Below, piece after piece: positions 1 through 64,000 of a stretch of DNA of 64,000 bases; the stretch's first letter is position 1, and each line of letters starts with the position of its first letter. The position numbers and the translations under genes are program-made. The stretch spans positions 10,921,769 through 10,985,768 of the forward strand of contig NC_092572.1 in assembly GCF_037975245.1 (NCBI RefSeq), given 5' to 3'. The notes beneath the pieces were generated by a model. The model saw only the letters and a program-made list of their open reading frames with translations. It searched no databases and was not told where the DNA came from. The DNA is from Apostichopus japonicus. Lineage: Eukaryota; Echinodermata; Holothuroidea; Aspidochirotida; Stichopodidae.

Positions 1-624
1 AGTGTCTAATTACCGACGGTAGCAAGCTGTGTGTGTATTTTCTGGGATCGATGGTGGTGTCTATAACACTTCTGTTACACCTCATTCGAAACTAGGTCAG
101 ATTACCGGCATTATAGACGTTTCTTTTTGCGCAAGTCTTCACACCCTTTAAAGGTGAAAAGTATGGAATTTGGAATTTACTTCGCTCCTCGCTTACCTGT
201 CTCCTCACAACCTTAGCACCTCATTCTTTTAAGGTACTGTAGTAGGTCCACTGTTGAGCTACAAATGAGACAAACCTACCCAGATTCACCCAGTTATTAA
301 ACATTTGTTGATTACACTGCAATAACTATTAAGAATTACATAAGTCTTTGTTAGTTATTTCTGATCCTATCATTTTGATTAGTTTACATACTCAGGGCAA
401 ATATTTCAAAGATTTTTTCTGGTTATCCCTCAGACAACCAAGTCTTACCTTGTGGTTGTAAACAACATGTAGCAAACCAACAAAGAAAGACCAATATGTT
501 ACATTCATTGTAGGAGAGATAGAGATTGAGTGTAGGTTTGCTTAATAGAACACCAGCATTGGGGGAGGGGGGTTTCATAGTCCTACCTGTATTTGTGTTT
601 CGACTCAGTATCTCCAAAGTGATT
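1..624. repeat. Left arm of a 0.6-kb direct duplication
   Basis: Bases 1-624 recur at 1,539-2,115 in the same orientation with very few substitutions, giving a period of 1,538 bp. Both arms begin AGTGTCTAATTACCGACGG. The left arm carries about 50 extra bases around 178-230 (after GGAATTT) that are missing from the right arm. The arms stop matching just after TCTCCAAAGTGAT. The left edge of the window cuts the repeat, so it may extend further left. I see no protein in it; the open frame at 423-710 (minus) has no recognisable domain. Confidence 0.85.
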
Positions 625-829
625 TTAGTTGCGATTTGAATCGCGTGTTGAATCGCGCAGATGTGACCCGGGCTTAAAGAATTTGTATAGAAATGATGTG
701 GTGTGAACACTCAGCAATATCACCTTTACAATTAAAAGAAAAAAACCAAACAATTGAACCCCAAGACAAAGATATAAAACAAATAAAAGGAATAATTTAA
801 TTAGCAGAGATGATCATTTACACACCAAC

Positions 830-891
830 CTTTTGGACCTTGGCAGCCCTTTCTTCTTCATCAGCATCAGTAGGGTGACTTCTTTTGCGAC
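830..891 (-). CDS. Possible single internal exon, gene unknown
   Basis: On the minus strand a 62-nt segment is bounded by an acceptor (CTCTTACAG, with AG at 892-893) and a donor (AAAAG followed by GTTGGTGTG). In one phase it reads RKRSHPTDADEEERAAKVQK. That is a basic patch followed by an acidic stretch, as in many nuclear proteins. I do not recognise the gene and see no convincing partner exons in the window. It lies in the unique 0.9 kb between two duplicated arms. It could be a real exon of a gene extending off the left edge, or chance. Confidence 0.35.
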
Positions 892-1538
892 CTGTAAGAG
901 AACATCCATTAATAAATAGATTCTGAAGGGATACTTTCTTGGACACTATAATCTGTCGTTCATATCATTTTATTTTCTGATCTTGTTTATACTTTGAGCA
1001 ATTTTACAGTTGGTGTGGATTGAAATTCATAACACAATATTTTCCAAACATTTAAACCAATCTGACTTTTTCAGATACGTGGTGTCACAATGAAATGCCC
1101 TAAGCAAAATGCAACACCGAATGTTTTCTCTTCCTTCAAATAATCATACTAAATGCCTTTGAAGTTAATTTCATGTTTATACTGGCTTCTAGAAGAGTTA
1201 GAAGCACCTTGTCGTACGAGGAGTGACCCTCATGAAACAGCAAGTATTGGGTGTGATATCCTCTCAATATCTGCATGTGCTAGTTAGTCAAGTCACCATT
1301 CACTGTACCTGGCAAAGTATTAAAGGCATTGAAGACTCGCCCCAAACCGTGTGCCGCGCTCTGAATATGTTAACTTTCTGATGCTTGCAAGGGAAGTTTT
1401 CTTCTTGTCGCTACAAAATGCAGACAGTAATGAAACGTGATACCTTGTTATCTCTTACCAAGACCTGAGATGTCCATCGCTGCTATGGACACTGTGTTGT
1501 GGGTATTGACCGTAGCTGTATGTACTGACTGTACACTA

Positions 1539-2115
1539 GTGTCTAATTACCGACGGTAGCAAGCTGTGTGTGTATTTTCTGGGATCGATGGTGGTGTCTA
1601 TAACACTTCTGTTACACCTCATTCGAAACTAGGTCAGATTACCGGCATTATAGACGTTTCTCTTTGCGCAAGTCTTCACACCCTTTAAGGGTGAAAAGTA
1701 TGGAATTTGGATTTTCTTTTAAGGTACTGTAGTAGGTCCACTGCTGAGCTGCAAATGAGACAAACCTACCCAGATCCACCCAGTTATTGTACATTTGTTG
1801 ATTACACTGCAATAACTATTAAGAATTACATAAGTCTTTGTTAGTTATTTCTGATCCTATCATTTTGATTAGTTTACATACTCAGGGCAAATATTTCAAA
1901 GATTTTTTTCTGGTTATCCCTCAGACAACCAAGTCTTACCTTGTGGTTGTAAACATCATGTAGCAAACCAACAAAGAAAGACCAATATGTTACATTCATT
2001 GTAGGACAGATAGAGATTGAGTGTAGGTTTGCTTAATAGAACACCAGCATTGGGGGATGGGGGTTTCATAGTCCTAGTACCTGTATTTGTGTTTCAACTC
2101 AGTATCTCCAAAGTG
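1539..2115. repeat. Right arm of the 0.6-kb direct duplication
   Basis: Second copy of bases 1-624, shortened by a deletion of about 50 bases near 1,711. After 2,115 the sequence is unrelated to that following the left arm. The high identity indicates a recent tandem duplication of at least 1.5 kb followed by divergence or loss of the rest of the second unit. Confidence 0.85.
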
Positions 2116-3814
2116 ATGAATGGCAGTAACAGTTTCTTATTTACCTGATTCGAGGTATTTAAGCTACAATGCACTCTTTATTGAAGTAAAGTAAACAACC
2201 AGCTATCCGCCAGACGACCTCCAAACGCTGATTTGGGTTTCACAAACAGAAAGTTGGTAGTCTCGGATGACTTTGCCCTGCATGCTGGAACACATTGCTT
2301 TGATAGTTTAGTAGCCTACTGTCTTACAACCACAGTGGCAAATCACTGATGTTTGCTTTCAGACGATTCTGGCTAATTTTGCATTGATACTGAAGGTGGG
2401 AAGCTGATTGTCACATCTGTATTGATCATCATTTTTACATAATTTATAACAATGGATTTATCAGGTTTGGTTACTGTCTCTACACTAGGACTCCTGCCAG
2501 GCGAAAGTGTGGTATATTAGATACATTATGTGTACAGTGTGTATGTATGTGTACGTATACCTATTTACTCATTTTGTGATCTAACGACCAATTGCAGATC
2601 AGACTCTGTCTCAGCTCAGTATTGGACACAATGGGCCGGGAGGGGGTTGGGGATGCAGTCAATGGAAAATACATTTCTGAGCCAGAGACAAACTGAGATG
2701 TGTCTTGTTCATAGTGGCAATTAAGTAATAGCATTGCCTAACTTAAGTAAGTTGCAGTTGGCTTGATAGATTAAGCCAAGACAAAAATAAGTTTAATCAA
2801 TTATAAGGAGAGTACAGTAGGCCTACTCGATGCCAGTTATTTGTGAAGGATCCTCAACCCTAGTATCGTGAATACAGAGCTACAATCTCACCCAGCAAAC
2901 TGCAAGTTTTTTCGTAGATTTTTGTAGCAGATAAAACTTGTTAGATCCTCTACAAAAACGTAAATGTAGGGTTATAGTACACCCTGTGTCCTGAGAACCC
3001 AAAGCCTGATTGAAGACCTCATAAATACTTGTAAAGTTGTATAGAAACAAAAGCTTCGGTTCTCACATTTGTCATGTTTGTTTGAGGCAAAGATAAGAAT
3101 CTACACCGAAAATTAACCAGAAATCGATTAAGAGTTTCTTGACCTATGGGTCAATCCATGCCAAATCAACAGATTTTTGGGTCTATTCCACGTCTACCCT
3201 CTCAGAATCGCCTGAAATTGATATGGTGTCTTGCCATATGTCTCAAAGGATGAAATTGGGCCAAAAATTTTTGCAACTATTTGGTTGCCAGGATACGGCC
3301 CAGCCTAGCAACCAAATCCAGATTGCATTTTAAGAGCCCTAAATTTGTGTCAAGTTTGGAGGCATCTTTTGCATAAATGTAAAGTATTTTATATCTGATA
3401 TTGCAGATATTGTGGAAGACATGTGACCTGTCTTCGAATTTAGCTAATTTGGAGGAAAATTTACAGTCTCAATTTTTCGTAACAAGTAATTAAAATGGCA
3501 GAAAATGAGATAAGGGCCTTTTCTGGCCCTACTTTGAGTGTGCTCTATATTCACAAGCAAAAGCATGTTTGAGTTTTAATTTGCATAGGATCTAATTGTC
3601 CAGTGGTAGTTGTACGAGAAAAGTGCGAAAAAAAGTCAAGCGGGTCGTACGTTTTACAAACAGCACCCTCAAACTTAAGAAATCTCACTTCTGGCCCTAA
3701 TTGGGGGTCCAATTTGGGCCTGTGGGTAAATTTCAATTTTGCTTTAAATACCATTTTTCAGGAGTGTATTGACCCTTTTTTTGAAAGTCAAGTCAAAAAG
3801 TTGTGTATTTTGTG
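2116..3814. other. No gene seen; AT-rich intergenic or intronic DNA
   Basis: Only short open frames without domains are present. The one structure I see is an imperfect palindrome at about 3,279-3,316, where ATTTGGTTGCCAGG is followed by CCTAGCAACCAAAT and could form a hairpin. The stretch 3,139-3,800 may be old repeat DNA adjoining the LINE fragment, but I could not identify it. Confidence 0.5.
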
Positions 3815-4732
3815 TTATCTACTCAAATTTACGACTCGAAAATTGCAAAAATCACTCGGTTCATATGTATGAAAATGCTTGCACAAGCCGATTTTATATG
3901 ATGTATACTGATGTCTATTGGATAAATAGCTGCTCAACCAGTCAAGGGTTGTTTCCCTTACACCATACAAAGATAATTTACTTAGCAAAATGGTATGGTC
4001 AATAGTATCAAATGCCTTGGAGAGATCAAGGAACACTCCAATACATATTTTGGTATTATCAAGACTAGTACATATTTTTTTCAATAGCATTTGCCAAAGC
4101 AAGTTGTGTAGAATGCTTTGGGCGGAAGCCATATTGATCATTGCACAGGATATTAAATTTGGTTAGAAACTTAAAGATTGTACATAAGCCTTTCAATAAT
4201 TTTTGAAAAACATGATAATAAAGAAATAGGACGGTAATTTTCATATACATCTTGGTCACCTTTTTTAAAAATTTGTATAACCTTAGCAATCTTTAGCTTA
4301 TCTGGAAATGTACCAGAAGTAAAAGATAAATTGCAAATATAAGTCAATGGATTGGCGATAAAGTGAATAACATTTCTTATTATATCTGGTTTAAAATCGT
4401 CATATCCCGCTGCTTTTTTTGGTTTCAGGCTGGAAATAGCAACTATTGAAAGTTCTTCCTCACTGACAGGATTAATGAACATAGCTTGACTGTTTCTGTT
4501 ATTATTATGAATAAGATATTCTGTACTACTAAATATTTGTAATATTTCTTGCAAGTGAGGATCCAATGTTTACAAAATATTTGTTAAAGTAGCTGGCAAT
4601 GTCATTCTCGTTGCTGATTTCTTGATCACCAGTTTTAAAAGCAGCAGGATATCCACCTTTTTTTCGGTTGGTGTTTAGAACTTCGTTAATTGTATTCCAA
4701 GTTACACTTATATTATTTCTATTATTGCACAC
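3815..4732 (-). pseudogene. Broken LINE (non-LTR) reverse transcriptase fragment
   Basis: Four overlapping minus-strand open frames read in order, right to left, as one reverse transcriptase interrupted by frameshifts. Frame 4,529-4,732 carries the segment just before the RT domain. Frame 4,171-4,566 carries the fingers region, ending ENYRPISLLSCFSKIIERL. Frame 4,065-4,289 has QYGFRPKHSTQLALANAIE. Frame 3,815-4,141 has the motif-A block FLDLSKAFDTIDH followed by WLSSYLSNRHQYT. These are hallmark blocks of Jockey/CR1-group non-LTR retrotransposons. The copy stops before the catalytic YxDD box, and neither the endonuclease nor the 3' end is visible. It is a dead fragment truncated at both ends; the exact clade is uncertain. 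Confidence 0.9.
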
Positions 4733-4842
4733 AGTGCAATATATTTCTATTATTTCTATTATATTTCTATTATTCTATTATTATATTCTATTATTCTATT
4801 CTATTATTTCTATAATATTTCTATTATTGCACACAGTGCACC
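4722..4842. repeat. TTCTATTAT-type simple repeat flanked by hairpin motif
   Basis: Irregular iterations of TTCTATTAT/TATTTCTAT fill about 85 bases. On each side lies the same motif, ATTATTGCACACAGTGCA. The core TTGCACACAGTGCAA is nearly self-complementary, so each flank could form a small hairpin. It sits at the upstream edge of the LINE fragment. Confidence 0.75.
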
Positions 4843-5048
4843 ACTTGTATCATTAAGCAATATAATATAAAGAAACGAAGAAACTATTAGTTTTTCTTGA
4901 TGGTGGAGTGAGGAATTTATTAATCATGTTTGTGTGTTAAAACAATTGCTTCTGAAGCAACCAGGTATAGTGATGCCCACTACACCTGTACATTCTCAAT
5001 ATGAGTAGATCGTAAAAACTGATATTTTTAATGTCATAAATAAACTTT

Positions 5049-5437
5049 TAGAAAATCATACTGAACACATGTTCACCAATTCTGTTGTTTGTGTTCTCCT
5101 TTACATTCTACTTTTGCACACCACTTACAGCACTCCGCTTGGGGATGTAAGTAGTGCTCTTAACCATAACAAGGGCTTCCTTTGCAATTTCGCTGGCTGT
5201 CTTGTACTTCCGAATCTTAAAAGAACAAGGCAAAGAAACCTTTAGAAAATCATACTGAACACATGTTCACCAATTCTGTTGGTTGTGTTCTCCTTTACAT
5301 TCTACTTTTGCACACCACTTACAGCACTCTGCTTGGGGATGTAAGTAGTGCTGTTAACCATATCAAGGGCTTCCTTTGCAATTTCTCTGGCTGTCTTGTA
5401 CTTCCGAATCTAACAAGAACAAGGAACAAGGCAAAGA
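5049..5437. repeat. Two-copy tandem repeat, 194-bp period
   Basis: The segment starting TAGAAAATCATACTGAACAC at 5,049 repeats at 5,243 with only scattered substitutions. Immediately downstream (5,440-5,570) is a short degenerate minisatellite built on CAGAATACA...AAATATCAACG, with units of roughly 20-25 bp. No coding function is evident. Confidence 0.85.
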
Positions 5438-5740
5438 ACAAGAAATGAACACAAAATATAAACGCAGAATACATCAAATATCAGTGCAGAATACATTAAA
5501 TATCTACACAAAATATCAACGCAGAATACACAATATCAACGCAGAATACAAAAAAAATATCAAAGCAGCATAATGCATTTCTATCTGGATCAAGAAATCA
5601 TGCTAATAGGTATGAACAATACAATGGTAGTCATCGGGGATCCAATTTTTGTGACAGCAACCAAAATCAGCTTTGGTGGTCATCTGTCCAGGTATTTGAC
5701 CCAGGAGCTTCCTAAAAAGTTAAAAACTACCTTGTTTGAT

Positions 5741-6275
5741 CCCTCCCTCCCTCTGCCTCCCTCAGCCCTCTCTTCCAGCTGTTGTGTAGACTCTCTTCAC
5801 AACTTCATAGAATAGTGGATACATCTGTCAACAAAGCTATGGCATATCTACTTACATCAGCTTGCATCAACTCCCACTCCCCCTGCCTTCCTCTCCCCTC
5901 TCTTCCAGCTGTTGTGTAGACTCTCTTCACAACTTCATAGAATAGTGGATACATCTTGTCAACAAAGCTGTTCCCATATCTACTTACATCAGCTTGTATC
6001 AACTCCCTCCCTCCCTCTAACTCCATCTCGCCTATCTTCCAGCTGTTGTCTAGACTCTCTTCACAACTTCATAGAATAGTGGATACATATTGTCAACAAA
6101 GCTGTTTCCATATCTACTTACATCAGCTTGTATCAACTCCCTCCCTCCCTCTGCCTCCCTCTCCCATCTCTTCCAGCTGTTGTCTATACTCTCTTCACAA
6201 CTTCACAGAATAGTGGATACATCTGTCAACAAAGCTATACCCATATCTACTTACATCAGCTTGTATCAACTCCCA
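5741..6275. repeat. Minisatellite, four copies of a 130-134-bp unit
   Basis: The phrase CTTCCAGCTGTTGT occurs at 5,772, 5,902, 6,036 and 6,170, giving periods of 130, 134 and 134. Each unit contains a pyrimidine-rich stretch (CTCCCTCCCTC), the AGCTGTTGT phrase, and ACTTACATCAGCTTG. Open frames inside, on both strands, are periodic by-products of the repeat and should not be taken as genes. Confidence 0.9.
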
Positions 6276-9200
6276 CTCCTTTGGGTGCACTACGACGTTG
6301 TCACAGAATGTTAGCACCAATCAAAATAGATCTCAGAAAAGATTTAGGATTTCAGCCAATCGTAGGCATTTCCTGGATAAACAACATGTCTGCGCCCTTG
6401 TGTAAACTTATGCCGACTGGTTTCAGTGGTGTACATGGACTTAAGTTAGTAATAGCCAAGGCCTAAACTTACAGTCCCATTATTACGCTGAACAACCAAA
6501 GTGAAACCTTCAGTTCCTAATTTTGATATGAACGCAATGCATGTGTGCCCGGTGACTGTGCTAAGGACTACCAAGTAAAGTGGTCGGATTTTCACAGAAT
6601 AACGTTTTTGCGTGACTTGACAATTCGTCCATATGACTTCAAGTTACACACTGAGACATGAGACTGGACTAGGTTAGGCCCTAATAATTAAATAGGCAAA
6701 GGCCTAACACTTAATGTTAACGTTTACAGCTCGTATGGCACCTGTACCTAATTATCTGAAACGAAACTCATGATGAGGGACGTGTGGATGTTTCAGGCAG
6801 GTTTGTCTAGGCTACAGTCATACGTTTGTTGAAACAAGATGATATTAATTATTCCTACTTCCCCGTAATATTTCAGAAATATAGATTTGAAGACAAACAA
6901 TGGTCTGATTGAGATATTGAAATGCAATGGTCTCCAACTGTGTAAACTCATTGAACTTCAATAGGCCTGTACATGTTATGATATTCATTGTAAATTGTGA
7001 TTGGCCATTAATAACATTGTCTGCAAAAAAACAATTTTACAGGTTGAACAAGATTATTCTTCCCCTGATGAAATTCTTCCCAAAATCTGTGGGCTGTCTG
7101 GAATGCAATGTATTTTCCATATAGACCAAACATAGACCAAATTGATTTCTTTCTTTTTGGAACTTGTTAGGCCATTATATAATCTGTTCTGGTGATGCAG
7201 AATTCATTCAGCAGGTGGTTCAATTCCATCAACAGATATCATACAGTACAGCCAAACAGTTTCCAAAAGGAAGGTCAAGTATTCGGCACCATCATGAGAC
7301 GTGTAACAAAAGGAATTACAGGAGTTTTCAGTGGCAAAGCTCTCGTTGAATTCCCTCACATTGTCTACATAGGAATTTTCTCTGTGATAATCTCGCTTTC
7401 TAGTGTCCATCACTCTACACAGCAAATGTGGATGGTAGGGGTAATTTTAAAGTAATCATGACTTCATTATAGACCATGCACTGGTGTTCCAATGAAAGAC
7501 TCAAAAGCTTACTTCAGATTAAACAACAACAAAAACTGTAAAAGGAAACATGTTTGGATGTTGCCATCTCATACTTTGGAGCAACTGGAACAGATAACTA
7601 ATACAAGAACATGACAAGAACAGCTTTCAGCAAACTGGTTATCCACCAAAAGCCCATGTGTATGGTAATGCCTGTAGTTAGTGGACCTGAAGTTTCCCAT
7701 CGGGATGCTCTGTAGGCCCATATGCTTAAACAAAAGAAATTTTGATTACACCACTTTTGGCATACATTTCTCATCAGAAACAAATTGTTGAAGTATGCAA
7801 ATATTACAGCATGTTGGCATGGCTGAGCTAACAATGGATGATTTTGAGCACCTCTTGTAAAGCCAATGTGTTCATAAGCACCATTAGATGACTGGATATA
7901 AACCCATATTTTCACTTGTATTCCATTTTTGCTTAACTTTGCAATTCACCACCCCAGATAAAGTTATTATGAACAATATTAATCTTGTATAATGTTCTCC
8001 ATATTTTCTCCCTTAGTATTTGCTATTCTGTGTTCCCCAGTTTTCCATTAAGGACATACATTAGTCACTGAATCACATATATCATCTGTCTAATTTTTGT
8101 CCATTTTAGGGCACTGTACCACCCCAGAAGTGTTTAATACTGAAACTGGTAAATGGAAAGTGGTGGACACAGCATACATAAGCCTATCGAGGAACATTAC
8201 CTCAAAAAGTGCTGGTACTTTATGAATAATTGGATTCATATCCACATACTGTTGAGTTTATGTTGTGCATAGTGAGTGTGTCTGTAAACTAGAAGGTGAG
8301 GTTGATCTCATATAGAATGGTATATCAAGGCAGTGTCCAGTATAAAGGAGACTTCAACTGCAATAGCAATTATCTCTTGATAATATATTACAAAATGACC
8401 ATATGTGAGGAAGTGAGTGGGGTGGGAATTGGGGACAGCATTTATACATACTGTAAATTGGTGTCACTGTTCCAGTGGCCATGTAAAGGTCTCTTGGAAT
8501 TTCTTTATATAGATATATTATGAATATATAAATTATATTACATATTTCTTTCAATATAGAGGCCTGGTAAAGAAAGTAGATACAGTATGCATTGAGAGTG
8601 TTTCAAGTAAATCACTAATTCCAGGTGGGGTTCCTCTTAAAGGTAAATTATATTGGTTCCAACTATGATAGATATTCAAATATGGTCACCTTTGGTCAAA
8701 ATTCTTAAACTTTTTTTTATTACTGTACAAACTTCGAGGAAATTTCCTAACTGGGACATTTAGTCATCTTGTGTGTTCCTTAACAATTTCTGAAACAGTT
8801 TGTATGGTAAAGATCTCCAGGAAAGTACTTTTTGAAAACTTCTAGCAGTTATAGCATGCTTTAATTTGGGGCCTATACTGACTACCTTTAAAGCCAAAAG
8901 TTTGACTAATCTCTGTGCCAAAATACCCCCAAAAGTATGGACAAGTATTGTTATTCTATAGTGGCTGACACTGGGAACCACCACCTGTCAGTCAGCACTT
9001 TTTAGTACTTTAGGGTGGAGGTTGAGGGGCTGGGGGTATCTGACTAAAACTGAGAGGTGTTGCCAATTAGAAGCATAAACACAGTATGTCTTCTGGGAAA
9101 CAATATTATTGATAATGTTACAAGCAAATCATTTAAAACAAAGAAGAAATGGAAAAATAGTGACTTAACTTTAAACATGAAGGTAACCTATGGGTGTTCT

Positions 9201-9720
9201 CTCCTGACCAATGCAGTAAGTAAAAGGCACCTCTCAGTATGTGAAATGATTGTGTTTATTCCATGGTTTTAATTTGTTCTTTTTTAATTGAGAACTAGCC
9301 ATCCATCATAGCATCATCATAGCATATGAGTAAGAGCATAAACTTCCAGAAATAAGGACAAATTCATTGAATTCAATGCTTTATACTCATGGTTTCGTGG
9401 GCAATGACTTTGTGTAATACCCTGTAATACCCAGGACACCTTGAAGCAGGAGCCACGACAAAGCAAAAACATGAGAAATGATCTGCAGAAAGTTATGAAC
9501 AGTTGTTGATTTTTTTTTAACTTCCTGAAATCTACGAAATATATTGTATTGCTTCCTAACTATTCGTTTATTTTACTACACTTTATTCATAAAGGCACCA
9601 ATTCAATGCAAAGTGTGTTACTTGAAATGCCTCGACGATGGAAACAGTTGCTGACAACATCTGAAGTACGGTGGTTTGGAGCATTCAGTGTTTATGCGGT
9701 CCAAGCATGTTGCAGCATTT
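6276..9720. other. No gene seen
   Basis: About 3.4 kb without a defensible exon, RNA gene or recognised repeat. Open frames are all about 100 codons or shorter, lack domains and are not bounded by convincing splice sites. Confidence 0.45.
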
Positions 9721-10060
9721 GTTGGTGAAATAGTGAACCATGATAACTTGCACACATCCATTAAGAAAAGCGGAGGGGTGAGGTGGGGGACGGTGGGCGG
9801 GTCGATAGTGTCAGGTACACCAATCCATGGGCAACTTAATGTATAAATGCCTTTTATTATTATTATTATTATTCATCGTCATTTTTTGTTGTTGGTGAAA
9901 TAGTGAACCATGATAACTTGCACACATCCATTAAGAAAAGCGGAGGGGTGAGTTGGGGGAGGGTGGGCGGGTCGATAGTGTCAGGTACACCAATCCATGG
10001 GCAACTTAATGTATAAATGCCTTTTATTATTATTATTATTCATCGTCATTTTTATTGTTG
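9721..10060. repeat. Two-copy tandem repeat, 170-bp period
   Basis: The segment beginning GTTGGTGAAATAGTGAACCA at 9,721 is repeated almost perfectly at 9,891. Each copy ends in an (ATT)n run followed by CATCGTCATTTT. The copies differ in the length of the ATT run and a few bases. Confidence 0.9.
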
Positions 10061-10327
10061 TTGTTATTATTGTTGTTGTTGTTTTAACTATTATTACTTT
10101 TATTATGATTATCGTCATTGTCATCCTCATCATTCTTATTGTTATTATTATAATTGTTGTTGTTGTTGTTACTATGATTACTTTTATTATTATTATTATC
10201 GTCATTATCATCATTCTTATTATTATTGTTGTTGTTACTATTACTATCGTCATCATCATCGTTATCATGATTATTATTATTATTAGAAAATCATCGTTGT
10301 CGTTGTCATCATTATTACTATTATTAA
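10021..10327. repeat. Imperfect trinucleotide tract (ATT/GTT/ATC)n
   Basis: About 300 bases of nearly pure three-base periodicity, mixing ATT, GTT, ATC and GTC units. It is open in several frames on both strands and gives artificial poly-Ile/Val or poly-Tyr/Cys translations, so those frames are not genes. Confidence 0.9.
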
Positions 10328-11306
10328 GTCTTCGGAGGGGTGGAGTGGTATAGGCAGCTGGGATTGTAATGAATTTTACAGTACATTTCAATCAAGTTTA
10401 TTTCAAGCTCCTTATCACATCTTTTCTCTTACCCTATATATTCATATTTTGTGTACCTCGTGTATTTTTACATTTACTATAGTTTTGGTTTGAAATAAAA
10501 AGAATGAAATAGAAAGGTCTGCGTCATTGTTTTCAGTTCCTGTAGTTCTCAGAAACAGGCCTTTTTTTATTCTTTGCCAAAGGCTGAAGAAATCAATGCG
10601 ATGGTGATTGTGTGTGTGTGTGTGCGTGTGTGTGTATGTGACACTTTCTTGTAAACACGATATCTCAATAATTGAAGCTTTTATTTAACTCATGCTCTAC
10701 ATGTGGGTAACCCATAGAAGGGAAAAGATTACTATTGTTTTTGGTGGAGGTCAAAGGTCATTTGAGGTCACCAGAGGTTAAACTAAAAACCTCTAAAACT
10801 GCTTGTAAACACAATATCTTATAGGAACGGGTAACTTGGAAGGATTTCATACTTAGTATGTAGATGGCCCATATTGTGTAGAAGATCCCTATTATATTGG
10901 ATGCGGATCAACAGTCATTTGAGGTCGACAGAGGTGAGAGTCTGAAAATCTTGTAAAAAAATTACTCTAAAAGTGAAAATGCGTTAATGTACAAACAAAG
11001 CACGTAGATTGCCTTTGGTGAGAACAAAATAGGTGTGGAATTTTATGCGTGTCAAATTTCCTTTGTAGTTTTCAGAAAACCCATTCCACGGTACCCAACA
11101 TCGACCATACTGTCATCACATATATGTTTTTGCCCAACGATCATGATGCACAAGCCTATATCATTTCGTCGTCCGGATCAGGCATCCGTACAAAACTGTC
11201 GCAACGAAACCGGTGTACGCGCTGCATTTCGCATAAGTTGCCGAGGACGTCCTGTAGGTTCTCTCTGGCCAGTATCTTTGTAGTAAGCAATAAGATTTTG
11301 ATATGT
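10328..11306. other. Gene-free; GT microsatellite and diverged repeat with a DR1-type site
   Basis: A (GT)n tract lies at about 10,609-10,640. From 10,640 to 10,960 two diverged copies of a unit recur: both contain TTGTAAACAC(A/G)ATATCT and later GTCATTTGAGGTC. The first contains AGGTCAAAGGTCA at 10,748-10,760, a perfect direct repeat of AGGTCA spaced by one base. This is the DR1 layout known from nuclear-receptor binding sites. Here it lies in repeat DNA and its function is unknown. Confidence 0.6.
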
Positions 11307-11655
11307 CAGGGGCCTCGGAGCCGGTACGGCAGGTCCGGCGACCAATATTCGATCACGGCGCAAAATAAATGAAAAAAGTAGGACTAAGAAAAAAAATGGC
11401 AAAAAATAAAGAACCAAAATGAAACAAGCAAGTAGGCTATAAATGTGACTACTCTGGCATGGCAGGGGTCTTGTTTTCAAGCTCGGGAAGTGCCATTTCC
11501 TGCAATCTGGGAGGCATTTTTTTCAAAATTTTCTCCATTGCGCTATGCGCCAACCATGGTGGCACGTTTGACCTACCAAACGTCCCCCGATAATTATGAT
11601 AGATGGCCACACTGTGATCTGCCGTACCAATCCCAAATAGCTTCCGGCGCCCCTG
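11307..11655. mobile_element. Probable non-autonomous TIR DNA element, 349 bp
   Basis: The left end starts CAGGGGCCTCGGAGC and the right end, read on the opposite strand, starts CAGGGGCGCCGGAAGC. Further in, both ends share GGTACGGCAG. These are diverged terminal inverted repeats of a MITE-like element with no transposase frame. I could not find a clean target-site duplication, so the exact borders are provisional. Confidence 0.6.
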
Positions 11656-12461
11656 TATATACTTGGTATTTCGATAATCCATATCAATTAAAGAACCCTA
11701 TTGTTTTGGTGAAGGTCAAAACAGCCCAAACTGTGAATAACCTACAAACATGATATATCCAAATCTCTCAAGTTGAAATCAAAGCCCTAACAAAATATCT
11801 CCTATGGGCCCGGCAAGGAATCACTAAATCTTTCACTTTCTGGTTCTTATTTGCTCATTACTAGGCTGCTCATTGCCCTTTTGTAAATCATGTACTCATC
11901 CTTTAAGAAAAGTGAATAATAAAGAAAAATATCCAGTAGCACGGCTAATAAATGAGCAGTGATGTAAGATCGATGTTTCATCAATAGCTAACTACCGGAT
12001 CAAAGTTCAGCAGGCTGATTCGAAATATACCAATAACAGATGAGAACAATTTGCGGAAGGAAGGAGTGCTTCTATATAAACCTTCACATGATCAGCAGCT
12101 ATACACAATTATGCACATGTTTTGTAGCCTATATAGTCCAATACACCTGTTTTCTCAATGGTATTCCGTAAGAGTGGGGGCGGGGGGTCTTTGAAGGGTG
12201 GGAGGGTTCCGATCTTCTAATTTTATGGCTTAGTGGGTCACTAGTTCCCAAACATATTGGAGACGGATGCTCATACCATTTCTGGTTTAGAAGTTAAAAA
12301 TGGTTATAGTGCTTAACTGGCCATATTTTCAAACTGAGGCTAAAAACCGAAAGGAACTTGCGGAACTTATAGTTTCTATGGAAAACTTCCCCACCTTCCA
12401 AACGAGTGTGATAACGTCACAGAATCACAGGAGAATGGCATGTCCAAAATATTAAAGTCTT
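11656..12461. other. No gene seen
   Basis: About 0.8 kb of unique-looking AT-rich sequence with a G-rich patch at about 12,174-12,210. No exon, RNA or mobile-element structure could be supported. Confidence 0.45.
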
Positions 12462-13719
12462 AAAAGGATTGTCTGGTGGCCCAAAGAAGTTACCTTAAAA
12501 AATAGTAAATAATTTCCAAACATGTTGTCAAAGTATGAGAACGCTAATGTTGCGTTTGACAGAGAAACGATTTTTTAATCGTTATCGATAGCCATTTCAA
12601 ATATGATTTGAACAGTACAATACGTGACGTCAGCTCTGCCATAGCAGATTGCGTCATAACCCACCCTCCGCACAGTACCTATACGGTAATCACAACCAAA
12701 ACAGCGTTTGTATACAGATAAATTTCTTCCTTAATTTCCGGTGAAATTCCTTAAAAATTAGATATGTTTTCAAAAACTCCTTAAGCCGCCATGTACTTGA
12801 TCGTTGGTTCCGTGGTCTTTGTGTAACACAAGGTAAATTTTAACAGCAGACTCTGAGTTGTTCAGGCTATACATCGCGCTATCCAGCTCCAACGCGAAAA
12901 ATGTTCGCATGTAGGCTATACTCAAACGTTGACAATCGGACAGTTCTGCGAAGCCTAAGCTTCTCAGTGCTACATTCTGCTCTGACAACGATTCGATCAA
13001 TTTCTTCAATAATTTCCGGTGAAATTTCTAATAAATTAGACATAATTTAAAAAACTCCTTACGCCGCCATATATGTAGTAGATCGGTGGTTTCGTGGTCT
13101 TTGTGTAACACAAGATAAGTTTTAACAGCAGGCTCTTCGTTGTTTATCTTCGTTGCGGTATCCAGCTCCAGCGCGAAGAATGTTCGCGTGTATAGGCTAC
13201 TCTAACGTTTATAATCGGACAGTTCTGCGATGACATCGATTCCGCCAAGTTACATCTTTCGGTTTAACGAATACTTTACAAGTTTCCTTTTACTGTTAAT
13301 TTGATCCGTGAATTTTATTTCAGCGATTTCGAAGAACAGTTAATGAACTGTGGTTTGAGTGTGAGTGTACTATGTGTAACGTTATACAAGGACACCAACT
13401 GAGCACCGTAGTATATACGTTAGCGAGTATGTACGTTATATATATGAGGCAATCCAATGTGCTTACACGTGAGTTTATTTGCTGCGGAATTGGGAGTGCT
13501 AACTTCAAGTCGCCTGTTTTGCCTATCTGCAAGCACTACGTCAATCACCATATTGAAGCGTTCGAACAAACGGTACTTTTGGTGAGAAACTGGTGAATTT
13601 GAAAACCAGATTTCTACAAGAAGAAACTTCGAATGGGGACAATTTTTACATGGTTAGAAAGAGAAAAATAATAACTACAAGGAAAATGTATCAAAATCTT
13701 CCACCAGACAATTCCTTTA
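12462..13719. mobile_element. Probable 1.26-kb non-autonomous TIR element with internal repeats
   Basis: The left end reads AAAGGATTGTCTGGTGG (from 12,463). The right end, on the opposite strand, reads AAAGGAATTGTCTGGTGG (13,718 to 13,701), so the ends are inverted copies differing by one inserted base. A TTAA or TAA flank is present on both sides but its status as target duplication is unclear. The interior has no transposase. Bases 12,727-13,235 are a two-copy tandem repeat of about 280 bp, sharing TTTCCGGTGAAATT, GTCTTTGTGTAACACAAG and ATCGGACAGTTCTGCGA. Confidence 0.6.
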
Positions 13720-13913
13720 ATTAAGAAAGTCAAAATCTTGGTTGGAACTAAAATTTATATGTGCGCCATTAAGTGGAAAGGTTTTCGACTTCGAAAAGAA
13801 TTTTCCAAACAATTACGGCGTTAACCATCACCCTATAGGTTTACCATTAGGGTTAGCCTGATTAATTATGGTGTCTAAATGAAGCGGTCTATAGGAAGCT
13901 GAACCTCCGAATG

Positions 13914-14278
13914 CAAGGGCGTAGGAACCGGGGGGGCTGGGGGGGCGCCAGCCCCCCCAGTGAAAAATGTGGAGGGGCGGAAGTATCATTCCGCCCCCCC
14001 GCTTCGCAAGTCAGAAAACCCCTTTTTCATTTCCAAATGAGAAAAAAATCTCATTTGGAGCACCAAATTGCATCTAAGGCCAGGTGAAAATGCAAAATTA
14101 TATACAAAATGGAGTGGGTGGGTTGAAGTGTGCTATATTGCACCAAATTGCATCTGAGGCCACCTGGAAATGCCAAAAAATTCCAAAGGGGAGGGGACAC
14201 CCCTCCCCTTAGACCCCTCCCCCAGGCCTGCCATCAGTCTTCAGCCCCCCCACTCAAATGTACCTTCCTACGCCACTG
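13914..14278. mobile_element. hAT-like MITE, 365 bp, with 8-bp target duplication
   Basis: The left end is CAAGGGCGTAGGAA and the right end, on the other strand, is CAGTGGCGTAGGAA. The identical octamer TCCGAATG flanks both ends (13,906-13,913 and 14,279-14,286). Terminal inverted repeats plus an exact 8-bp target-site duplication are typical of the hAT superfamily. The interior contains C-rich and G-rich blocks and two copies of GCACCAAATTGCATCT. There is no transposase, so it would need one in trans. Confidence 0.85.
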
Positions 14279-14977
14279 TCCGAATGCATATTATGGCAGA
14301 CCGATGCTTTAACGTGATATCCCTGTATTAGCTCAGTGCAAGTTGCTCTCCATGTGAGGGCGTATCATAAGAATACTTTCTAAGCAAACCCCACAGCACT
14401 GGAAAGATCTGTGAACTTGAAACTTATAATTACCTTGAGAGCTAATTGCAAAGGTACGTTTTGTAAATTAATTCCCGATTTTCCCGTCTTTAGCTCCAAG
14501 CGGATGTGACGTAGTCGTGTACGTCAATAAGTCGGAAATGCAACATGTAATGGCATAATAATTTGTGACGTATATACAGCATGACACTTTCTCTTACTTC
14601 TTAAGTTTCATATCTTTTCTTTTCTACTTGAATAAAAGGCGGCATGTTAAAAAGACATAAACAATTGTAAAAAATACAATAAGAAAGTTACCAGAGGTCG
14701 GAGGCAATCGAAATGACATTGAAAAATGAGCTTTGGTTTTAATATTTAAATATAGAATTTCAAGCCAGTCGGGCAAAGTTTACATTGGCGCCAAATACCG
14801 CTCCACAATATAAGGTCATAAAAATCGATAAACATACTGTTTGCCCTAGAATTGGACTCGCTGGGTCCTTTGATGCAATGATCAGGACGATCAAATGCAT
14901 TATTGTAGAGAGTGGGAGGAGAATGAAAGGGTAGGTAATTATGATATCATTCCGAGTCTATACAGCTAGGGGAGGCC

Positions 14978-15675
14978 AGTGGCGTATCCAGAGGGAGCCA
15001 GATTTGTTTCTTTCAAATTTGCTTTGTGCTACAGTCTTGACCCCCCCCCCCCCCCAATGAAATCCAGTGATGTATTCAACAAAATTCTTTTTACATTTTT
15101 TTCGAGTTCTAACCAAAAGTATTCATACCTCAGGTCTAATGTTCATGTAAGGTCAGAACTTGGAAATCAGACCGAGATATTATACATTTTGGGCCTTCAT
15201 CATACCCACATACGGAGACCGTTGATCAATATCGTCCTACAGAATAAGCGCCTATATTTTGGCCGGTTGTATAACCATTACAAACTAACGCTAGCAACCC
15301 ATGTGTATTTTCAGCGACTTACGATGCCACTTGTGGAGAATTTTCACTGCACGTATAGGCCCAATAGGCCTAGTGAAACTTGTTTGTGTGGAAATCTGGG
15401 CATGTAGGCCTAGTGAATTAGAGTAGCTAATTTATTCATTGTATCCTTTTCATAATGTGCGGAATTATGCAGAAACCACGACGACTGTCTCTGCAATAGA
15501 GGTAAATTAAGTGAAAGTGTGTCATGTTCCACTGAACCATTGGACGTGTATTTGTGTTGACGAGGTGCCCGTTAAAACATATATTTCTTGGTAATTCCTA
15601 CCATCAACCATCACGGGGTTTCCCCCCTTAAGAAAATCTTGCCCCCTAACTATTGAATGTTAGCTACGCCACAGT
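14978..15675. mobile_element. hAT-like non-autonomous element, 698 bp, 8-bp target duplication
   Basis: The left end starts AGTGGCGTATCC and the right end on the opposite strand starts ACTGTGGCGTAGCTA. They share the GTGGCGTA terminal core also seen in the neighbouring 365-bp element. The octamer GGGAGGCC flanks both ends (14,970-14,977 and 15,676-15,683). An interior plus-strand frame of 142 codons (14,979-15,407) has no recognisable transposase domain and is probably fortuitous. Confidence 0.8.
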
Positions 15676-18600
15676 GGGAGGCCACGTTGACTTAGAACTT
15701 ATGGTGTTGGTACAATACCACAGATGGGACTCACTATTGTTTATAGTCTTTGCCCGGTTTTGAAATGTCTCGTGGTTAAAATGGCAAGCGAATGTGGCCA
15801 AAGAACACTCATATTAACAGAGGGCGCTCTTGTTAGCTTATATTTAGAGTTTATTTATGTTCTACTTACATTCAGAGCCATGTATACCTCTTTGTTTGCA
15901 TTAATGTAAGATACATAACCTGTCATTTTTCAAAGCTCGAAGCCTTAACGTGTTGAGATGTTTCATCCTATCAGACCAACCTTTGAGAGGTTATTGAGCC
16001 CCCCCCCCCACTCCCCTTGGCACTAGTATACTGCATGATGTTGGTGCGAAGAAGAGTTTTACCTGACCATTGCCTTTTCCAAACTTAAATGATCGGGCTG
16101 TTGTTTAGCATTAGGAGTGCTGTTGAAGGTGCAACTTTCCGAGATTTCCCTACGAAAACACTTGGGTATGGGATAGGGAGCAAAGTTGAAATGTTATACA
16201 TAAATCAGCCTCCCTAGAGAGATAGTCATGGTGGGGTGGGGGGGGCGAGACACACCCAAAATGTTCTGCTCAGTATGTGCGGTACACATGCTGACGGAGT
16301 TAGTGTGAAGGCTGGTTGCAATGGACCCCCCCCACCCCCCACACACACCTTCGCACTTCAAAGATAAATATGTAAGTTTTCTTTTCCTTCACAAAGAAGT
16401 AAAGTACAACTTCTTCCTCATAACACCTAGTCTTCGACTTTCCTTGTTTCATGCCGTGGCATCAATCCCTTTAATCCAATTTAGCACTCATTTAGCAATC
16501 AAGAGTTCGGATTGTAGCAGACTGAATTGTTTGTCACCTTATCTGAATATTCAATGTGACAGCATCATGGTTGCTAGTGACCGTGTCCAAAGAATGCAAT
16601 AGTTTTGTGACATAGTTGTTACAACATCAAATGATGTTATAGCATCACAGGCAATTGGGTTCATCTAATAATTTTAAATTATTTTATGCTAGAGAGCACC
16701 ATGACAAGATTTCAGTCCCTTCCGTAATAATAAAAATGTCAAGAATGGGGATATTCATTCATCTGTCAATAGTAGTTAATGAAATAAACAATAAAATACC
16801 ATTATCAATTGCAACTTGAGTTTATTAAAATCACCAAGTACAGTCCTCTTGTTGCAATGTCACGAAGATTAAAGTATTGCATTTATTCACCACAAATATG
16901 CTATGATATCACTAGAATAACAAAACAAATCGCTGCTCTTCCCAGCAACTAGATCGTAAGTAGAAATAAGCACATACTTATTTACATGTGAAACACAACC
17001 AGCTATGGTATTTCCAAGATACATTTGGCATAGCAAGGTACTGTCAACCAGAATAAAAACATTTCATGGTTCCTGCTGCTGCGTATTGATTAACAGGGAA
17101 CACTCCAATTATGTAATTATGAAGCAAGATCAATAATTGCCGTACAAAGCCACACCTCCTCATAAATACACACGTTATCCATTGAAACACACATCGCCAT
17201 GTGTAAGCTACCTATCAATAGCACACTCACCTTTGATGAAACTGTGACTTATGGTTGTCTACTGTAGGTTTAACCCTGTGACCTCATTAATATTCATAAT
17301 ATGAGCACCAAAATCAATATTTTTATCAACTAATTATGGACCACCCACCCACCAAATATAGCATTGATCAATCATAGCCCTTGTTGAGTTATCGTGCATA
17401 CAAACGTGTCACACACTTACACATATACACACTGAGAAACCGACCTTACTACAAAGCTTTCAGCAAGAAACCAAAGCTACAAAATGCCATACACAAAATG
17501 CACTTAAATTTATGTTTGCTGTTGTGTTTGATCCAGGCACAATGCAACATGATATTTCTTGTTAATTAAACAAAGAGGTAATTGCATTCCTTGGCAGCAA
17601 AAAATGTTAATTGACCGTCAAGACTAACTGAAACCACAGAATGTTCAACATACAATGGGTGGGTTCATTTGCTGCAATGTTCAGAAAATAACATTATATG
17701 AACCCTGCTGAAGGATAACTATTTCATGCCACAACAAATACCCTTTCACAGTGAAAAGAACCTTTTTTTAGACTAAATAGATCTGTACATAAATGAACAG
17801 AACATATGTCACCTGTGATTTGCTAAGGGCATATTTCTATCGCGTTTTAAAGTTAAGATTTGTTATTTATTTTAACATTGTTTACTAATTATTAGTCACT
17901 AGTATAAAATTCTTCATGATTAACTGTATGATTAGATGGCAGAAATGCACACTTTTGGCAAAAGTTTTGCTCAGTGCCATAGGTCAAATTATTTAATTTC
18001 TTCTCATATATTGTCTGAAAATTTTGCCAACAGATGATTGAACGAACACCGGTCCAGTGACTAAACTGAGAGGATGAACATTTCTAGTTGCCAGAGAAAT
18101 GCTTCTGGTTGCAATTGTGACCTTGCAGAGAAAATTGCATCCAACTTTCACAAAAATCCATCACAAAAAGAGTTTCCAGAGCACTTAAACAACCATAGAT
18201 AAATGTAATACCACACTCAAGTTGTGAAATTTTAACCCTAAATTTATATAGCTGTTTTAATACTACTGATTAAAGTTACCAAGTGCTGTAAACTGGTCAT
18301 ATACAGTATACCAAAAGATTGAGTGATTTGCAAACCCTGAAACTGACATGTTGTATGATATTCTGCAGGTTTCCTGTAAACAAGGCTCTACTTGATTCAT
18401 AAATAAGTACTTGACCACATCATGTATGTTGCATTGTGAGGCACAGTTAGACTATAAGTTAGGTCTATAAATAAGTTTAACCGCAGAATTGTGCTAGTAA
18501 ATTCTTTGAACCTTTTGAGTAAGGAAGTTGAAAGTAGAGTGGTGATATTACGGGGGCTGTTTAACCATAGCCGGTGATTCTCGTTAGGCCTTTATATACT

Positions 18601-21600
18601 GTTAACGTATGACTATATTATATTTGACCTATACAGGTCACGTGACTTGGTTTGTCTTGCGATAAAGTTGAATGACTTGTTACTCGACTTGATATGACTT
18701 GAAAAAAAGAAGATTGACAAGGGACTTGACTTGACTTGTGTAATTACGATCGATACAGACGGCTGTAGTGAACACTCACGCACAATCCCATAACTAAAAC
18801 TTACGCAGTTGCCTTACAAATCAGCAGCAAACTCAAATAAAACAGCAGAGATCTTACCGATTCCTTGAAATAGGTGTAAGGAGAATCATATATCGTTTTA
18901 AAGATATCGTGGTTCAAAAGTCGTATTCGAAGGCTGTTATTTTGTAAATTTATGATGTCATTATAGGATCTAGAACATTTTACCTTTTCTGTTTTCCCTT
19001 GCACGGCTTTTTTTCCAATGTAGAATAAAAAAGAGAGTATTGACAATGTTTAACAAATGAAAGTTAACATTAGGTCATGTACATATTTTACATTCAGCAT
19101 TTTCATTAAAGGCATCTTCATAACAAAATATCAACATAGAAAATGTTCAATTGAAGCACATGGGGATCGATGAAGCAATATTTAGACTTCTTAAACCTTT
19201 GTTTGTAAATTAACATTAAATCTGTGACATCTGCTAGATGGGGTGGGGGGTGGGGTGGGGGTGGGCGGAGGTGATATTAGTTGATTGAGAAAGGTGTAGA
19301 TCACAATTACCTCTACCACATATACCAAAGATGATGGTTTAGTCTTACTCTCCCTCTCATTTTTGAAAGATAATTTTGAAATATTGATATTTACATGATA
19401 TGGCCAAATTAAATGTTTTGATACCACCTGCTGAGGTTGTTGGACCCTAATGGCAAATACTTCTGAGGTAGACTACATATTAAACATAGACTGATGTGGC
19501 ACAGAATTTGTTTGGAACAGTAAACAACGAATAGGATAGAACTAAGAGTATATGAGTAGCGAGGTGAAAGAAATATTGCGATGAAAGGGATGGCTGAAGA
19601 TAAACTATATGCCGAGGATATGACAAAGTCTGAGTGTGAGCGATTGAAGTGAATGGGGAATGTTATAGGGGGGGGGGGGTGGGACTGGGACCTATGCGAG
19701 AAAGAGAGAGAGAGAAAGAGAGGGGGGGTTGAGGGTTAAAAGTAGGAAGAAAAAAACCTGAGGGATATGATGTATACAAGTTGAAGGGAATAGAGGGGAA
19801 TGGAGAAGATTGGTGTTGGCCCGTAGTCATTTACAACATTAATGTGGACGTTGGAATGTTTAAAGCCTATTGGTGTATACTTATTCAACTTACAACTTTA
19901 ATATAAATGAACATTGAAGTCTGCCACTCATCCACACGTTTCAGGTTACGGTGAGACAAAGTCTCAAGTGCCGTTAAGTACGAACACAATAGTTCTATAG
20001 AACTTAATAACCATAACGCTTGTATTTACAGAACGAACAAGCACCATAAAACAATCAGCATGTAAGTGTCTTCCTCTACAAAAGTGAAAGCGTTTTTAAT
20101 TACTTTGTTCTCAGTGTGTGTTAGATTTTTAATATACACAATGGAAGACTAGTTATAGGGGAGATGAGTTTTATACATTATTTACATAATTATGCCTCAA
20201 GAGTTCTTGGGTAATCACACTCACATGTAGTGGACACTCAGGAATGGGCAGAGAGGTATTCGTGGAAAATTATTTTCGGTGTAGTAACAATGGAATAATA
20301 CCGCAAAATAGAACAGGAGTGATATACCCTTAAGTTTAACCTGTGAGGTATATACTGTAGATCACAGCCAGTTTCCAATACTTTAGTCAAGCGAGATAAC
20401 AAAAAAAAAAACTAACTTTTAAATTTACTTTTCGATATGACCAGCTGAAGTTTTTTTTATAAGCCTAATATGAATTACATATATAGTAGAGATATTGAGT
20501 TATAATATACATAACACTTCCCAATTGGCGCGAAAGATGCCAGTGTTGACGTTAAATGTTAACCCACAAGTAACTATTTCTTATAAGAAGAGAACTTAAT
20601 ATCAACATTGCAAAATAATGACATGATACGTATATACATTTGCATACAAATAAATGAATGGATTATATATGTAGGCTGGAGAAGCCTACTCACAAGATAC
20701 AGCCATCTGTGTTGAAATTGGTGACTCTCCTTTTCTCTTATACGGTATAGAATTTGACCGTACACACATATTAATTAGGTATGGTAAAAAGTAGCGTGCG
20801 TGAAGAGAAAAATGACAATAGCATGATAGGCATCCGACCTACTTTATCATCAATAACCTGCGTCAACCGAAAGTTCATTAAGCCCCCCCCCCCAAAAAAA
20901 AAAAACAACAATTTCAACTTCCTTCTATCCGTCTGTCGATCTTTACTTCTCCATAATGCTATTCGTTCGCGGAATTAGTCAGCAGTTTGATGATTTGATA
21001 TATATAGTTAGTCGCTTGAAAAGCATCGTTCACCATTCCATCTCAACAGGAAAATGGATCTTACTTCTTCCTCTTGGCACTGTCGAGAAATTGAAATAAG
21101 AGATGTTTGACACATATATTTCTTTAAACCATTGTAACCATGAGAGTGTTAACTAATGAATTCATTCTGAGTGTAAACGTTGTTAGTATCGGCCCGGAAT
21201 ATATAGACTGGACAGTGAAATAATTGTAATCCATGCGTGAACATCAACATGCATTATACTATAACCCTCAAACTATGTTTTTCCTCACTGAAACATTATC
21301 TGCCTAGCGTTACTCTCTTTCATGCCTGGAAGCAACTCGAAGATGCTGAACTATCAGGAAAATACTTTTATAAACTTCTAGCAATCCTTCGCATGCTGAA
21401 ATATGGAGACAATGCTGATGTTCATTAAAGGGGTAGCCTATAACATGCAGAGGCACTGAGTTAATGTCGAAAACGGGGCTCTATCCGGTGACCTCAGCAA
21501 TCACGGTGTAGATGAGCTGTTTATTCTCTATGGCTCACAAAATGACTGCCTGTCATTTTGTCAATGCATGATATATATTCCGAAACATACTTGAGTTGCG

Positions 21601-23250
21601 CAGTTTATGTATATATAGTTACGGTACTGAGTGATCCTACGCTGTAACACATACGCAGAAACCTTCATCATTAAAGATCAAAGTGAAATACATAGATAGA
21701 GGATTGTCATTCAACTGCATTGAGAGTCACAACACTGACAACGTTATAAATTAGTCTATATAGTCCAAAGAATCGCAGAACATTGAAATATTTTCTCTAG
21801 TAAACGGGCTATTGATGCGTACTTAGAGCGAATGTTTCTAGTACATGAATTCTGATGAAGTGAATTGTATACTAAGATGTGATAGAAACTGCAAACTGAT
21901 TTTACTAACATATCAGGTGACCTTTTGGAACATAACTGAAATGTAATATCCTTTCCCTTGCGGTTTTAGCAAATTTATTTCTGACTCAGTATAGGGGGTT
22001 GAAAATGGTAACCACTGCATTTCATATACTACTGCAAATACATACTAAGCTGAAATTGTTTTGCGTATTTTTGGAACTAATGAATCTAATGTCCTCGCTC
22101 TTTTTGCCCCGTCCCCCTTTTCTGTTTTATCGCCCGTTTTATCGCCCGTTTTTTCCCACTCTATTCTTCTGCATATTCATTCATACATTCATCCATCTAT
22201 CCATTTATGGATCCTAGCATCCATTCATCTTTCCATCCATTTATCTGTCCCCTTTTCTTTACATTTTACATTTTACATGCATCCATCCATCCACCCATAT
22301 CTTTCCCAGTCTCTTCCTCACTCCCGGTTATTTGAAGGTATACAGAAAGTATATTGATAATACATTCATTCATTTACCGCTTTTTCCCTTTAAACCCAAA
22401 TTGAAAGTTCATAGCAGAGTCGAATACTCTTTGATATGAACTTTCAATTTTACGAGCTTCCGATACAACGTATGAATAACTTATTTGCTGTTTTAAGCAA
22501 TGATTAGTAACGATTAAGGTTTCATCTGTCGTAAGTGAAACTGAAGGAAGATTTCAAGCTAACAACGACCTCACTATCTGCGACCTTTTCAATAGCTTAC
22601 TTCCTGTAAGTATACTCAGCTGTATCCTTGCCAGGCATACCTGGAAATAATCAGGTGTTGCCTAACATAAAATACATGTCTAGAGTACTATCTACAAACG
22701 TTGCTAGATTGAAGTTCTCACGCATATGTGTTCGGTGTCCAGCGTCCACAGTTAATGATCAACATAAAAACGAAAATGGGTAATGAACACCGATAACGAA
22801 AATAGCCTAGTGTCATTTCACGTCTGCACCGAAGTGATTCCTTGTGAAAACTGCACACTGTCTTTTAATAAATCAGAAACAGACTTATTGCATCACACTG
22901 TCATTCAGTTTGCCGAATATTATCAAAATTATCCTTCATATACATCATACGCTACTTCAGTACGGTATTATTGAGGTATTACAGGCTGCGACATCCAGGG
23001 ACTATACAATTTCAACAGAAAATGAAACAAGCTGGTTTGCTTACGGTTAGTTTAAAAGTTGTCTACATGGCTCGGATAAGAACATTTCTTAGTGAATATG
23101 GACGTGTAACATCAAGTAACGTCTGAACATGGGCTCAATGATTCGTAACCATATAGGTTGTAGGAAAGAATGAGTCACCCAACCCAGTACTCTGATGTGT
23201 CAAACATAGCTCGATCCTTAGCATTGAAATATTCCAAAATGAAAGAAAAC
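15676..23250. other. Long stretch without a supportable gene
   Basis: About 7.5 kb of AT-rich DNA. Visible structures are homopolymer C/G runs near 15,998, 16,240 and 16,327, a G-rich then (GA)n tract at about 19,667-19,730, and a (CATT/CATC)n low-complexity stretch at about 22,170-22,290. Open frames are short and lack domains. The 3' untranslated region of gene A probably lies in the last part, below 23,251, but I could not fix a polyadenylation site. Confidence 0.45.
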
Positions 23251-26200
23251 TTACCCTTCCTTGTTCACAGTTGCATACATAGGTCTGTTTGTAATTTTCG
23301 AGGCGAAAGAATTGTAGCTTTGATTACCTAGAGCGCGCAATCTGAAGCAGGATATAAAAGAAGAAAAGTTCACGTCAAAGCACATCATATCAAATCACGA
23401 TACATCTTATGATCTATATACATGATTTTCTTTGATGGTAGTTTGATGGGACGGTTGGCTTGTGGTGATGATTTCTTTGTACGACAACTAAAAATCAAAT
23501 GTTGATAATTTCGTAACCACGTTGTCATGAGAAAACCTCATGCTTGAAGAAAAGCAAAAAATGTGTTTGTTTTATATATAATCCATAAATCCAAATCTAA
23601 TTTTTACATTGCTCAAGTTATCGTATAGTGTCGTGATTCTGGGCTTCCCTTTCAAACACATTACACACGACGGTGCACTTCTAGCATTACCTTGCTCCCA
23701 CAAGGGCGTAGCCTATATCATCATCGTCGCTTTCAGAGGACGAGACCTGATCTTCCGACGTGGACTCTTTGGGTTTTTCAGAGACACTGTATCAGGTTAA
23801 AATAAAGTAAATGGATCAAACTAACGGAAAAGCATAGTTTCATCAAAAAGTTAGCATGAAAATTGAATATTTGTTGGAGAAAGTATTCACCTTTCTTTTC
23901 TTATATATGCACAACTTAGCTGGCAGAATGTTAACTGCCAGGATTCCTGTTTTGAAATCAATGTCAAATAAAACGCACAACTAATGCAACTTTGAAAAAA
24001 AAACATTTCGGTTTTCTTATATAGTCTACAAGTTACGTGACATCAGCACCTGTCACATTTGTTCAAACGAAGTGACGGCACCCAAACATGTCCATATTAT
24101 CTCCGTTAGCTGTTTCCTTTCACACAAATGGAGCTTAAGCTATACGGAAATAATAAGAAAAAAAAATCATCTGGGATTTTATATAAGCAGGCCTATCCAG
24201 TGAACTTTGTTCCTAAAAGCTACTTCCAAATCTGAGTCCTTCAATCTTCTCTTTTATATGTACTTATTTAAACTTAATTTATCTGATTACTACAATTCAA
24301 CGATACTTACTTTATGTATGAATGTTTGCACTTTCTGTCCGATGCATTACCTGCAACGATATTCAAAAGAAATATGATTCATACTCAACAATCTAGATCA
24401 TCAGTTGTTTGAACGATATATAATGTTTGAAAAGATTTAAATGCTTATTACTTCATTCGTGTTGTTTTGCTTAAGATAAAATTAATTCCATTTGGACATG
24501 AGGCATTTAGCAATCTATGATATGCAGCAGTAAGGTGTTGCTGAATAAATTGCTTTCTTTATTACGTAATGTCGTACTTTGATTTAGGCATTCGCAGCAG
24601 TAAGCAATGTTATCTGGCAACGTTTGAGTAATCCTGTCATATAAGAACAGACAACAGTATTTATTGCTTTTCATTCATTTAGATGAGAGACTAAACACTG
24701 ATGAAAAGTTGTTTTAGGCAAATGAACCAATATTATTATAATACAGATATCAGAGAGCCGTTAAATACCGGTTTTAAATGAGTTTCCAATTGTTTCAATG
24801 CGTGTGACGCTGCGTTTTGCGTTGTGCGTCGGTGTTGTGCATGTCGTCGTGCGGGTGAACTGCGTCCTTGGTTTAAATTAGCCATTATTCTGTTTGCTTC
24901 TGGTTTATTCTAATTAATTGATTCACAGTAACGATTACGATTGATGAAGATTGACGTATATTTGTTTTGTATAGGATTAAAGTCAAAAGATTCATTCACA
25001 CAACGCAGATATCAGATCAGAATTGCAGATTAGCAGATCGGGTCAGATCAGCAGATTGTGTAGATCAGCAGATTGTCCAGAATGACTGCCTGGAACTGAT
25101 TTTGAAGATATATTTAATTCAGCGGTTTGATATCTGCGTTGTGTGAATTTTTGGATGTGTAACTGTTGAAAACAAATCTCTAGGAGATTTTCACAGGTTT
25201 ATTTTCTCTTCACTTCTGTGTAAAGAGGGACACATCAGGGTACAGACTCGACCATCTCCGTGCAAGAATCTGCTTCTAAATATCACTATAAATTTTCATA
25301 GGATAGCCTTTTACATTTCTACTGAAACTATAATATTTATAGAAATTGCTTGTAAAACCTGTTGTTTCGAATGTATGGCCTTTGGTATGTATTGGTCCAT
25401 TATTGGTCCTTTCTTCTCTGTATTCGATATGAGGAAATCAAAACAAAGAAATAAAACAAAGAATGAATATACTCTTTATGAAATGTAAGCTTATATCTTC
25501 TTGAGCTTGAACGACATTATGTTGGTTCTCCTAGAGCAAAGGCCCTTATACAGCAACGTTAGAGTCTCGTCACCTATTACACAAATATGAAACAACTTGA
25601 TGCAGTTGAAATAACAGAATAGTAAATCAAAATTTAGAAAGAAAACTGTTATTATAAAAGGAATACAATAGCGTAAACGAAAGTAATATTTTACAGGTGA
25701 GAAAAGAAAAATACGGGTAAGGTATTATAACGCTATATATGTAACTATATGATTTCTTAAACTAAACACGTGATGGATACATTTTGAAGGCTCAATTAAC
25801 ACCAGAATTGTATAACCTCAAAAAGTACCTAAAACAATGTACAACAAATATGCCTATACATAAGTCTGTTTCAGGATGTTTGTAGAAATGATGTCGGTGA
25901 GAATGGATTCAAGTCTTCAAAATAAACGTTACGTTAATATTGGTCAAGATATTTACTAGTTTTCAAGATAATTAATACATAGATCCTCCATGGCAAGGTA
26001 TACAGATTCACGGCATCACACGTGGCTGCAACGAATGCTCTAAATGAAGAATACATACAATGAATGGAACTCGAATGCTTCATATCTTATCTTTAAGAGA
26101 TTACTTAATCAGAAAGTTGTTTGTAAAAGGAGATGGCACACAAAAAGACAGCATAAAATATACAAAATAACACCACAATAGTTAGTACGAGATTAACAAA

Positions 26201-26531
26201 TACCTTGGAGGAAGAGGTACTATATTTTGATAGTTATCCTCACCAGGATTATCTGTAATGTGATGTGAAATATAGAAAAGAAAAAAAGGTGAAGAAATTA
26301 CTTATTCTGTAAAGACTAAAGAAACATTTTAATATTATTATTATTATTTACCAAATTTATATAGCGCTCTTTTCATGCTTAAGCATGTTCAAGAGCGCTT
26401 TACAATGATAACAAAATGGCAAAACCCTTAAAATATGAATATGAGGAATAAAATTGACACAGCTAAAATATTAATATCAAATATATATATATATAGATAT
26501 AGATATATATATATATATATATATAGATATA

Positions 26532-26600
<69 letters not shown>

Positions 26601-29600
26601 GGATGAATAATTTTAAAAATAATATATTTATAGACAAGAATACACCAAATGCGAATTGTTATCATGGTTTCTTGACAGCGTGCTAATAGGCTGGGCTGAC
26701 GAGGATATAGTTGTCTTTTTAATGAATTTGAATGTCTCATTGAAGTTTCTTTAATCACCCATCCTAATAATATGGAGATGTATTTGTATTATTTTTATTT
26801 CACAAATGATCATCAGGTGAACAGTATTCCAGAATTGTATTTTCTTTCCAGTTTTCAGATTCTAGATGGCTAAAGATTGATGTAGATCTAACTTGTTACA
26901 TCGATTTCCAATTGTATAATCTCTGTCCTTTTGAACTGATCGACACGAGGGAATGTAATTGATTAACTTTAAATGAATTAAACTTACATAAAATTTTTAC
27001 ATGGTGATTCTATTCCTTCAGTGGAAAAGTAGGCCGTCTTAAATTGAATTGACAATTGAATTAAACTCGAAGAAATGAAAGATGAAAGCTGCGTTTGTGA
27101 GGGACTGACTGGGTTGGGTGTGGTGTTGATTCAACACTGGCAGGGAAGTGAACTTAGCAGTATGTCATACACCAAAGTATACGTCTATGTGTGTCTTGGA
27201 TAGGAGTGTAAAGTTAGCATTACATAACATGTGTTCATAAGTAGTGCAACTGCAATATATTCCTACCAGCTGTAGATTTTCCTTCCACTGTGGGCCTACT
27301 AGCTGCATGACAGGCTGCCGGTAGGGTACCGTTATCTCCACTTCTACGTTCGTCAATCCTTGACATTCTCCGTAAACTGTTGGACGCATTTCTAATGAAA
27401 TCCCTAAATGGAAAGGATATACATGTTTAAAGAAAACGAAGCAGAATGTCAAAAAAGTAAATTATTTGAGTTAACATCAGAAATATTGGATGGATTGCAA
27501 CAGTACAGAATCTCTTTGTACATCAAATGGTTTGTTAAATCTGAATTGTATGCAGCTAGTACAATTCCTTTTGATAGGTTAATCGATGAAAGTAGTCGTA
27601 TTAACGTCATATGAAATTGTAGTTCAAGTGTTCACGCTATGGACATGGCCACGGTTGACTCCTTATTTCTGTCTGAAAGCTAACAACCGTACAGACATTT
27701 TCTTTTCCAAAAATTATAAAGATTTACAGTTGGTTGTTAATCAATAGATTGATTACGTCCGATAACGCTTGCTTCGGTTGTTATAAGGAATCGAAGCGTC
27801 TGGAGTCATAACACGATACAGCTTTATCCTGAATTGTTGTCGTTCTTTGTAAGCTGTTATCGAGAATGTGATAAGCTAATCACATGCGCTGTATTAACTA
27901 AGCTTATTTGGACCAACCATTGAACAGGTCTTATCATTTTCGTCTCTTCAGACGTAATAAAGATGATGGGTTCTTAACAATTTTGGTAGTTTATAGCTAA
28001 ATTGTGAAATGCCAACGAGGAATATATAGGAAAAATCATCCTTACTTTTCGATATTTGCTTCAATAAAGAAATTGTGTAATAAAAATGTTGTATTATCGG
28101 TAAATAACATTTCCGTTACCTTGTAGCTACCATTGATAATTGGTAGTGACTTTCAGTCCTACCTGAAAATAATAAAGAAAATAATGTTAATAATTGAAGC
28201 ACGATATAATGGAAATGCTCTACTTTGAAGAAGGGTATTTAAGCAGTGTTATCTCAAACCTCTCATCCATAATGAAACACGTCATTCGAGGTTAAAGTTA
28301 TGCTGTACATTTATAGGACATTTTGCTCACTGTTAAATTCTGCATACAGACATTTTACCTTATGCTACTGTCATAAATACTACATATAAACAATACACAG
28401 TACATTGTTAAACATCGTCATAGAAAGGGAAAGTAAGTAATTCATTTTCAATTTACGGTGATAACATGCGCACTATACAACAGACAGTTAATTGTAAATT
28501 CTAGTCATCAGTAACATAACGCTACAGGTATTGTGGTCTATTCTGTATGTATTTCAACGTCTGTACAGTTATTAAATGATGTTCAACATTTTTTAACAGG
28601 AGGTATGATATGCTGGCAAATTTTACTCCGAGTGGTCACATTTAATTAGCGACAGTCTACCGGACGCTGAAAGGAATCAAGATTATTTAATGCTAAAAAT
28701 GACCAATCAATTTATATATAACTATAAGTGTGTAACCTGATACTCTCGACGTTGTGCAATAATTTAATTCAAAGATAATTATGGTCCCTATATATAAATG
28801 AAACCTTTAACTTTAATATTTAGCACATAAATATTGCCAACCTTTAATAGCCTTGTTATTATCGTCAAGTGAAAGTGGAAATATGTAACCGTACTGCTCT
28901 TTTTGAATCAAGTCATAAAGAAATGGATCTTTTTAGCTTAAAACTAGTTGTAATTGCGTGCAAAAGATGTAGCTATAGGATGTATTAAGCGATTTGAAGA
29001 TATTATTCACATAAACCTGTTTTCTTTGAACAAGTGCATTCATTATTAATTATAGTAGGATGATCGAGGGAAAGTTCAAGGTGAAAACAAAGCAAGTTTG
29101 TTGAACTATTAATGGAATGCAAAAAGTTGTTGAGCATTAAGTTGTTACCTGACTTTGAAATCTTCCAAGCAAGAGCCGCAAATAGGATAACTATTGTAAT
29201 GATGCACCCACCGATTACTATCATGATCAATTCCTTGTTTCCTGAATCTGAAGGAGCTGATCATAGAAAGATGCAAAACAATGTCACTCATAATATGTTC
29301 TTACTGTAACGCAACGTAGAAAATACACATGTTAGAAAGATCATTCGATTTCTTACTAAAATACATGCACCTCATGTAGGTATTTTCTGCTTTAATTTGA
29401 AGCACCGTAATTATATTAAAGAATGAATATAAAATGAGATATCTTATGCAAATAAAAGTAATTTGTAACAATAAAATGGGATACTGGTTTGCTTCATGGC
29501 CACAAAGGATGCTATACGAAGGAAATACAGTCACCCTAGCACCCACAGTTAATGTACACTTGAGAGTAATAAAATTTGTGATTGGAAGTTAGTATCACAA

Positions 29601-32600
29601 TCCGATACTAAAACTAAAGCTGCACAGTGCCCTTAACTGTTTTAATATCCTACTCGTCCTCTAAAGAAGATATACGTTTTCCTGAATGTAACTTTATCTG
29701 CTACAGTATAGACCACGGGCGAAGAACCCATGGAGTGGGGGGATGCCCCCACCTTTTGAGCTGCTGGGGACGTAACACAAAATACCCCTCACTTTTCAGG
29801 CCTCTAATGAAAAAATAACCATCATGAAAATCAATCCACGTGTAACAAAAAACACGGGTAAGTCGAAAGATCCAGTGATGGCAAGATCGTCCAATGTCTC
29901 ACGAATACTGTTGATGTGATATAGGCTCTTGATGATGACAGTCACCAGAACAAATCGAAATGATTTGACCTAATTCTGGATATTGATAACAGCGACGAAT
30001 GTGTTGTAGTATGACGTCATTCTGTTTCCCATGTGACGTCATCATCGATTGATCGGACTTGTTTTCGCCACCCCTACCTCCCCACCTTCCCCACCTCAGA
30101 ACAGCTATCTACGCCCATGGTATAAACTGAGTAATCGTTATATATACACAGAATCATTGAAAGATAACAACCTCTAACGTGAATCATGTATCAGCCTGCC
30201 ACAACCTGTCACATGAAACATGTATCAACCTGTCACATACAACCTGTCACAGCCGGTCATAACCTGTCACAGCCTGTAACATGAAACGTCGTGAAACTAA
30301 TAGTTCCAACAGAAATAACATTTTCATCGACTACTGCCACTTTTTCTTTGTCAGTTTGTCACGTACTAGTACTCAATACTATGTGCATCCCTTCCATGTG
30401 AAGTATCTCACTAGTTAAATGATAACGTCAAATTACTCGTATTAAGTAAGGACATGTTAACCAGAACAATCCGTTGTGTAACATGGGTTTATTGTTGGTC
30501 GAATATGCAATTTCACTTAGAGTTATCCACATTAAAAACAGTTGTATTAATGAAGGAAATATGGATGATATTGTAATGTCATGGTTAATAATTGTTAGTC
30601 TTCCTTTTTAATGTTTAATGTGATTAGCTCCACGTTATAATATAACGTCGGATACCTTCAATGCGAGGATTCTTGAATTCAACTATCCTACTACTTTTAA
30701 AGGTTCTGGTGAAATGGTATTAACATATGTTATGAATCACCATATTTATTTATTATTATTACTATACATTTTGTTTACCTTCTTCTATGGTACCAATTTT
30801 GAACATGTCATATAAACCTTGCCAGAGTATATATATAGCTGCATGGTAATGGTTGTTAATATCACAATGCATGTTCAGAGGAACTTAAAACGTGTTTGAC
30901 ACTGACAATGTTTCACTGGCATCTATGAACTGCAACTTTACAGTTATAAAATGAAAAAAACTAGATCTGTAAAGCCACATAATTGTGTCCCATATTCTAA
31001 GTCGTTACATAATTTAATTTATAATTGTACTCAGAATTACTGCATGCCGGAATAACATTGCAATGTAAAACTGATTTTGTATACCATTTGTTATTTGTAG
31101 CTTACCATATAGTTGTATTTTTATCTCTCAGTTAAAATAAAAACATATATATTTATTTATTAAATTCCATATCGTATCAGAGTCGAATCTGTAATAGATT
31201 TTACATGAATTATATCGTAAAGATGTAATAAAGTTTTTCAAAAGTTCTATTACAGTGGAACATTTTTAGCCCTGTTTAAAGAATTAACATCGTTTAATAA
31301 GTCTTATTTAAGCATTTCTCTCACTGAATATATACTTAGAAGTATTTATTACTCGTTGACAATTCTGTATCCTCTAAAGTTGCGTATCGAGATCATTTGT
31401 GACGAGGTTTTGGTAGTTTCCATTTGGGTTTAAACTAACATTAAGCTAAAAAATTTTCGACTATACTTTTCTTCTTTCTGGATAGTTCTAATGACATCAT
31501 TTTCCAGTTTTTTAAACCGTTTTGACTCTGCAAGTATACTGTAGGAGAAGGGTAGTGTTACGAGGGCCCATTGTAGCCTAACGCTAGTTACTGCTAGTGA
31601 GGAACCTAATGTTATTATATAGAAAGTCTTTAAAATTGCCTACGTGATAAATCAGTATTTGAGAAATTAGGTCGGGTTACCGTGTCAGAATGTTATAATA
31701 CACGATTGTTCTGGTATATTCCTTATGATGACGCGCTGGTCTCGGGTTAACGTCGGTTTACGTGAGATCGCGTGTAAGCTGTACACATTTTCGTGGATTC
31801 TCTGGAACGTACGCGAGATATGCAAAGAACTTCCAAGAATAGAGAAACTGGGTCAAGTGTATCGAGAAAGATCTAGATGATTCTTGACATGGCGAATCGT
31901 ATAAAAGCCCGCCCAGATCGGAGAGTTTCTCAGTTTCTGAACGAATACAAGCGACGACACATATTATACCATTCTACTATATATCGTCAGTGCTCAACTG
32001 CCAGTAGTTTCTGAAGGATTGAGATATCGATAACAAGATTGATTCTACACTTCCATTCAGAAGTTTGAAGAGGACTTTGCTGTGAAAGTACAGTTTTTCA
32101 GTCTTTATTTCGGAGAAGGTGAAGAATTTCTGTCTCCGCTGAGGAAGTACGTTACGCCAGGATTTGGTGGCTATAAAGCTGATTTTGGACTGACTCTGGT
32201 AATATTTAGTCGGCGAGAAGTTCGACTTGTGCTTCACTCGATTGTGGCTGGAAGTCCGTCTTCTATTTTGGAGCATCGCCGGAAAGAAGGTGACTGCTGT
32301 TTCTGGGATCGCGAGAGACTTTGTCGAGGACCAGTGAATTTCGCGGTACAACGGACCGAGAATCGTCGTCATCAAGGTCGTGGCCGCTGAGGGATATCGC
32401 CGTTGGAAGAGACCAGCGTGTTTTAAAGTGTATCCTATCTTGTTAAGTTTGTGATTAATTTTCTATATATTTGTAATTACCACTTGTTGTTGTTGATTCG
32501 AAATCCATCGTTAAAAATTAATTATCGAGACCTCTCGCATTCCAACGTAACAGTAGCCTGACGGCTTCGCACACAATTTTTGAAACCAGGTCCCTCAGGT

Positions 32601-34895
32601 AGCTTCTTCAATTATATTAATTTTACACACGGCAGATCTATACAGCAGGAAAGTTTAATGAGATGTTTATCATTGTAGTGAGCATGCAAAGACACTTGTT
32701 AATATGTTAATGTTGTTGATATGTAATGTAATGTCGTTGATATACTAGGGCAAAGGTCTATATATTTTTAAAGTGCTATATAGCACATGATTCCTCTTCA
32801 TTGAAATGCAATTCATTTCAATTGTTTCACTTTCATAATTTAGTAATTATCAAATGTTCTTCCGATGTTAATAGCTCTCCCGATGTTAATGGCTAGTTAA
32901 AAAAAATAATAAATAGATAATCAAATTATGTCAATTGTGGTGATGAAAAAACAATTAAATACTGTAATCAATTGGTAATGTTTGGTTGGAAAAATAGGCA
33001 TTCGTTTTATTTTGGTTTTAAAATGTTCATTATTAATGAGACAAGTGCACAATTAGTTTATTCAAATGATGTTGCCATATTACTTACTCTCACTGATCTG
33101 TACTTGTAATGTCACACTACTGTTGAGAGATGGATACTCCTCTACTCGACACCACAGAGACTTCCCATCATGTTGACGGTTCGCCTTTAGCATCAAACGA
33201 CTGCACATTTCTTTGTGATTGTCGATTGTCGTAAGGGTTTCTTGTGGTAAGGTCTGTGCATTGTCTTTACTTTCTCCGTTAATTAGCCACCGTAGTCGCA
33301 TATCGTTACTATGTGCATTAAACTGTATACAGCAGTCGGCCGTGAGGTTGCTTCCTTCGTTAGTAACATTGCGATCAGTTGAAAGGGTCAGATTTCCTAT
33401 TGTAAAATAGGAAGACGAATGTATAATTAAGATCTCTGTAAATGAAATTATGAGATGTAGTTATGGTGTAAATATGCTGAATCCTGGTAAGCTAATAATA
33501 ACAAAATAAAAGTGGAACTTTCACTAAAATATTAGAGTTTAAAAGGTATCGACTAGAACAGATTATAAGGTTTCACATAATATCGAAGACATGTTTTATA
33601 CACTTAAACATTTCACATAGGGAGAAAAGTGAATAGCTGAATGCGTTTTAATGTACATTGTATTAAACTAAACCCCTAGCCGGTAAGTAAAGTTAAATTT
33701 TTGTATGCTTACCCAGTAACTTGCTTTATATATGTAATACAAAATTTGATCTTCCTTTAGCTTAACATTTATATTTTTTGCCAAAACTTAGCAAGGAATA
33801 TCCGAGATCTATTAAATCCTTCAATGTTATCATATGAGTTCACTATTGTTATCGAACCTGACATTGATAATACCGGCAAGCAAGTATCGGTAACGACTAC
33901 ATTGATAAATATTTGTTGGTAAAAATGTCGTGTATTTATTTTAATAGTATCAAATACATACCTAAGACGTATAAATTGTACTGGGTGCCTAGCGCTACAC
34001 CAGTCTCACGGTAGACAGTACATTTGTACACTCCGGCGTCTTCAAATCCAACCTTCTTGATTGTTAAAATAGACTGGGTATTGCCTTCTTTTTGCGTATA
34101 TTTGTTACTGTGAGATCTTAACAGTTTTGTTCCATTATTCAACGTCCATACCAATGAGAGGGGGTTATCACCATGGCACGTTAGCGACTGGTCTGTGTTA
34201 ATGATGGCGTGTAGAACAATTTCATTTGCAAGACCTTGGCGTGGATGAGGAAAGAAAGTTAACATAACAGTAATTAATTTTAAAACAATGATCAATGTTT
34301 AAATGTTTCCATGATCATAATTTAACTGAGTTTTTATTAAATGCCATAATCAAAACCTTCAACTAGTCAAATGTGACATAAAAAAGAAATCTGCTACAAA
34401 TCTGATACCAGCATTTGTATGTTATTTTTCAGTTTTTTGTGATATGTTCAATTCAACCAGGCCTGCTATCGATGGATACATGTCCTTGTACTATTCACTG
34501 TTAAGAACATCGTATCCAGTCTGCCGCGTGATTCTATTGCCCTATTACATTATATCACACATTACCTCACCGCAAAGCTAAGTCATTGCACACACCCGAT
34601 ATCGATGAAGAGCGATACGTGTTGAGTGTAGACATAAAGATCACAAGTTTCCTTCGTTTCTTTGTCGTTAGATTGTAGTAAATAATTGTTAGATTTCTGT
34701 AAACGATGCTGTCATAAGTTGATTGACACTTCAGCAAACTCTCATAATAATTGTCAGTGTTTGTTTCATTCAATTACAATGCATATTGCACATATATAAC
34801 AATGCCTAAATGACACAAAATGACATGAAAGACTTACCCATTTGGATTAGTGTAATACATATAAGCAGGCTTCCACTGATGCTGGACCTGGTCAT
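23251..34895 (-). CDS. Gene A: two-Ig-domain receptor with ITIM-like cytoplasmic tail
   Basis: Single-pass cell-surface receptor, 379 aa, from nine exons read right to left: 34,895-34,838 (leader, [19 protein letters not shown]), 34,234-33,962 (Ig1, 273 nt), 33,396-33,088 (Ig2, 309 nt), 29,256-29,149 (transmembrane), 28,162-28,120, 27,403-27,267, 26,252-26,204, 23,786-23,691, and 23,317-23,251 with stop TAA. All introns are GT..AG, phases agree at every joint, and the total is 1,140 nt. Ig1 (about residues 20-110) has SLTCHG, VWTL and GVYKCTV, the Cys-Trp-Tyr.x.Cys core. Ig2 (111-213) has ADCC, LRWLI and LWCRV. The membrane helix is near 225-245 and uncharged. The tail has SHYQLSM, DNYQNIV next to PLPPR, DIGYALV (fits the ITIM pattern I-x-Y-x-x-V), SYNSF and MYATV. 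The last acceptor is ambiguous: an upstream AG would need a different phase. The ligand is unknown; the signalling role is inferred. Confidence 0.75.
24994..25148. repeat. Short element with perfect 21-bp terminal inverted repeats
   Basis: Bases 24,994-25,014 and 25,128-25,148 are exact reverse complements (start ATTCACACAACGCAGATATC). Between them lie several direct repeats of CAGATCAGCAGATT-type sequence. It looks like a tiny MITE or hairpin element inside the gene A intron upstream of the VSEKPKES tail exon. I saw no clear target-site duplication. Confidence 0.75.
26480..26597. repeat. (TA)n microsatellite in gene A intron
   Basis: Nearly pure TA dinucleotides over about 118 bases with a few GATA and TTTA interruptions. 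Open frames of alternating Ile/Tyr on both strands are artefacts of the repeat. Just to the left (26,361-26,404) is an imperfect palindrome, AGCGCTCTTTTCATGC...GCATGTTCAAGAGCGCT, able to form a hairpin. Confidence 0.9.
29714..30119. mobile_element. Probable hAT-like MITE, 406 bp, in gene A intron
   Basis: The left end CACGGGCGAAG matches the reverse complement of the right end, CATGGGCGTAG. Flanks GTATAGAC and GTATAAAC agree at 7 of 8 positions, consistent with an aged 8-bp target duplication. C-rich and G-rich blocks lie near the ends, as in the 365-bp element at 13.9 kb. No transposase is present. It lies between the Ig2 and transmembrane exons of gene A. Confidence 0.6.
30170..30295. repeat. 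Short minisatellite, AACCTGTCAC units
   Basis: Irregular repeats of (C/A)AACCTGTCACA alternating with TGAAACATGTATC occur over about 125 bases in the intron of gene A. No function is evident. Confidence 0.75.
31556..32552 (+). mobile_element. Solo LTR of an LTR retrotransposon, 997 bp
   Basis: The segment begins TGTTACG and ends CGTAACA, a perfect 7-bp inverted terminus of the TG..CA type. It is flanked on both sides by GTAG (31,552-31,555 and 32,553-32,556), a 4-bp target duplication. An internal promoter-like TATAAAAG lies at 31,900-31,907 on the plus strand. No gag, pol or second LTR is present, so it is a solo LTR left by recombination. Two overlapping open frames on opposite strands (31,977-32,375 minus; 32,082-32,390 plus) have no known domain. 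It lies in the gene A intron between Ig2 and the transmembrane exon, antisense to the gene. The superfamily is probably Ty3/Gypsy-like, by target length only. Confidence 0.8.
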
Positions 34896-37800
34896 ATTGG
34901 AGTAAACGTTGTTTAATCTCCAGAGAGAAACCCTGTTGTTAACACTCCCGTTTCTACAGTCGTCGCTAATTATGGCTCGTTACTTGCTGAGAAATTTCAC
35001 ACTACTGTCTTGAATATCTGTAAGCAGTATCTCTTGCTTGTATGAAACCGCAAGTGTAATTAATTACCGATTAAAGGTCCCGTCTATAGCAGTGAAGCTC
35101 TGATGCATTAACTGCTATATTCCCATTCTTAAGTAAAGTGGAATATACAATCTCCACTTTCCCAAAATTATGCTTGTAAAAATTCATTGGAATTGTGAAA
35201 CTTATTAAGTTTATTAAACCTTTTCAAGACATAACCGCATATCAATTGGGTCGGCATTGCAAATAAATACAAGAGCAATGTCGCCATCATCTAATCATCC
35301 TGATTGACAATTGCTGATGTTTTCATCGGCTAATTCTGTACCTCTTACCGTTGTTGCAAACAACACAATCGCCATGCCATTTTCCATCTAACTAACACGA
35401 CAATTCTGTGACTTCGGCACTGAATCGCAAGCAGCTGCGTATTTAAGCGAACTATTTGGTATAATCGACGAAGTTTCCAGTTCTGCAAAACGAACTTACT
35501 TTATTCCAGCTTACTTACATTCGGAAAGACGCTTCTCTTCGTTAATTCAGACGGAGTTAAACGAGACACTTAAACAGTGCAATGCGATTGATAGGATATG
35601 GCATCGAATAGCGCTCGATAGGTAGACGCTACTTGAATGAAATGTAATAAATGGCTTCGTATCTTTAAGTATGCCTATAGCGATTTTGCTGTTGTGTTTA
35701 TAAAGGTTTTTCCACAGAAAAACGATAAATTGCTTTCATTTGTTGCTGGTGATATTATATTTGTCTTTTTTCTTCTTTTCTGGATTAAACCTGTATGAAA
35801 CAATTTGGATGTGGACAGCTTGATCTTACTATTTAAGCAAGGAATGCTTGGCGCTAATCATTTTCAGGAAGTAACAAATATGCGGTGATTACTTTAAAGT
35901 TACAAAATGGTTTAGTGTTACCGATCAGCTCATGTTCCAAGATATCAAACAGGTCATTTCTCATAGCAGCTGTTATCTGAACCTCCCATCTTGTTTCAAG
36001 TTTTATATCAATCGAAAAGTTGAACTTGTTTCCAGTTTGGAAGCTTTAGTTTCAAAATGATCATATTTTAATGACGTTTTTCACTGTCAACGACAGAAAA
36101 CCAGAATATTTACTTTATTGTATGAGAAGAGCTAGTAGCACTCCTTCAGTAAATGGCCCAAGGACACGAATGTAGTAAGCATGTAATATATGAATCGCAT
36201 GTTATGTACATGCAATACATGTTATAAGCATGCAATATATGATTCACATGTAATAAGCATGCAATACATGTAATAATTGCATGCAATATGGTATTCGCAT
36301 GTAATAAACATGCATTATATGATACACATGTAATTAGCATGGGGAGAGGGGGAGGATGAGGAGGTGGAAGGGCGGGGGAGGATGGTGTTGAGGATTTAAT
36401 GACCGACATGTATGTATTATACACTGTAGTAAAGACGTTAATTAATGTTCATATTAGTTAGTTCATGGAAGAGCAAAATGGGCATATAAGGGCAATCTCA
36501 TGAAAATATATCTACAACATTTCGGCGGAAGCATTTTGAATGAGGAAGCGTTTAACAATTTTTTTTTAAATGATATTCTGGTTTTACTTAGTAACCTGAT
36601 AAATGTTATATTGTTTAGAGGATGTTACAAAATAGAAAATGAAATGTACGGTATTTATTCATTACACTGAAAGTCAACAATACTCTCTCCATCCCATCAT
36701 TCCCCCTTCCCGGAAAATAATGTGACTTTTCAGAGAATTAGCGTAGTTACACTTTTTCTGACCTCTATCTATGTCTTTTCCATTTTTCAACATCAATATT
36801 TGCTAAACTTTGATACACCTGAACGACAGAAATGTAAATATGCAATCTCAATTTGTTTTAGTTTCTTCAATTAAGTTTAGTGAGTTGCAATGTTCGAACC
36901 AAACCAGCTGAGAAAAAGCAATACTTATGAATTCGGAGATCTTGATATTTTCCAAAGAAGAATAGCTGTGTATTCATTGTTTCTCACATGAAGACGTCTG
37001 AGTGAATCTGTTCGTCAATATCAAAACGCTTATATATTTTTTTTTCCTTCTTAATATGACAGTTGAGCTTTGGGTATGAACTGACATACCCGGTACACAT
37101 ATTTCAACCTCTGTGTCTCTAGCGTCACAGTGAAATCCAGACATTACTGTTATTTCTTGGATTAGACCTGTCTCTTAATATGTTAAGCCGGACTTATATG
37201 TAATCAGTAAGTTCATGGTTTTATATATTTGAATACAATAACGGTCCCAGATGTCATAAGTCATTACTTAGAAACACATTGAAGCAGGGACCTTTATGTA
37301 TCATTTCGTATTTTAACAGTAATTAAAGTTACACTGAACAGAAAACATATATTAATTTGACTTTCTATTTAACTCTATGTATATTTCAAAAAGTCTAACG
37401 AGGTTTGTCAATATCATTGTCTTAAAATGTTTGTCCTTCAGAAGGTACACAAAATGTCATTTAAGGACACGTGATTAGTATCATTTGTTACAATTCATTT
37501 AATTGCTATGTTATCAACACGATTACAAATCACATACCTACATGACACATTTTATGTTATAGAGAAGCTCGCAATGAAACGTGTTTTATCTGGAACATCT
37601 TCCATCATTATTTCCATTCCATCTGTCTCGGAGTTTGCCTTCAGTAGCCTATTATACACTTTAATATTATGAATAATGATTTGTTGCTTGGTGCATTATA
37701 TCATTTTGAAAACAAAAACATTCGGACCTATAAGTCCTCCTGACACTGATCTTTAAAACAAATAATAATTACAATATTATCTGTTATAAAATACTTGATA

Positions 37801-38120
37801 GTGCGTCCTAATGAATATTCATTTCTTCTCCGTAGTTTGTCATTTTAACGGTCATCAGTCTAAGGGAAAGAACAGTTTTACAAGTGCTGTTTTTCTTAGA
37901 TGAAAGTTCAATAATGATAAGGTGTTTTATATTATTCTGGAATTAAAATTTCGGTCTGTTATCCTTCTCGATGAAATTGATCTTTCACAATATACGTCAC
38001 TAAAACATTCCTGATCATAAACCAATTTGTTGCTTCCTCCTCATCTTGGCTGTACCCCCCACCACTGAAGTACCCTAGTGGGTGGTAGTTGAGGGGTGGG
38101 GATTATTGGAATGTTACATA
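34896..38120. other. Intergenic spacer between genes A and B
   Basis: The spacer recurs with high identity at about 44.1-47.7 kb and 53.8-57.3 kb. It should hold the promoter of gene A (on the right side of its leader exon) and the 3' end of gene B. A conserved block at about 35,429-35,447 has GCAGCTGCG next to TATTTAAG, an E-box-like and TATA-like pair on the plus strand, also present at about 44,635 and 54,322. I see no exon in the spacer; the frame at 36,146-36,424 is minisatellite. Confidence 0.55.
36170..36345. repeat. GCATGCAATACATGTAATAA minisatellite, spacer copy 1
   Basis: Degenerate repeats of about 20-40 bp, rich in GCATG, CAATA and ACATGTAATAA, end at a purine-rich patch GGGGAGAGGGGGAGGATGAGG. 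The same array sits at the matching place in the other two spacers (about 45,383-45,552 and 55,065-55,228), so it predates the unit duplications. CATG and GCATGC palindromes give it hairpin potential. Confidence 0.8.
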
Positions 38121-39290
38121 TTACATAGGTTGTAAGTAGTGACAATAATCATCGGTGCTTGAGTAAACATGTGCAGAAGGGTTTTCTTCCTCATCCGTAA
38201 GTCCTTGGTGTTGTAACTCTGATATACCTGAGACACTGTTAAAAGAGAGAAGCAATAATTTGAATTCAGGTGAACGAAAACCATGCATGTCACTACAGAT
38301 CAATGTTATTAATTTTCATGTAATTGTGCAACACAAGGGTTATACAACGTTTTCCAGTTGAGTCAGGTCGAGATCAGTCGCACATTGCGCTGTAGACTCT
38401 ATGAGATGTCGTTTGTTTTAATCTATTCGAATAAGATTAATAGGAAACCAGTAACAGTTCTTGTTTTCTCATAGCTCGGACATTAGAAATTTAAAAAAGT
38501 AAATTCGCATTAGATGCAAATATATCCAACTTAAGACCATTGTCGATTAAATTACAATTTGCGTATAACTGTGTGAGATTCTATTCCGTATAATTATTCA
38601 GGAGGTTTCATAATGTCGCTATTTCGTAACGTATCCTAATTGTTGCATGGTATTCAGAGAATTGTGTTATGCTTAGTGTGGCACACGCTGTGTAATACAG
38701 TTCATTTAGTATGAATATGAAAAGTTATTTCGTAACGTATTTTCACTGTTTCTTTCACGTTCCTTCAATTTTAGTGACCATGTAACTTGCATAACACCTC
38801 AGGAGTCAGTCTAGTATCTTATACTCCGTTAAAAGATTACATTAGTCCTTTCGATGTTTCCCACGTGGTTCTGTGTCGTTATTTTTCGAACTAGAAGTTA
38901 TCATTATCATAGCCAGTACTAACAGTTGGTATTGTTGCTGCACTCAGAAGGTACGAACCAGCTAGTCATGTGGAATTTCATTGTTTATCATTCCATATCA
39001 CACACGATTATATTTGTTTCGACTGAAAGACACGTATTCTCCTGCTGAATATTACAGTAAATTCAAGATGAATATGGCAGACAATTATCTTTGCCTTACC
39101 TTTGGCCAACAATGTCATAACCTTCACCATTCCGATTGTCATGAACGTTAGATTTAAGCGACGATCCGTCAGATGGGACACATTGTAACCTTTGTATAAA
39201 GTAAAAAGTATTGATAACAATAAAAAAGAATAAAATAAAATATATATATATATATATATATTTTACACATACATATATATATATACATAC

Positions 39291-39357
<67 letters not shown>

Positions 39358-39401
39358 AATATATATATAAATAAATTTTTATATATATATATATATATAT
39401 A

Positions 39402-39444
<43 letters not shown>

Positions 39445-42039
39445 TTAGTCCAGTTATTTCTTTTAACTATGTGGCAATAAGAAGTATTGTAGTAATAAAA
39501 GAAACTGAAAAATGATAGTTGAATAACGTGTGTTTCATTTGATACCTTTACCAAGTCTGTTGAATTCAATATCGGTAACCGCATGTAAAACTTTATAAAG
39601 AAAACTTTCATGTGCTTCTTTAAATTTTAAACTGAAATGACCTACGATATTATATATATATATTTTATATTTGATACATCTCATGTTTAAGGCATGTAAA
39701 TTTACATGCTTACATTCGAAGTGGAAGTCTAGTTGGACTACCTCATACTTTTATTAGTCTTACATATTACCTTTGATCCACAATTTCATAACCTTCGTTA
39801 TCAATACTACGAATGCCAGTTGTGGAGTCGGTCGTCGTCTTAGCCCAATGTTTTCTGGATGTAAGAGGAATATTCGATAGCAACGAGAACATGCCCACTT
39901 TGTTGATAGGAAAATAATTACAGCAGCATTTTCATGTTACATACGACAGTTGTATCATACGTCATATGTATACATATGTGACAGTACGGTAGTTTGAAAT
40001 GTTTACATTGATGTCTAAAAATACCAATATTATTCCGGAAGTTCTGTGTCAGACGATAAAACACCCTCACCATCATCATATTGATAACAAAGAATATCAA
40101 ATGTTAGTACTGGTCTTTCTTTCTTAAGTGATTATCCATGCTACATATATAACAGTATTACCTGCAGGGAAACCGAAGAACGTGGAATAAACCTGTAATA
40201 CAGCGAGCATCTGTGGAAAACGCACAAATGATATAAGGGATGATAATGCAATACACACATGAAGGCAAAGCAACAATATTGTGCAAACCTGCCATGAAAT
40301 GTTACTAATAATACTGCCATGAAATGTTACTAATAAATCTACTTCTATCAGAAATTCCTTAGGTTTATTTTCTAGGTAATATGGTTTTCGAATGAAAAAA
40401 ATTGTAATCGATGACAATATGATGATTTGTCTTGTTTGTATACTTTGAACAAAACCAAACACGAGAGCCATGCAAGGAGTTACAGATCTCATCTCCTCTA
40501 AAAAAAAAATAAAAAAAAACATTAAGGTTTTTCGACCTTAGACCTCTGACGTTAGACCTCTGACGTCATCAATCACGTAGGCACAATGTTACATAGTCAG
40601 TCATCTACCTACCGAGTTTAAACTTGCTCAGACTTACGGTGTGGGATGAGTTCACGACACACTTTTGCGAACAATGTAGGCCAACTTGACCTTTGACCTC
40701 AATTTTCATTCGACCCGACCCTTACCACCTAAATCTGTCCTACTTTAAAATTCTTCTCATTATTCTCTACATATGTTGTGATCGAATGCTTTGTTCCTAC
40801 ATGTTGACAAACAGAAAATGGGTAAAGGGTAATGTTTACCTTTACCTTTGACCCACGCCCTATGAGCTATGACGTTACCAATCACGCAGACACAAGGTTA
40901 CATCGTCAGACACCTACTCACGAAGTTTGCACTTGATGGAATTAACGGTCTGGAAGGAGTTCGCGGGACACTCTTTTTCTCACTTACACACCCGCCTCCT
41001 CACATTTCTGATGTGGGGTTAAGTACCATATCTAATCTCTCTATGTATTCCTTACATGTAGAGAGATGAGATCAATAGGTTCTCCCTGGTACTTTACTGT
41101 AAAGGAGCAACATTACAGCAAATCCGACAATTAGCAAAAAAGCTTGCATTTAAGTTAAGTTTAAGGTGGCAATTATTCTGAAAGTGATCCATTTGCAACA
41201 ATAATAGAAAATGACAGGTTTCGCATTTGTCGGAATATTAACGTTTTGGTTTCCCTTCTATTTATAACTCGCACGCAAGAGGAAATGTTATTGTAAGTAT
41301 GGTGTATTCCATGACACATTGATATTAAGTTATAAATTCCATGTTTTTCATTAAAAAACATAATATTAGATATTAGGATATACTTTAATCAATTGAAAAG
41401 CGACTCCTAAGTATTGACTTTAACATTCATCCTGATTATGGAACTGCTTAATTGTTGACTGTATTCACGGAATGAACACTGGAGTACTACCTTAACAGTT
41501 GTATACCCTCGGGGTAGCGTTTATTAGTGTTTAGATCGAAAGCACTTGTTTGTTCGCTCAAACAAACGAATCGGGGGTCCAGCGTTGTTATTCTTACCAG
41601 ATTTGACAATCTTCAAAATTAAAACCGATGTAATCAGAACAGTAACAACTACAAAGACAGCCACATATGTCCATAGTTTGTCCGCTCCGTCTACGAAAAA
41701 TGATAAAAATAAAAAAGATTTATGAAAATAAAACGGAAACTTGTTTCATAACTTCCTTCTTGATAGAAGTTAGCATCATATTGATCTTTAGAGTATATCA
41801 AAATATGTCACCAAACAGTACTAGCATTGTTCGATACAGGTGGCAAAATGCGATGAACATTTTGAGAGAAGCAGTTTTTCAGCCGGATTATTCGGAACGT
41901 GCGTGCAGTTTAGTTGCTCTGAAAAGCCCCAGTAGAACAAGTAAGCACGTCTGCAATTTTGTGTACAAGGGCGATGATTCTGTATTTTCGTGATACACCA
42001 CTGGATGTTTCAAAGTAGCTCCCTACTGTGTGTATATAG

Positions 42040-42072
<33 letters not shown>

Positions 42073-42101
42073 TATATAAATATATAGATATATGTAGATA
42101 T

Positions 42102-42137
<36 letters not shown>

Positions 42138-44097
42138 TAAATTCAAATACAATTAAAATACTGTCATAAATTTGGTCCACGTTTGGTTGGATAAATGATC
42201 ATTTGTTTTACTTTGGTTTTATAATGTTCAGTCTTAACGAGACAAGTTCACAATTAATTTATTCAAGTGGCGCAGCCATAATACTTACTCTCATTGATCT
42301 GTACTTGTAATGTAACACTACTGTTGAGAGATGGATACTCCTCTACTCGACAACCCAGAGACTTCCCATCGTGTTGACGGTTCGCCTTTAGCATCAAACG
42401 ACTGCACAGTTCTTTGTGATTGTCGATTGTCGTAAGGGTTTCTTGTGTTAAGGTCTGTGCATTTTCTATACTTTCTTCGTTGATTAGCCACAGTAGTCCT
42501 ATATCGTTACTATGTGCACTAAACTGTAAACAGCAATCGGCTGTGAAGGGGCTTCCTTCGTAAGTAACATTTCGATCAGTTGAAATTGTCAGATTTCCTA
42601 ATGTTAAATAGGAAGACGAATGTATAATTAAGATCTCTGTAAATGAAATTATGAGATGTAGTTATGGTGTAAATATGCTGAATCCTGGTAAGCTAATAAT
42701 AACGCAACAAAATAAAAGTGGAATTTTCACTAAAATATTAGAGTTTAAAAGGTATCGACTAGAACAGATCATAAGGTTTCCCATAATATCGAGACATGTT
42801 TTATACACTTAAACATTTTACATAGGGAGAAAAGGGAATAGCTGAATGCGTTTTAATGTACAAAGTATTTAACTAAACCCCTAGCCGGTAAGTAAATTTA
42901 CATTTTGTATGCTTACCCAGTAACTTGCTTTATATATGTAATACAAAATTTGATCTTCCTTTAGCTTAACATTTATATTTTATGCCAAAACTTCTCAAGG
43001 AATATCCGAGATCTATTAAATCCTTCAATGTTATCATATGAGTTCACTATTGTTATCAAACATGCCATTGATAATACCGGCAAGCAAGTATCGGTAACGA
43101 CTACATTGATAAATATTTGTTGGGAAAAATGTCGTGTGTTTATTTTAATAGTATCAAATACATACCTAAGACGTATAAATTGTACTGGGTGTGTTTCGCT
43201 ACACCACGCTCAGGGTAGACAGTACATTTGTACACTCCGGCGTCTTCAAATCCAACCTTCTTGATTGTTAAAATAGACTGGGTTTTGCCTTCTTTTGACG
43301 TATATTTGTTACTGTCAGATCTTATCAGTTTTGTTCCATTATTCAACGTCCATACCAATCTGAGGGGGTTATTAACATGGCACGTTAGCGACTGGTCTGT
43401 GTTTATGATGGCGTGTCGAACAATTTCATTTGCAAGACCTTGGCGTGGATGAGGAAAAAATGTTAACATAACAGTAATTAATTTCAAACAATGATCAATG
43501 TTTAAATGTTTCCATGAACATAATTTAACTGAGTTGTTGTTAAATGCCATAATCAAAACCTTCAACTAGTCAAAAGTGACATAAAACAGAAATCTGCTAC
43601 AAATCTGATACCAGCATTTGTATGTTATTTTTCATTTTTGGGGGATTTGTTCAATTCAACCAGGCCTGTTATCGATGGATACATATCCTTGTACTATTCA
43701 CTGATAAGAACATCGTTTCCAGTCTGCCGCGTGATTCTATTGCCCTATTACATTATATCACACATTACCTCACCACAAAGCTAAGTCATTGCATACACAC
43801 GATATCGATGAAGAGCGATACGTGTTGAGTGTAGACAAAAAGATCACAATTTCCTTCGTTTCTTTGTCGTTAGATTGTAGTAAATAATTGTTAGATTTCT
43901 GTAAACGATGCTGTCATAAGTTGATTGACACTACAGCAAACTCTCATAATAATTGTCAGTGTGTGTTTCATTCAATTACAATGCATATTGCACATATATA
44001 ACAATGCCTAAATGACACAAAATGACATGAAAGACTTACCCATTTGGATTAGTGTAATACATATAAGCAGGCTTCCTTTGATGCTGGCCCTGGTCAT
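38121..44097 (-). CDS. Gene B: two-Ig-domain receptor with tandem EGYxIV tail
   Basis: Complete 354-aa single-pass receptor from seven exons read right to left: 44,097-44,040 (leader [19 protein letters not shown]), 43,438-43,166 (Ig1), 42,597-42,289 (Ig2), 41,690-41,598 (transmembrane), 39,897-39,771, 39,189-39,100, and 38,235-38,121 with stop TAA. Introns are GT..AG and phases run 1-1-1-1-2-2, 1,065 nt in all. Ig1 (about 20-110) has LTCHV, VWTLNN and GVYKCTV. Ig2 (111-213) has ADCC, LLWLI and LGCRV; Trp before the second Cys is Gly here. N-glycosylation sequons include NGT, NVT and NSS. The membrane helix (about 219-240) is [19 protein letters not shown]. The tail has EGYEIV, then EGYDIV from the next exon, then HVYSS and [10 protein letters not shown] at the C-terminus. 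The tyrosines look like SH2 docking sites; no canonical ITAM spacing. Ligand unknown. Confidence 0.85.
39239..39440. repeat. (TA)n microsatellite, unit B tail intron
   Basis: About 200 bases of TA dinucleotides with CATA and AAATA interruptions lie 50 bases upstream (in gene sense) of the second EGY exon of gene B. The matching tracts are at 49,136-49,293 in gene C and, much shorter, 58,681-58,727 in gene D. Ile/Tyr open frames here are artefacts. Confidence 0.9.
40530..41090. repeat. Diverged tandem repeat with DR1-type site, unit B
   Basis: Two diverged copies with a period near 308 bp start GACCTCTGACGTCATCAATC (40,554) and GAGCTATGACGTTACCAATC (40,863). Each continues with CACG(T/C)AG(G/A)CACAA and a later (T/C)TACC or CTACTCACGA block. 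The first copy holds TGACCTTTGACCT at 40,687-40,699, the reverse complement of a DR1 nuclear-receptor-type site; the CGTCA/TGACG half sites are CRE-like. The block recurs in units C (about 50,360-50,890) and D (about 59,660-60,200). It looks like repeat DNA rather than a gene. Confidence 0.7.
42030..42136. repeat. (TA)n tract at the ectodomain/tail boundary, unit B
   Basis: TA-rich DNA between the Ig2 exon and the transmembrane exon of gene B. It ends about 15 bases before the sequence ACAATTAAAATACTGT, where homology to gene A's intron (32,951) begins. Unit D has a matching tract at 62,719-62,744 beside the same sequence. Confidence 0.85.
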
Positions 44098-45382
44098 ATT
44101 GGAGTAAACGTTGTTTAGTGTCCAGAGAGAAACCCTGTTGTTAACACTCCCGTTTCTACAGTCGTCGCTAATTATGGCTCATTACTAGCTGAGTAATTTC
44201 ACCCTACTGTCTTCAATATCTGTAAGCAGTATCTCTTGCTTTTATGAAACCGCAAGTGTAATTAATTACTGATTAAAGGTCCCGTCTATAGCAGTGAAGT
44301 TCTGATGCATTAACTGCTATATTCCCATTCTTAAGTAAAGTTGAATATACAATCTCCACTTTTCCCCAAATTATGCTTGTGAAAATTCATTGGAATTTCT
44401 GAAACGTTTTAAGTTTATTAAAACTTATCAAGACATAACCGCATATCAATGGGGTCGGTGTTGCAAATAAATACAAGAGCAATGTCGCCATCATCTAATC
44501 ATCCTGATTGACAATTGCTGACGTTTTCATCGGCTTATTCTGTACCTCTTACCGTTGCTGCAAACAACACAATCGCCATGCCATTTTCCATCTAACTAAC
44601 ACGACAATTCTGTGACTTCGGCACTGAATCGCAAGCAGCTGCGTATTTAAGAGAACTATTTGGTATAATCGACGAAGATTCCAGTTCTGCAAAACGAGCT
44701 TACTTTATTCCAGCTTACTTACATTCGGAAAGACGCTTCTCTTCGTTAATTCAGACGGAGTTAAACGAGACACTTAAACATTGCAATGCGATTGATAGGA
44801 TATGGAATCCTTTAGCGCTCGATAGGTAGACGCTACTTGAATGAAATGTAATAAATGGCTTCGTATCTTTAAGTATGCCTATAGCGATTTTGCTGTTGTG
44901 TTTATACAGGTTTTTCCATAGAAAATGATAAATTGTTTTCATTTGTTGCTGGTGTTATTATATTTTCTTTTATTATGTTTTCTTCTTTTCTGGATTAAAC
45001 CTGTTCGAAAAAAGTTGGATGTGGACAGCTTGATCTTACTATTCAAGCAATGAATGCTTGTCGCTAATCATTTTCAGAAAGTAACAAATATGCGGTGATC
45101 ACTTTAAATTTATGAAATGGTTTAGTGTTACCGGTCAGCTCATGTTCCAAGATATCAAACAGGTCATTTCTCATAACAGCTATTATCCGAACCTTCCATC
45201 TCGTTTCGAGTTTGATATCAATCGAAAAGTTGAAACTGATTCCAGTTTGGAAGCTTTAGTTTCAAAATGATCATATTTTAATGACGTTTTTCATTGTCAA
45301 CGACAGAAAACCAGAATATTTACTTTATTGCATGAGAAGAGCTGGTAGCACTCCTTCAGTAAATGGCCCAAGGACACGAATG

Positions 45383-45552
45383 TAGTAAGCATGTAATATA
45401 CGAATCGCATTATATGTACATGCAATACATGTTATAAGCATGCAATAGATGATTCACATGTAATAAGCATGCAATACATGTAATAATTGCATGCAATATG
45501 GTATTCGCATGTAATAAACATGCATGATATTATTCACATGTAATTAGCATGG
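45383..45552. repeat. GCATGCAATACATGTAATAA minisatellite, spacer copy 2
   Basis: Orthologous position and near-identical sequence to the array at 36,170-36,345, in the spacer between genes B and C. It is followed by the same GGGGAATGGGGGAGGATGAGG-type purine patch, apart from single-base changes. Confidence 0.8.
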
Positions 45553-45799
45553 GGAATGGGGGAGGATGAGGAGGTGGAAGGGCGGGGTAGGATGGTGTTG
45601 AGGATTTAATGACCGACATGTATGTATTATACACTGTAGTAAAGACGTTAATTAATGTTCATATTAGTTAGTTCATGGAAGAGCAAAATGGGCATATAAG
45701 GGCAATGTCATGAAAATATATCTACAGCATTTCGGCGGAAGCATTTTGAATGAGGAAGCGTTTAACAATTGTTTTTAAATGATATTCTGGTTTTACTTA

Positions 45800-46375
45800 G
45801 TATCCTTATAAATGTTATATTGTTTAGAGGATGTTACAAAATAGAAAATGAAATGTACGGTATTTATATATTACAATGGAAGTCAACAATACTCTCTCCA
45901 TCCCATCACTCCTCCTGAAAATTATGTGAATTTTCAGAGAATTAGCGTAGTTACACTTTTTCTGATCTCTTCGTATGTCTTTTCCATTTTTTAACATCAA
46001 CATTTACTGAACTTTGATACACATGAACGACATAAATGTGAATTTGCAATCTCAATTTGTTTTAGTTTTTCAATTAAATAAAATCCTGATAAATGTTATA
46101 TTGTCTAGAGGTTGTTACAAAATAGGAAATGAAATGAACGGTATTTATACATTACAATGGAAAGTCAACAATACTCTACCAACTCACTACTCCCCACCCA
46201 ATCCCCCGAGAACAACTTGTCTTTTCAGAGAATTTAGCGAAGTTACACTTTTTTCTTACCTCATCCTCTGTCCTCTCAATTGTTCAACATTAACATTTGC
46301 TGAACTTTGATACACATGAACGTCATAAATTTCAATATGCAATCTCAAATTGCTTTAGTTTCTTCAATTAAATAA
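45800..46375. repeat. Local tandem duplication of about 275 bp in spacer B-C
   Basis: The stretch starting TAAATGTTATATTGTTTAGA near 45,809 repeats near 46,089 (there TTGTCTAGAGG), each copy running through CAGAGAATTAGCG/TTTAGCG, TTACACTTTTT and ACATGAACG. The spacer between A and B has only one copy (about 36,600-36,840); the spacer between C and D has two (about 55,490-56,010). The duplication therefore groups spacers 2 and 3. The open frame at 46,014-46,310 lies in it and has no domain. Confidence 0.8.
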
Positions 46376-47077
46376 ATTTAGCTGCAATGTTGAAACCAAA
46401 TCAGCTGAGAAAGAGCAATACTTATGAATTCGGGGATCTTCATAGAAGAATAGCTGTATACCTCATTGTTTCTCACATGAAGACGTCTGAGTGAATCTCT
46501 TCGTCAATATCAAAACGCTTATATTGTTTTTTTCTTTCTTAATATGACAGTTGAGCTTTGGGTATGAACTGACATACCAAAGACACATACTTCAACCTCT
46601 CTGTCTGTAGCGTCACAGTGAAATCCAGACATGCCTGTAATGTATTGGATTAGTTGGTTAACATTTCTCTAAATATGTTAAGCCCGACAAATATGTAATC
46701 TATAAGTTCATGGTTTTTTTTTATATTTGAATACAATAACGGTCCCAACTGTCATAAGTCAATACTTAGAAACACATTGAAGCAGGAACCTTTATGTATT
46801 ATTTCGTATTGTGACAGTAATTAAAGTTACACTGAACAGGAAACAAATATTAATTTTACTTCCTTTTTTAACTGTATGTATATTTCCAAAAGTCTAACGT
46901 GGTTTGTCAATATCATTGTCTTTAACATGTTTGTCCTCTAGAAGGGACAAAAAAAGATCATTTTAGGACACGTTAATCGTATCATTTGTTACAATATAAT
47001 TAATTGCTATGTTATCAAGACGATTACAAATTACATACCCACAGAGAAGGTCGCAATGAAACATGTTTTTATCTGGA

Positions 47078-47435
47078 ACATCTTCCAACACTATTCCCCT
47101 TCCATCTGTCTTGGAGTTTCCTTTCAGTAGCCTATTATTCACTTTGATATTATGAATAATGATGTGTTACCTGGTGCGTGATGTCATTTTGAAGGAAAAA
47201 AAAACATTCGGACCTATTATTCTTCGTGACACTGATCTTTAGAAACAAATGATAATTACAATATTATCTGTTATAAAATACTTCATAGGAACATCTTCCA
47301 ACCCTATTCCAATTCCATATGTCTTGGAGTTTACTTCAGTAGCCTATTATTCACTTTGATATTATGAATAATGATATGTTGCCTGGTGCGTGATGTCATT
47401 TTGAAGAAAAAAAAACATTCGGACCTATTATTCTT
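47078..47435. repeat. Second local tandem duplication, unique to spacer B-C
   Basis: GGAACATCTTCCAAC...TCTTGGAGTTT...GCCTATTATTCACTTTGATATTATG...ATTCGGACCTATTATTCTTC occurs at 47,078 and again at 47,287, a period of about 209 bp. The equivalent place in the other spacers (37,590 and 56,760) has a single copy. Confidence 0.8.
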
Positions 47436-47735
47436 CTTTTTCTCCGTAGTTTTTCATTTCAAAGGTCTGAGGGGAAAATAACAGTTTTTCAAGTACTGTT
47501 TTCTTAGATGAAAATTCAATAATGATAAGGTGTTTTACATTATTCTGGAATTAAAATTTCAGTCTGTTATCCTTCTCGATGAACAGATCTTGTACAATAT
47601 ACGTCACTAAAAAAATCCTGATCATAAACCAATTTGATGATTCCTCCTCATCTTGGCTGTACCCCCCCTCCCTCCACCTCTGAAGTATCCTAATGGATGG
47701 TTGTTGAGAGGTGGGGGTTATTGGAATGTTAAATA

Positions 47736-49256
47736 TTACATAGGTTGTAAGTAGTGACAATAATCATCGGTGCTTGAGTAAACATCTGTAGAAGGGTTTT
47801 CTTCCTCATCCGTAAGTCCTTGGTGTTGTAACTCTGCTATACCTGATACACTGTTAAAAGAAAGAAGCAATAATTTGAGTTCAGGTGAACGAAAACCATG
47901 CATGCCACTACAAATGAATGTTATTAATTTTCATGCAATTGTGTAGCACAAGCGTTATGTATTCCATATTCTCGAAAGAAATCAGTTGCATGTTGTTAGT
48001 TTTTATTCCAATAAACGGAAGTTACGGTAATATTGGGCGGTAAGCATGATATTAACGAAGTATTCGCGACTGCAGCTGTACAGTCTTAAAAAGCTTAACC
48101 GATCACGGTTTCAAAAATGTTCAAATTTGTGAAACCTAAATAAGCTCCGGTCGCTAACAGAAAACTTAGTCGTTTTGTGCTCTGATCAACCAGTCAGTGT
48201 TCGTGGGTCGTGAGTCGTGGAATTTTAGTCTTCACGACTAAACGTTTTCCAGTTGAGTCAGGTCGAGATCAGTCGCATATTGCGCTGTAGACTTTATGAG
48301 ATGTCGTTTGTTTTAATCTATTCGAATAAGATTAATAGGAAACCAGTAACAGTTCTTGTTTTCTCATAGCTCGGACATTAGAAATTTAAAAAAGCAAATT
48401 CGCATTAGATGCAAATATATCCAACTTAAGACCGTTGTCGATTAAATTACAATTTGCGTATAACTGTGTGATATTCTATTCCGTATAATTATTCAGGAGG
48501 TTTCATAATGTCGCTATTTCGTAACATATCTTAATTGTTGAATGGTTTTCAGAGAATTGTGTTATGTTTAGTGTGGCACACGCTGTGTAATACAGTTCAT
48601 TTAGTATGAATATGAAAAGTTATTTCGTAACGTATTTTCACTGTTTCTTTCACGTTCCTTCAATTTTAGTGACCGTGTAACTTACATAACACCAGAGAAG
48701 TCAGTCTAGTATCTGACACTCCATTTAAAGATTACATTAGTCCTTCCGATGATTCCCACGTGGTTCTGTGTCGTTATTTTTCGAACTAGAAGTTATCATT
48801 ATCATAGCCAGTACTAACATTTGATATTGTTGCTGCACTCAGAAGGTACGAACCAGCTAGTCATGCGGAATTTTATTGTTTATCAATCCATATAACACAC
48901 GATTATATTTGTTTTGACTGAAAGACACGTATTCTCTAGCTGAATATTACAGTAAATTCAAGATGAATATGGCAAACAATTATCTTTGTCTTACCTTTGG
49001 CCAACAATGTCATAACCTTCACCATTCCGATTGTCATGAACGTTAGATTTAAGCGACGATCCGTCAGATGGGACACATTGTAACCTTTGTATAAAGTAAA
49101 AAGTATTGATAATGATAAAAAAGAATGAAATAAAATATATATATATATATATATATATTTTATACATACATATATATATACATACATATATATATTTATA
49201 TATATATATATATATAAATAAATAAATTTATATATATATATATACATATAAACATA

Positions 49257-49296
<40 letters not shown>

Positions 49297-52200
49297 TCAG
49301 TCCAGTTATTTCTTTTAACTATGTGGCAATAAGAAGCAGTATAGTAATAAGTTTGTAAAGTTTGTAAAGTAATAAGTTTGAAAATTGATAGTTGAATAAC
49401 GTGTGTTTCATTTGATACCTTTACCAAGTCTGTTGAATTCAATATCGGTAGCCGCATGTAAAACTTAATAGAGACAGCTTTCATGTGCTTCTTAAAATTT
49501 AAAGCCGAAATGACCCACGATATTATATATATATTTAATATATGACACATCTCATGTAAATATACATGCTTACATTCGAAGTGGAAGCCTAGTTGGACTA
49601 CCTCATACTTTCATTAGTCATACATATTACCTTTGATCCACAATTTCATAACCTTCGTTATCAATACTACGAATTCCAGTTGTGGAGTCGGTCGACGTCT
49701 TAGTCCAATGTTTTCTGGATGTAAGAGGAATATTCGATAGCAACGAGAACATGCCCACTTTGTTGAAAGGAAAATACTTACAGCAGCATCATTTTCATGT
49801 TACATACGACAGTTGTATCATACGTTATATGTATACATGTAAGACAGTATGCTAGTTTGAAATGTTTACATTGATGTCTAAAAATACCAATATTATTCCG
49901 GAAGTTATGTGTCAGACGATAAAAAACCCTCACCATCATCATATTGATAACAAAGAATATCAAATGTTAGTACTGGTCTTTGTTTCTAAAGTGATCATCC
50001 ATGCTACATATATAACAGTATTACCTGCAGGGACACCGAAATACCTGGAATAAACCTGTAATACAGCGAGCATCTGTGGAAAACGCACAAATGATATAAG
50101 GGATGATAATGCAATACACACATGAAGGCAAAGCAACAATATTGTGCAAACCTGCCATGCAATGTTACTAATAAATCTACTTCTACTAGAAATTCCTTAG
50201 GTTTATTTTCTAGGTAATGTGGTTTTCGAATGATAAAAATTGTAATCGATGACAGTATGATGATTTGTCTAGTTTGTATACTTTTCACAAAACGAAACAC
50301 GAGAGCCATCCAAGGATTTCATCTCCTCTTTAAAAAAAACATTAAGGTTTTTCGACCATAGACCTCTGACGTTAGACCTCTGACGTCATCAATCACGTAG
50401 GCACAATGTTACATAGTCAGTCATCTACCTACCGAGTTTAAACTTGCTCAGACTTACGGTGTAGGATGAGTTCACGACACACTTTTTCGAACAATGTAGG
50501 CCAACTTGACCTTTGACCTCAATTTTCATTCGACCCGACTCTTACCACCTAAACCTGTCCTACTTTAAAATTCTTCTCACTATTCTCTTGATATGTTGTG
50601 ATCGAATGCTTTGTTCCTACATGTTGACAAGCAGAAAATGGGTAAAAACCAAGGTAATGTTCTTGAACTTTGACCCTTTACCTTTAACCCACACGCCCTA
50701 TGAGCTATGACGTCACCAATCACGCAGACACAAGGTTACATCGCCAGACACCTACTCACCAAGTTTGCACTTGACGGGTTTTACGGTCTGGAAGGAGTTC
50801 GCGGGATATTTTTTTCTCACTTACACACCCCCATCCTCACATTTCTGATGTGGGGTTAAGTACAATATCTAATCTCTCTATGCATTCCTTACATGTAGAG
50901 ATGAGGTAAATAGGGTCTCCCTGGTCCTTCACTGTAAAGGAGCAACATAACAGCAAATCCGACAATTAGCAAAAAAAGCTTGCATTTAAGTTAAGTTTAA
51001 AGGTGGCAATTATTCTGAAAGTGATCTATTTGCAACAATAATAGAAAATGACAGGTTTCGCATTTGTCGGAATAATAACGTTTTGGTTTCCCTTCTATTT
51101 ATAACTCGCACGCAAGAGGAAATGTTATTGTAAGTATGGTGTATTCCATGACACATTGATATTAAGTTATAAATTCCATGTTTTTCACTGTAAAACATAA
51201 TATTAGATACTGGGATATACTTTAATCAATTTAAAAGAGACACCTAGGTACTGACTTTAACATTCATCCTGATTATGGAACTGCTTAATTGTTGACTGTA
51301 TTCACGGAATGAACACTGGAGTACTACTTTTATAGTTGTATACCCTCGGGGTAGCATTTCTTAGTATTTAGATCGATAGAATACAGTTGTTCGTTCGCTC
51401 AAACAAACGATATCGGTGGTCCAGCGTTGTTATTATTACCAGATTTGACAATCTTCAAAATTAAAACCGATGTTATCAGAACAGAAACAACTACAAAGAC
51501 AGCCACATATGTCCATAGTTTGTCCTCTCCGTCTACGAAAAATGATAAAAATAAAAAAATAGGTAGATTTATGAAAATAAAACGTAAACGTGTTTCATAA
51601 CTTCCTTCTTTGATAGAAGTTAGCAACATATTGATCTCTAGAGTATACCAAAATATGTCACCAAACAGTACTAGCATTGTTCGATACAGGTGGCAAAAGG
51701 CGATGGACATTTTTTAGAGAAGCATTTTTTCTGCCGGATTATTCGGAACGTGCGTGCAGTTTTGTTGCTCTGAAAAGCCCCAGTAGAACAAGTAAGCATA
51801 TATATATTAACGAGACAAGTTCACATTAATTTATTCAAGTGGCGCAGCCATAATACTTACTCTCATAGATATGTACTTGTAATGTAACACTACTGTTGAG
51901 AGATGGATACTCCTCTACTCGACAACCCAGAGACTGCCCATCATGTTGACGGTTCGCCTTTAGCATCAAACGACTGCACATTTCTTTGTGATTGTCGATT
52001 GTCGTAAGGGTTTCTTGTGTTAAGGTCTGTGCATTCTCTATACTTTCTTTGTTGATTAGCCACCGTAGTCGCATATCGTTACTATGTGCATTAAACTGTA
52101 AACAGCAATCGGCTGTGATGTTGCTTCCTTCGTTAGTAACATTGCGATCAGTTGAAAGGGTTAGATTTCCTTATATTAAATAGGAAGACGAATGTATAAT

Positions 52201-53783
52201 TAAGATCTCTGTAAATGAAATTATGAGATGTAGTTATGGTGTAAATATGCTGAATCCTGGTAAGCTAATAATAACGCAACAAAATAAAAGTGGAATTTTT
52301 CACTAAAATACTACAGTTTAAAAGGTATTGACTAGTCTCTGATCAAACGGTTGTCAATAATGTCCAATATATGTGTTATTTATTTAAACCCTTTCCCTAA
52401 GAGATAAGGATAGTTGCATGCGTTTTAGTGTACAACCTATTGAACTAAACCATCTCCTGTAGATTAAGTTAATACACTTAGCTAGTTTTACCTAGTAGCT
52501 TGCTTTATATACTTACTATATTATTTGATATTATTCAGCTTAACATATATATTTCATGTCGAAACCTCTTAAGGAATATCCGAGTTCTTCATTACATTCT
52601 AACATGTCATTTTATTTCCTCATTGTACACTATTGACAAAATAGATTAGATTGAACACGCCAATGACATTACAAGAAAACAATTATCAGCAAAGACTACC
52701 TTGGTAAATATTATTGGAAAAGTGTCATTTGTTCATTTTAAATAGAATCAAATACATACCTAAGACGTATAAACTGTACTTGGTGGCAATCGCTACACCA
52801 TAGTCAGGGAACTTAGTACATTTATAATCTACGGCGTCTTCAAATCCAACCATCTTGATTATTAAAACAGACTGGTTTTGGCCGTTCCTTTTCGTATATT
52901 TGTTACCTTCATAACTAATCTCTTTTGTGCTATTATCCAACGTCCATGACCATATGCTGAGGTTATTGCCACGGCACGATAGCGACTGGTCTGAGTTAAT
53001 GATGGCGTGTCGAGTAATGTCATTTGCAAGACCTTGGCGTGGATGGAAAAAAAAGGTTACCAATTTCAAACAATGATCAATATTTACCTGTATCCATGAA
53101 ATGCAATCAAACTGAGATATTGCAAAGTACCATATCAGTACCTTCGACCAGCCGAAGGCAAATAAAAAAAGAAAATGCTATGAATATGATACCAGCTTTT
53201 GTGTGTCATTGCACCTGATACTCATAGCTCGTACAGTAACTACTTATCTGTCGTGTAACACATGCTACGAACACAAAGTAAAATTTACAGATGCACGGTT
53301 GTGGGGTGGGATATGAACAGTAGTTGCTGTACCAACCATTGAGTGCGAGTTCTTTAACAGCGATCCTCGTTGTACTATTTCACTGATAAGAAAATCTTAT
53401 ACAGCACTACCGCATGATTCCATTACCCTTTTACATTATATCACACATTATCTTACCGTACAGATAAGTCATTGCAAACACCCGATTTCGATAAAGAGCG
53501 ATACGTGTTGAGTGTAGACACAATGATCACAAGTTTCCTTCGATTCTTTGTCGTTAGATTGTAGTAAATAATTGTAAAATTTCTGTAAACGATGGTGTCA
53601 TAAGTTGATTGACACTACAGCAAACTCTTGATAATTGTTGTCAGCGTGTGTTTTATTCAAATTACAATACATATTTCCCAATCATAACATTGCTTAAATG
53701 ACACAAAATGATATGAAAGACTTACCCATTTGGATTAGTGTAATACATATAAGCAGGCTTCCATTGATGCCGGCCCTGGTCAT
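47736..53783 (-). CDS. Gene C: two-Ig-domain receptor with tandem EGYxIV tail
   Basis: Complete 354-aa paralogue of gene B with identical exon sizes: 53,783-53,726 (leader [19 protein letters not shown]), 53,032-52,760 (Ig1), 52,169-51,861 (Ig2), 51,532-51,440 (transmembrane), 49,757-49,631, 49,084-48,995, 47,850-47,736 (stop TAA). Phases match gene B and no frame is broken. Ig1 belongs to a second sequence class shared with [33 protein letters not shown]. Ig2 has LRWLI and LGCRV (Gly for Trp, as in B). The membrane exon is nearly identical to B (VVVSVLITS). The tail keeps EGYEIV, EGYDIV, DVYSS and [10 protein letters not shown]. The transmembrane donor is G|GTAATA rather than G|GTAAGA. Role as for B; ligand unknown. 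Confidence 0.85.
47960..48240. repeat. Block of about 280 bp present in genes C and D, absent in B
   Basis: In the intron before the last exon, gene C has about 280 bases from TATTCCATATTCTCG to CACGACTAAACG that recur in gene D (about 57,507-57,789). Gene B lacks them: its sequence runs GGGTTATACAACGTTTTCC at 38,337. It is either an insertion in the C/D ancestor or a deletion in B. I see no transposon ends. Confidence 0.75.
49136..49293. repeat. (TA)n microsatellite, unit C tail intron
   Basis: Orthologous to the tract at 39,239-39,440 but shorter and differently interrupted (ATTTTA, AAATAAATAAA). It lies upstream, in gene sense, of the second EGY exon of gene C. Confidence 0.9.
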
Positions 53784-56700
53784 ATTGGAGTAAACATTGT
53801 TTAGTCTCCAGAGAGTAACCCTGTTGTTATCACTCCCGTTTCTACAGTCGTCGCTAATTATGGCTCGTTACTTGCTGAGTAATTTCACACTACTGTCTTC
53901 AATATCTGTAAGCAGTATCTCTTGCTTGTATGAAACCGCAAGTGTAATTAATTAACGATTAAAGGTCCCGTCTATAGCAGTGAAGTTCTGATGCATTAAC
54001 TGCTATATTCCCATTCTTAAGTAAAGTGGAATATACAATCTCCACTTTCCCCAAATTATGCTTGTGAAAATTCATTGGAATTTGTGAAACTTTTAAGTTT
54101 ATTAAACCTTTTCAAGACATAACCGCATATCAATTGGGTCGGCATTGCAAATAAATACAAGAGCAATGTCGCCATCATCTAATCATCCTGATTGACAATT
54201 GCTGATGTTTTCATCGGCTAATTCTGTACCTCTTACCGTTGCTGCAAACAACACAATCGCCATGCCATTTTCCATCTAACTAACACGACAATTCTGTGAC
54301 TTCGGCACTGAATCGCAAGCAGCTGTGTATTTAAGCTAACTATTTGGTATAATCGACGAAGTGTCCAGTTCTGCAAAACGAACTTACTTTATTCCAGCTT
54401 ACTTACATTCGGAAAGACGCTTCTCTTCGTTAATTCAGACGGAGTTAAACGAGACACTTAAACATTGCAATGCGATTGATAGGATATGGAATCCTTTAGC
54501 GCTCGATAGGTAGACGCTACTTGAATGAAATGTAATAAATGGCTTTGTATCTTTAAGTATGCCTATAGCGATTTTGCTGTTGTGTTTATAAAGGTTTTTC
54601 CATAGAAAAACGATAAATTGCTTCCATTTGTTGCTGGTGATATTATATTTGTCTTTTTTCTTCTTTTCTGGATTAAACCTGTATGAAACAATTTGGATGA
54701 GAACAGCTTGATCTTACTATTTAAGCAAGGAATGCTTGGCGCTAATCATTTTCAGGAAGTAACAAATATGCGGTGATTACTTTAAAGTTACAAAATGGTT
54801 TAGTGTTACCGATCAGCTCATGTTCCAAGATATCAAACAAGTAATTTCTCATAGCAGCTGTTATCGGAACCTCCCATATTGTTTCAAGTTTGATATCAAT
54901 CGAAAAGTTGAACTTGTTTCCACTTTGGAAGCTTTAGTTTCAAAATGATCATATTTTAATGACGCTTTTCATTGTCAACGACAGAAAACCAGAATATTTA
55001 CTTTATTGTATGAGAAGAGCTGGTAGCACTCCTTCAGTAAATGGCCCAAGGACACGAATGCAGTAAGCATGTATCATATGAATCGCATGTTATGTACATG
55101 CAATACATGTTATAAGCATGCAATATATGATTCACATGTAATAATCATGCAATATATGTAATAATTGCATGCAATATGGTATTCGCATGTAATAAACATG
55201 CATTATATTATTCACATGTAATTAGCATGGGGAAAGGGGGAGGATGAGGAGGTGGAAGGGCGGGGTAGGATGGTGTTGAGGATTTAATGACCGACATGTA
55301 TGTATTATACACTGTAGTAAAGACGTTAATTAATGTTCATATTTGTTAGTTCATGGAAGAGCAAAATGGGCATATAAGGGCAATCTCATGAAAATATATC
55401 TACAGCATTTCGGCGGAAGCATTTTGAATGAGGAAGCGTTTAACAATTGTTTTTAAATGATATTCTGGTTTTACTTAGTATCCTTATAAATGTTATATTG
55501 TTTAGAGGATGTTACAAAATAGAAAATGAAATGTACGGTATTTATACATTTCAATGGAAGTCAACAATACTCTCTTCATCCCATCACTCCTCCTGAAAAT
55601 TATGTAAATTTTCAGAGAATTAGCGTAGTTACACTTTTTCTGATCTCTTCGTATGTCTTTTCCATTTTTTAACATCAACATTTACTGAGCTTTGATACAC
55701 ATGAACGACATAAATGTGAATTTGCAATCTCAATTTGTTTTAGTTTCTTCAATTAAATAAATTCCTGATATATGTTATATTGTCTAGAGGTTGTTACAAA
55801 ATAGGAAATGAAATGTACGGTATTTATACATTACAATGGAAAGTCAACATACTCTACCAACCCACTCACTACTCCCCCACCCCATCCCCCGAGAACAACT
55901 TGTCTTTTCAGAGAATTTAGCGAAGTTACACTTTTTTCCTACCTCTTCCTCTGTCCTTTCAATTGTTCAACATTAACATTTGCTGAACTTTGATACACAT
56001 GAACGTCATAAATTTCAATATGCATTCTCAAATTGCTTCACTTTCTTCAATTAAATAAATTAAGCTGCAATGTTGAAACCAAATCAGCTGAGAAAGAGCA
56101 ATACTTATGAATTCGGGGATCTTTATATTTTCAAAGAAGTATAGCTGTGTACCTCATGGTTTCTTACATGAAGACGTCTGAGTGAATCTCTTCGTCAATA
56201 TCAAAACGCTTTATATCGTTTTTTTCTTAATATGACAGTTGAGCTTTGGGTATGAACTGACATACCAGGTACACATACGTCAACCTCTGTGTCTGTAGCG
56301 TCAAAGTGAAATCCAGCCATGCCTGTAATGTATTGGATTAGTTCGTTAACATTTCTCTAAATATGTTAAGCCCGACTAATATGTAATCAGTAAGTTCATG
56401 GTTTTATATATTTGAATACAATAACGGTCCCAAATGTCATAAGTCAATACTTAGAAACACATTGAAGCAGGAACCTTTATGTATCATTTCGTATTGTGAC
56501 AGTAATTAAAGTTAAACTGAACAGGAAACAAATATTAATTTTACTTTCTTTTTTAACTGCATGTATATTTCAAAAAGTCTAACGAGGTTTGTCAATATCA
56601 TTGTCTTTAAAATGTTGGTCCTCTAGAAGGGACAAAAAAAGATCATTTTAGGACACGTTAATCGTATCATTTGTTACAATATAATTAATTGCTATGTTAT

Positions 56701-57283
56701 CAAGACGATTACAAATTACATACCCACAGAGAAGGTCGCAATGAAACATGTTTTTATCTGGAACATCTTCCAACACTATTCCCCTTCCATCTGTCTTGGA
56801 GTTTCCTTTCAGTAGCCTATTATTCACTTTGATATTATGAATAATGATGTGTTACCTGGTGCGTGATGTCATTTTGAAGGAAAAAAAAAACATTCGGACC
56901 TATTATTCTTCGTGACACTGATCTTTAGAAACAAATGATAATTACAATATTATCTGTTATAAAATACTTCATAGTTTGTTCTTATGAAAATTTATTTTTT
57001 CTCCGTAGTTTTTCATTTCAAAGGTCTGAGGGGAAAGAACAGTTTTTCAAGTACTGCTTTCTTAGATGAAAATTCAATAATGATAAGGTGTTTTATATTA
57101 TTCTGGAATTTCAGTCTGTTATCCGTCTCGATGAACTGATCTTGTACAATATACGTCACTAAAAAAATCCTGATCATTAACCAATTTGACGTTTTCTCCT
57201 CATCTTGGATGTACCCCCCCCCCACCTCTGAAGTATCCTAATGGATGGTGGTTGAGGGATGGGGGTTATTGGAATGTTAAATA
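53784..57283. other. Intergenic spacer between genes C and D
   Basis: Third copy of the spacer. It contains the GCATGCAATA-type minisatellite (about 55,065-55,228) with its purine-rich tail, the two-copy 275-bp duplication (55,490-56,010), and the CAGCTG...TATTTAAG block near 54,322. No additional exon was found. Confidence 0.6.
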
Positions 57284-58682
57284 TTACATAGGTTGTAAGT
57301 AGTGACAATAGTCATCGGTGCTTGAGTAAACATGTGAAGAAGGGTTTTCTTCCTCATCCGTAAGTCCTTGGTGTTGTAACTCTGATATACCTGATACACT
57401 GTTAAAAGAAAGAAGCAATAATTTGAGTTCAGGTGAACGAAAACCATGCATGTCACTACAGATCAATGTTATTAATTTTCATGTAATTGTGTAGTACAAG
57501 CGTTATATATTCCATATTCTCGAAAGAAATCAGTTGCATGTTGTTAGTTTTTAAACCAATAAACGGAAGTTACGGTAATATTGGGCGGTAAGCATGATAT
57601 TAACGAAGTATTCACGACTGCAGCTGTACAGTCTTAAAAAAACTTAACCAATCACGGTTTCAAAAATGTTCAAATTTGTGAAACCTAAATAAGCTCCGGT
57701 CGCACTAACAGAAAACAGAGTCATTTTGTGCTCTGATCAACCAGTCAGTGTTGGGGGTGAGTCGTGGAATTTTAGTCTTCACGACTAAACGTTTTCCAGT
57801 TGAGTCAGGTCGAGATCAGTCGCATATTGCACTGCAGACTTTATGAGATGTCGTTGGTTTTAATCTATTCGAATAAGATTAATAGGAAACCAGTAACAGT
57901 TCTTGTTTTCTCATAGCTCGGACATTAGAAATTTAAAAAAGCAAATTCGCATTAGATGCAAATATATGCAACTTAAGACCCTTGTCGATTAAATTACAAT
58001 TTGCGTATAACTGTGTGAGATTCTATTCCGTATAATTATTCAGGAGGTTTCATAATGTCGCTATTTCGTAACGTATCTTAATTGTTGAATGGTTTTCAGA
58101 GAATTGTGTTATGTTTAGTGTGGCACACGCTGTGTAATACAGTTCATTTAGTATGAATATGAAAAGTTATTTCGTAACGTATTTTCACTGTTTCTTTCAC
58201 GTTCCTTCAATTTTAAAGACCATGTAACTTGCATAACACCTCAGGAGTCAGTCTAGTATCTTATACATGATTACATTAGTTCTTCCGATGTTTCTCACGT
58301 GGTTCTGTGTCATTATTTTTCGGACTAGAAGTTAGCACTATTATAGCGAGTACTAACATTTGTTAATGTTGCTGCACTGAGAAGGTACGAACCAGATAGC
58401 CATGTGAATTTTTTTGTTTATCATTCCATATAACACAGTCACGAAGTTCTGGTATTGACTGAAAGACACGTCGCGTCTGAAAAGGCAAATTCCTCTGGCT
58501 GAATATTACAGTAAACTCAACATGAATATCGCAAATAATTCTCTTTGTCTTACCTTTGGCCAACAATGTCATAACCTTCATTCCGACTGTCCTTTACGTT
58601 AGATTTCAACGACGATCCGTCAGTTGGGACACATTGTAACCTTTGCATAAAGTAATAGTATTGATAATGATAAACAAATATG

Positions 58683-58719
<37 letters not shown>

Positions 58720-61700
58720 CATAAATAAAGAAAACTTTCATGTGCTTCTTAACATTTTAAACTGAAATGACCTACGATATTTTATATATATTTAATATAT
58801 GACACATCTCATGTATAAGGCATGTAAATATACATGCTTACATTCGAAGTGGAAGTCTAGTTGGACTACCTCATACTTTTATTAGTCTTACATATTACCT
58901 TTGATCCACAATTTCATAACCTTCGTTATCAATACTACGAATGCCAGTTGTGGAGTCGGTCGTCGTCTTAGCCCAATGTTTTCTGGATGTAAGAGGAATA
59001 TTCGATAGCAACGAGAACATGCCCACTTTGTTGAAAGGAAAATACTTACAGCAGCATCATTTTCATGTTACATACGACAGTTGTATCATACGTTATATGT
59101 ATACATATATGACAGAATGCTAGTTTGAAATGTTTACATTGATGTCTAAAAATACCAATATTATTCCGGAAGTTCTGTGTTAGACGATAAAAAACCCTTA
59201 CCATCATCATATTGATAACAAAGAATATCAAATGTTAGTACTGGTCTTTCTTTCTTAAGTGATTATCCATGCTACATATATAACAGTATTACCTGCAGGG
59301 ACACCGAAATACCTGGAATAAACCTGTAATACAGCGAGCATCTGTGGAAAACGCACAAATGATATAAGGGATGATAATGCAATACACACATGAAGGCAAA
59401 GCAACAATATTGTGCAAAACTGCCATGAAATTTTACTAATAATACTGCCATGAAATGTTACTTATAAATCTACTTCTATCAGAAATTCCTTACGTTTATT
59501 TTCTAGGTAATATGGTTTTCGAATGAAAAAAATTGTAATCGATGACAATATGATGGTTGGTCTTGTTTGTATACTTTGTACAAAACCAAACACGAGAGCC
59601 ATCCAAGGAGTTGCAGATCTCATCTCCTCTATAAAAAACATTAAGGTTTTTCGACCTTAGACCTCTGACATTAGATCGAAGACGTCATCAATCACGCAGG
59701 CACAATGTTACATAGTCAGTCATCTACCTACCAAGTTTAAACTTGATCAGACTTACGGTGTGGGATGAGTTCACGACACACTTTTGCGAACAATGTAGGC
59801 CAACTTGACCTTTGACCTCAATTTTCATTCGACCCGACCCTAAACGCCTAAATCTGTCCTACTTTAAAATTCTTCTCATTATTCTCTACATATCTTGTGG
59901 TCGAATGCCTTTTTCCTACATGTTGACAAGCAGAAAATGGGTAAAAACCAAGTTAAGGTTCTTGAAATTTGACCCTTTACCTTTGACCGACGCCCTATGA
60001 ACTATGACGTCATTAATCGCGCAGACACAAGGTTACATCGTCAGACACCTACTTACCAAGTTTGCACTTGATGGAATTTACGGTCTGGAAGGAGTTCGCG
60101 GGACACTTTCTTTCTCACTTACACACCCCGATCCTCACATTTCTGATGTGGGGTTAAGTACAATTTCTAATCTCTCTATGCATTCCTTACATGTAGAGAG
60201 ATGAGATAAATAGGTTCTCCCTGGTCCTTTACTGTAAAGGAGCAGCATAACAGCAAATTCGACAATTATTTGCAAAAAAGCTTGCATTTAAGTTTAGTTA
60301 AGTTTAAGGTGGCAATTATTCTAGAAGTGATCCATTTGCAACAATAATAGAAAATGACAGGTTTCGCATTTGTCGGGACATTAACGTTTTGGTTTCCCTT
60401 CTATTTATAACTCGCACGCAAGAGGAAATGTTATTGTAAGTAGGCTAGGGATGCACCGGATCCAAATTTTTGGATCCGGCCGGAACCGGATTTTGCCGGA
60501 TAGTACATGAAATTCGGCCGGAAAAAATCCGGCCGGAACCGGATTTTTTCATTACACAAAAGAAAATCATTAATAAGAAGTAGAAGTATGAAACAAGGAG
60601 CAAATCTTAGGTGAGGTATACGCTTATTATAAAGAAGGTGGTTTTTGTGGAATTTAAAAAAAAAATCAGAAGTATTTAACCATATTAGAGATTGTTTCAC
60701 ACATAAATATTCAGAGAAAACATGAATGTCAACAATAATGGGAAAGTAAAGATTCGATGGAACAGTATTTTGACTGATAAGTATATGAATGGTCTATTTT
60801 AACTGCACAATATTAAACTGATGAAGGCTGCAAGAAATGATTTCACTGCAAACTGTATTTGTTGTATACAGCTTCATATTATTACAGTAGTTGTATTACT
60901 TTGATTGATCTTTAGAAACAGTGGGTCAGACCATTGACAAAATTAAATTGAACATGTTAAACCTAATTTTTTCCTTACTTTGAATGTTTTTATTAATTTT
61001 TGGAAATAGTTTACATTGATTAAAGTTAATACCAACACCTTTTTAACGAATAATTCAGGCCAGATTTTGAAAAAGATCCGGCCGGATTTTGAAAAATATC
61101 CGGCCGGTACCGGAACCGGATAATTCCTCACTATCCGGCCGGATAGTCCGGCCGGACCGGATATCCGGTGCATCCCTAATTGTAAGTATGGTGTATTCCA
61201 TGACACATTGATATTAAGTTATAAACTCCATGTTTTTCACTGAAAAACATAGTATTAGATACTGGGATATACTTTAATCAATTTAAAAGCGACACCTAGG
61301 TACTGACTTAAACATTCATCCTGATTATGGAACTGCTTAATTGTTGACTGTATTCACGGAATGAACACTGGAGTACTACTTTTATAGTTGTATACCATCG
61401 GGGTAGCGTTTCTTAGTATTTAGATCGATAGAATACAGTTGTTCGTTCGCTCAAACAAACGATATCGGGGGTCCAGCGTTGTTATTATTACCAGATTTGA
61501 CAAACTTCAAAATTAAAACCGATGTTATCAGAACAGTAACAACTACAAAGACAGCCACATATGTCCATAGTTTGTCCGCTCCGTCTACGAAAAATGATAA
61601 AAATAAAAAATAGGTAGATTTATGAAAATAAAACGTAAACGTGTTTCATAACTTCCTTCTTTGATAGAAGTAAGCAACATATTGATCTCTAGAGTATACG

Positions 61701-62049
61701 AAAATATGTCACCAAACAGTACTAGCATTGTTCGATACAGGTGGCAAAAGGCGATGGACATTTTTAGAGAAGCATTTTTTCTGCCGGATTATTCGGAACG
61801 TGCGTGCAGTTTAGTTGCTCTGAAAAGCCCCAGTAGAACAAGTAAGCACGTCTGCAATTTCGTGTACAAGGGCGATGATCCTATATATATATATATATAT
61901 AGTAGGCGTTTGTCACCTGTATCGAACAATACTAGTTCTGTTTTTGGTGACATATTTTGCCTTACTCTAGAGATTAAACATATGATGCTAACCAACTCGA
62001 AAATCATTTGTGATTCCTAAAGCCGGATCTCGAAAGAGATACTTTGAAC

Positions 62050-62113
<64 letters not shown>

Positions 62114-62319
62114 CCTCAACACACACAACAATGGGCTCAACAGAGATCTCTCTTTTATGAGTATACATGCTAAGTAAAATCCCAATAAGGTCTGGTTTCT
62201 TCCATTTCATTACTGCAACTGAAGAAGAGCTGTGTTAACGCTCGAAATATTTTGTAACTGATTTAAAATTCTAAGTAATAAAGTAATAAATATATATATA
62301 TATATATATTATATATATA

Positions 62320-62383
<64 letters not shown>

Positions 62384-62384
62384 C

Positions 62385-62422
<38 letters not shown>

Positions 62423-64000
62423 TACTTGTAGTTCCAAAGCAAATAAAGGAACTTGAAATATGAAAGGAAAATACTGCACTTTAAACACATTCTTCAATGA
62501 GTCATTGAGTCGTTTGGCTTTATGTTCGATTGGATAATTTGCTCTTTTGTTTGAAGTTAAATTAGACTTTTGCTTTCTTTGTGCTGAATTAATGGACTCT
62601 TGATCCTCTTTCTTTGTCTGATCTATAATATATTTGATAAGGCAGTAGTGTACTTTTCCACTCTTTCTCATGTACGTGTAAGTAACGTAGAGTCATAATG
62701 CATAATGCATATGCATATGTATATATATATATATATATATATTAAAATACAATTAAAATACTGTGATAAATTTGGTCCACGTTTGGTTGGATAAATGTTC
62801 ATTTGTTTTATTTTGGTTTAATAATGTTCATTCTTAACGAGACAAGTTCACATTAATTTATTCAAGTGGCGCAGCCATAATACTTACTCTCATAGATATG
62901 TACTTGTAATGTAACACTACTGTTGAGAGATGGATACTCCTCTACTCGACACCACAGAGACTGTCCATGATGTTGACGGTTCGCCTTTAGCATCAAACGA
63001 CTGCACATTTCTTTGTGATTGTCGATTGTCGTATTGGTTTCTTGTGGTAAGGTCTGTACATTCTCTATACTTTCTTCGTTGATTAGCCACCGTAGTTCTA
63101 TATCGTTACTATGTGAATTAAACTGTATACAGCAATCGGCTGTGAAGGGGCTTCCTTCGTAAGTAACATTTTTATCAGTTGAAAGGGTCAGATTTCCTAA
63201 TGTGAAATAGGAAGACGAATGCATAATTAAGACATTTGTTAATGAAATTATGATATGCAGTTATGGTGTAAGTATGCTGAATACTGGAAAGCTGTTATAA
63301 CGCAACAAAGTAACCGTGGAATTTCCACTACAATAGTACAGTTCAATAGGTATTGACTAGTCTCTGACCAAACGGTTTCCAATAATGTCCAATGCATGTT
63401 TTATACATCCAAACCCTTTTCCTAAAAAACAAGGATAGTTGCATGCTAAGCCCCTCCCATATTGGTAAAGTTAATACACTTAACTAGTTTTACCCAGTAG
63501 CTTGCTTTAAATACTTACTATATTATTTGATCTTATTCAGCCTAACATTTATATTTCATGTTGAAACCTCTTGAGGAATATCCGAGTTCTTCGTTGCATT
63601 CTAACATGTTATTATATTATCTCATTGTACACCATTGACAAAATAGATTAGATTGAACACGCCAATGACATTACAAGAAAACAACTATCAGTAAAGACTA
63701 CCTTGGTAAATATTATTGGAAAAGTGTCATTTGTTCATTGTAAATAGAATCAAATACATACCTAAGACGTATAAATTGTACTTGGTGGCAATCGCTACAC
63801 CATACTCAGGGAACATAGTACATTTATAACCTACCGCGTCTTCAAATCCAACCCTCTTGATTGTTAAAACAGACCGATCTTTGTCGTTCCTTTTCGTATA
63901 TTTGTTCCTATCATAATTTATCTGAGTTGTTTCATTATCCAACGTCCATGACCATTCTTTGGGGTTATTGCCATGGCACGATAGCGACTGATCTGTATTA
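57284..64000 (-). CDS. Gene D: two-Ig-domain receptor, 5' end cut by window
   Basis: Partial fourth gene. Exons right to left: Ig1 64,000-63,762 (beginning outside the window), Ig2 63,196-62,888, transmembrane 61,584-61,492, first tail exon 59,025-58,899, second tail exon 58,640-58,554, last exon 57,398-57,284 with stop TAA. The leader exon should lie beyond 64,000. Visible Ig1 is of the C class: [32 protein letters not shown]. Ig2 has LRWLI and LWCRV, keeping Trp like gene A. The tail has EGYEIV, EGYDIV and [10 protein letters not shown]; the second tail exon is 87 nt instead of 90, an in-frame loss of one codon before EGYDIV. All visible frames are intact although introns have taken several insertions. 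Intron 2 to transmembrane is enlarged by TA tracts and a ribozyme-like motif. Confidence 0.85.
58681..58727. repeat. Short (TA)n tract, unit D tail intron
   Basis: Contracted version of the 160-200-bp tracts in units B and C. The sequence after it joins directly to AAAGAAAACTTTCATGTGC, so about 170 bases including the AGTCCAGTTATTTC block present in B and C are missing here, consistent with a deletion anchored in the TA tract. Confidence 0.85.
60441..61178. mobile_element. hAT-like non-autonomous element, 738 bp, in gene D intron
   Basis: The ends carry inverted CTAGGGATGCACCGGATC and, on the opposite strand, TAGGGATGCACCGGATATCC; the left end has an extra TAGGC. Subterminal regions are packed with CCGGCCGGA palindromes. 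The octamer ATTGTAAG flanks both ends (60,433-60,440 and 61,179-61,186), and the paralogous sites in genes B (near 41,297) and C (near 51,137) show the uninterrupted site with one ATTGTAAG. TAGGGATGCACCG ends and 8-bp duplications are characteristic of hAT elements. There is no transposase; the interior frames at 60,431-60,700 and 60,943-61,206 have no domain. Confidence 0.93.
61671..61992. repeat. Fold-back inverted repeat in gene D intron
   Basis: About 80 bases at 61,671-61,750 (TCTCTAGAGTATACGAAAAT, then ACCAAACAGTACTAGC) recur as a diverged reverse complement at 61,908-61,992 (CACCTGTATCGAACAATACT, then TTTGGTGACATATTTT, then ACTCTAGAGATTAA). The left arm is present in units B and C as well; the right arm only in D. 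The loop contains a short (TA)n. Confidence 0.85.
62057..62112. repeat. (TA)n microsatellite, gene D intron
   Basis: Pure TA dinucleotide run of about 56 bases directly left of the segment with the hammerhead-like motif. Two further tracts follow at 62,289-62,420 and 62,719-62,744, so three TA tracts partition this intron. Confidence 0.9.
62214..62256 (+). ncRNA. Hammerhead-ribozyme-like motif (type I, minimal)
   Basis: The strand reads TGCAA, CTGAAGA, A, GAGC, nine-base loop, GCTC, GAAA, TAT, T, TTGTA. CTGAAGA fits the conserved CUGANGA core and GAAA the second core box. GAGC and GCTC form a 4-bp stem II. A15.1 (62,247) and U16.1 (62,250) close a 2-nt TA loop as a one-pair stem III. H17 is U (62,251). 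TGCAA pairs TTGTA as stem I with one G-U. Such very short type I hammerheads are known from Penelope-like retroelements. U as cleavage-site base is weaker than C or A, so activity is doubtful. It lies in about 180 bases (62,113-62,288) between TA tracts that may be a retroelement fragment. Confidence 0.45.
62289..62420. repeat. (TA)n microsatellite, gene D intron
   Basis: About 130 bases of TA dinucleotides with CATA and AAATA interruptions. The adjoining 62,421-62,700 encodes a minus-strand frame rich in Lys, Asn and Ser (residues 1-85 of a 120-codon frame) of unknown origin; it may be part of the same inserted retroelement-like DNA and is absent from units B and C. Confidence 0.85.

Follow-up and report, generated by a model that had tools for sequence, protein, structure and literature searches.

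Paired receptors consist of an inhibitory member, which carries a cytoplasmic ITIM, and an activating member, which has either a basic membrane residue or an ITAM of its own. Putative CEACAM pairs of Xenopus, as excerpted in PMC5112662, have 80-93% of the IgV domain in common. In the tunicate Botryllus schlosseri, the fester co-receptors (FcoR) of the fuhc locus form an Ig cluster whose tails contain ITIM, hemITAM or YxxI/L/V core motifs; these proteins are described in the excerpted text of PMC12065747 as having a V-type Ig domain, a sushi domain and two C2-type Ig domains, with a switch of motif by allele or by splicing in some of them. Among echinoderms, sea star coelomocytes show allorecognition, telling self from non-self, and the excerpted text of that paper names no receptor for it (PMC9763293). 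Among the matches listed from the open-licence literature, none described paired Ig receptors in an echinoderm, and both ITIM and ITAM are absent from the excerpted text of a 2026 review that treats immune diversification and has sections on echinoderms (PMC13428168).

On a chromosome of the holothurian Apostichopus japonicus, we found tandem Ig-domain receptor genes in which two unlike membrane-and-tail halves are joined to the same few ectodomain lineages. The window is a stretch of 64,000 nucleotides (NC_092572.1, positions 10,921,769 to 10,985,768), which we extended by 104 kb; coordinates in the comparison of the A and A2 blocks are those of the extended sequence. With the extension, the cluster comprises two A-tail genes (A and A2), seven B-tail copies, four of which are open, and one relative with three Ig domains. 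On one strand, the order is X (three Ig domains, B-like tail), H, G, F (B type), A2 (A tail), E, D, C, B (B type) and A (A tail), and one small cluster houses both tail classes, as expected of paired receptors. Judging from a 14-base insertion in the membrane exon of E, a stop in the membrane exon of H and the truncation of G, part of the family (three of the seven B-type copies) is probably dead; E is the sole B-type gene of its Ig1 lineage. Protein searches gave 6 matches among 4,209 candidates (E<=1), 3 among 922 and 7 among 5,105 (E<=10), all drawn from one set of seven proteins. Because every named match is from A. japonicus, the comparison lies within that species. The model of A2 corresponds to P0002, and a further A-tail protein, P0003, is found on another contig record, its BSL78 tag and its contig of 976,756 bases presumably denoting another assembly or animal.

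Gene A lies on the minus strand, and its splice model reproduces the NCBI predicted protein P0001 exactly. It consists of a leader exon (34838..34895), an Ig1 exon (33962..34234; Pfam Ig_3 and I-set), an Ig2 exon (33088..33396), an A-type membrane exon (29149..29247), tail exons at 28120..28162 (SHYQLSMV), 27267..27403, 26204..26252, 25359..25417, 24311..24350, 23691..23786 (with the ITIM pattern IGYALV) and 23255..23341 (PMYATV), and a last coding exon at 21061..21079 (AKRKK, then the stop). The original prediction ended the gene at 23,251; instead, a GGGTAAGT donor closes this exon at 23,255, and coding ends in a further exon at 21,079-21,061. That prediction did not name the exons of A at 25,417-25,359 and 24,350-24,311, nor one exon of B-D (40,210-40,162 in B). 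The possibility that the exons between 29.2 and 23.3 kb belong to a different gene is made less likely by P0001, a predicted protein that joins them to the A ectodomain. Intron 3 of A also contains a decayed third Ig exon (31486..31551, minus strand), which matches Ig3 of P0007 over 22 residues (77%, 41.6 bits; the best of 300 shuffles reached 30.8); A2 has a longer relic that matches the one in A, so that both A-tail genes keep it.

The B-type genes of the window are on the same strand. Gene B (38121..44097), whose translation equals P0004 exactly, has exons at 44097-44040, 43438-43166, 42597-42289, 41690-41598 (membrane), 40210-40162, 39854-39771 (EGYEIV), 39189-39100 (EGYDIV) and 38235-38121. 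Gene C (47736..53783) has exons at 53783-53726, 53032-52760, 52169-51861, 51532-51440, 50073-50025, 49714-49631, 49084-48995 and 47850-47736, and equals P0005 except for three leader residues, P0005 having the leader of A, F and G. Gene D (57284..64000), the leader of which lies outside the window, equals P0006 when the leader and the start of Ig1 are taken from the extension; its exons are Ig1 (to 63762), 63196-62888, 61584-61492, 59341-59293, 58982-58899, 58640-58554 and 57398-57284. A supposed loss of the Ig2 acceptor in D was dropped, the acceptor used by the database models being present in all four genes.

As predicted, the leader, Ig1, their introns and Ig2 are nearly identical in A and B (93.9% over 3,946 columns). 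The homology joins A 32,947-36,874 to B 42,145-46,077, with identities of 95.5% in the 5' flank, 94.8% in the leader, 96.2% in intron 1, 93.4% in Ig1, 96.4% in intron 2 and 91.9% in Ig2, and the identity stops at 32,947, within intron 3. The claim that the exons of A beyond Ig2 are unlike those of B-D also held: blastn (word 7, E<=0.01, dust on) matched no part of A 21,000-32,942 to 36,595-64,000. The homology of A to B, D, E and F ends at 32943..32948 (that to C at 33,031 and that to H at 32,923), and this border has an identical position in the two A-type genes (A 32,943-32,947; A2 104,741-104,745); beyond it, A and A2 have intron 3 in common (92.6% over 366 columns). We confirmed that the combination of a shared ectodomain with an unlike 3' half is more than chance.

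How did two different tails come to bear such similar ectodomains? A and A2 lie within a duplicated block, 14,383-26,495 against 87,535-99,603 (95.9% over 12,211 columns), with a second stretch at 27,061-30,886 against 100,247-104,177 (92.0% over 3,943 columns, gaps counted), and their seven 3' introns are 96.2% identical over 5,179 ungapped columns. In contrast, the Ig1 domains of A and A2 are just 54% identical over 90 residues, with 86.8% in intron 1 and 78.8% in intron 2. The closest relatives of the A Ig1 are those of the B-tail genes G (96%), F (88%) and B (87%), and that of A2 is closest to the B-tail gene D (86%); Ig2 identity ranges from 75 to 87% among A, A2, B, C and D. A third lineage comprises the B-tail gene E and the A-tail protein P0003, the partial Ig1 of which matches E at 33 of 40 positions and the seven others at 22-28 of 40. 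In a tree of Ig1 and intron 2 from eight genes, the joining of A with A2 was rejected (delta lnL 410, AU 2e-82). For a protein tree of six sequences, from which P0003 was dropped, three alternatives were tried and gave AU of at most 3.6e-5; the bootstrap values of the free tree were merely 27-71, and P0007 was on a long branch. Among A-D, all 24 informative sites in Ig1 and all 85 in intron 2 support AB|CD, and those in Ig2 divide 3, 6 and 4. From the nearly identical 3' blocks, the divergent Ig1, the cross-class matches and the rejected tree, we deduced that the outer domains move between the two tail classes: as read from the sequence, the 5' half (leader, Ig1 and most of Ig2) has been exchanged by recombination, with the border in intron 3 of A, and the same Ig1 lineages sit on both tails. 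A-type tails do occur on other ectodomains, a point left for checking by the original prediction: P0002 lies in the same cluster and P0003 on another contig record, which strengthens the case for a paired-receptor layout.

The A-type tail is long, with six tyrosines, four YxxI/L/V motifs (shuffle P=0.003), one of which matches the ITIM pattern, plus a YQNI flanked by acidic residues. The B-type tail is shorter, with EGYEIV and EGYDIV; these motifs and IGYALV in A are as noted earlier. The description of the membrane segment and tail of A as unrelated to those of B holds for the tails, which show no significant likeness by local score (A-B P=0.16, A-P0007 P=0.37), and may be too strong for the membrane segment, because the score of A against P0007 was reached by only 1 of 2,000 shuffles (P=0.0005) and that of A against B gave P=0.039. 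We considered a remote common origin of the two tail classes and set it aside (hhalign probability 2.8%, local score P=0.16). By eye, GY-A/D/E-L/I-V lies at phase-2 exon ends in both tails, and both classes have a membrane exon of phase 1-1 followed by one of 1-2, unproven likenesses both. The single ITIM pattern of A also occurs in 16% of shuffled tails (P=0.16), and the A tails of A and A2 are too similar to show its conservation independently. The hemITAM consensus is acidic-GYxxL, and the A tail resembles this too, with one match (shuffle P=0.001 for a pattern written after the tail was viewed), so that the sign of A is ambiguous. A motif scan found no ITIM or ITAM pattern in the B tail, and the translated membrane segments of B-D, read by eye, contain no charged residue. 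The membrane and tail exons of A and A2 differ at 13 of 618 positions, below the intron rate (P=0.03); the tail ratio of 0.65 is mild.

Between lineages the Ig1 protein sequence varies strongly, while the tails of A and A2 show good conservation. Between A and B, Ig1 has 17 nonsynonymous differences and 1 synonymous difference; the nonsynonymous rate exceeds the intron rate (one-sided P=0.006), and the test against synonymous changes alone gave P=0.056. A finite ratio was obtained for 27 Ig1 pairs, which are not independent; 23 of them exceed 1, and 15 lie between 0.78 and 1.5. An enrichment of these differences in loops is suggestive only: when loops were assigned from Cys-Trp-Cys landmarks once the alignment had been viewed, 11 of 12 A-B differences fell within 40 of 90 positions (P=0.0004) and those between A2 and D were not enriched (6 of 13, P=0.56), and with loops from a discarded structure model the A-B count was 6 of 12 (P=0.03), with 4 of 10 pairs above 0.05. 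That model, of Ig1 alone, had a pLDDT of 64.1 and was discarded together with its Foldseek result (in the PDB, nothing reached E<=0.001, and the best 50 matches listed included no Ig entry), as was a full-length model of A built from six sequences (mean pLDDT 34.8). Among the best 60 of 205 matches of the B ectodomain to solved structures, the top ones are Dscam (3.8e-10), NCAM2 and contactin-5, with CD22 and the Fc epsilon receptor far down. Pfam recognised Ig families, with only DUF3185 and LRR19-TM at E about 0.1 and no sushi domain.

We consider it probable that these tandem genes encode a family of two-Ig, single-pass receptors with two tail classes, in which a recombined Ig1 feeds two phosphotyrosine outputs and selection acts on Ig1 and on the matching of the classes. 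One kind of ligand would then give two different phosphotyrosine outputs within one animal; phosphatases and adaptors with SH2 domains may dock on the A tail and a different set of SH2 proteins on the B tail, and selection would diversify Ig1 and keep both tail classes supplied with matching Ig1 domains. As to selection for pairing, recombination at the end of a tandem array would by itself give like ectodomains. It is conceivable, though we rather doubt it, that neutral array dynamics account for the locus, the A tail being an old end unit of each array whose ectodomain was overwritten by unequal crossing-over and the tails not being functionally paired. The A-type gene is indeed the last, 3' unit in both blocks, the homology border to B, D, E and F is at the same point in A and A2, and three of the seven B-type copies look dead; however, the A tail exons have changed less than their introns (P=0.03), the open frames are complete in both A-type genes, and the A-B amino-acid changes in Ig1 exceed the intron rate.

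A similarly tentative place must be given to a role in adhesion or allorecognition, on the model of Alr or CEACAM: Ig1 would bind homophilically, and the tails would differ only in how strongly or where they send one signal. Such a role would agree with a cluster of related genes whose first Ig domain varies, with Dscam, NCAM2 and contactin-5 as the top structure matches (best 60 of 205) of the B ectodomain, with the name 'Cell adhesion molecule 2' given to the relative P0007 in one source, and with sea star coelomocyte allorecognition (excerpts of PMC9763293), but generic Ig features underlie those structure matches, and P0007 probably owes its name to automatic annotation. An annotation or assembly artefact, in which the exons of two genes were wrongly joined or the assembly is chimeric at 32.9 kb, is largely excluded and very improbable. 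The database proteins are predictions; nevertheless, the same joining occurs at two separate loci (A and A2) and in P0003 from another contig record, intron 3 of A and A2 is alike past the border (92.6% over 366 columns), and the AG and GT sites are in phase in the models of A, B, C, D, F and A2. A bolder form of our preferred reading is offered as a speculation: these could be echinoderm paired receptors, with three Ig1 lineages each joined both to a tail that inhibits (A) and to one that stimulates (B) and a recombining Ig1 cassette by which new inhibitory specificities are matched with stimulatory ones, serving allorecognition or the recognition of pathogen decoys, independently of vertebrates and tunicates. 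The cluster provides a concrete, sequence-defined receptor candidate in a class related to the sea stars, whose coelomocytes tell self from non-self, and, if the reading is true, a further case of one binding surface feeding two signalling tails.

The vertebrate paired receptors (KIR, LILR, PILR, SIRP, Siglec and CEACAM) likewise combine similar ectodomains with unlike tails in one cluster, and in this layout the original paired-receptor interpretation was sound. For its opposing signals the sequence offers no support beyond inference: A has one near-chance ITIM, and B has no ITIM, ITAM or charged membrane residue. Unlike in vertebrate pairs, the B-type partner shows neither an ITAM pattern nor a charged membrane residue and A has one weak ITIM pattern; the host is an echinoderm, and the best structure matches (60 of 205) are adhesion molecules rather than immune receptors. 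In paired receptors, recombination keeps the ligand-binding domain alike, and here Ig1, the presumed ligand-binding domain, is 86-96% identical across classes, with a tree in conflict with that of the 3' half. The Hydractinia Alr family, likened by description only, is also a cluster of invertebrate Ig receptors with reported tyrosine motifs (excerpts of PMC12065747 and PMC11999971). Compared with the FcoR proteins as excerpted, the present ones have two Ig domains, with no sushi domain found, and the switch lies between genes; like them, they form an invertebrate deuterostome cluster of Ig receptors with tyrosine-motif tails.

The window is DNA of Apostichopus japonicus, the species that the matching proteins are named for. 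Four receptor genes lie on its minus strand, transcribed in the order D, C, B, A. Their products begin with a leader, followed by an Ig1 of I-set-like and an Ig2 of C1/C2-like type (on weak Pfam matches), a single membrane segment and a tail. The spliced translation of A equals the database-predicted protein P0001 letter for letter, that of B equals P0004, that of D, with its leader taken from outside the window, equals P0006, and that of C equals P0005 bar three leader residues. P0005 joins the body of gene C to the leader MTRSSISGS, which is carried by A and by two further relatives, F and G, 63-69 kb upstream of C's leader exon (53726-53783); this might reflect splicing between genes, a different allele or an error in the model. 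In A (33397-33435) and B (42598-42636), another acceptor located 39 bases upstream of the one for Ig2 would add 13 residues, and by eye its AG is present in C too and lost in D.

The original prediction, that gene A unites a B-like ectodomain with an unlike downstream half, proved right: A and B share 93.9% identity across 3,946 columns, a stretch that begins upstream of the genes and reaches position 32,947, within A's intron 3; past that point blastn found no match between A and B-D. The predicted extent of the gene needed correction, as A reaches 21,061 and has two additional tail exons. We lengthened the window with an overlapping 110-kb extension (overlap identical over 5,768 bases; numbering continued past 64,000) from the source assembly of 671.6 Mb in 35 contigs, in which the window is C12:10,921,769-10,985,768. 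The locus order is X, H, G, F, A2, E, D, C, B, A. X (P0007; 137.4-130.1 kb) has three Ig domains and a B-like tail; H (128.4-124.0 kb) has no Ig1 that we found and a stop in the membrane exon; G (122.4-120.5 kb) is without most of Ig2 and any tail exon; F (116.5-110.2 kb) is complete, with a B tail; A2 (P0002; 106.7-94.2 kb) has the A tail; and E (74.2-68.2 kb) has a B tail and a 14-base insertion at the end of the membrane exon. This order therefore forms two blocks, each with several B-type genes in succession and then a single A-tail gene. Searched against its own genome (99 of 105 candidates scored), the A-type tail exon A6 has two matches at E<=0.001, one in A and one in A2. More distant two-Ig relatives (L028-L031) lie upstream of X at 152.3-167.2 kb, and others, with 25-34% identity, at C12 21.4-21.9 Mb.

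Broken remnants of a LINE-type reverse transcriptase occupy 3815-4774 on the minus strand (RVT_1 match in 3815-4162 only), and the part from 3892 recurs in the extension. A unit of ~200 bases is present in two copies at 5038-5442 and in a longer array at ~76.2-79.3 kb, past gene E. In gene D, ~740 bases (60443-61179) missing from B and C have CCGG-rich inverted ends (TAGGGATGCACCGGATATCCGG...) and resemble a non-autonomous DNA transposon.

The genes A and A2 belong to a duplicated block: 14,383-26,495 matches 87,535-99,603 at 95.9% identity over 12,211 columns, and 27,061-30,886 matches its counterpart at 92.0%, gaps counted; additional duplicated pieces are found down to position 3.9 kb. With gaps left out, the seven 3' introns of the two genes are 96.2% identical, and 13 of 618 bases differ in the membrane and tail exons, which diverge less than their own introns (P=0.03) and have a nonsynonymous-to-synonymous ratio of 0.65. 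Intron 2 is 78.8% identical, and Ig1 only 54%, at a synonymous distance of 0.25. The Ig1 of A instead shares 96, 88 and 87% identity with its counterparts in the B-type genes G, F and B (synonymous distance 0 to 0.017), and the Ig1 of A2 shares 86% with that of the B-type gene D (0.085). A tree of Ig1 and intron 2 from eight genes rejects a grouping of A with A2 (delta lnL 410). Sliding identity through Ig1 is 92-97% for A-B and 72-79% for A-A2, whereas over the last part of Ig2 and the start of intron 3 (33,103 to ~32,550) A-A2 is at 80-91% and A-B drops to 83%, then 65%, and ends. A third Ig1 lineage is that of E, best matched by the incomplete Ig1 of P0003, a protein with the A tail from another contig record (33/40 residues; runner-up 28/40). 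Together these matches indicate three Ig1 lineages, each found with either tail, although E seems to be frameshifted and the P0003 sequence is incomplete.

Around Ig1, a block of some 1 kb seems far older than the DNA on either side. Among A-D, all 24 informative sites of Ig1 and all 85 of intron 2 support the split AB|CD, and those of Ig2 are divided 3, 6 and 4 among the three possible splits. Pairwise identity of A, B and C, taken in 200-column steps, is 89.5-99.5% at 36.8-34.8 kb and 91.5-95.9% at 33.54-33.15 kb; in the interval 34.48-33.54 kb that of A-C drops to 63-80%. Of the changes between the Ig1 of A and that of B, 17 are nonsynonymous and 1 is synonymous. The nonsynonymous rate is above that of the introns (P=0.006, one-sided; Ig2 by the same test, 0.019), but tested against synonymous changes alone it gives P=0.056. 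A-G has zero synonymous changes in Ig1; eight genes make 28 Ig1 pairs, 27 of them with a finite nonsynonymous-to-synonymous ratio, which runs from 0.78 to 5.5 and is above 1 in 23.

How might the A half have arisen? Within intron 3 of A is a decayed Ig3 exon resembling that of P0007 (41.6 bits; maximum of 300 shuffles, 30.8), and the relic in A2 is longer (81 query residues, 49%, two stops, 73 bits). A search of B-H yielded no such relic at 22 bits. The A class thus most likely descended from a three-Ig gene, a form still seen in X. The membrane segment of A also resembles that of P0007, an equally high score arising in 1 of 2,000 shuffles. From this likeness and the relics we infer that A most likely represents an old sister class whose ectodomain was renewed from the B class, rather than the capture of an unrelated gene. 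The exchange may have come about by gene conversion or by unequal crossing-over.

At the sequence level, the locus displays two tail classes with common ectodomains and a recombining, diverse Ig1. One ITIM pattern (shuffle P=0.16) occurs in the A tail, along with four YxxI/L/V motifs (shuffle P=0.003); the B tail has two YxxV motifs, in repeats 30 residues apart (Y283 and Y313 of P0004), and a pattern scan of it found neither ITIM nor ITAM. The two tails are likely to differ in output; that their outputs are opposite is a tentative and somewhat doubtful proposal. Sequence matches to adhesion molecules slightly lower the confidence in the overall reading. A review definition of paired receptors (PMC3533184) calls for an ITIM on one member and, on the other, a basic membrane residue together with a short tail. 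The family works like a paired-receptor family, yet we do not class it as one, because the B-type partner was examined for that second, defining feature and does not show it. Even the A tail may signal with either sign, since in both tail classes the acidic residues preceding tyrosine recall the FcoR core and hemITAM motifs described for Botryllus (PMC12065747).
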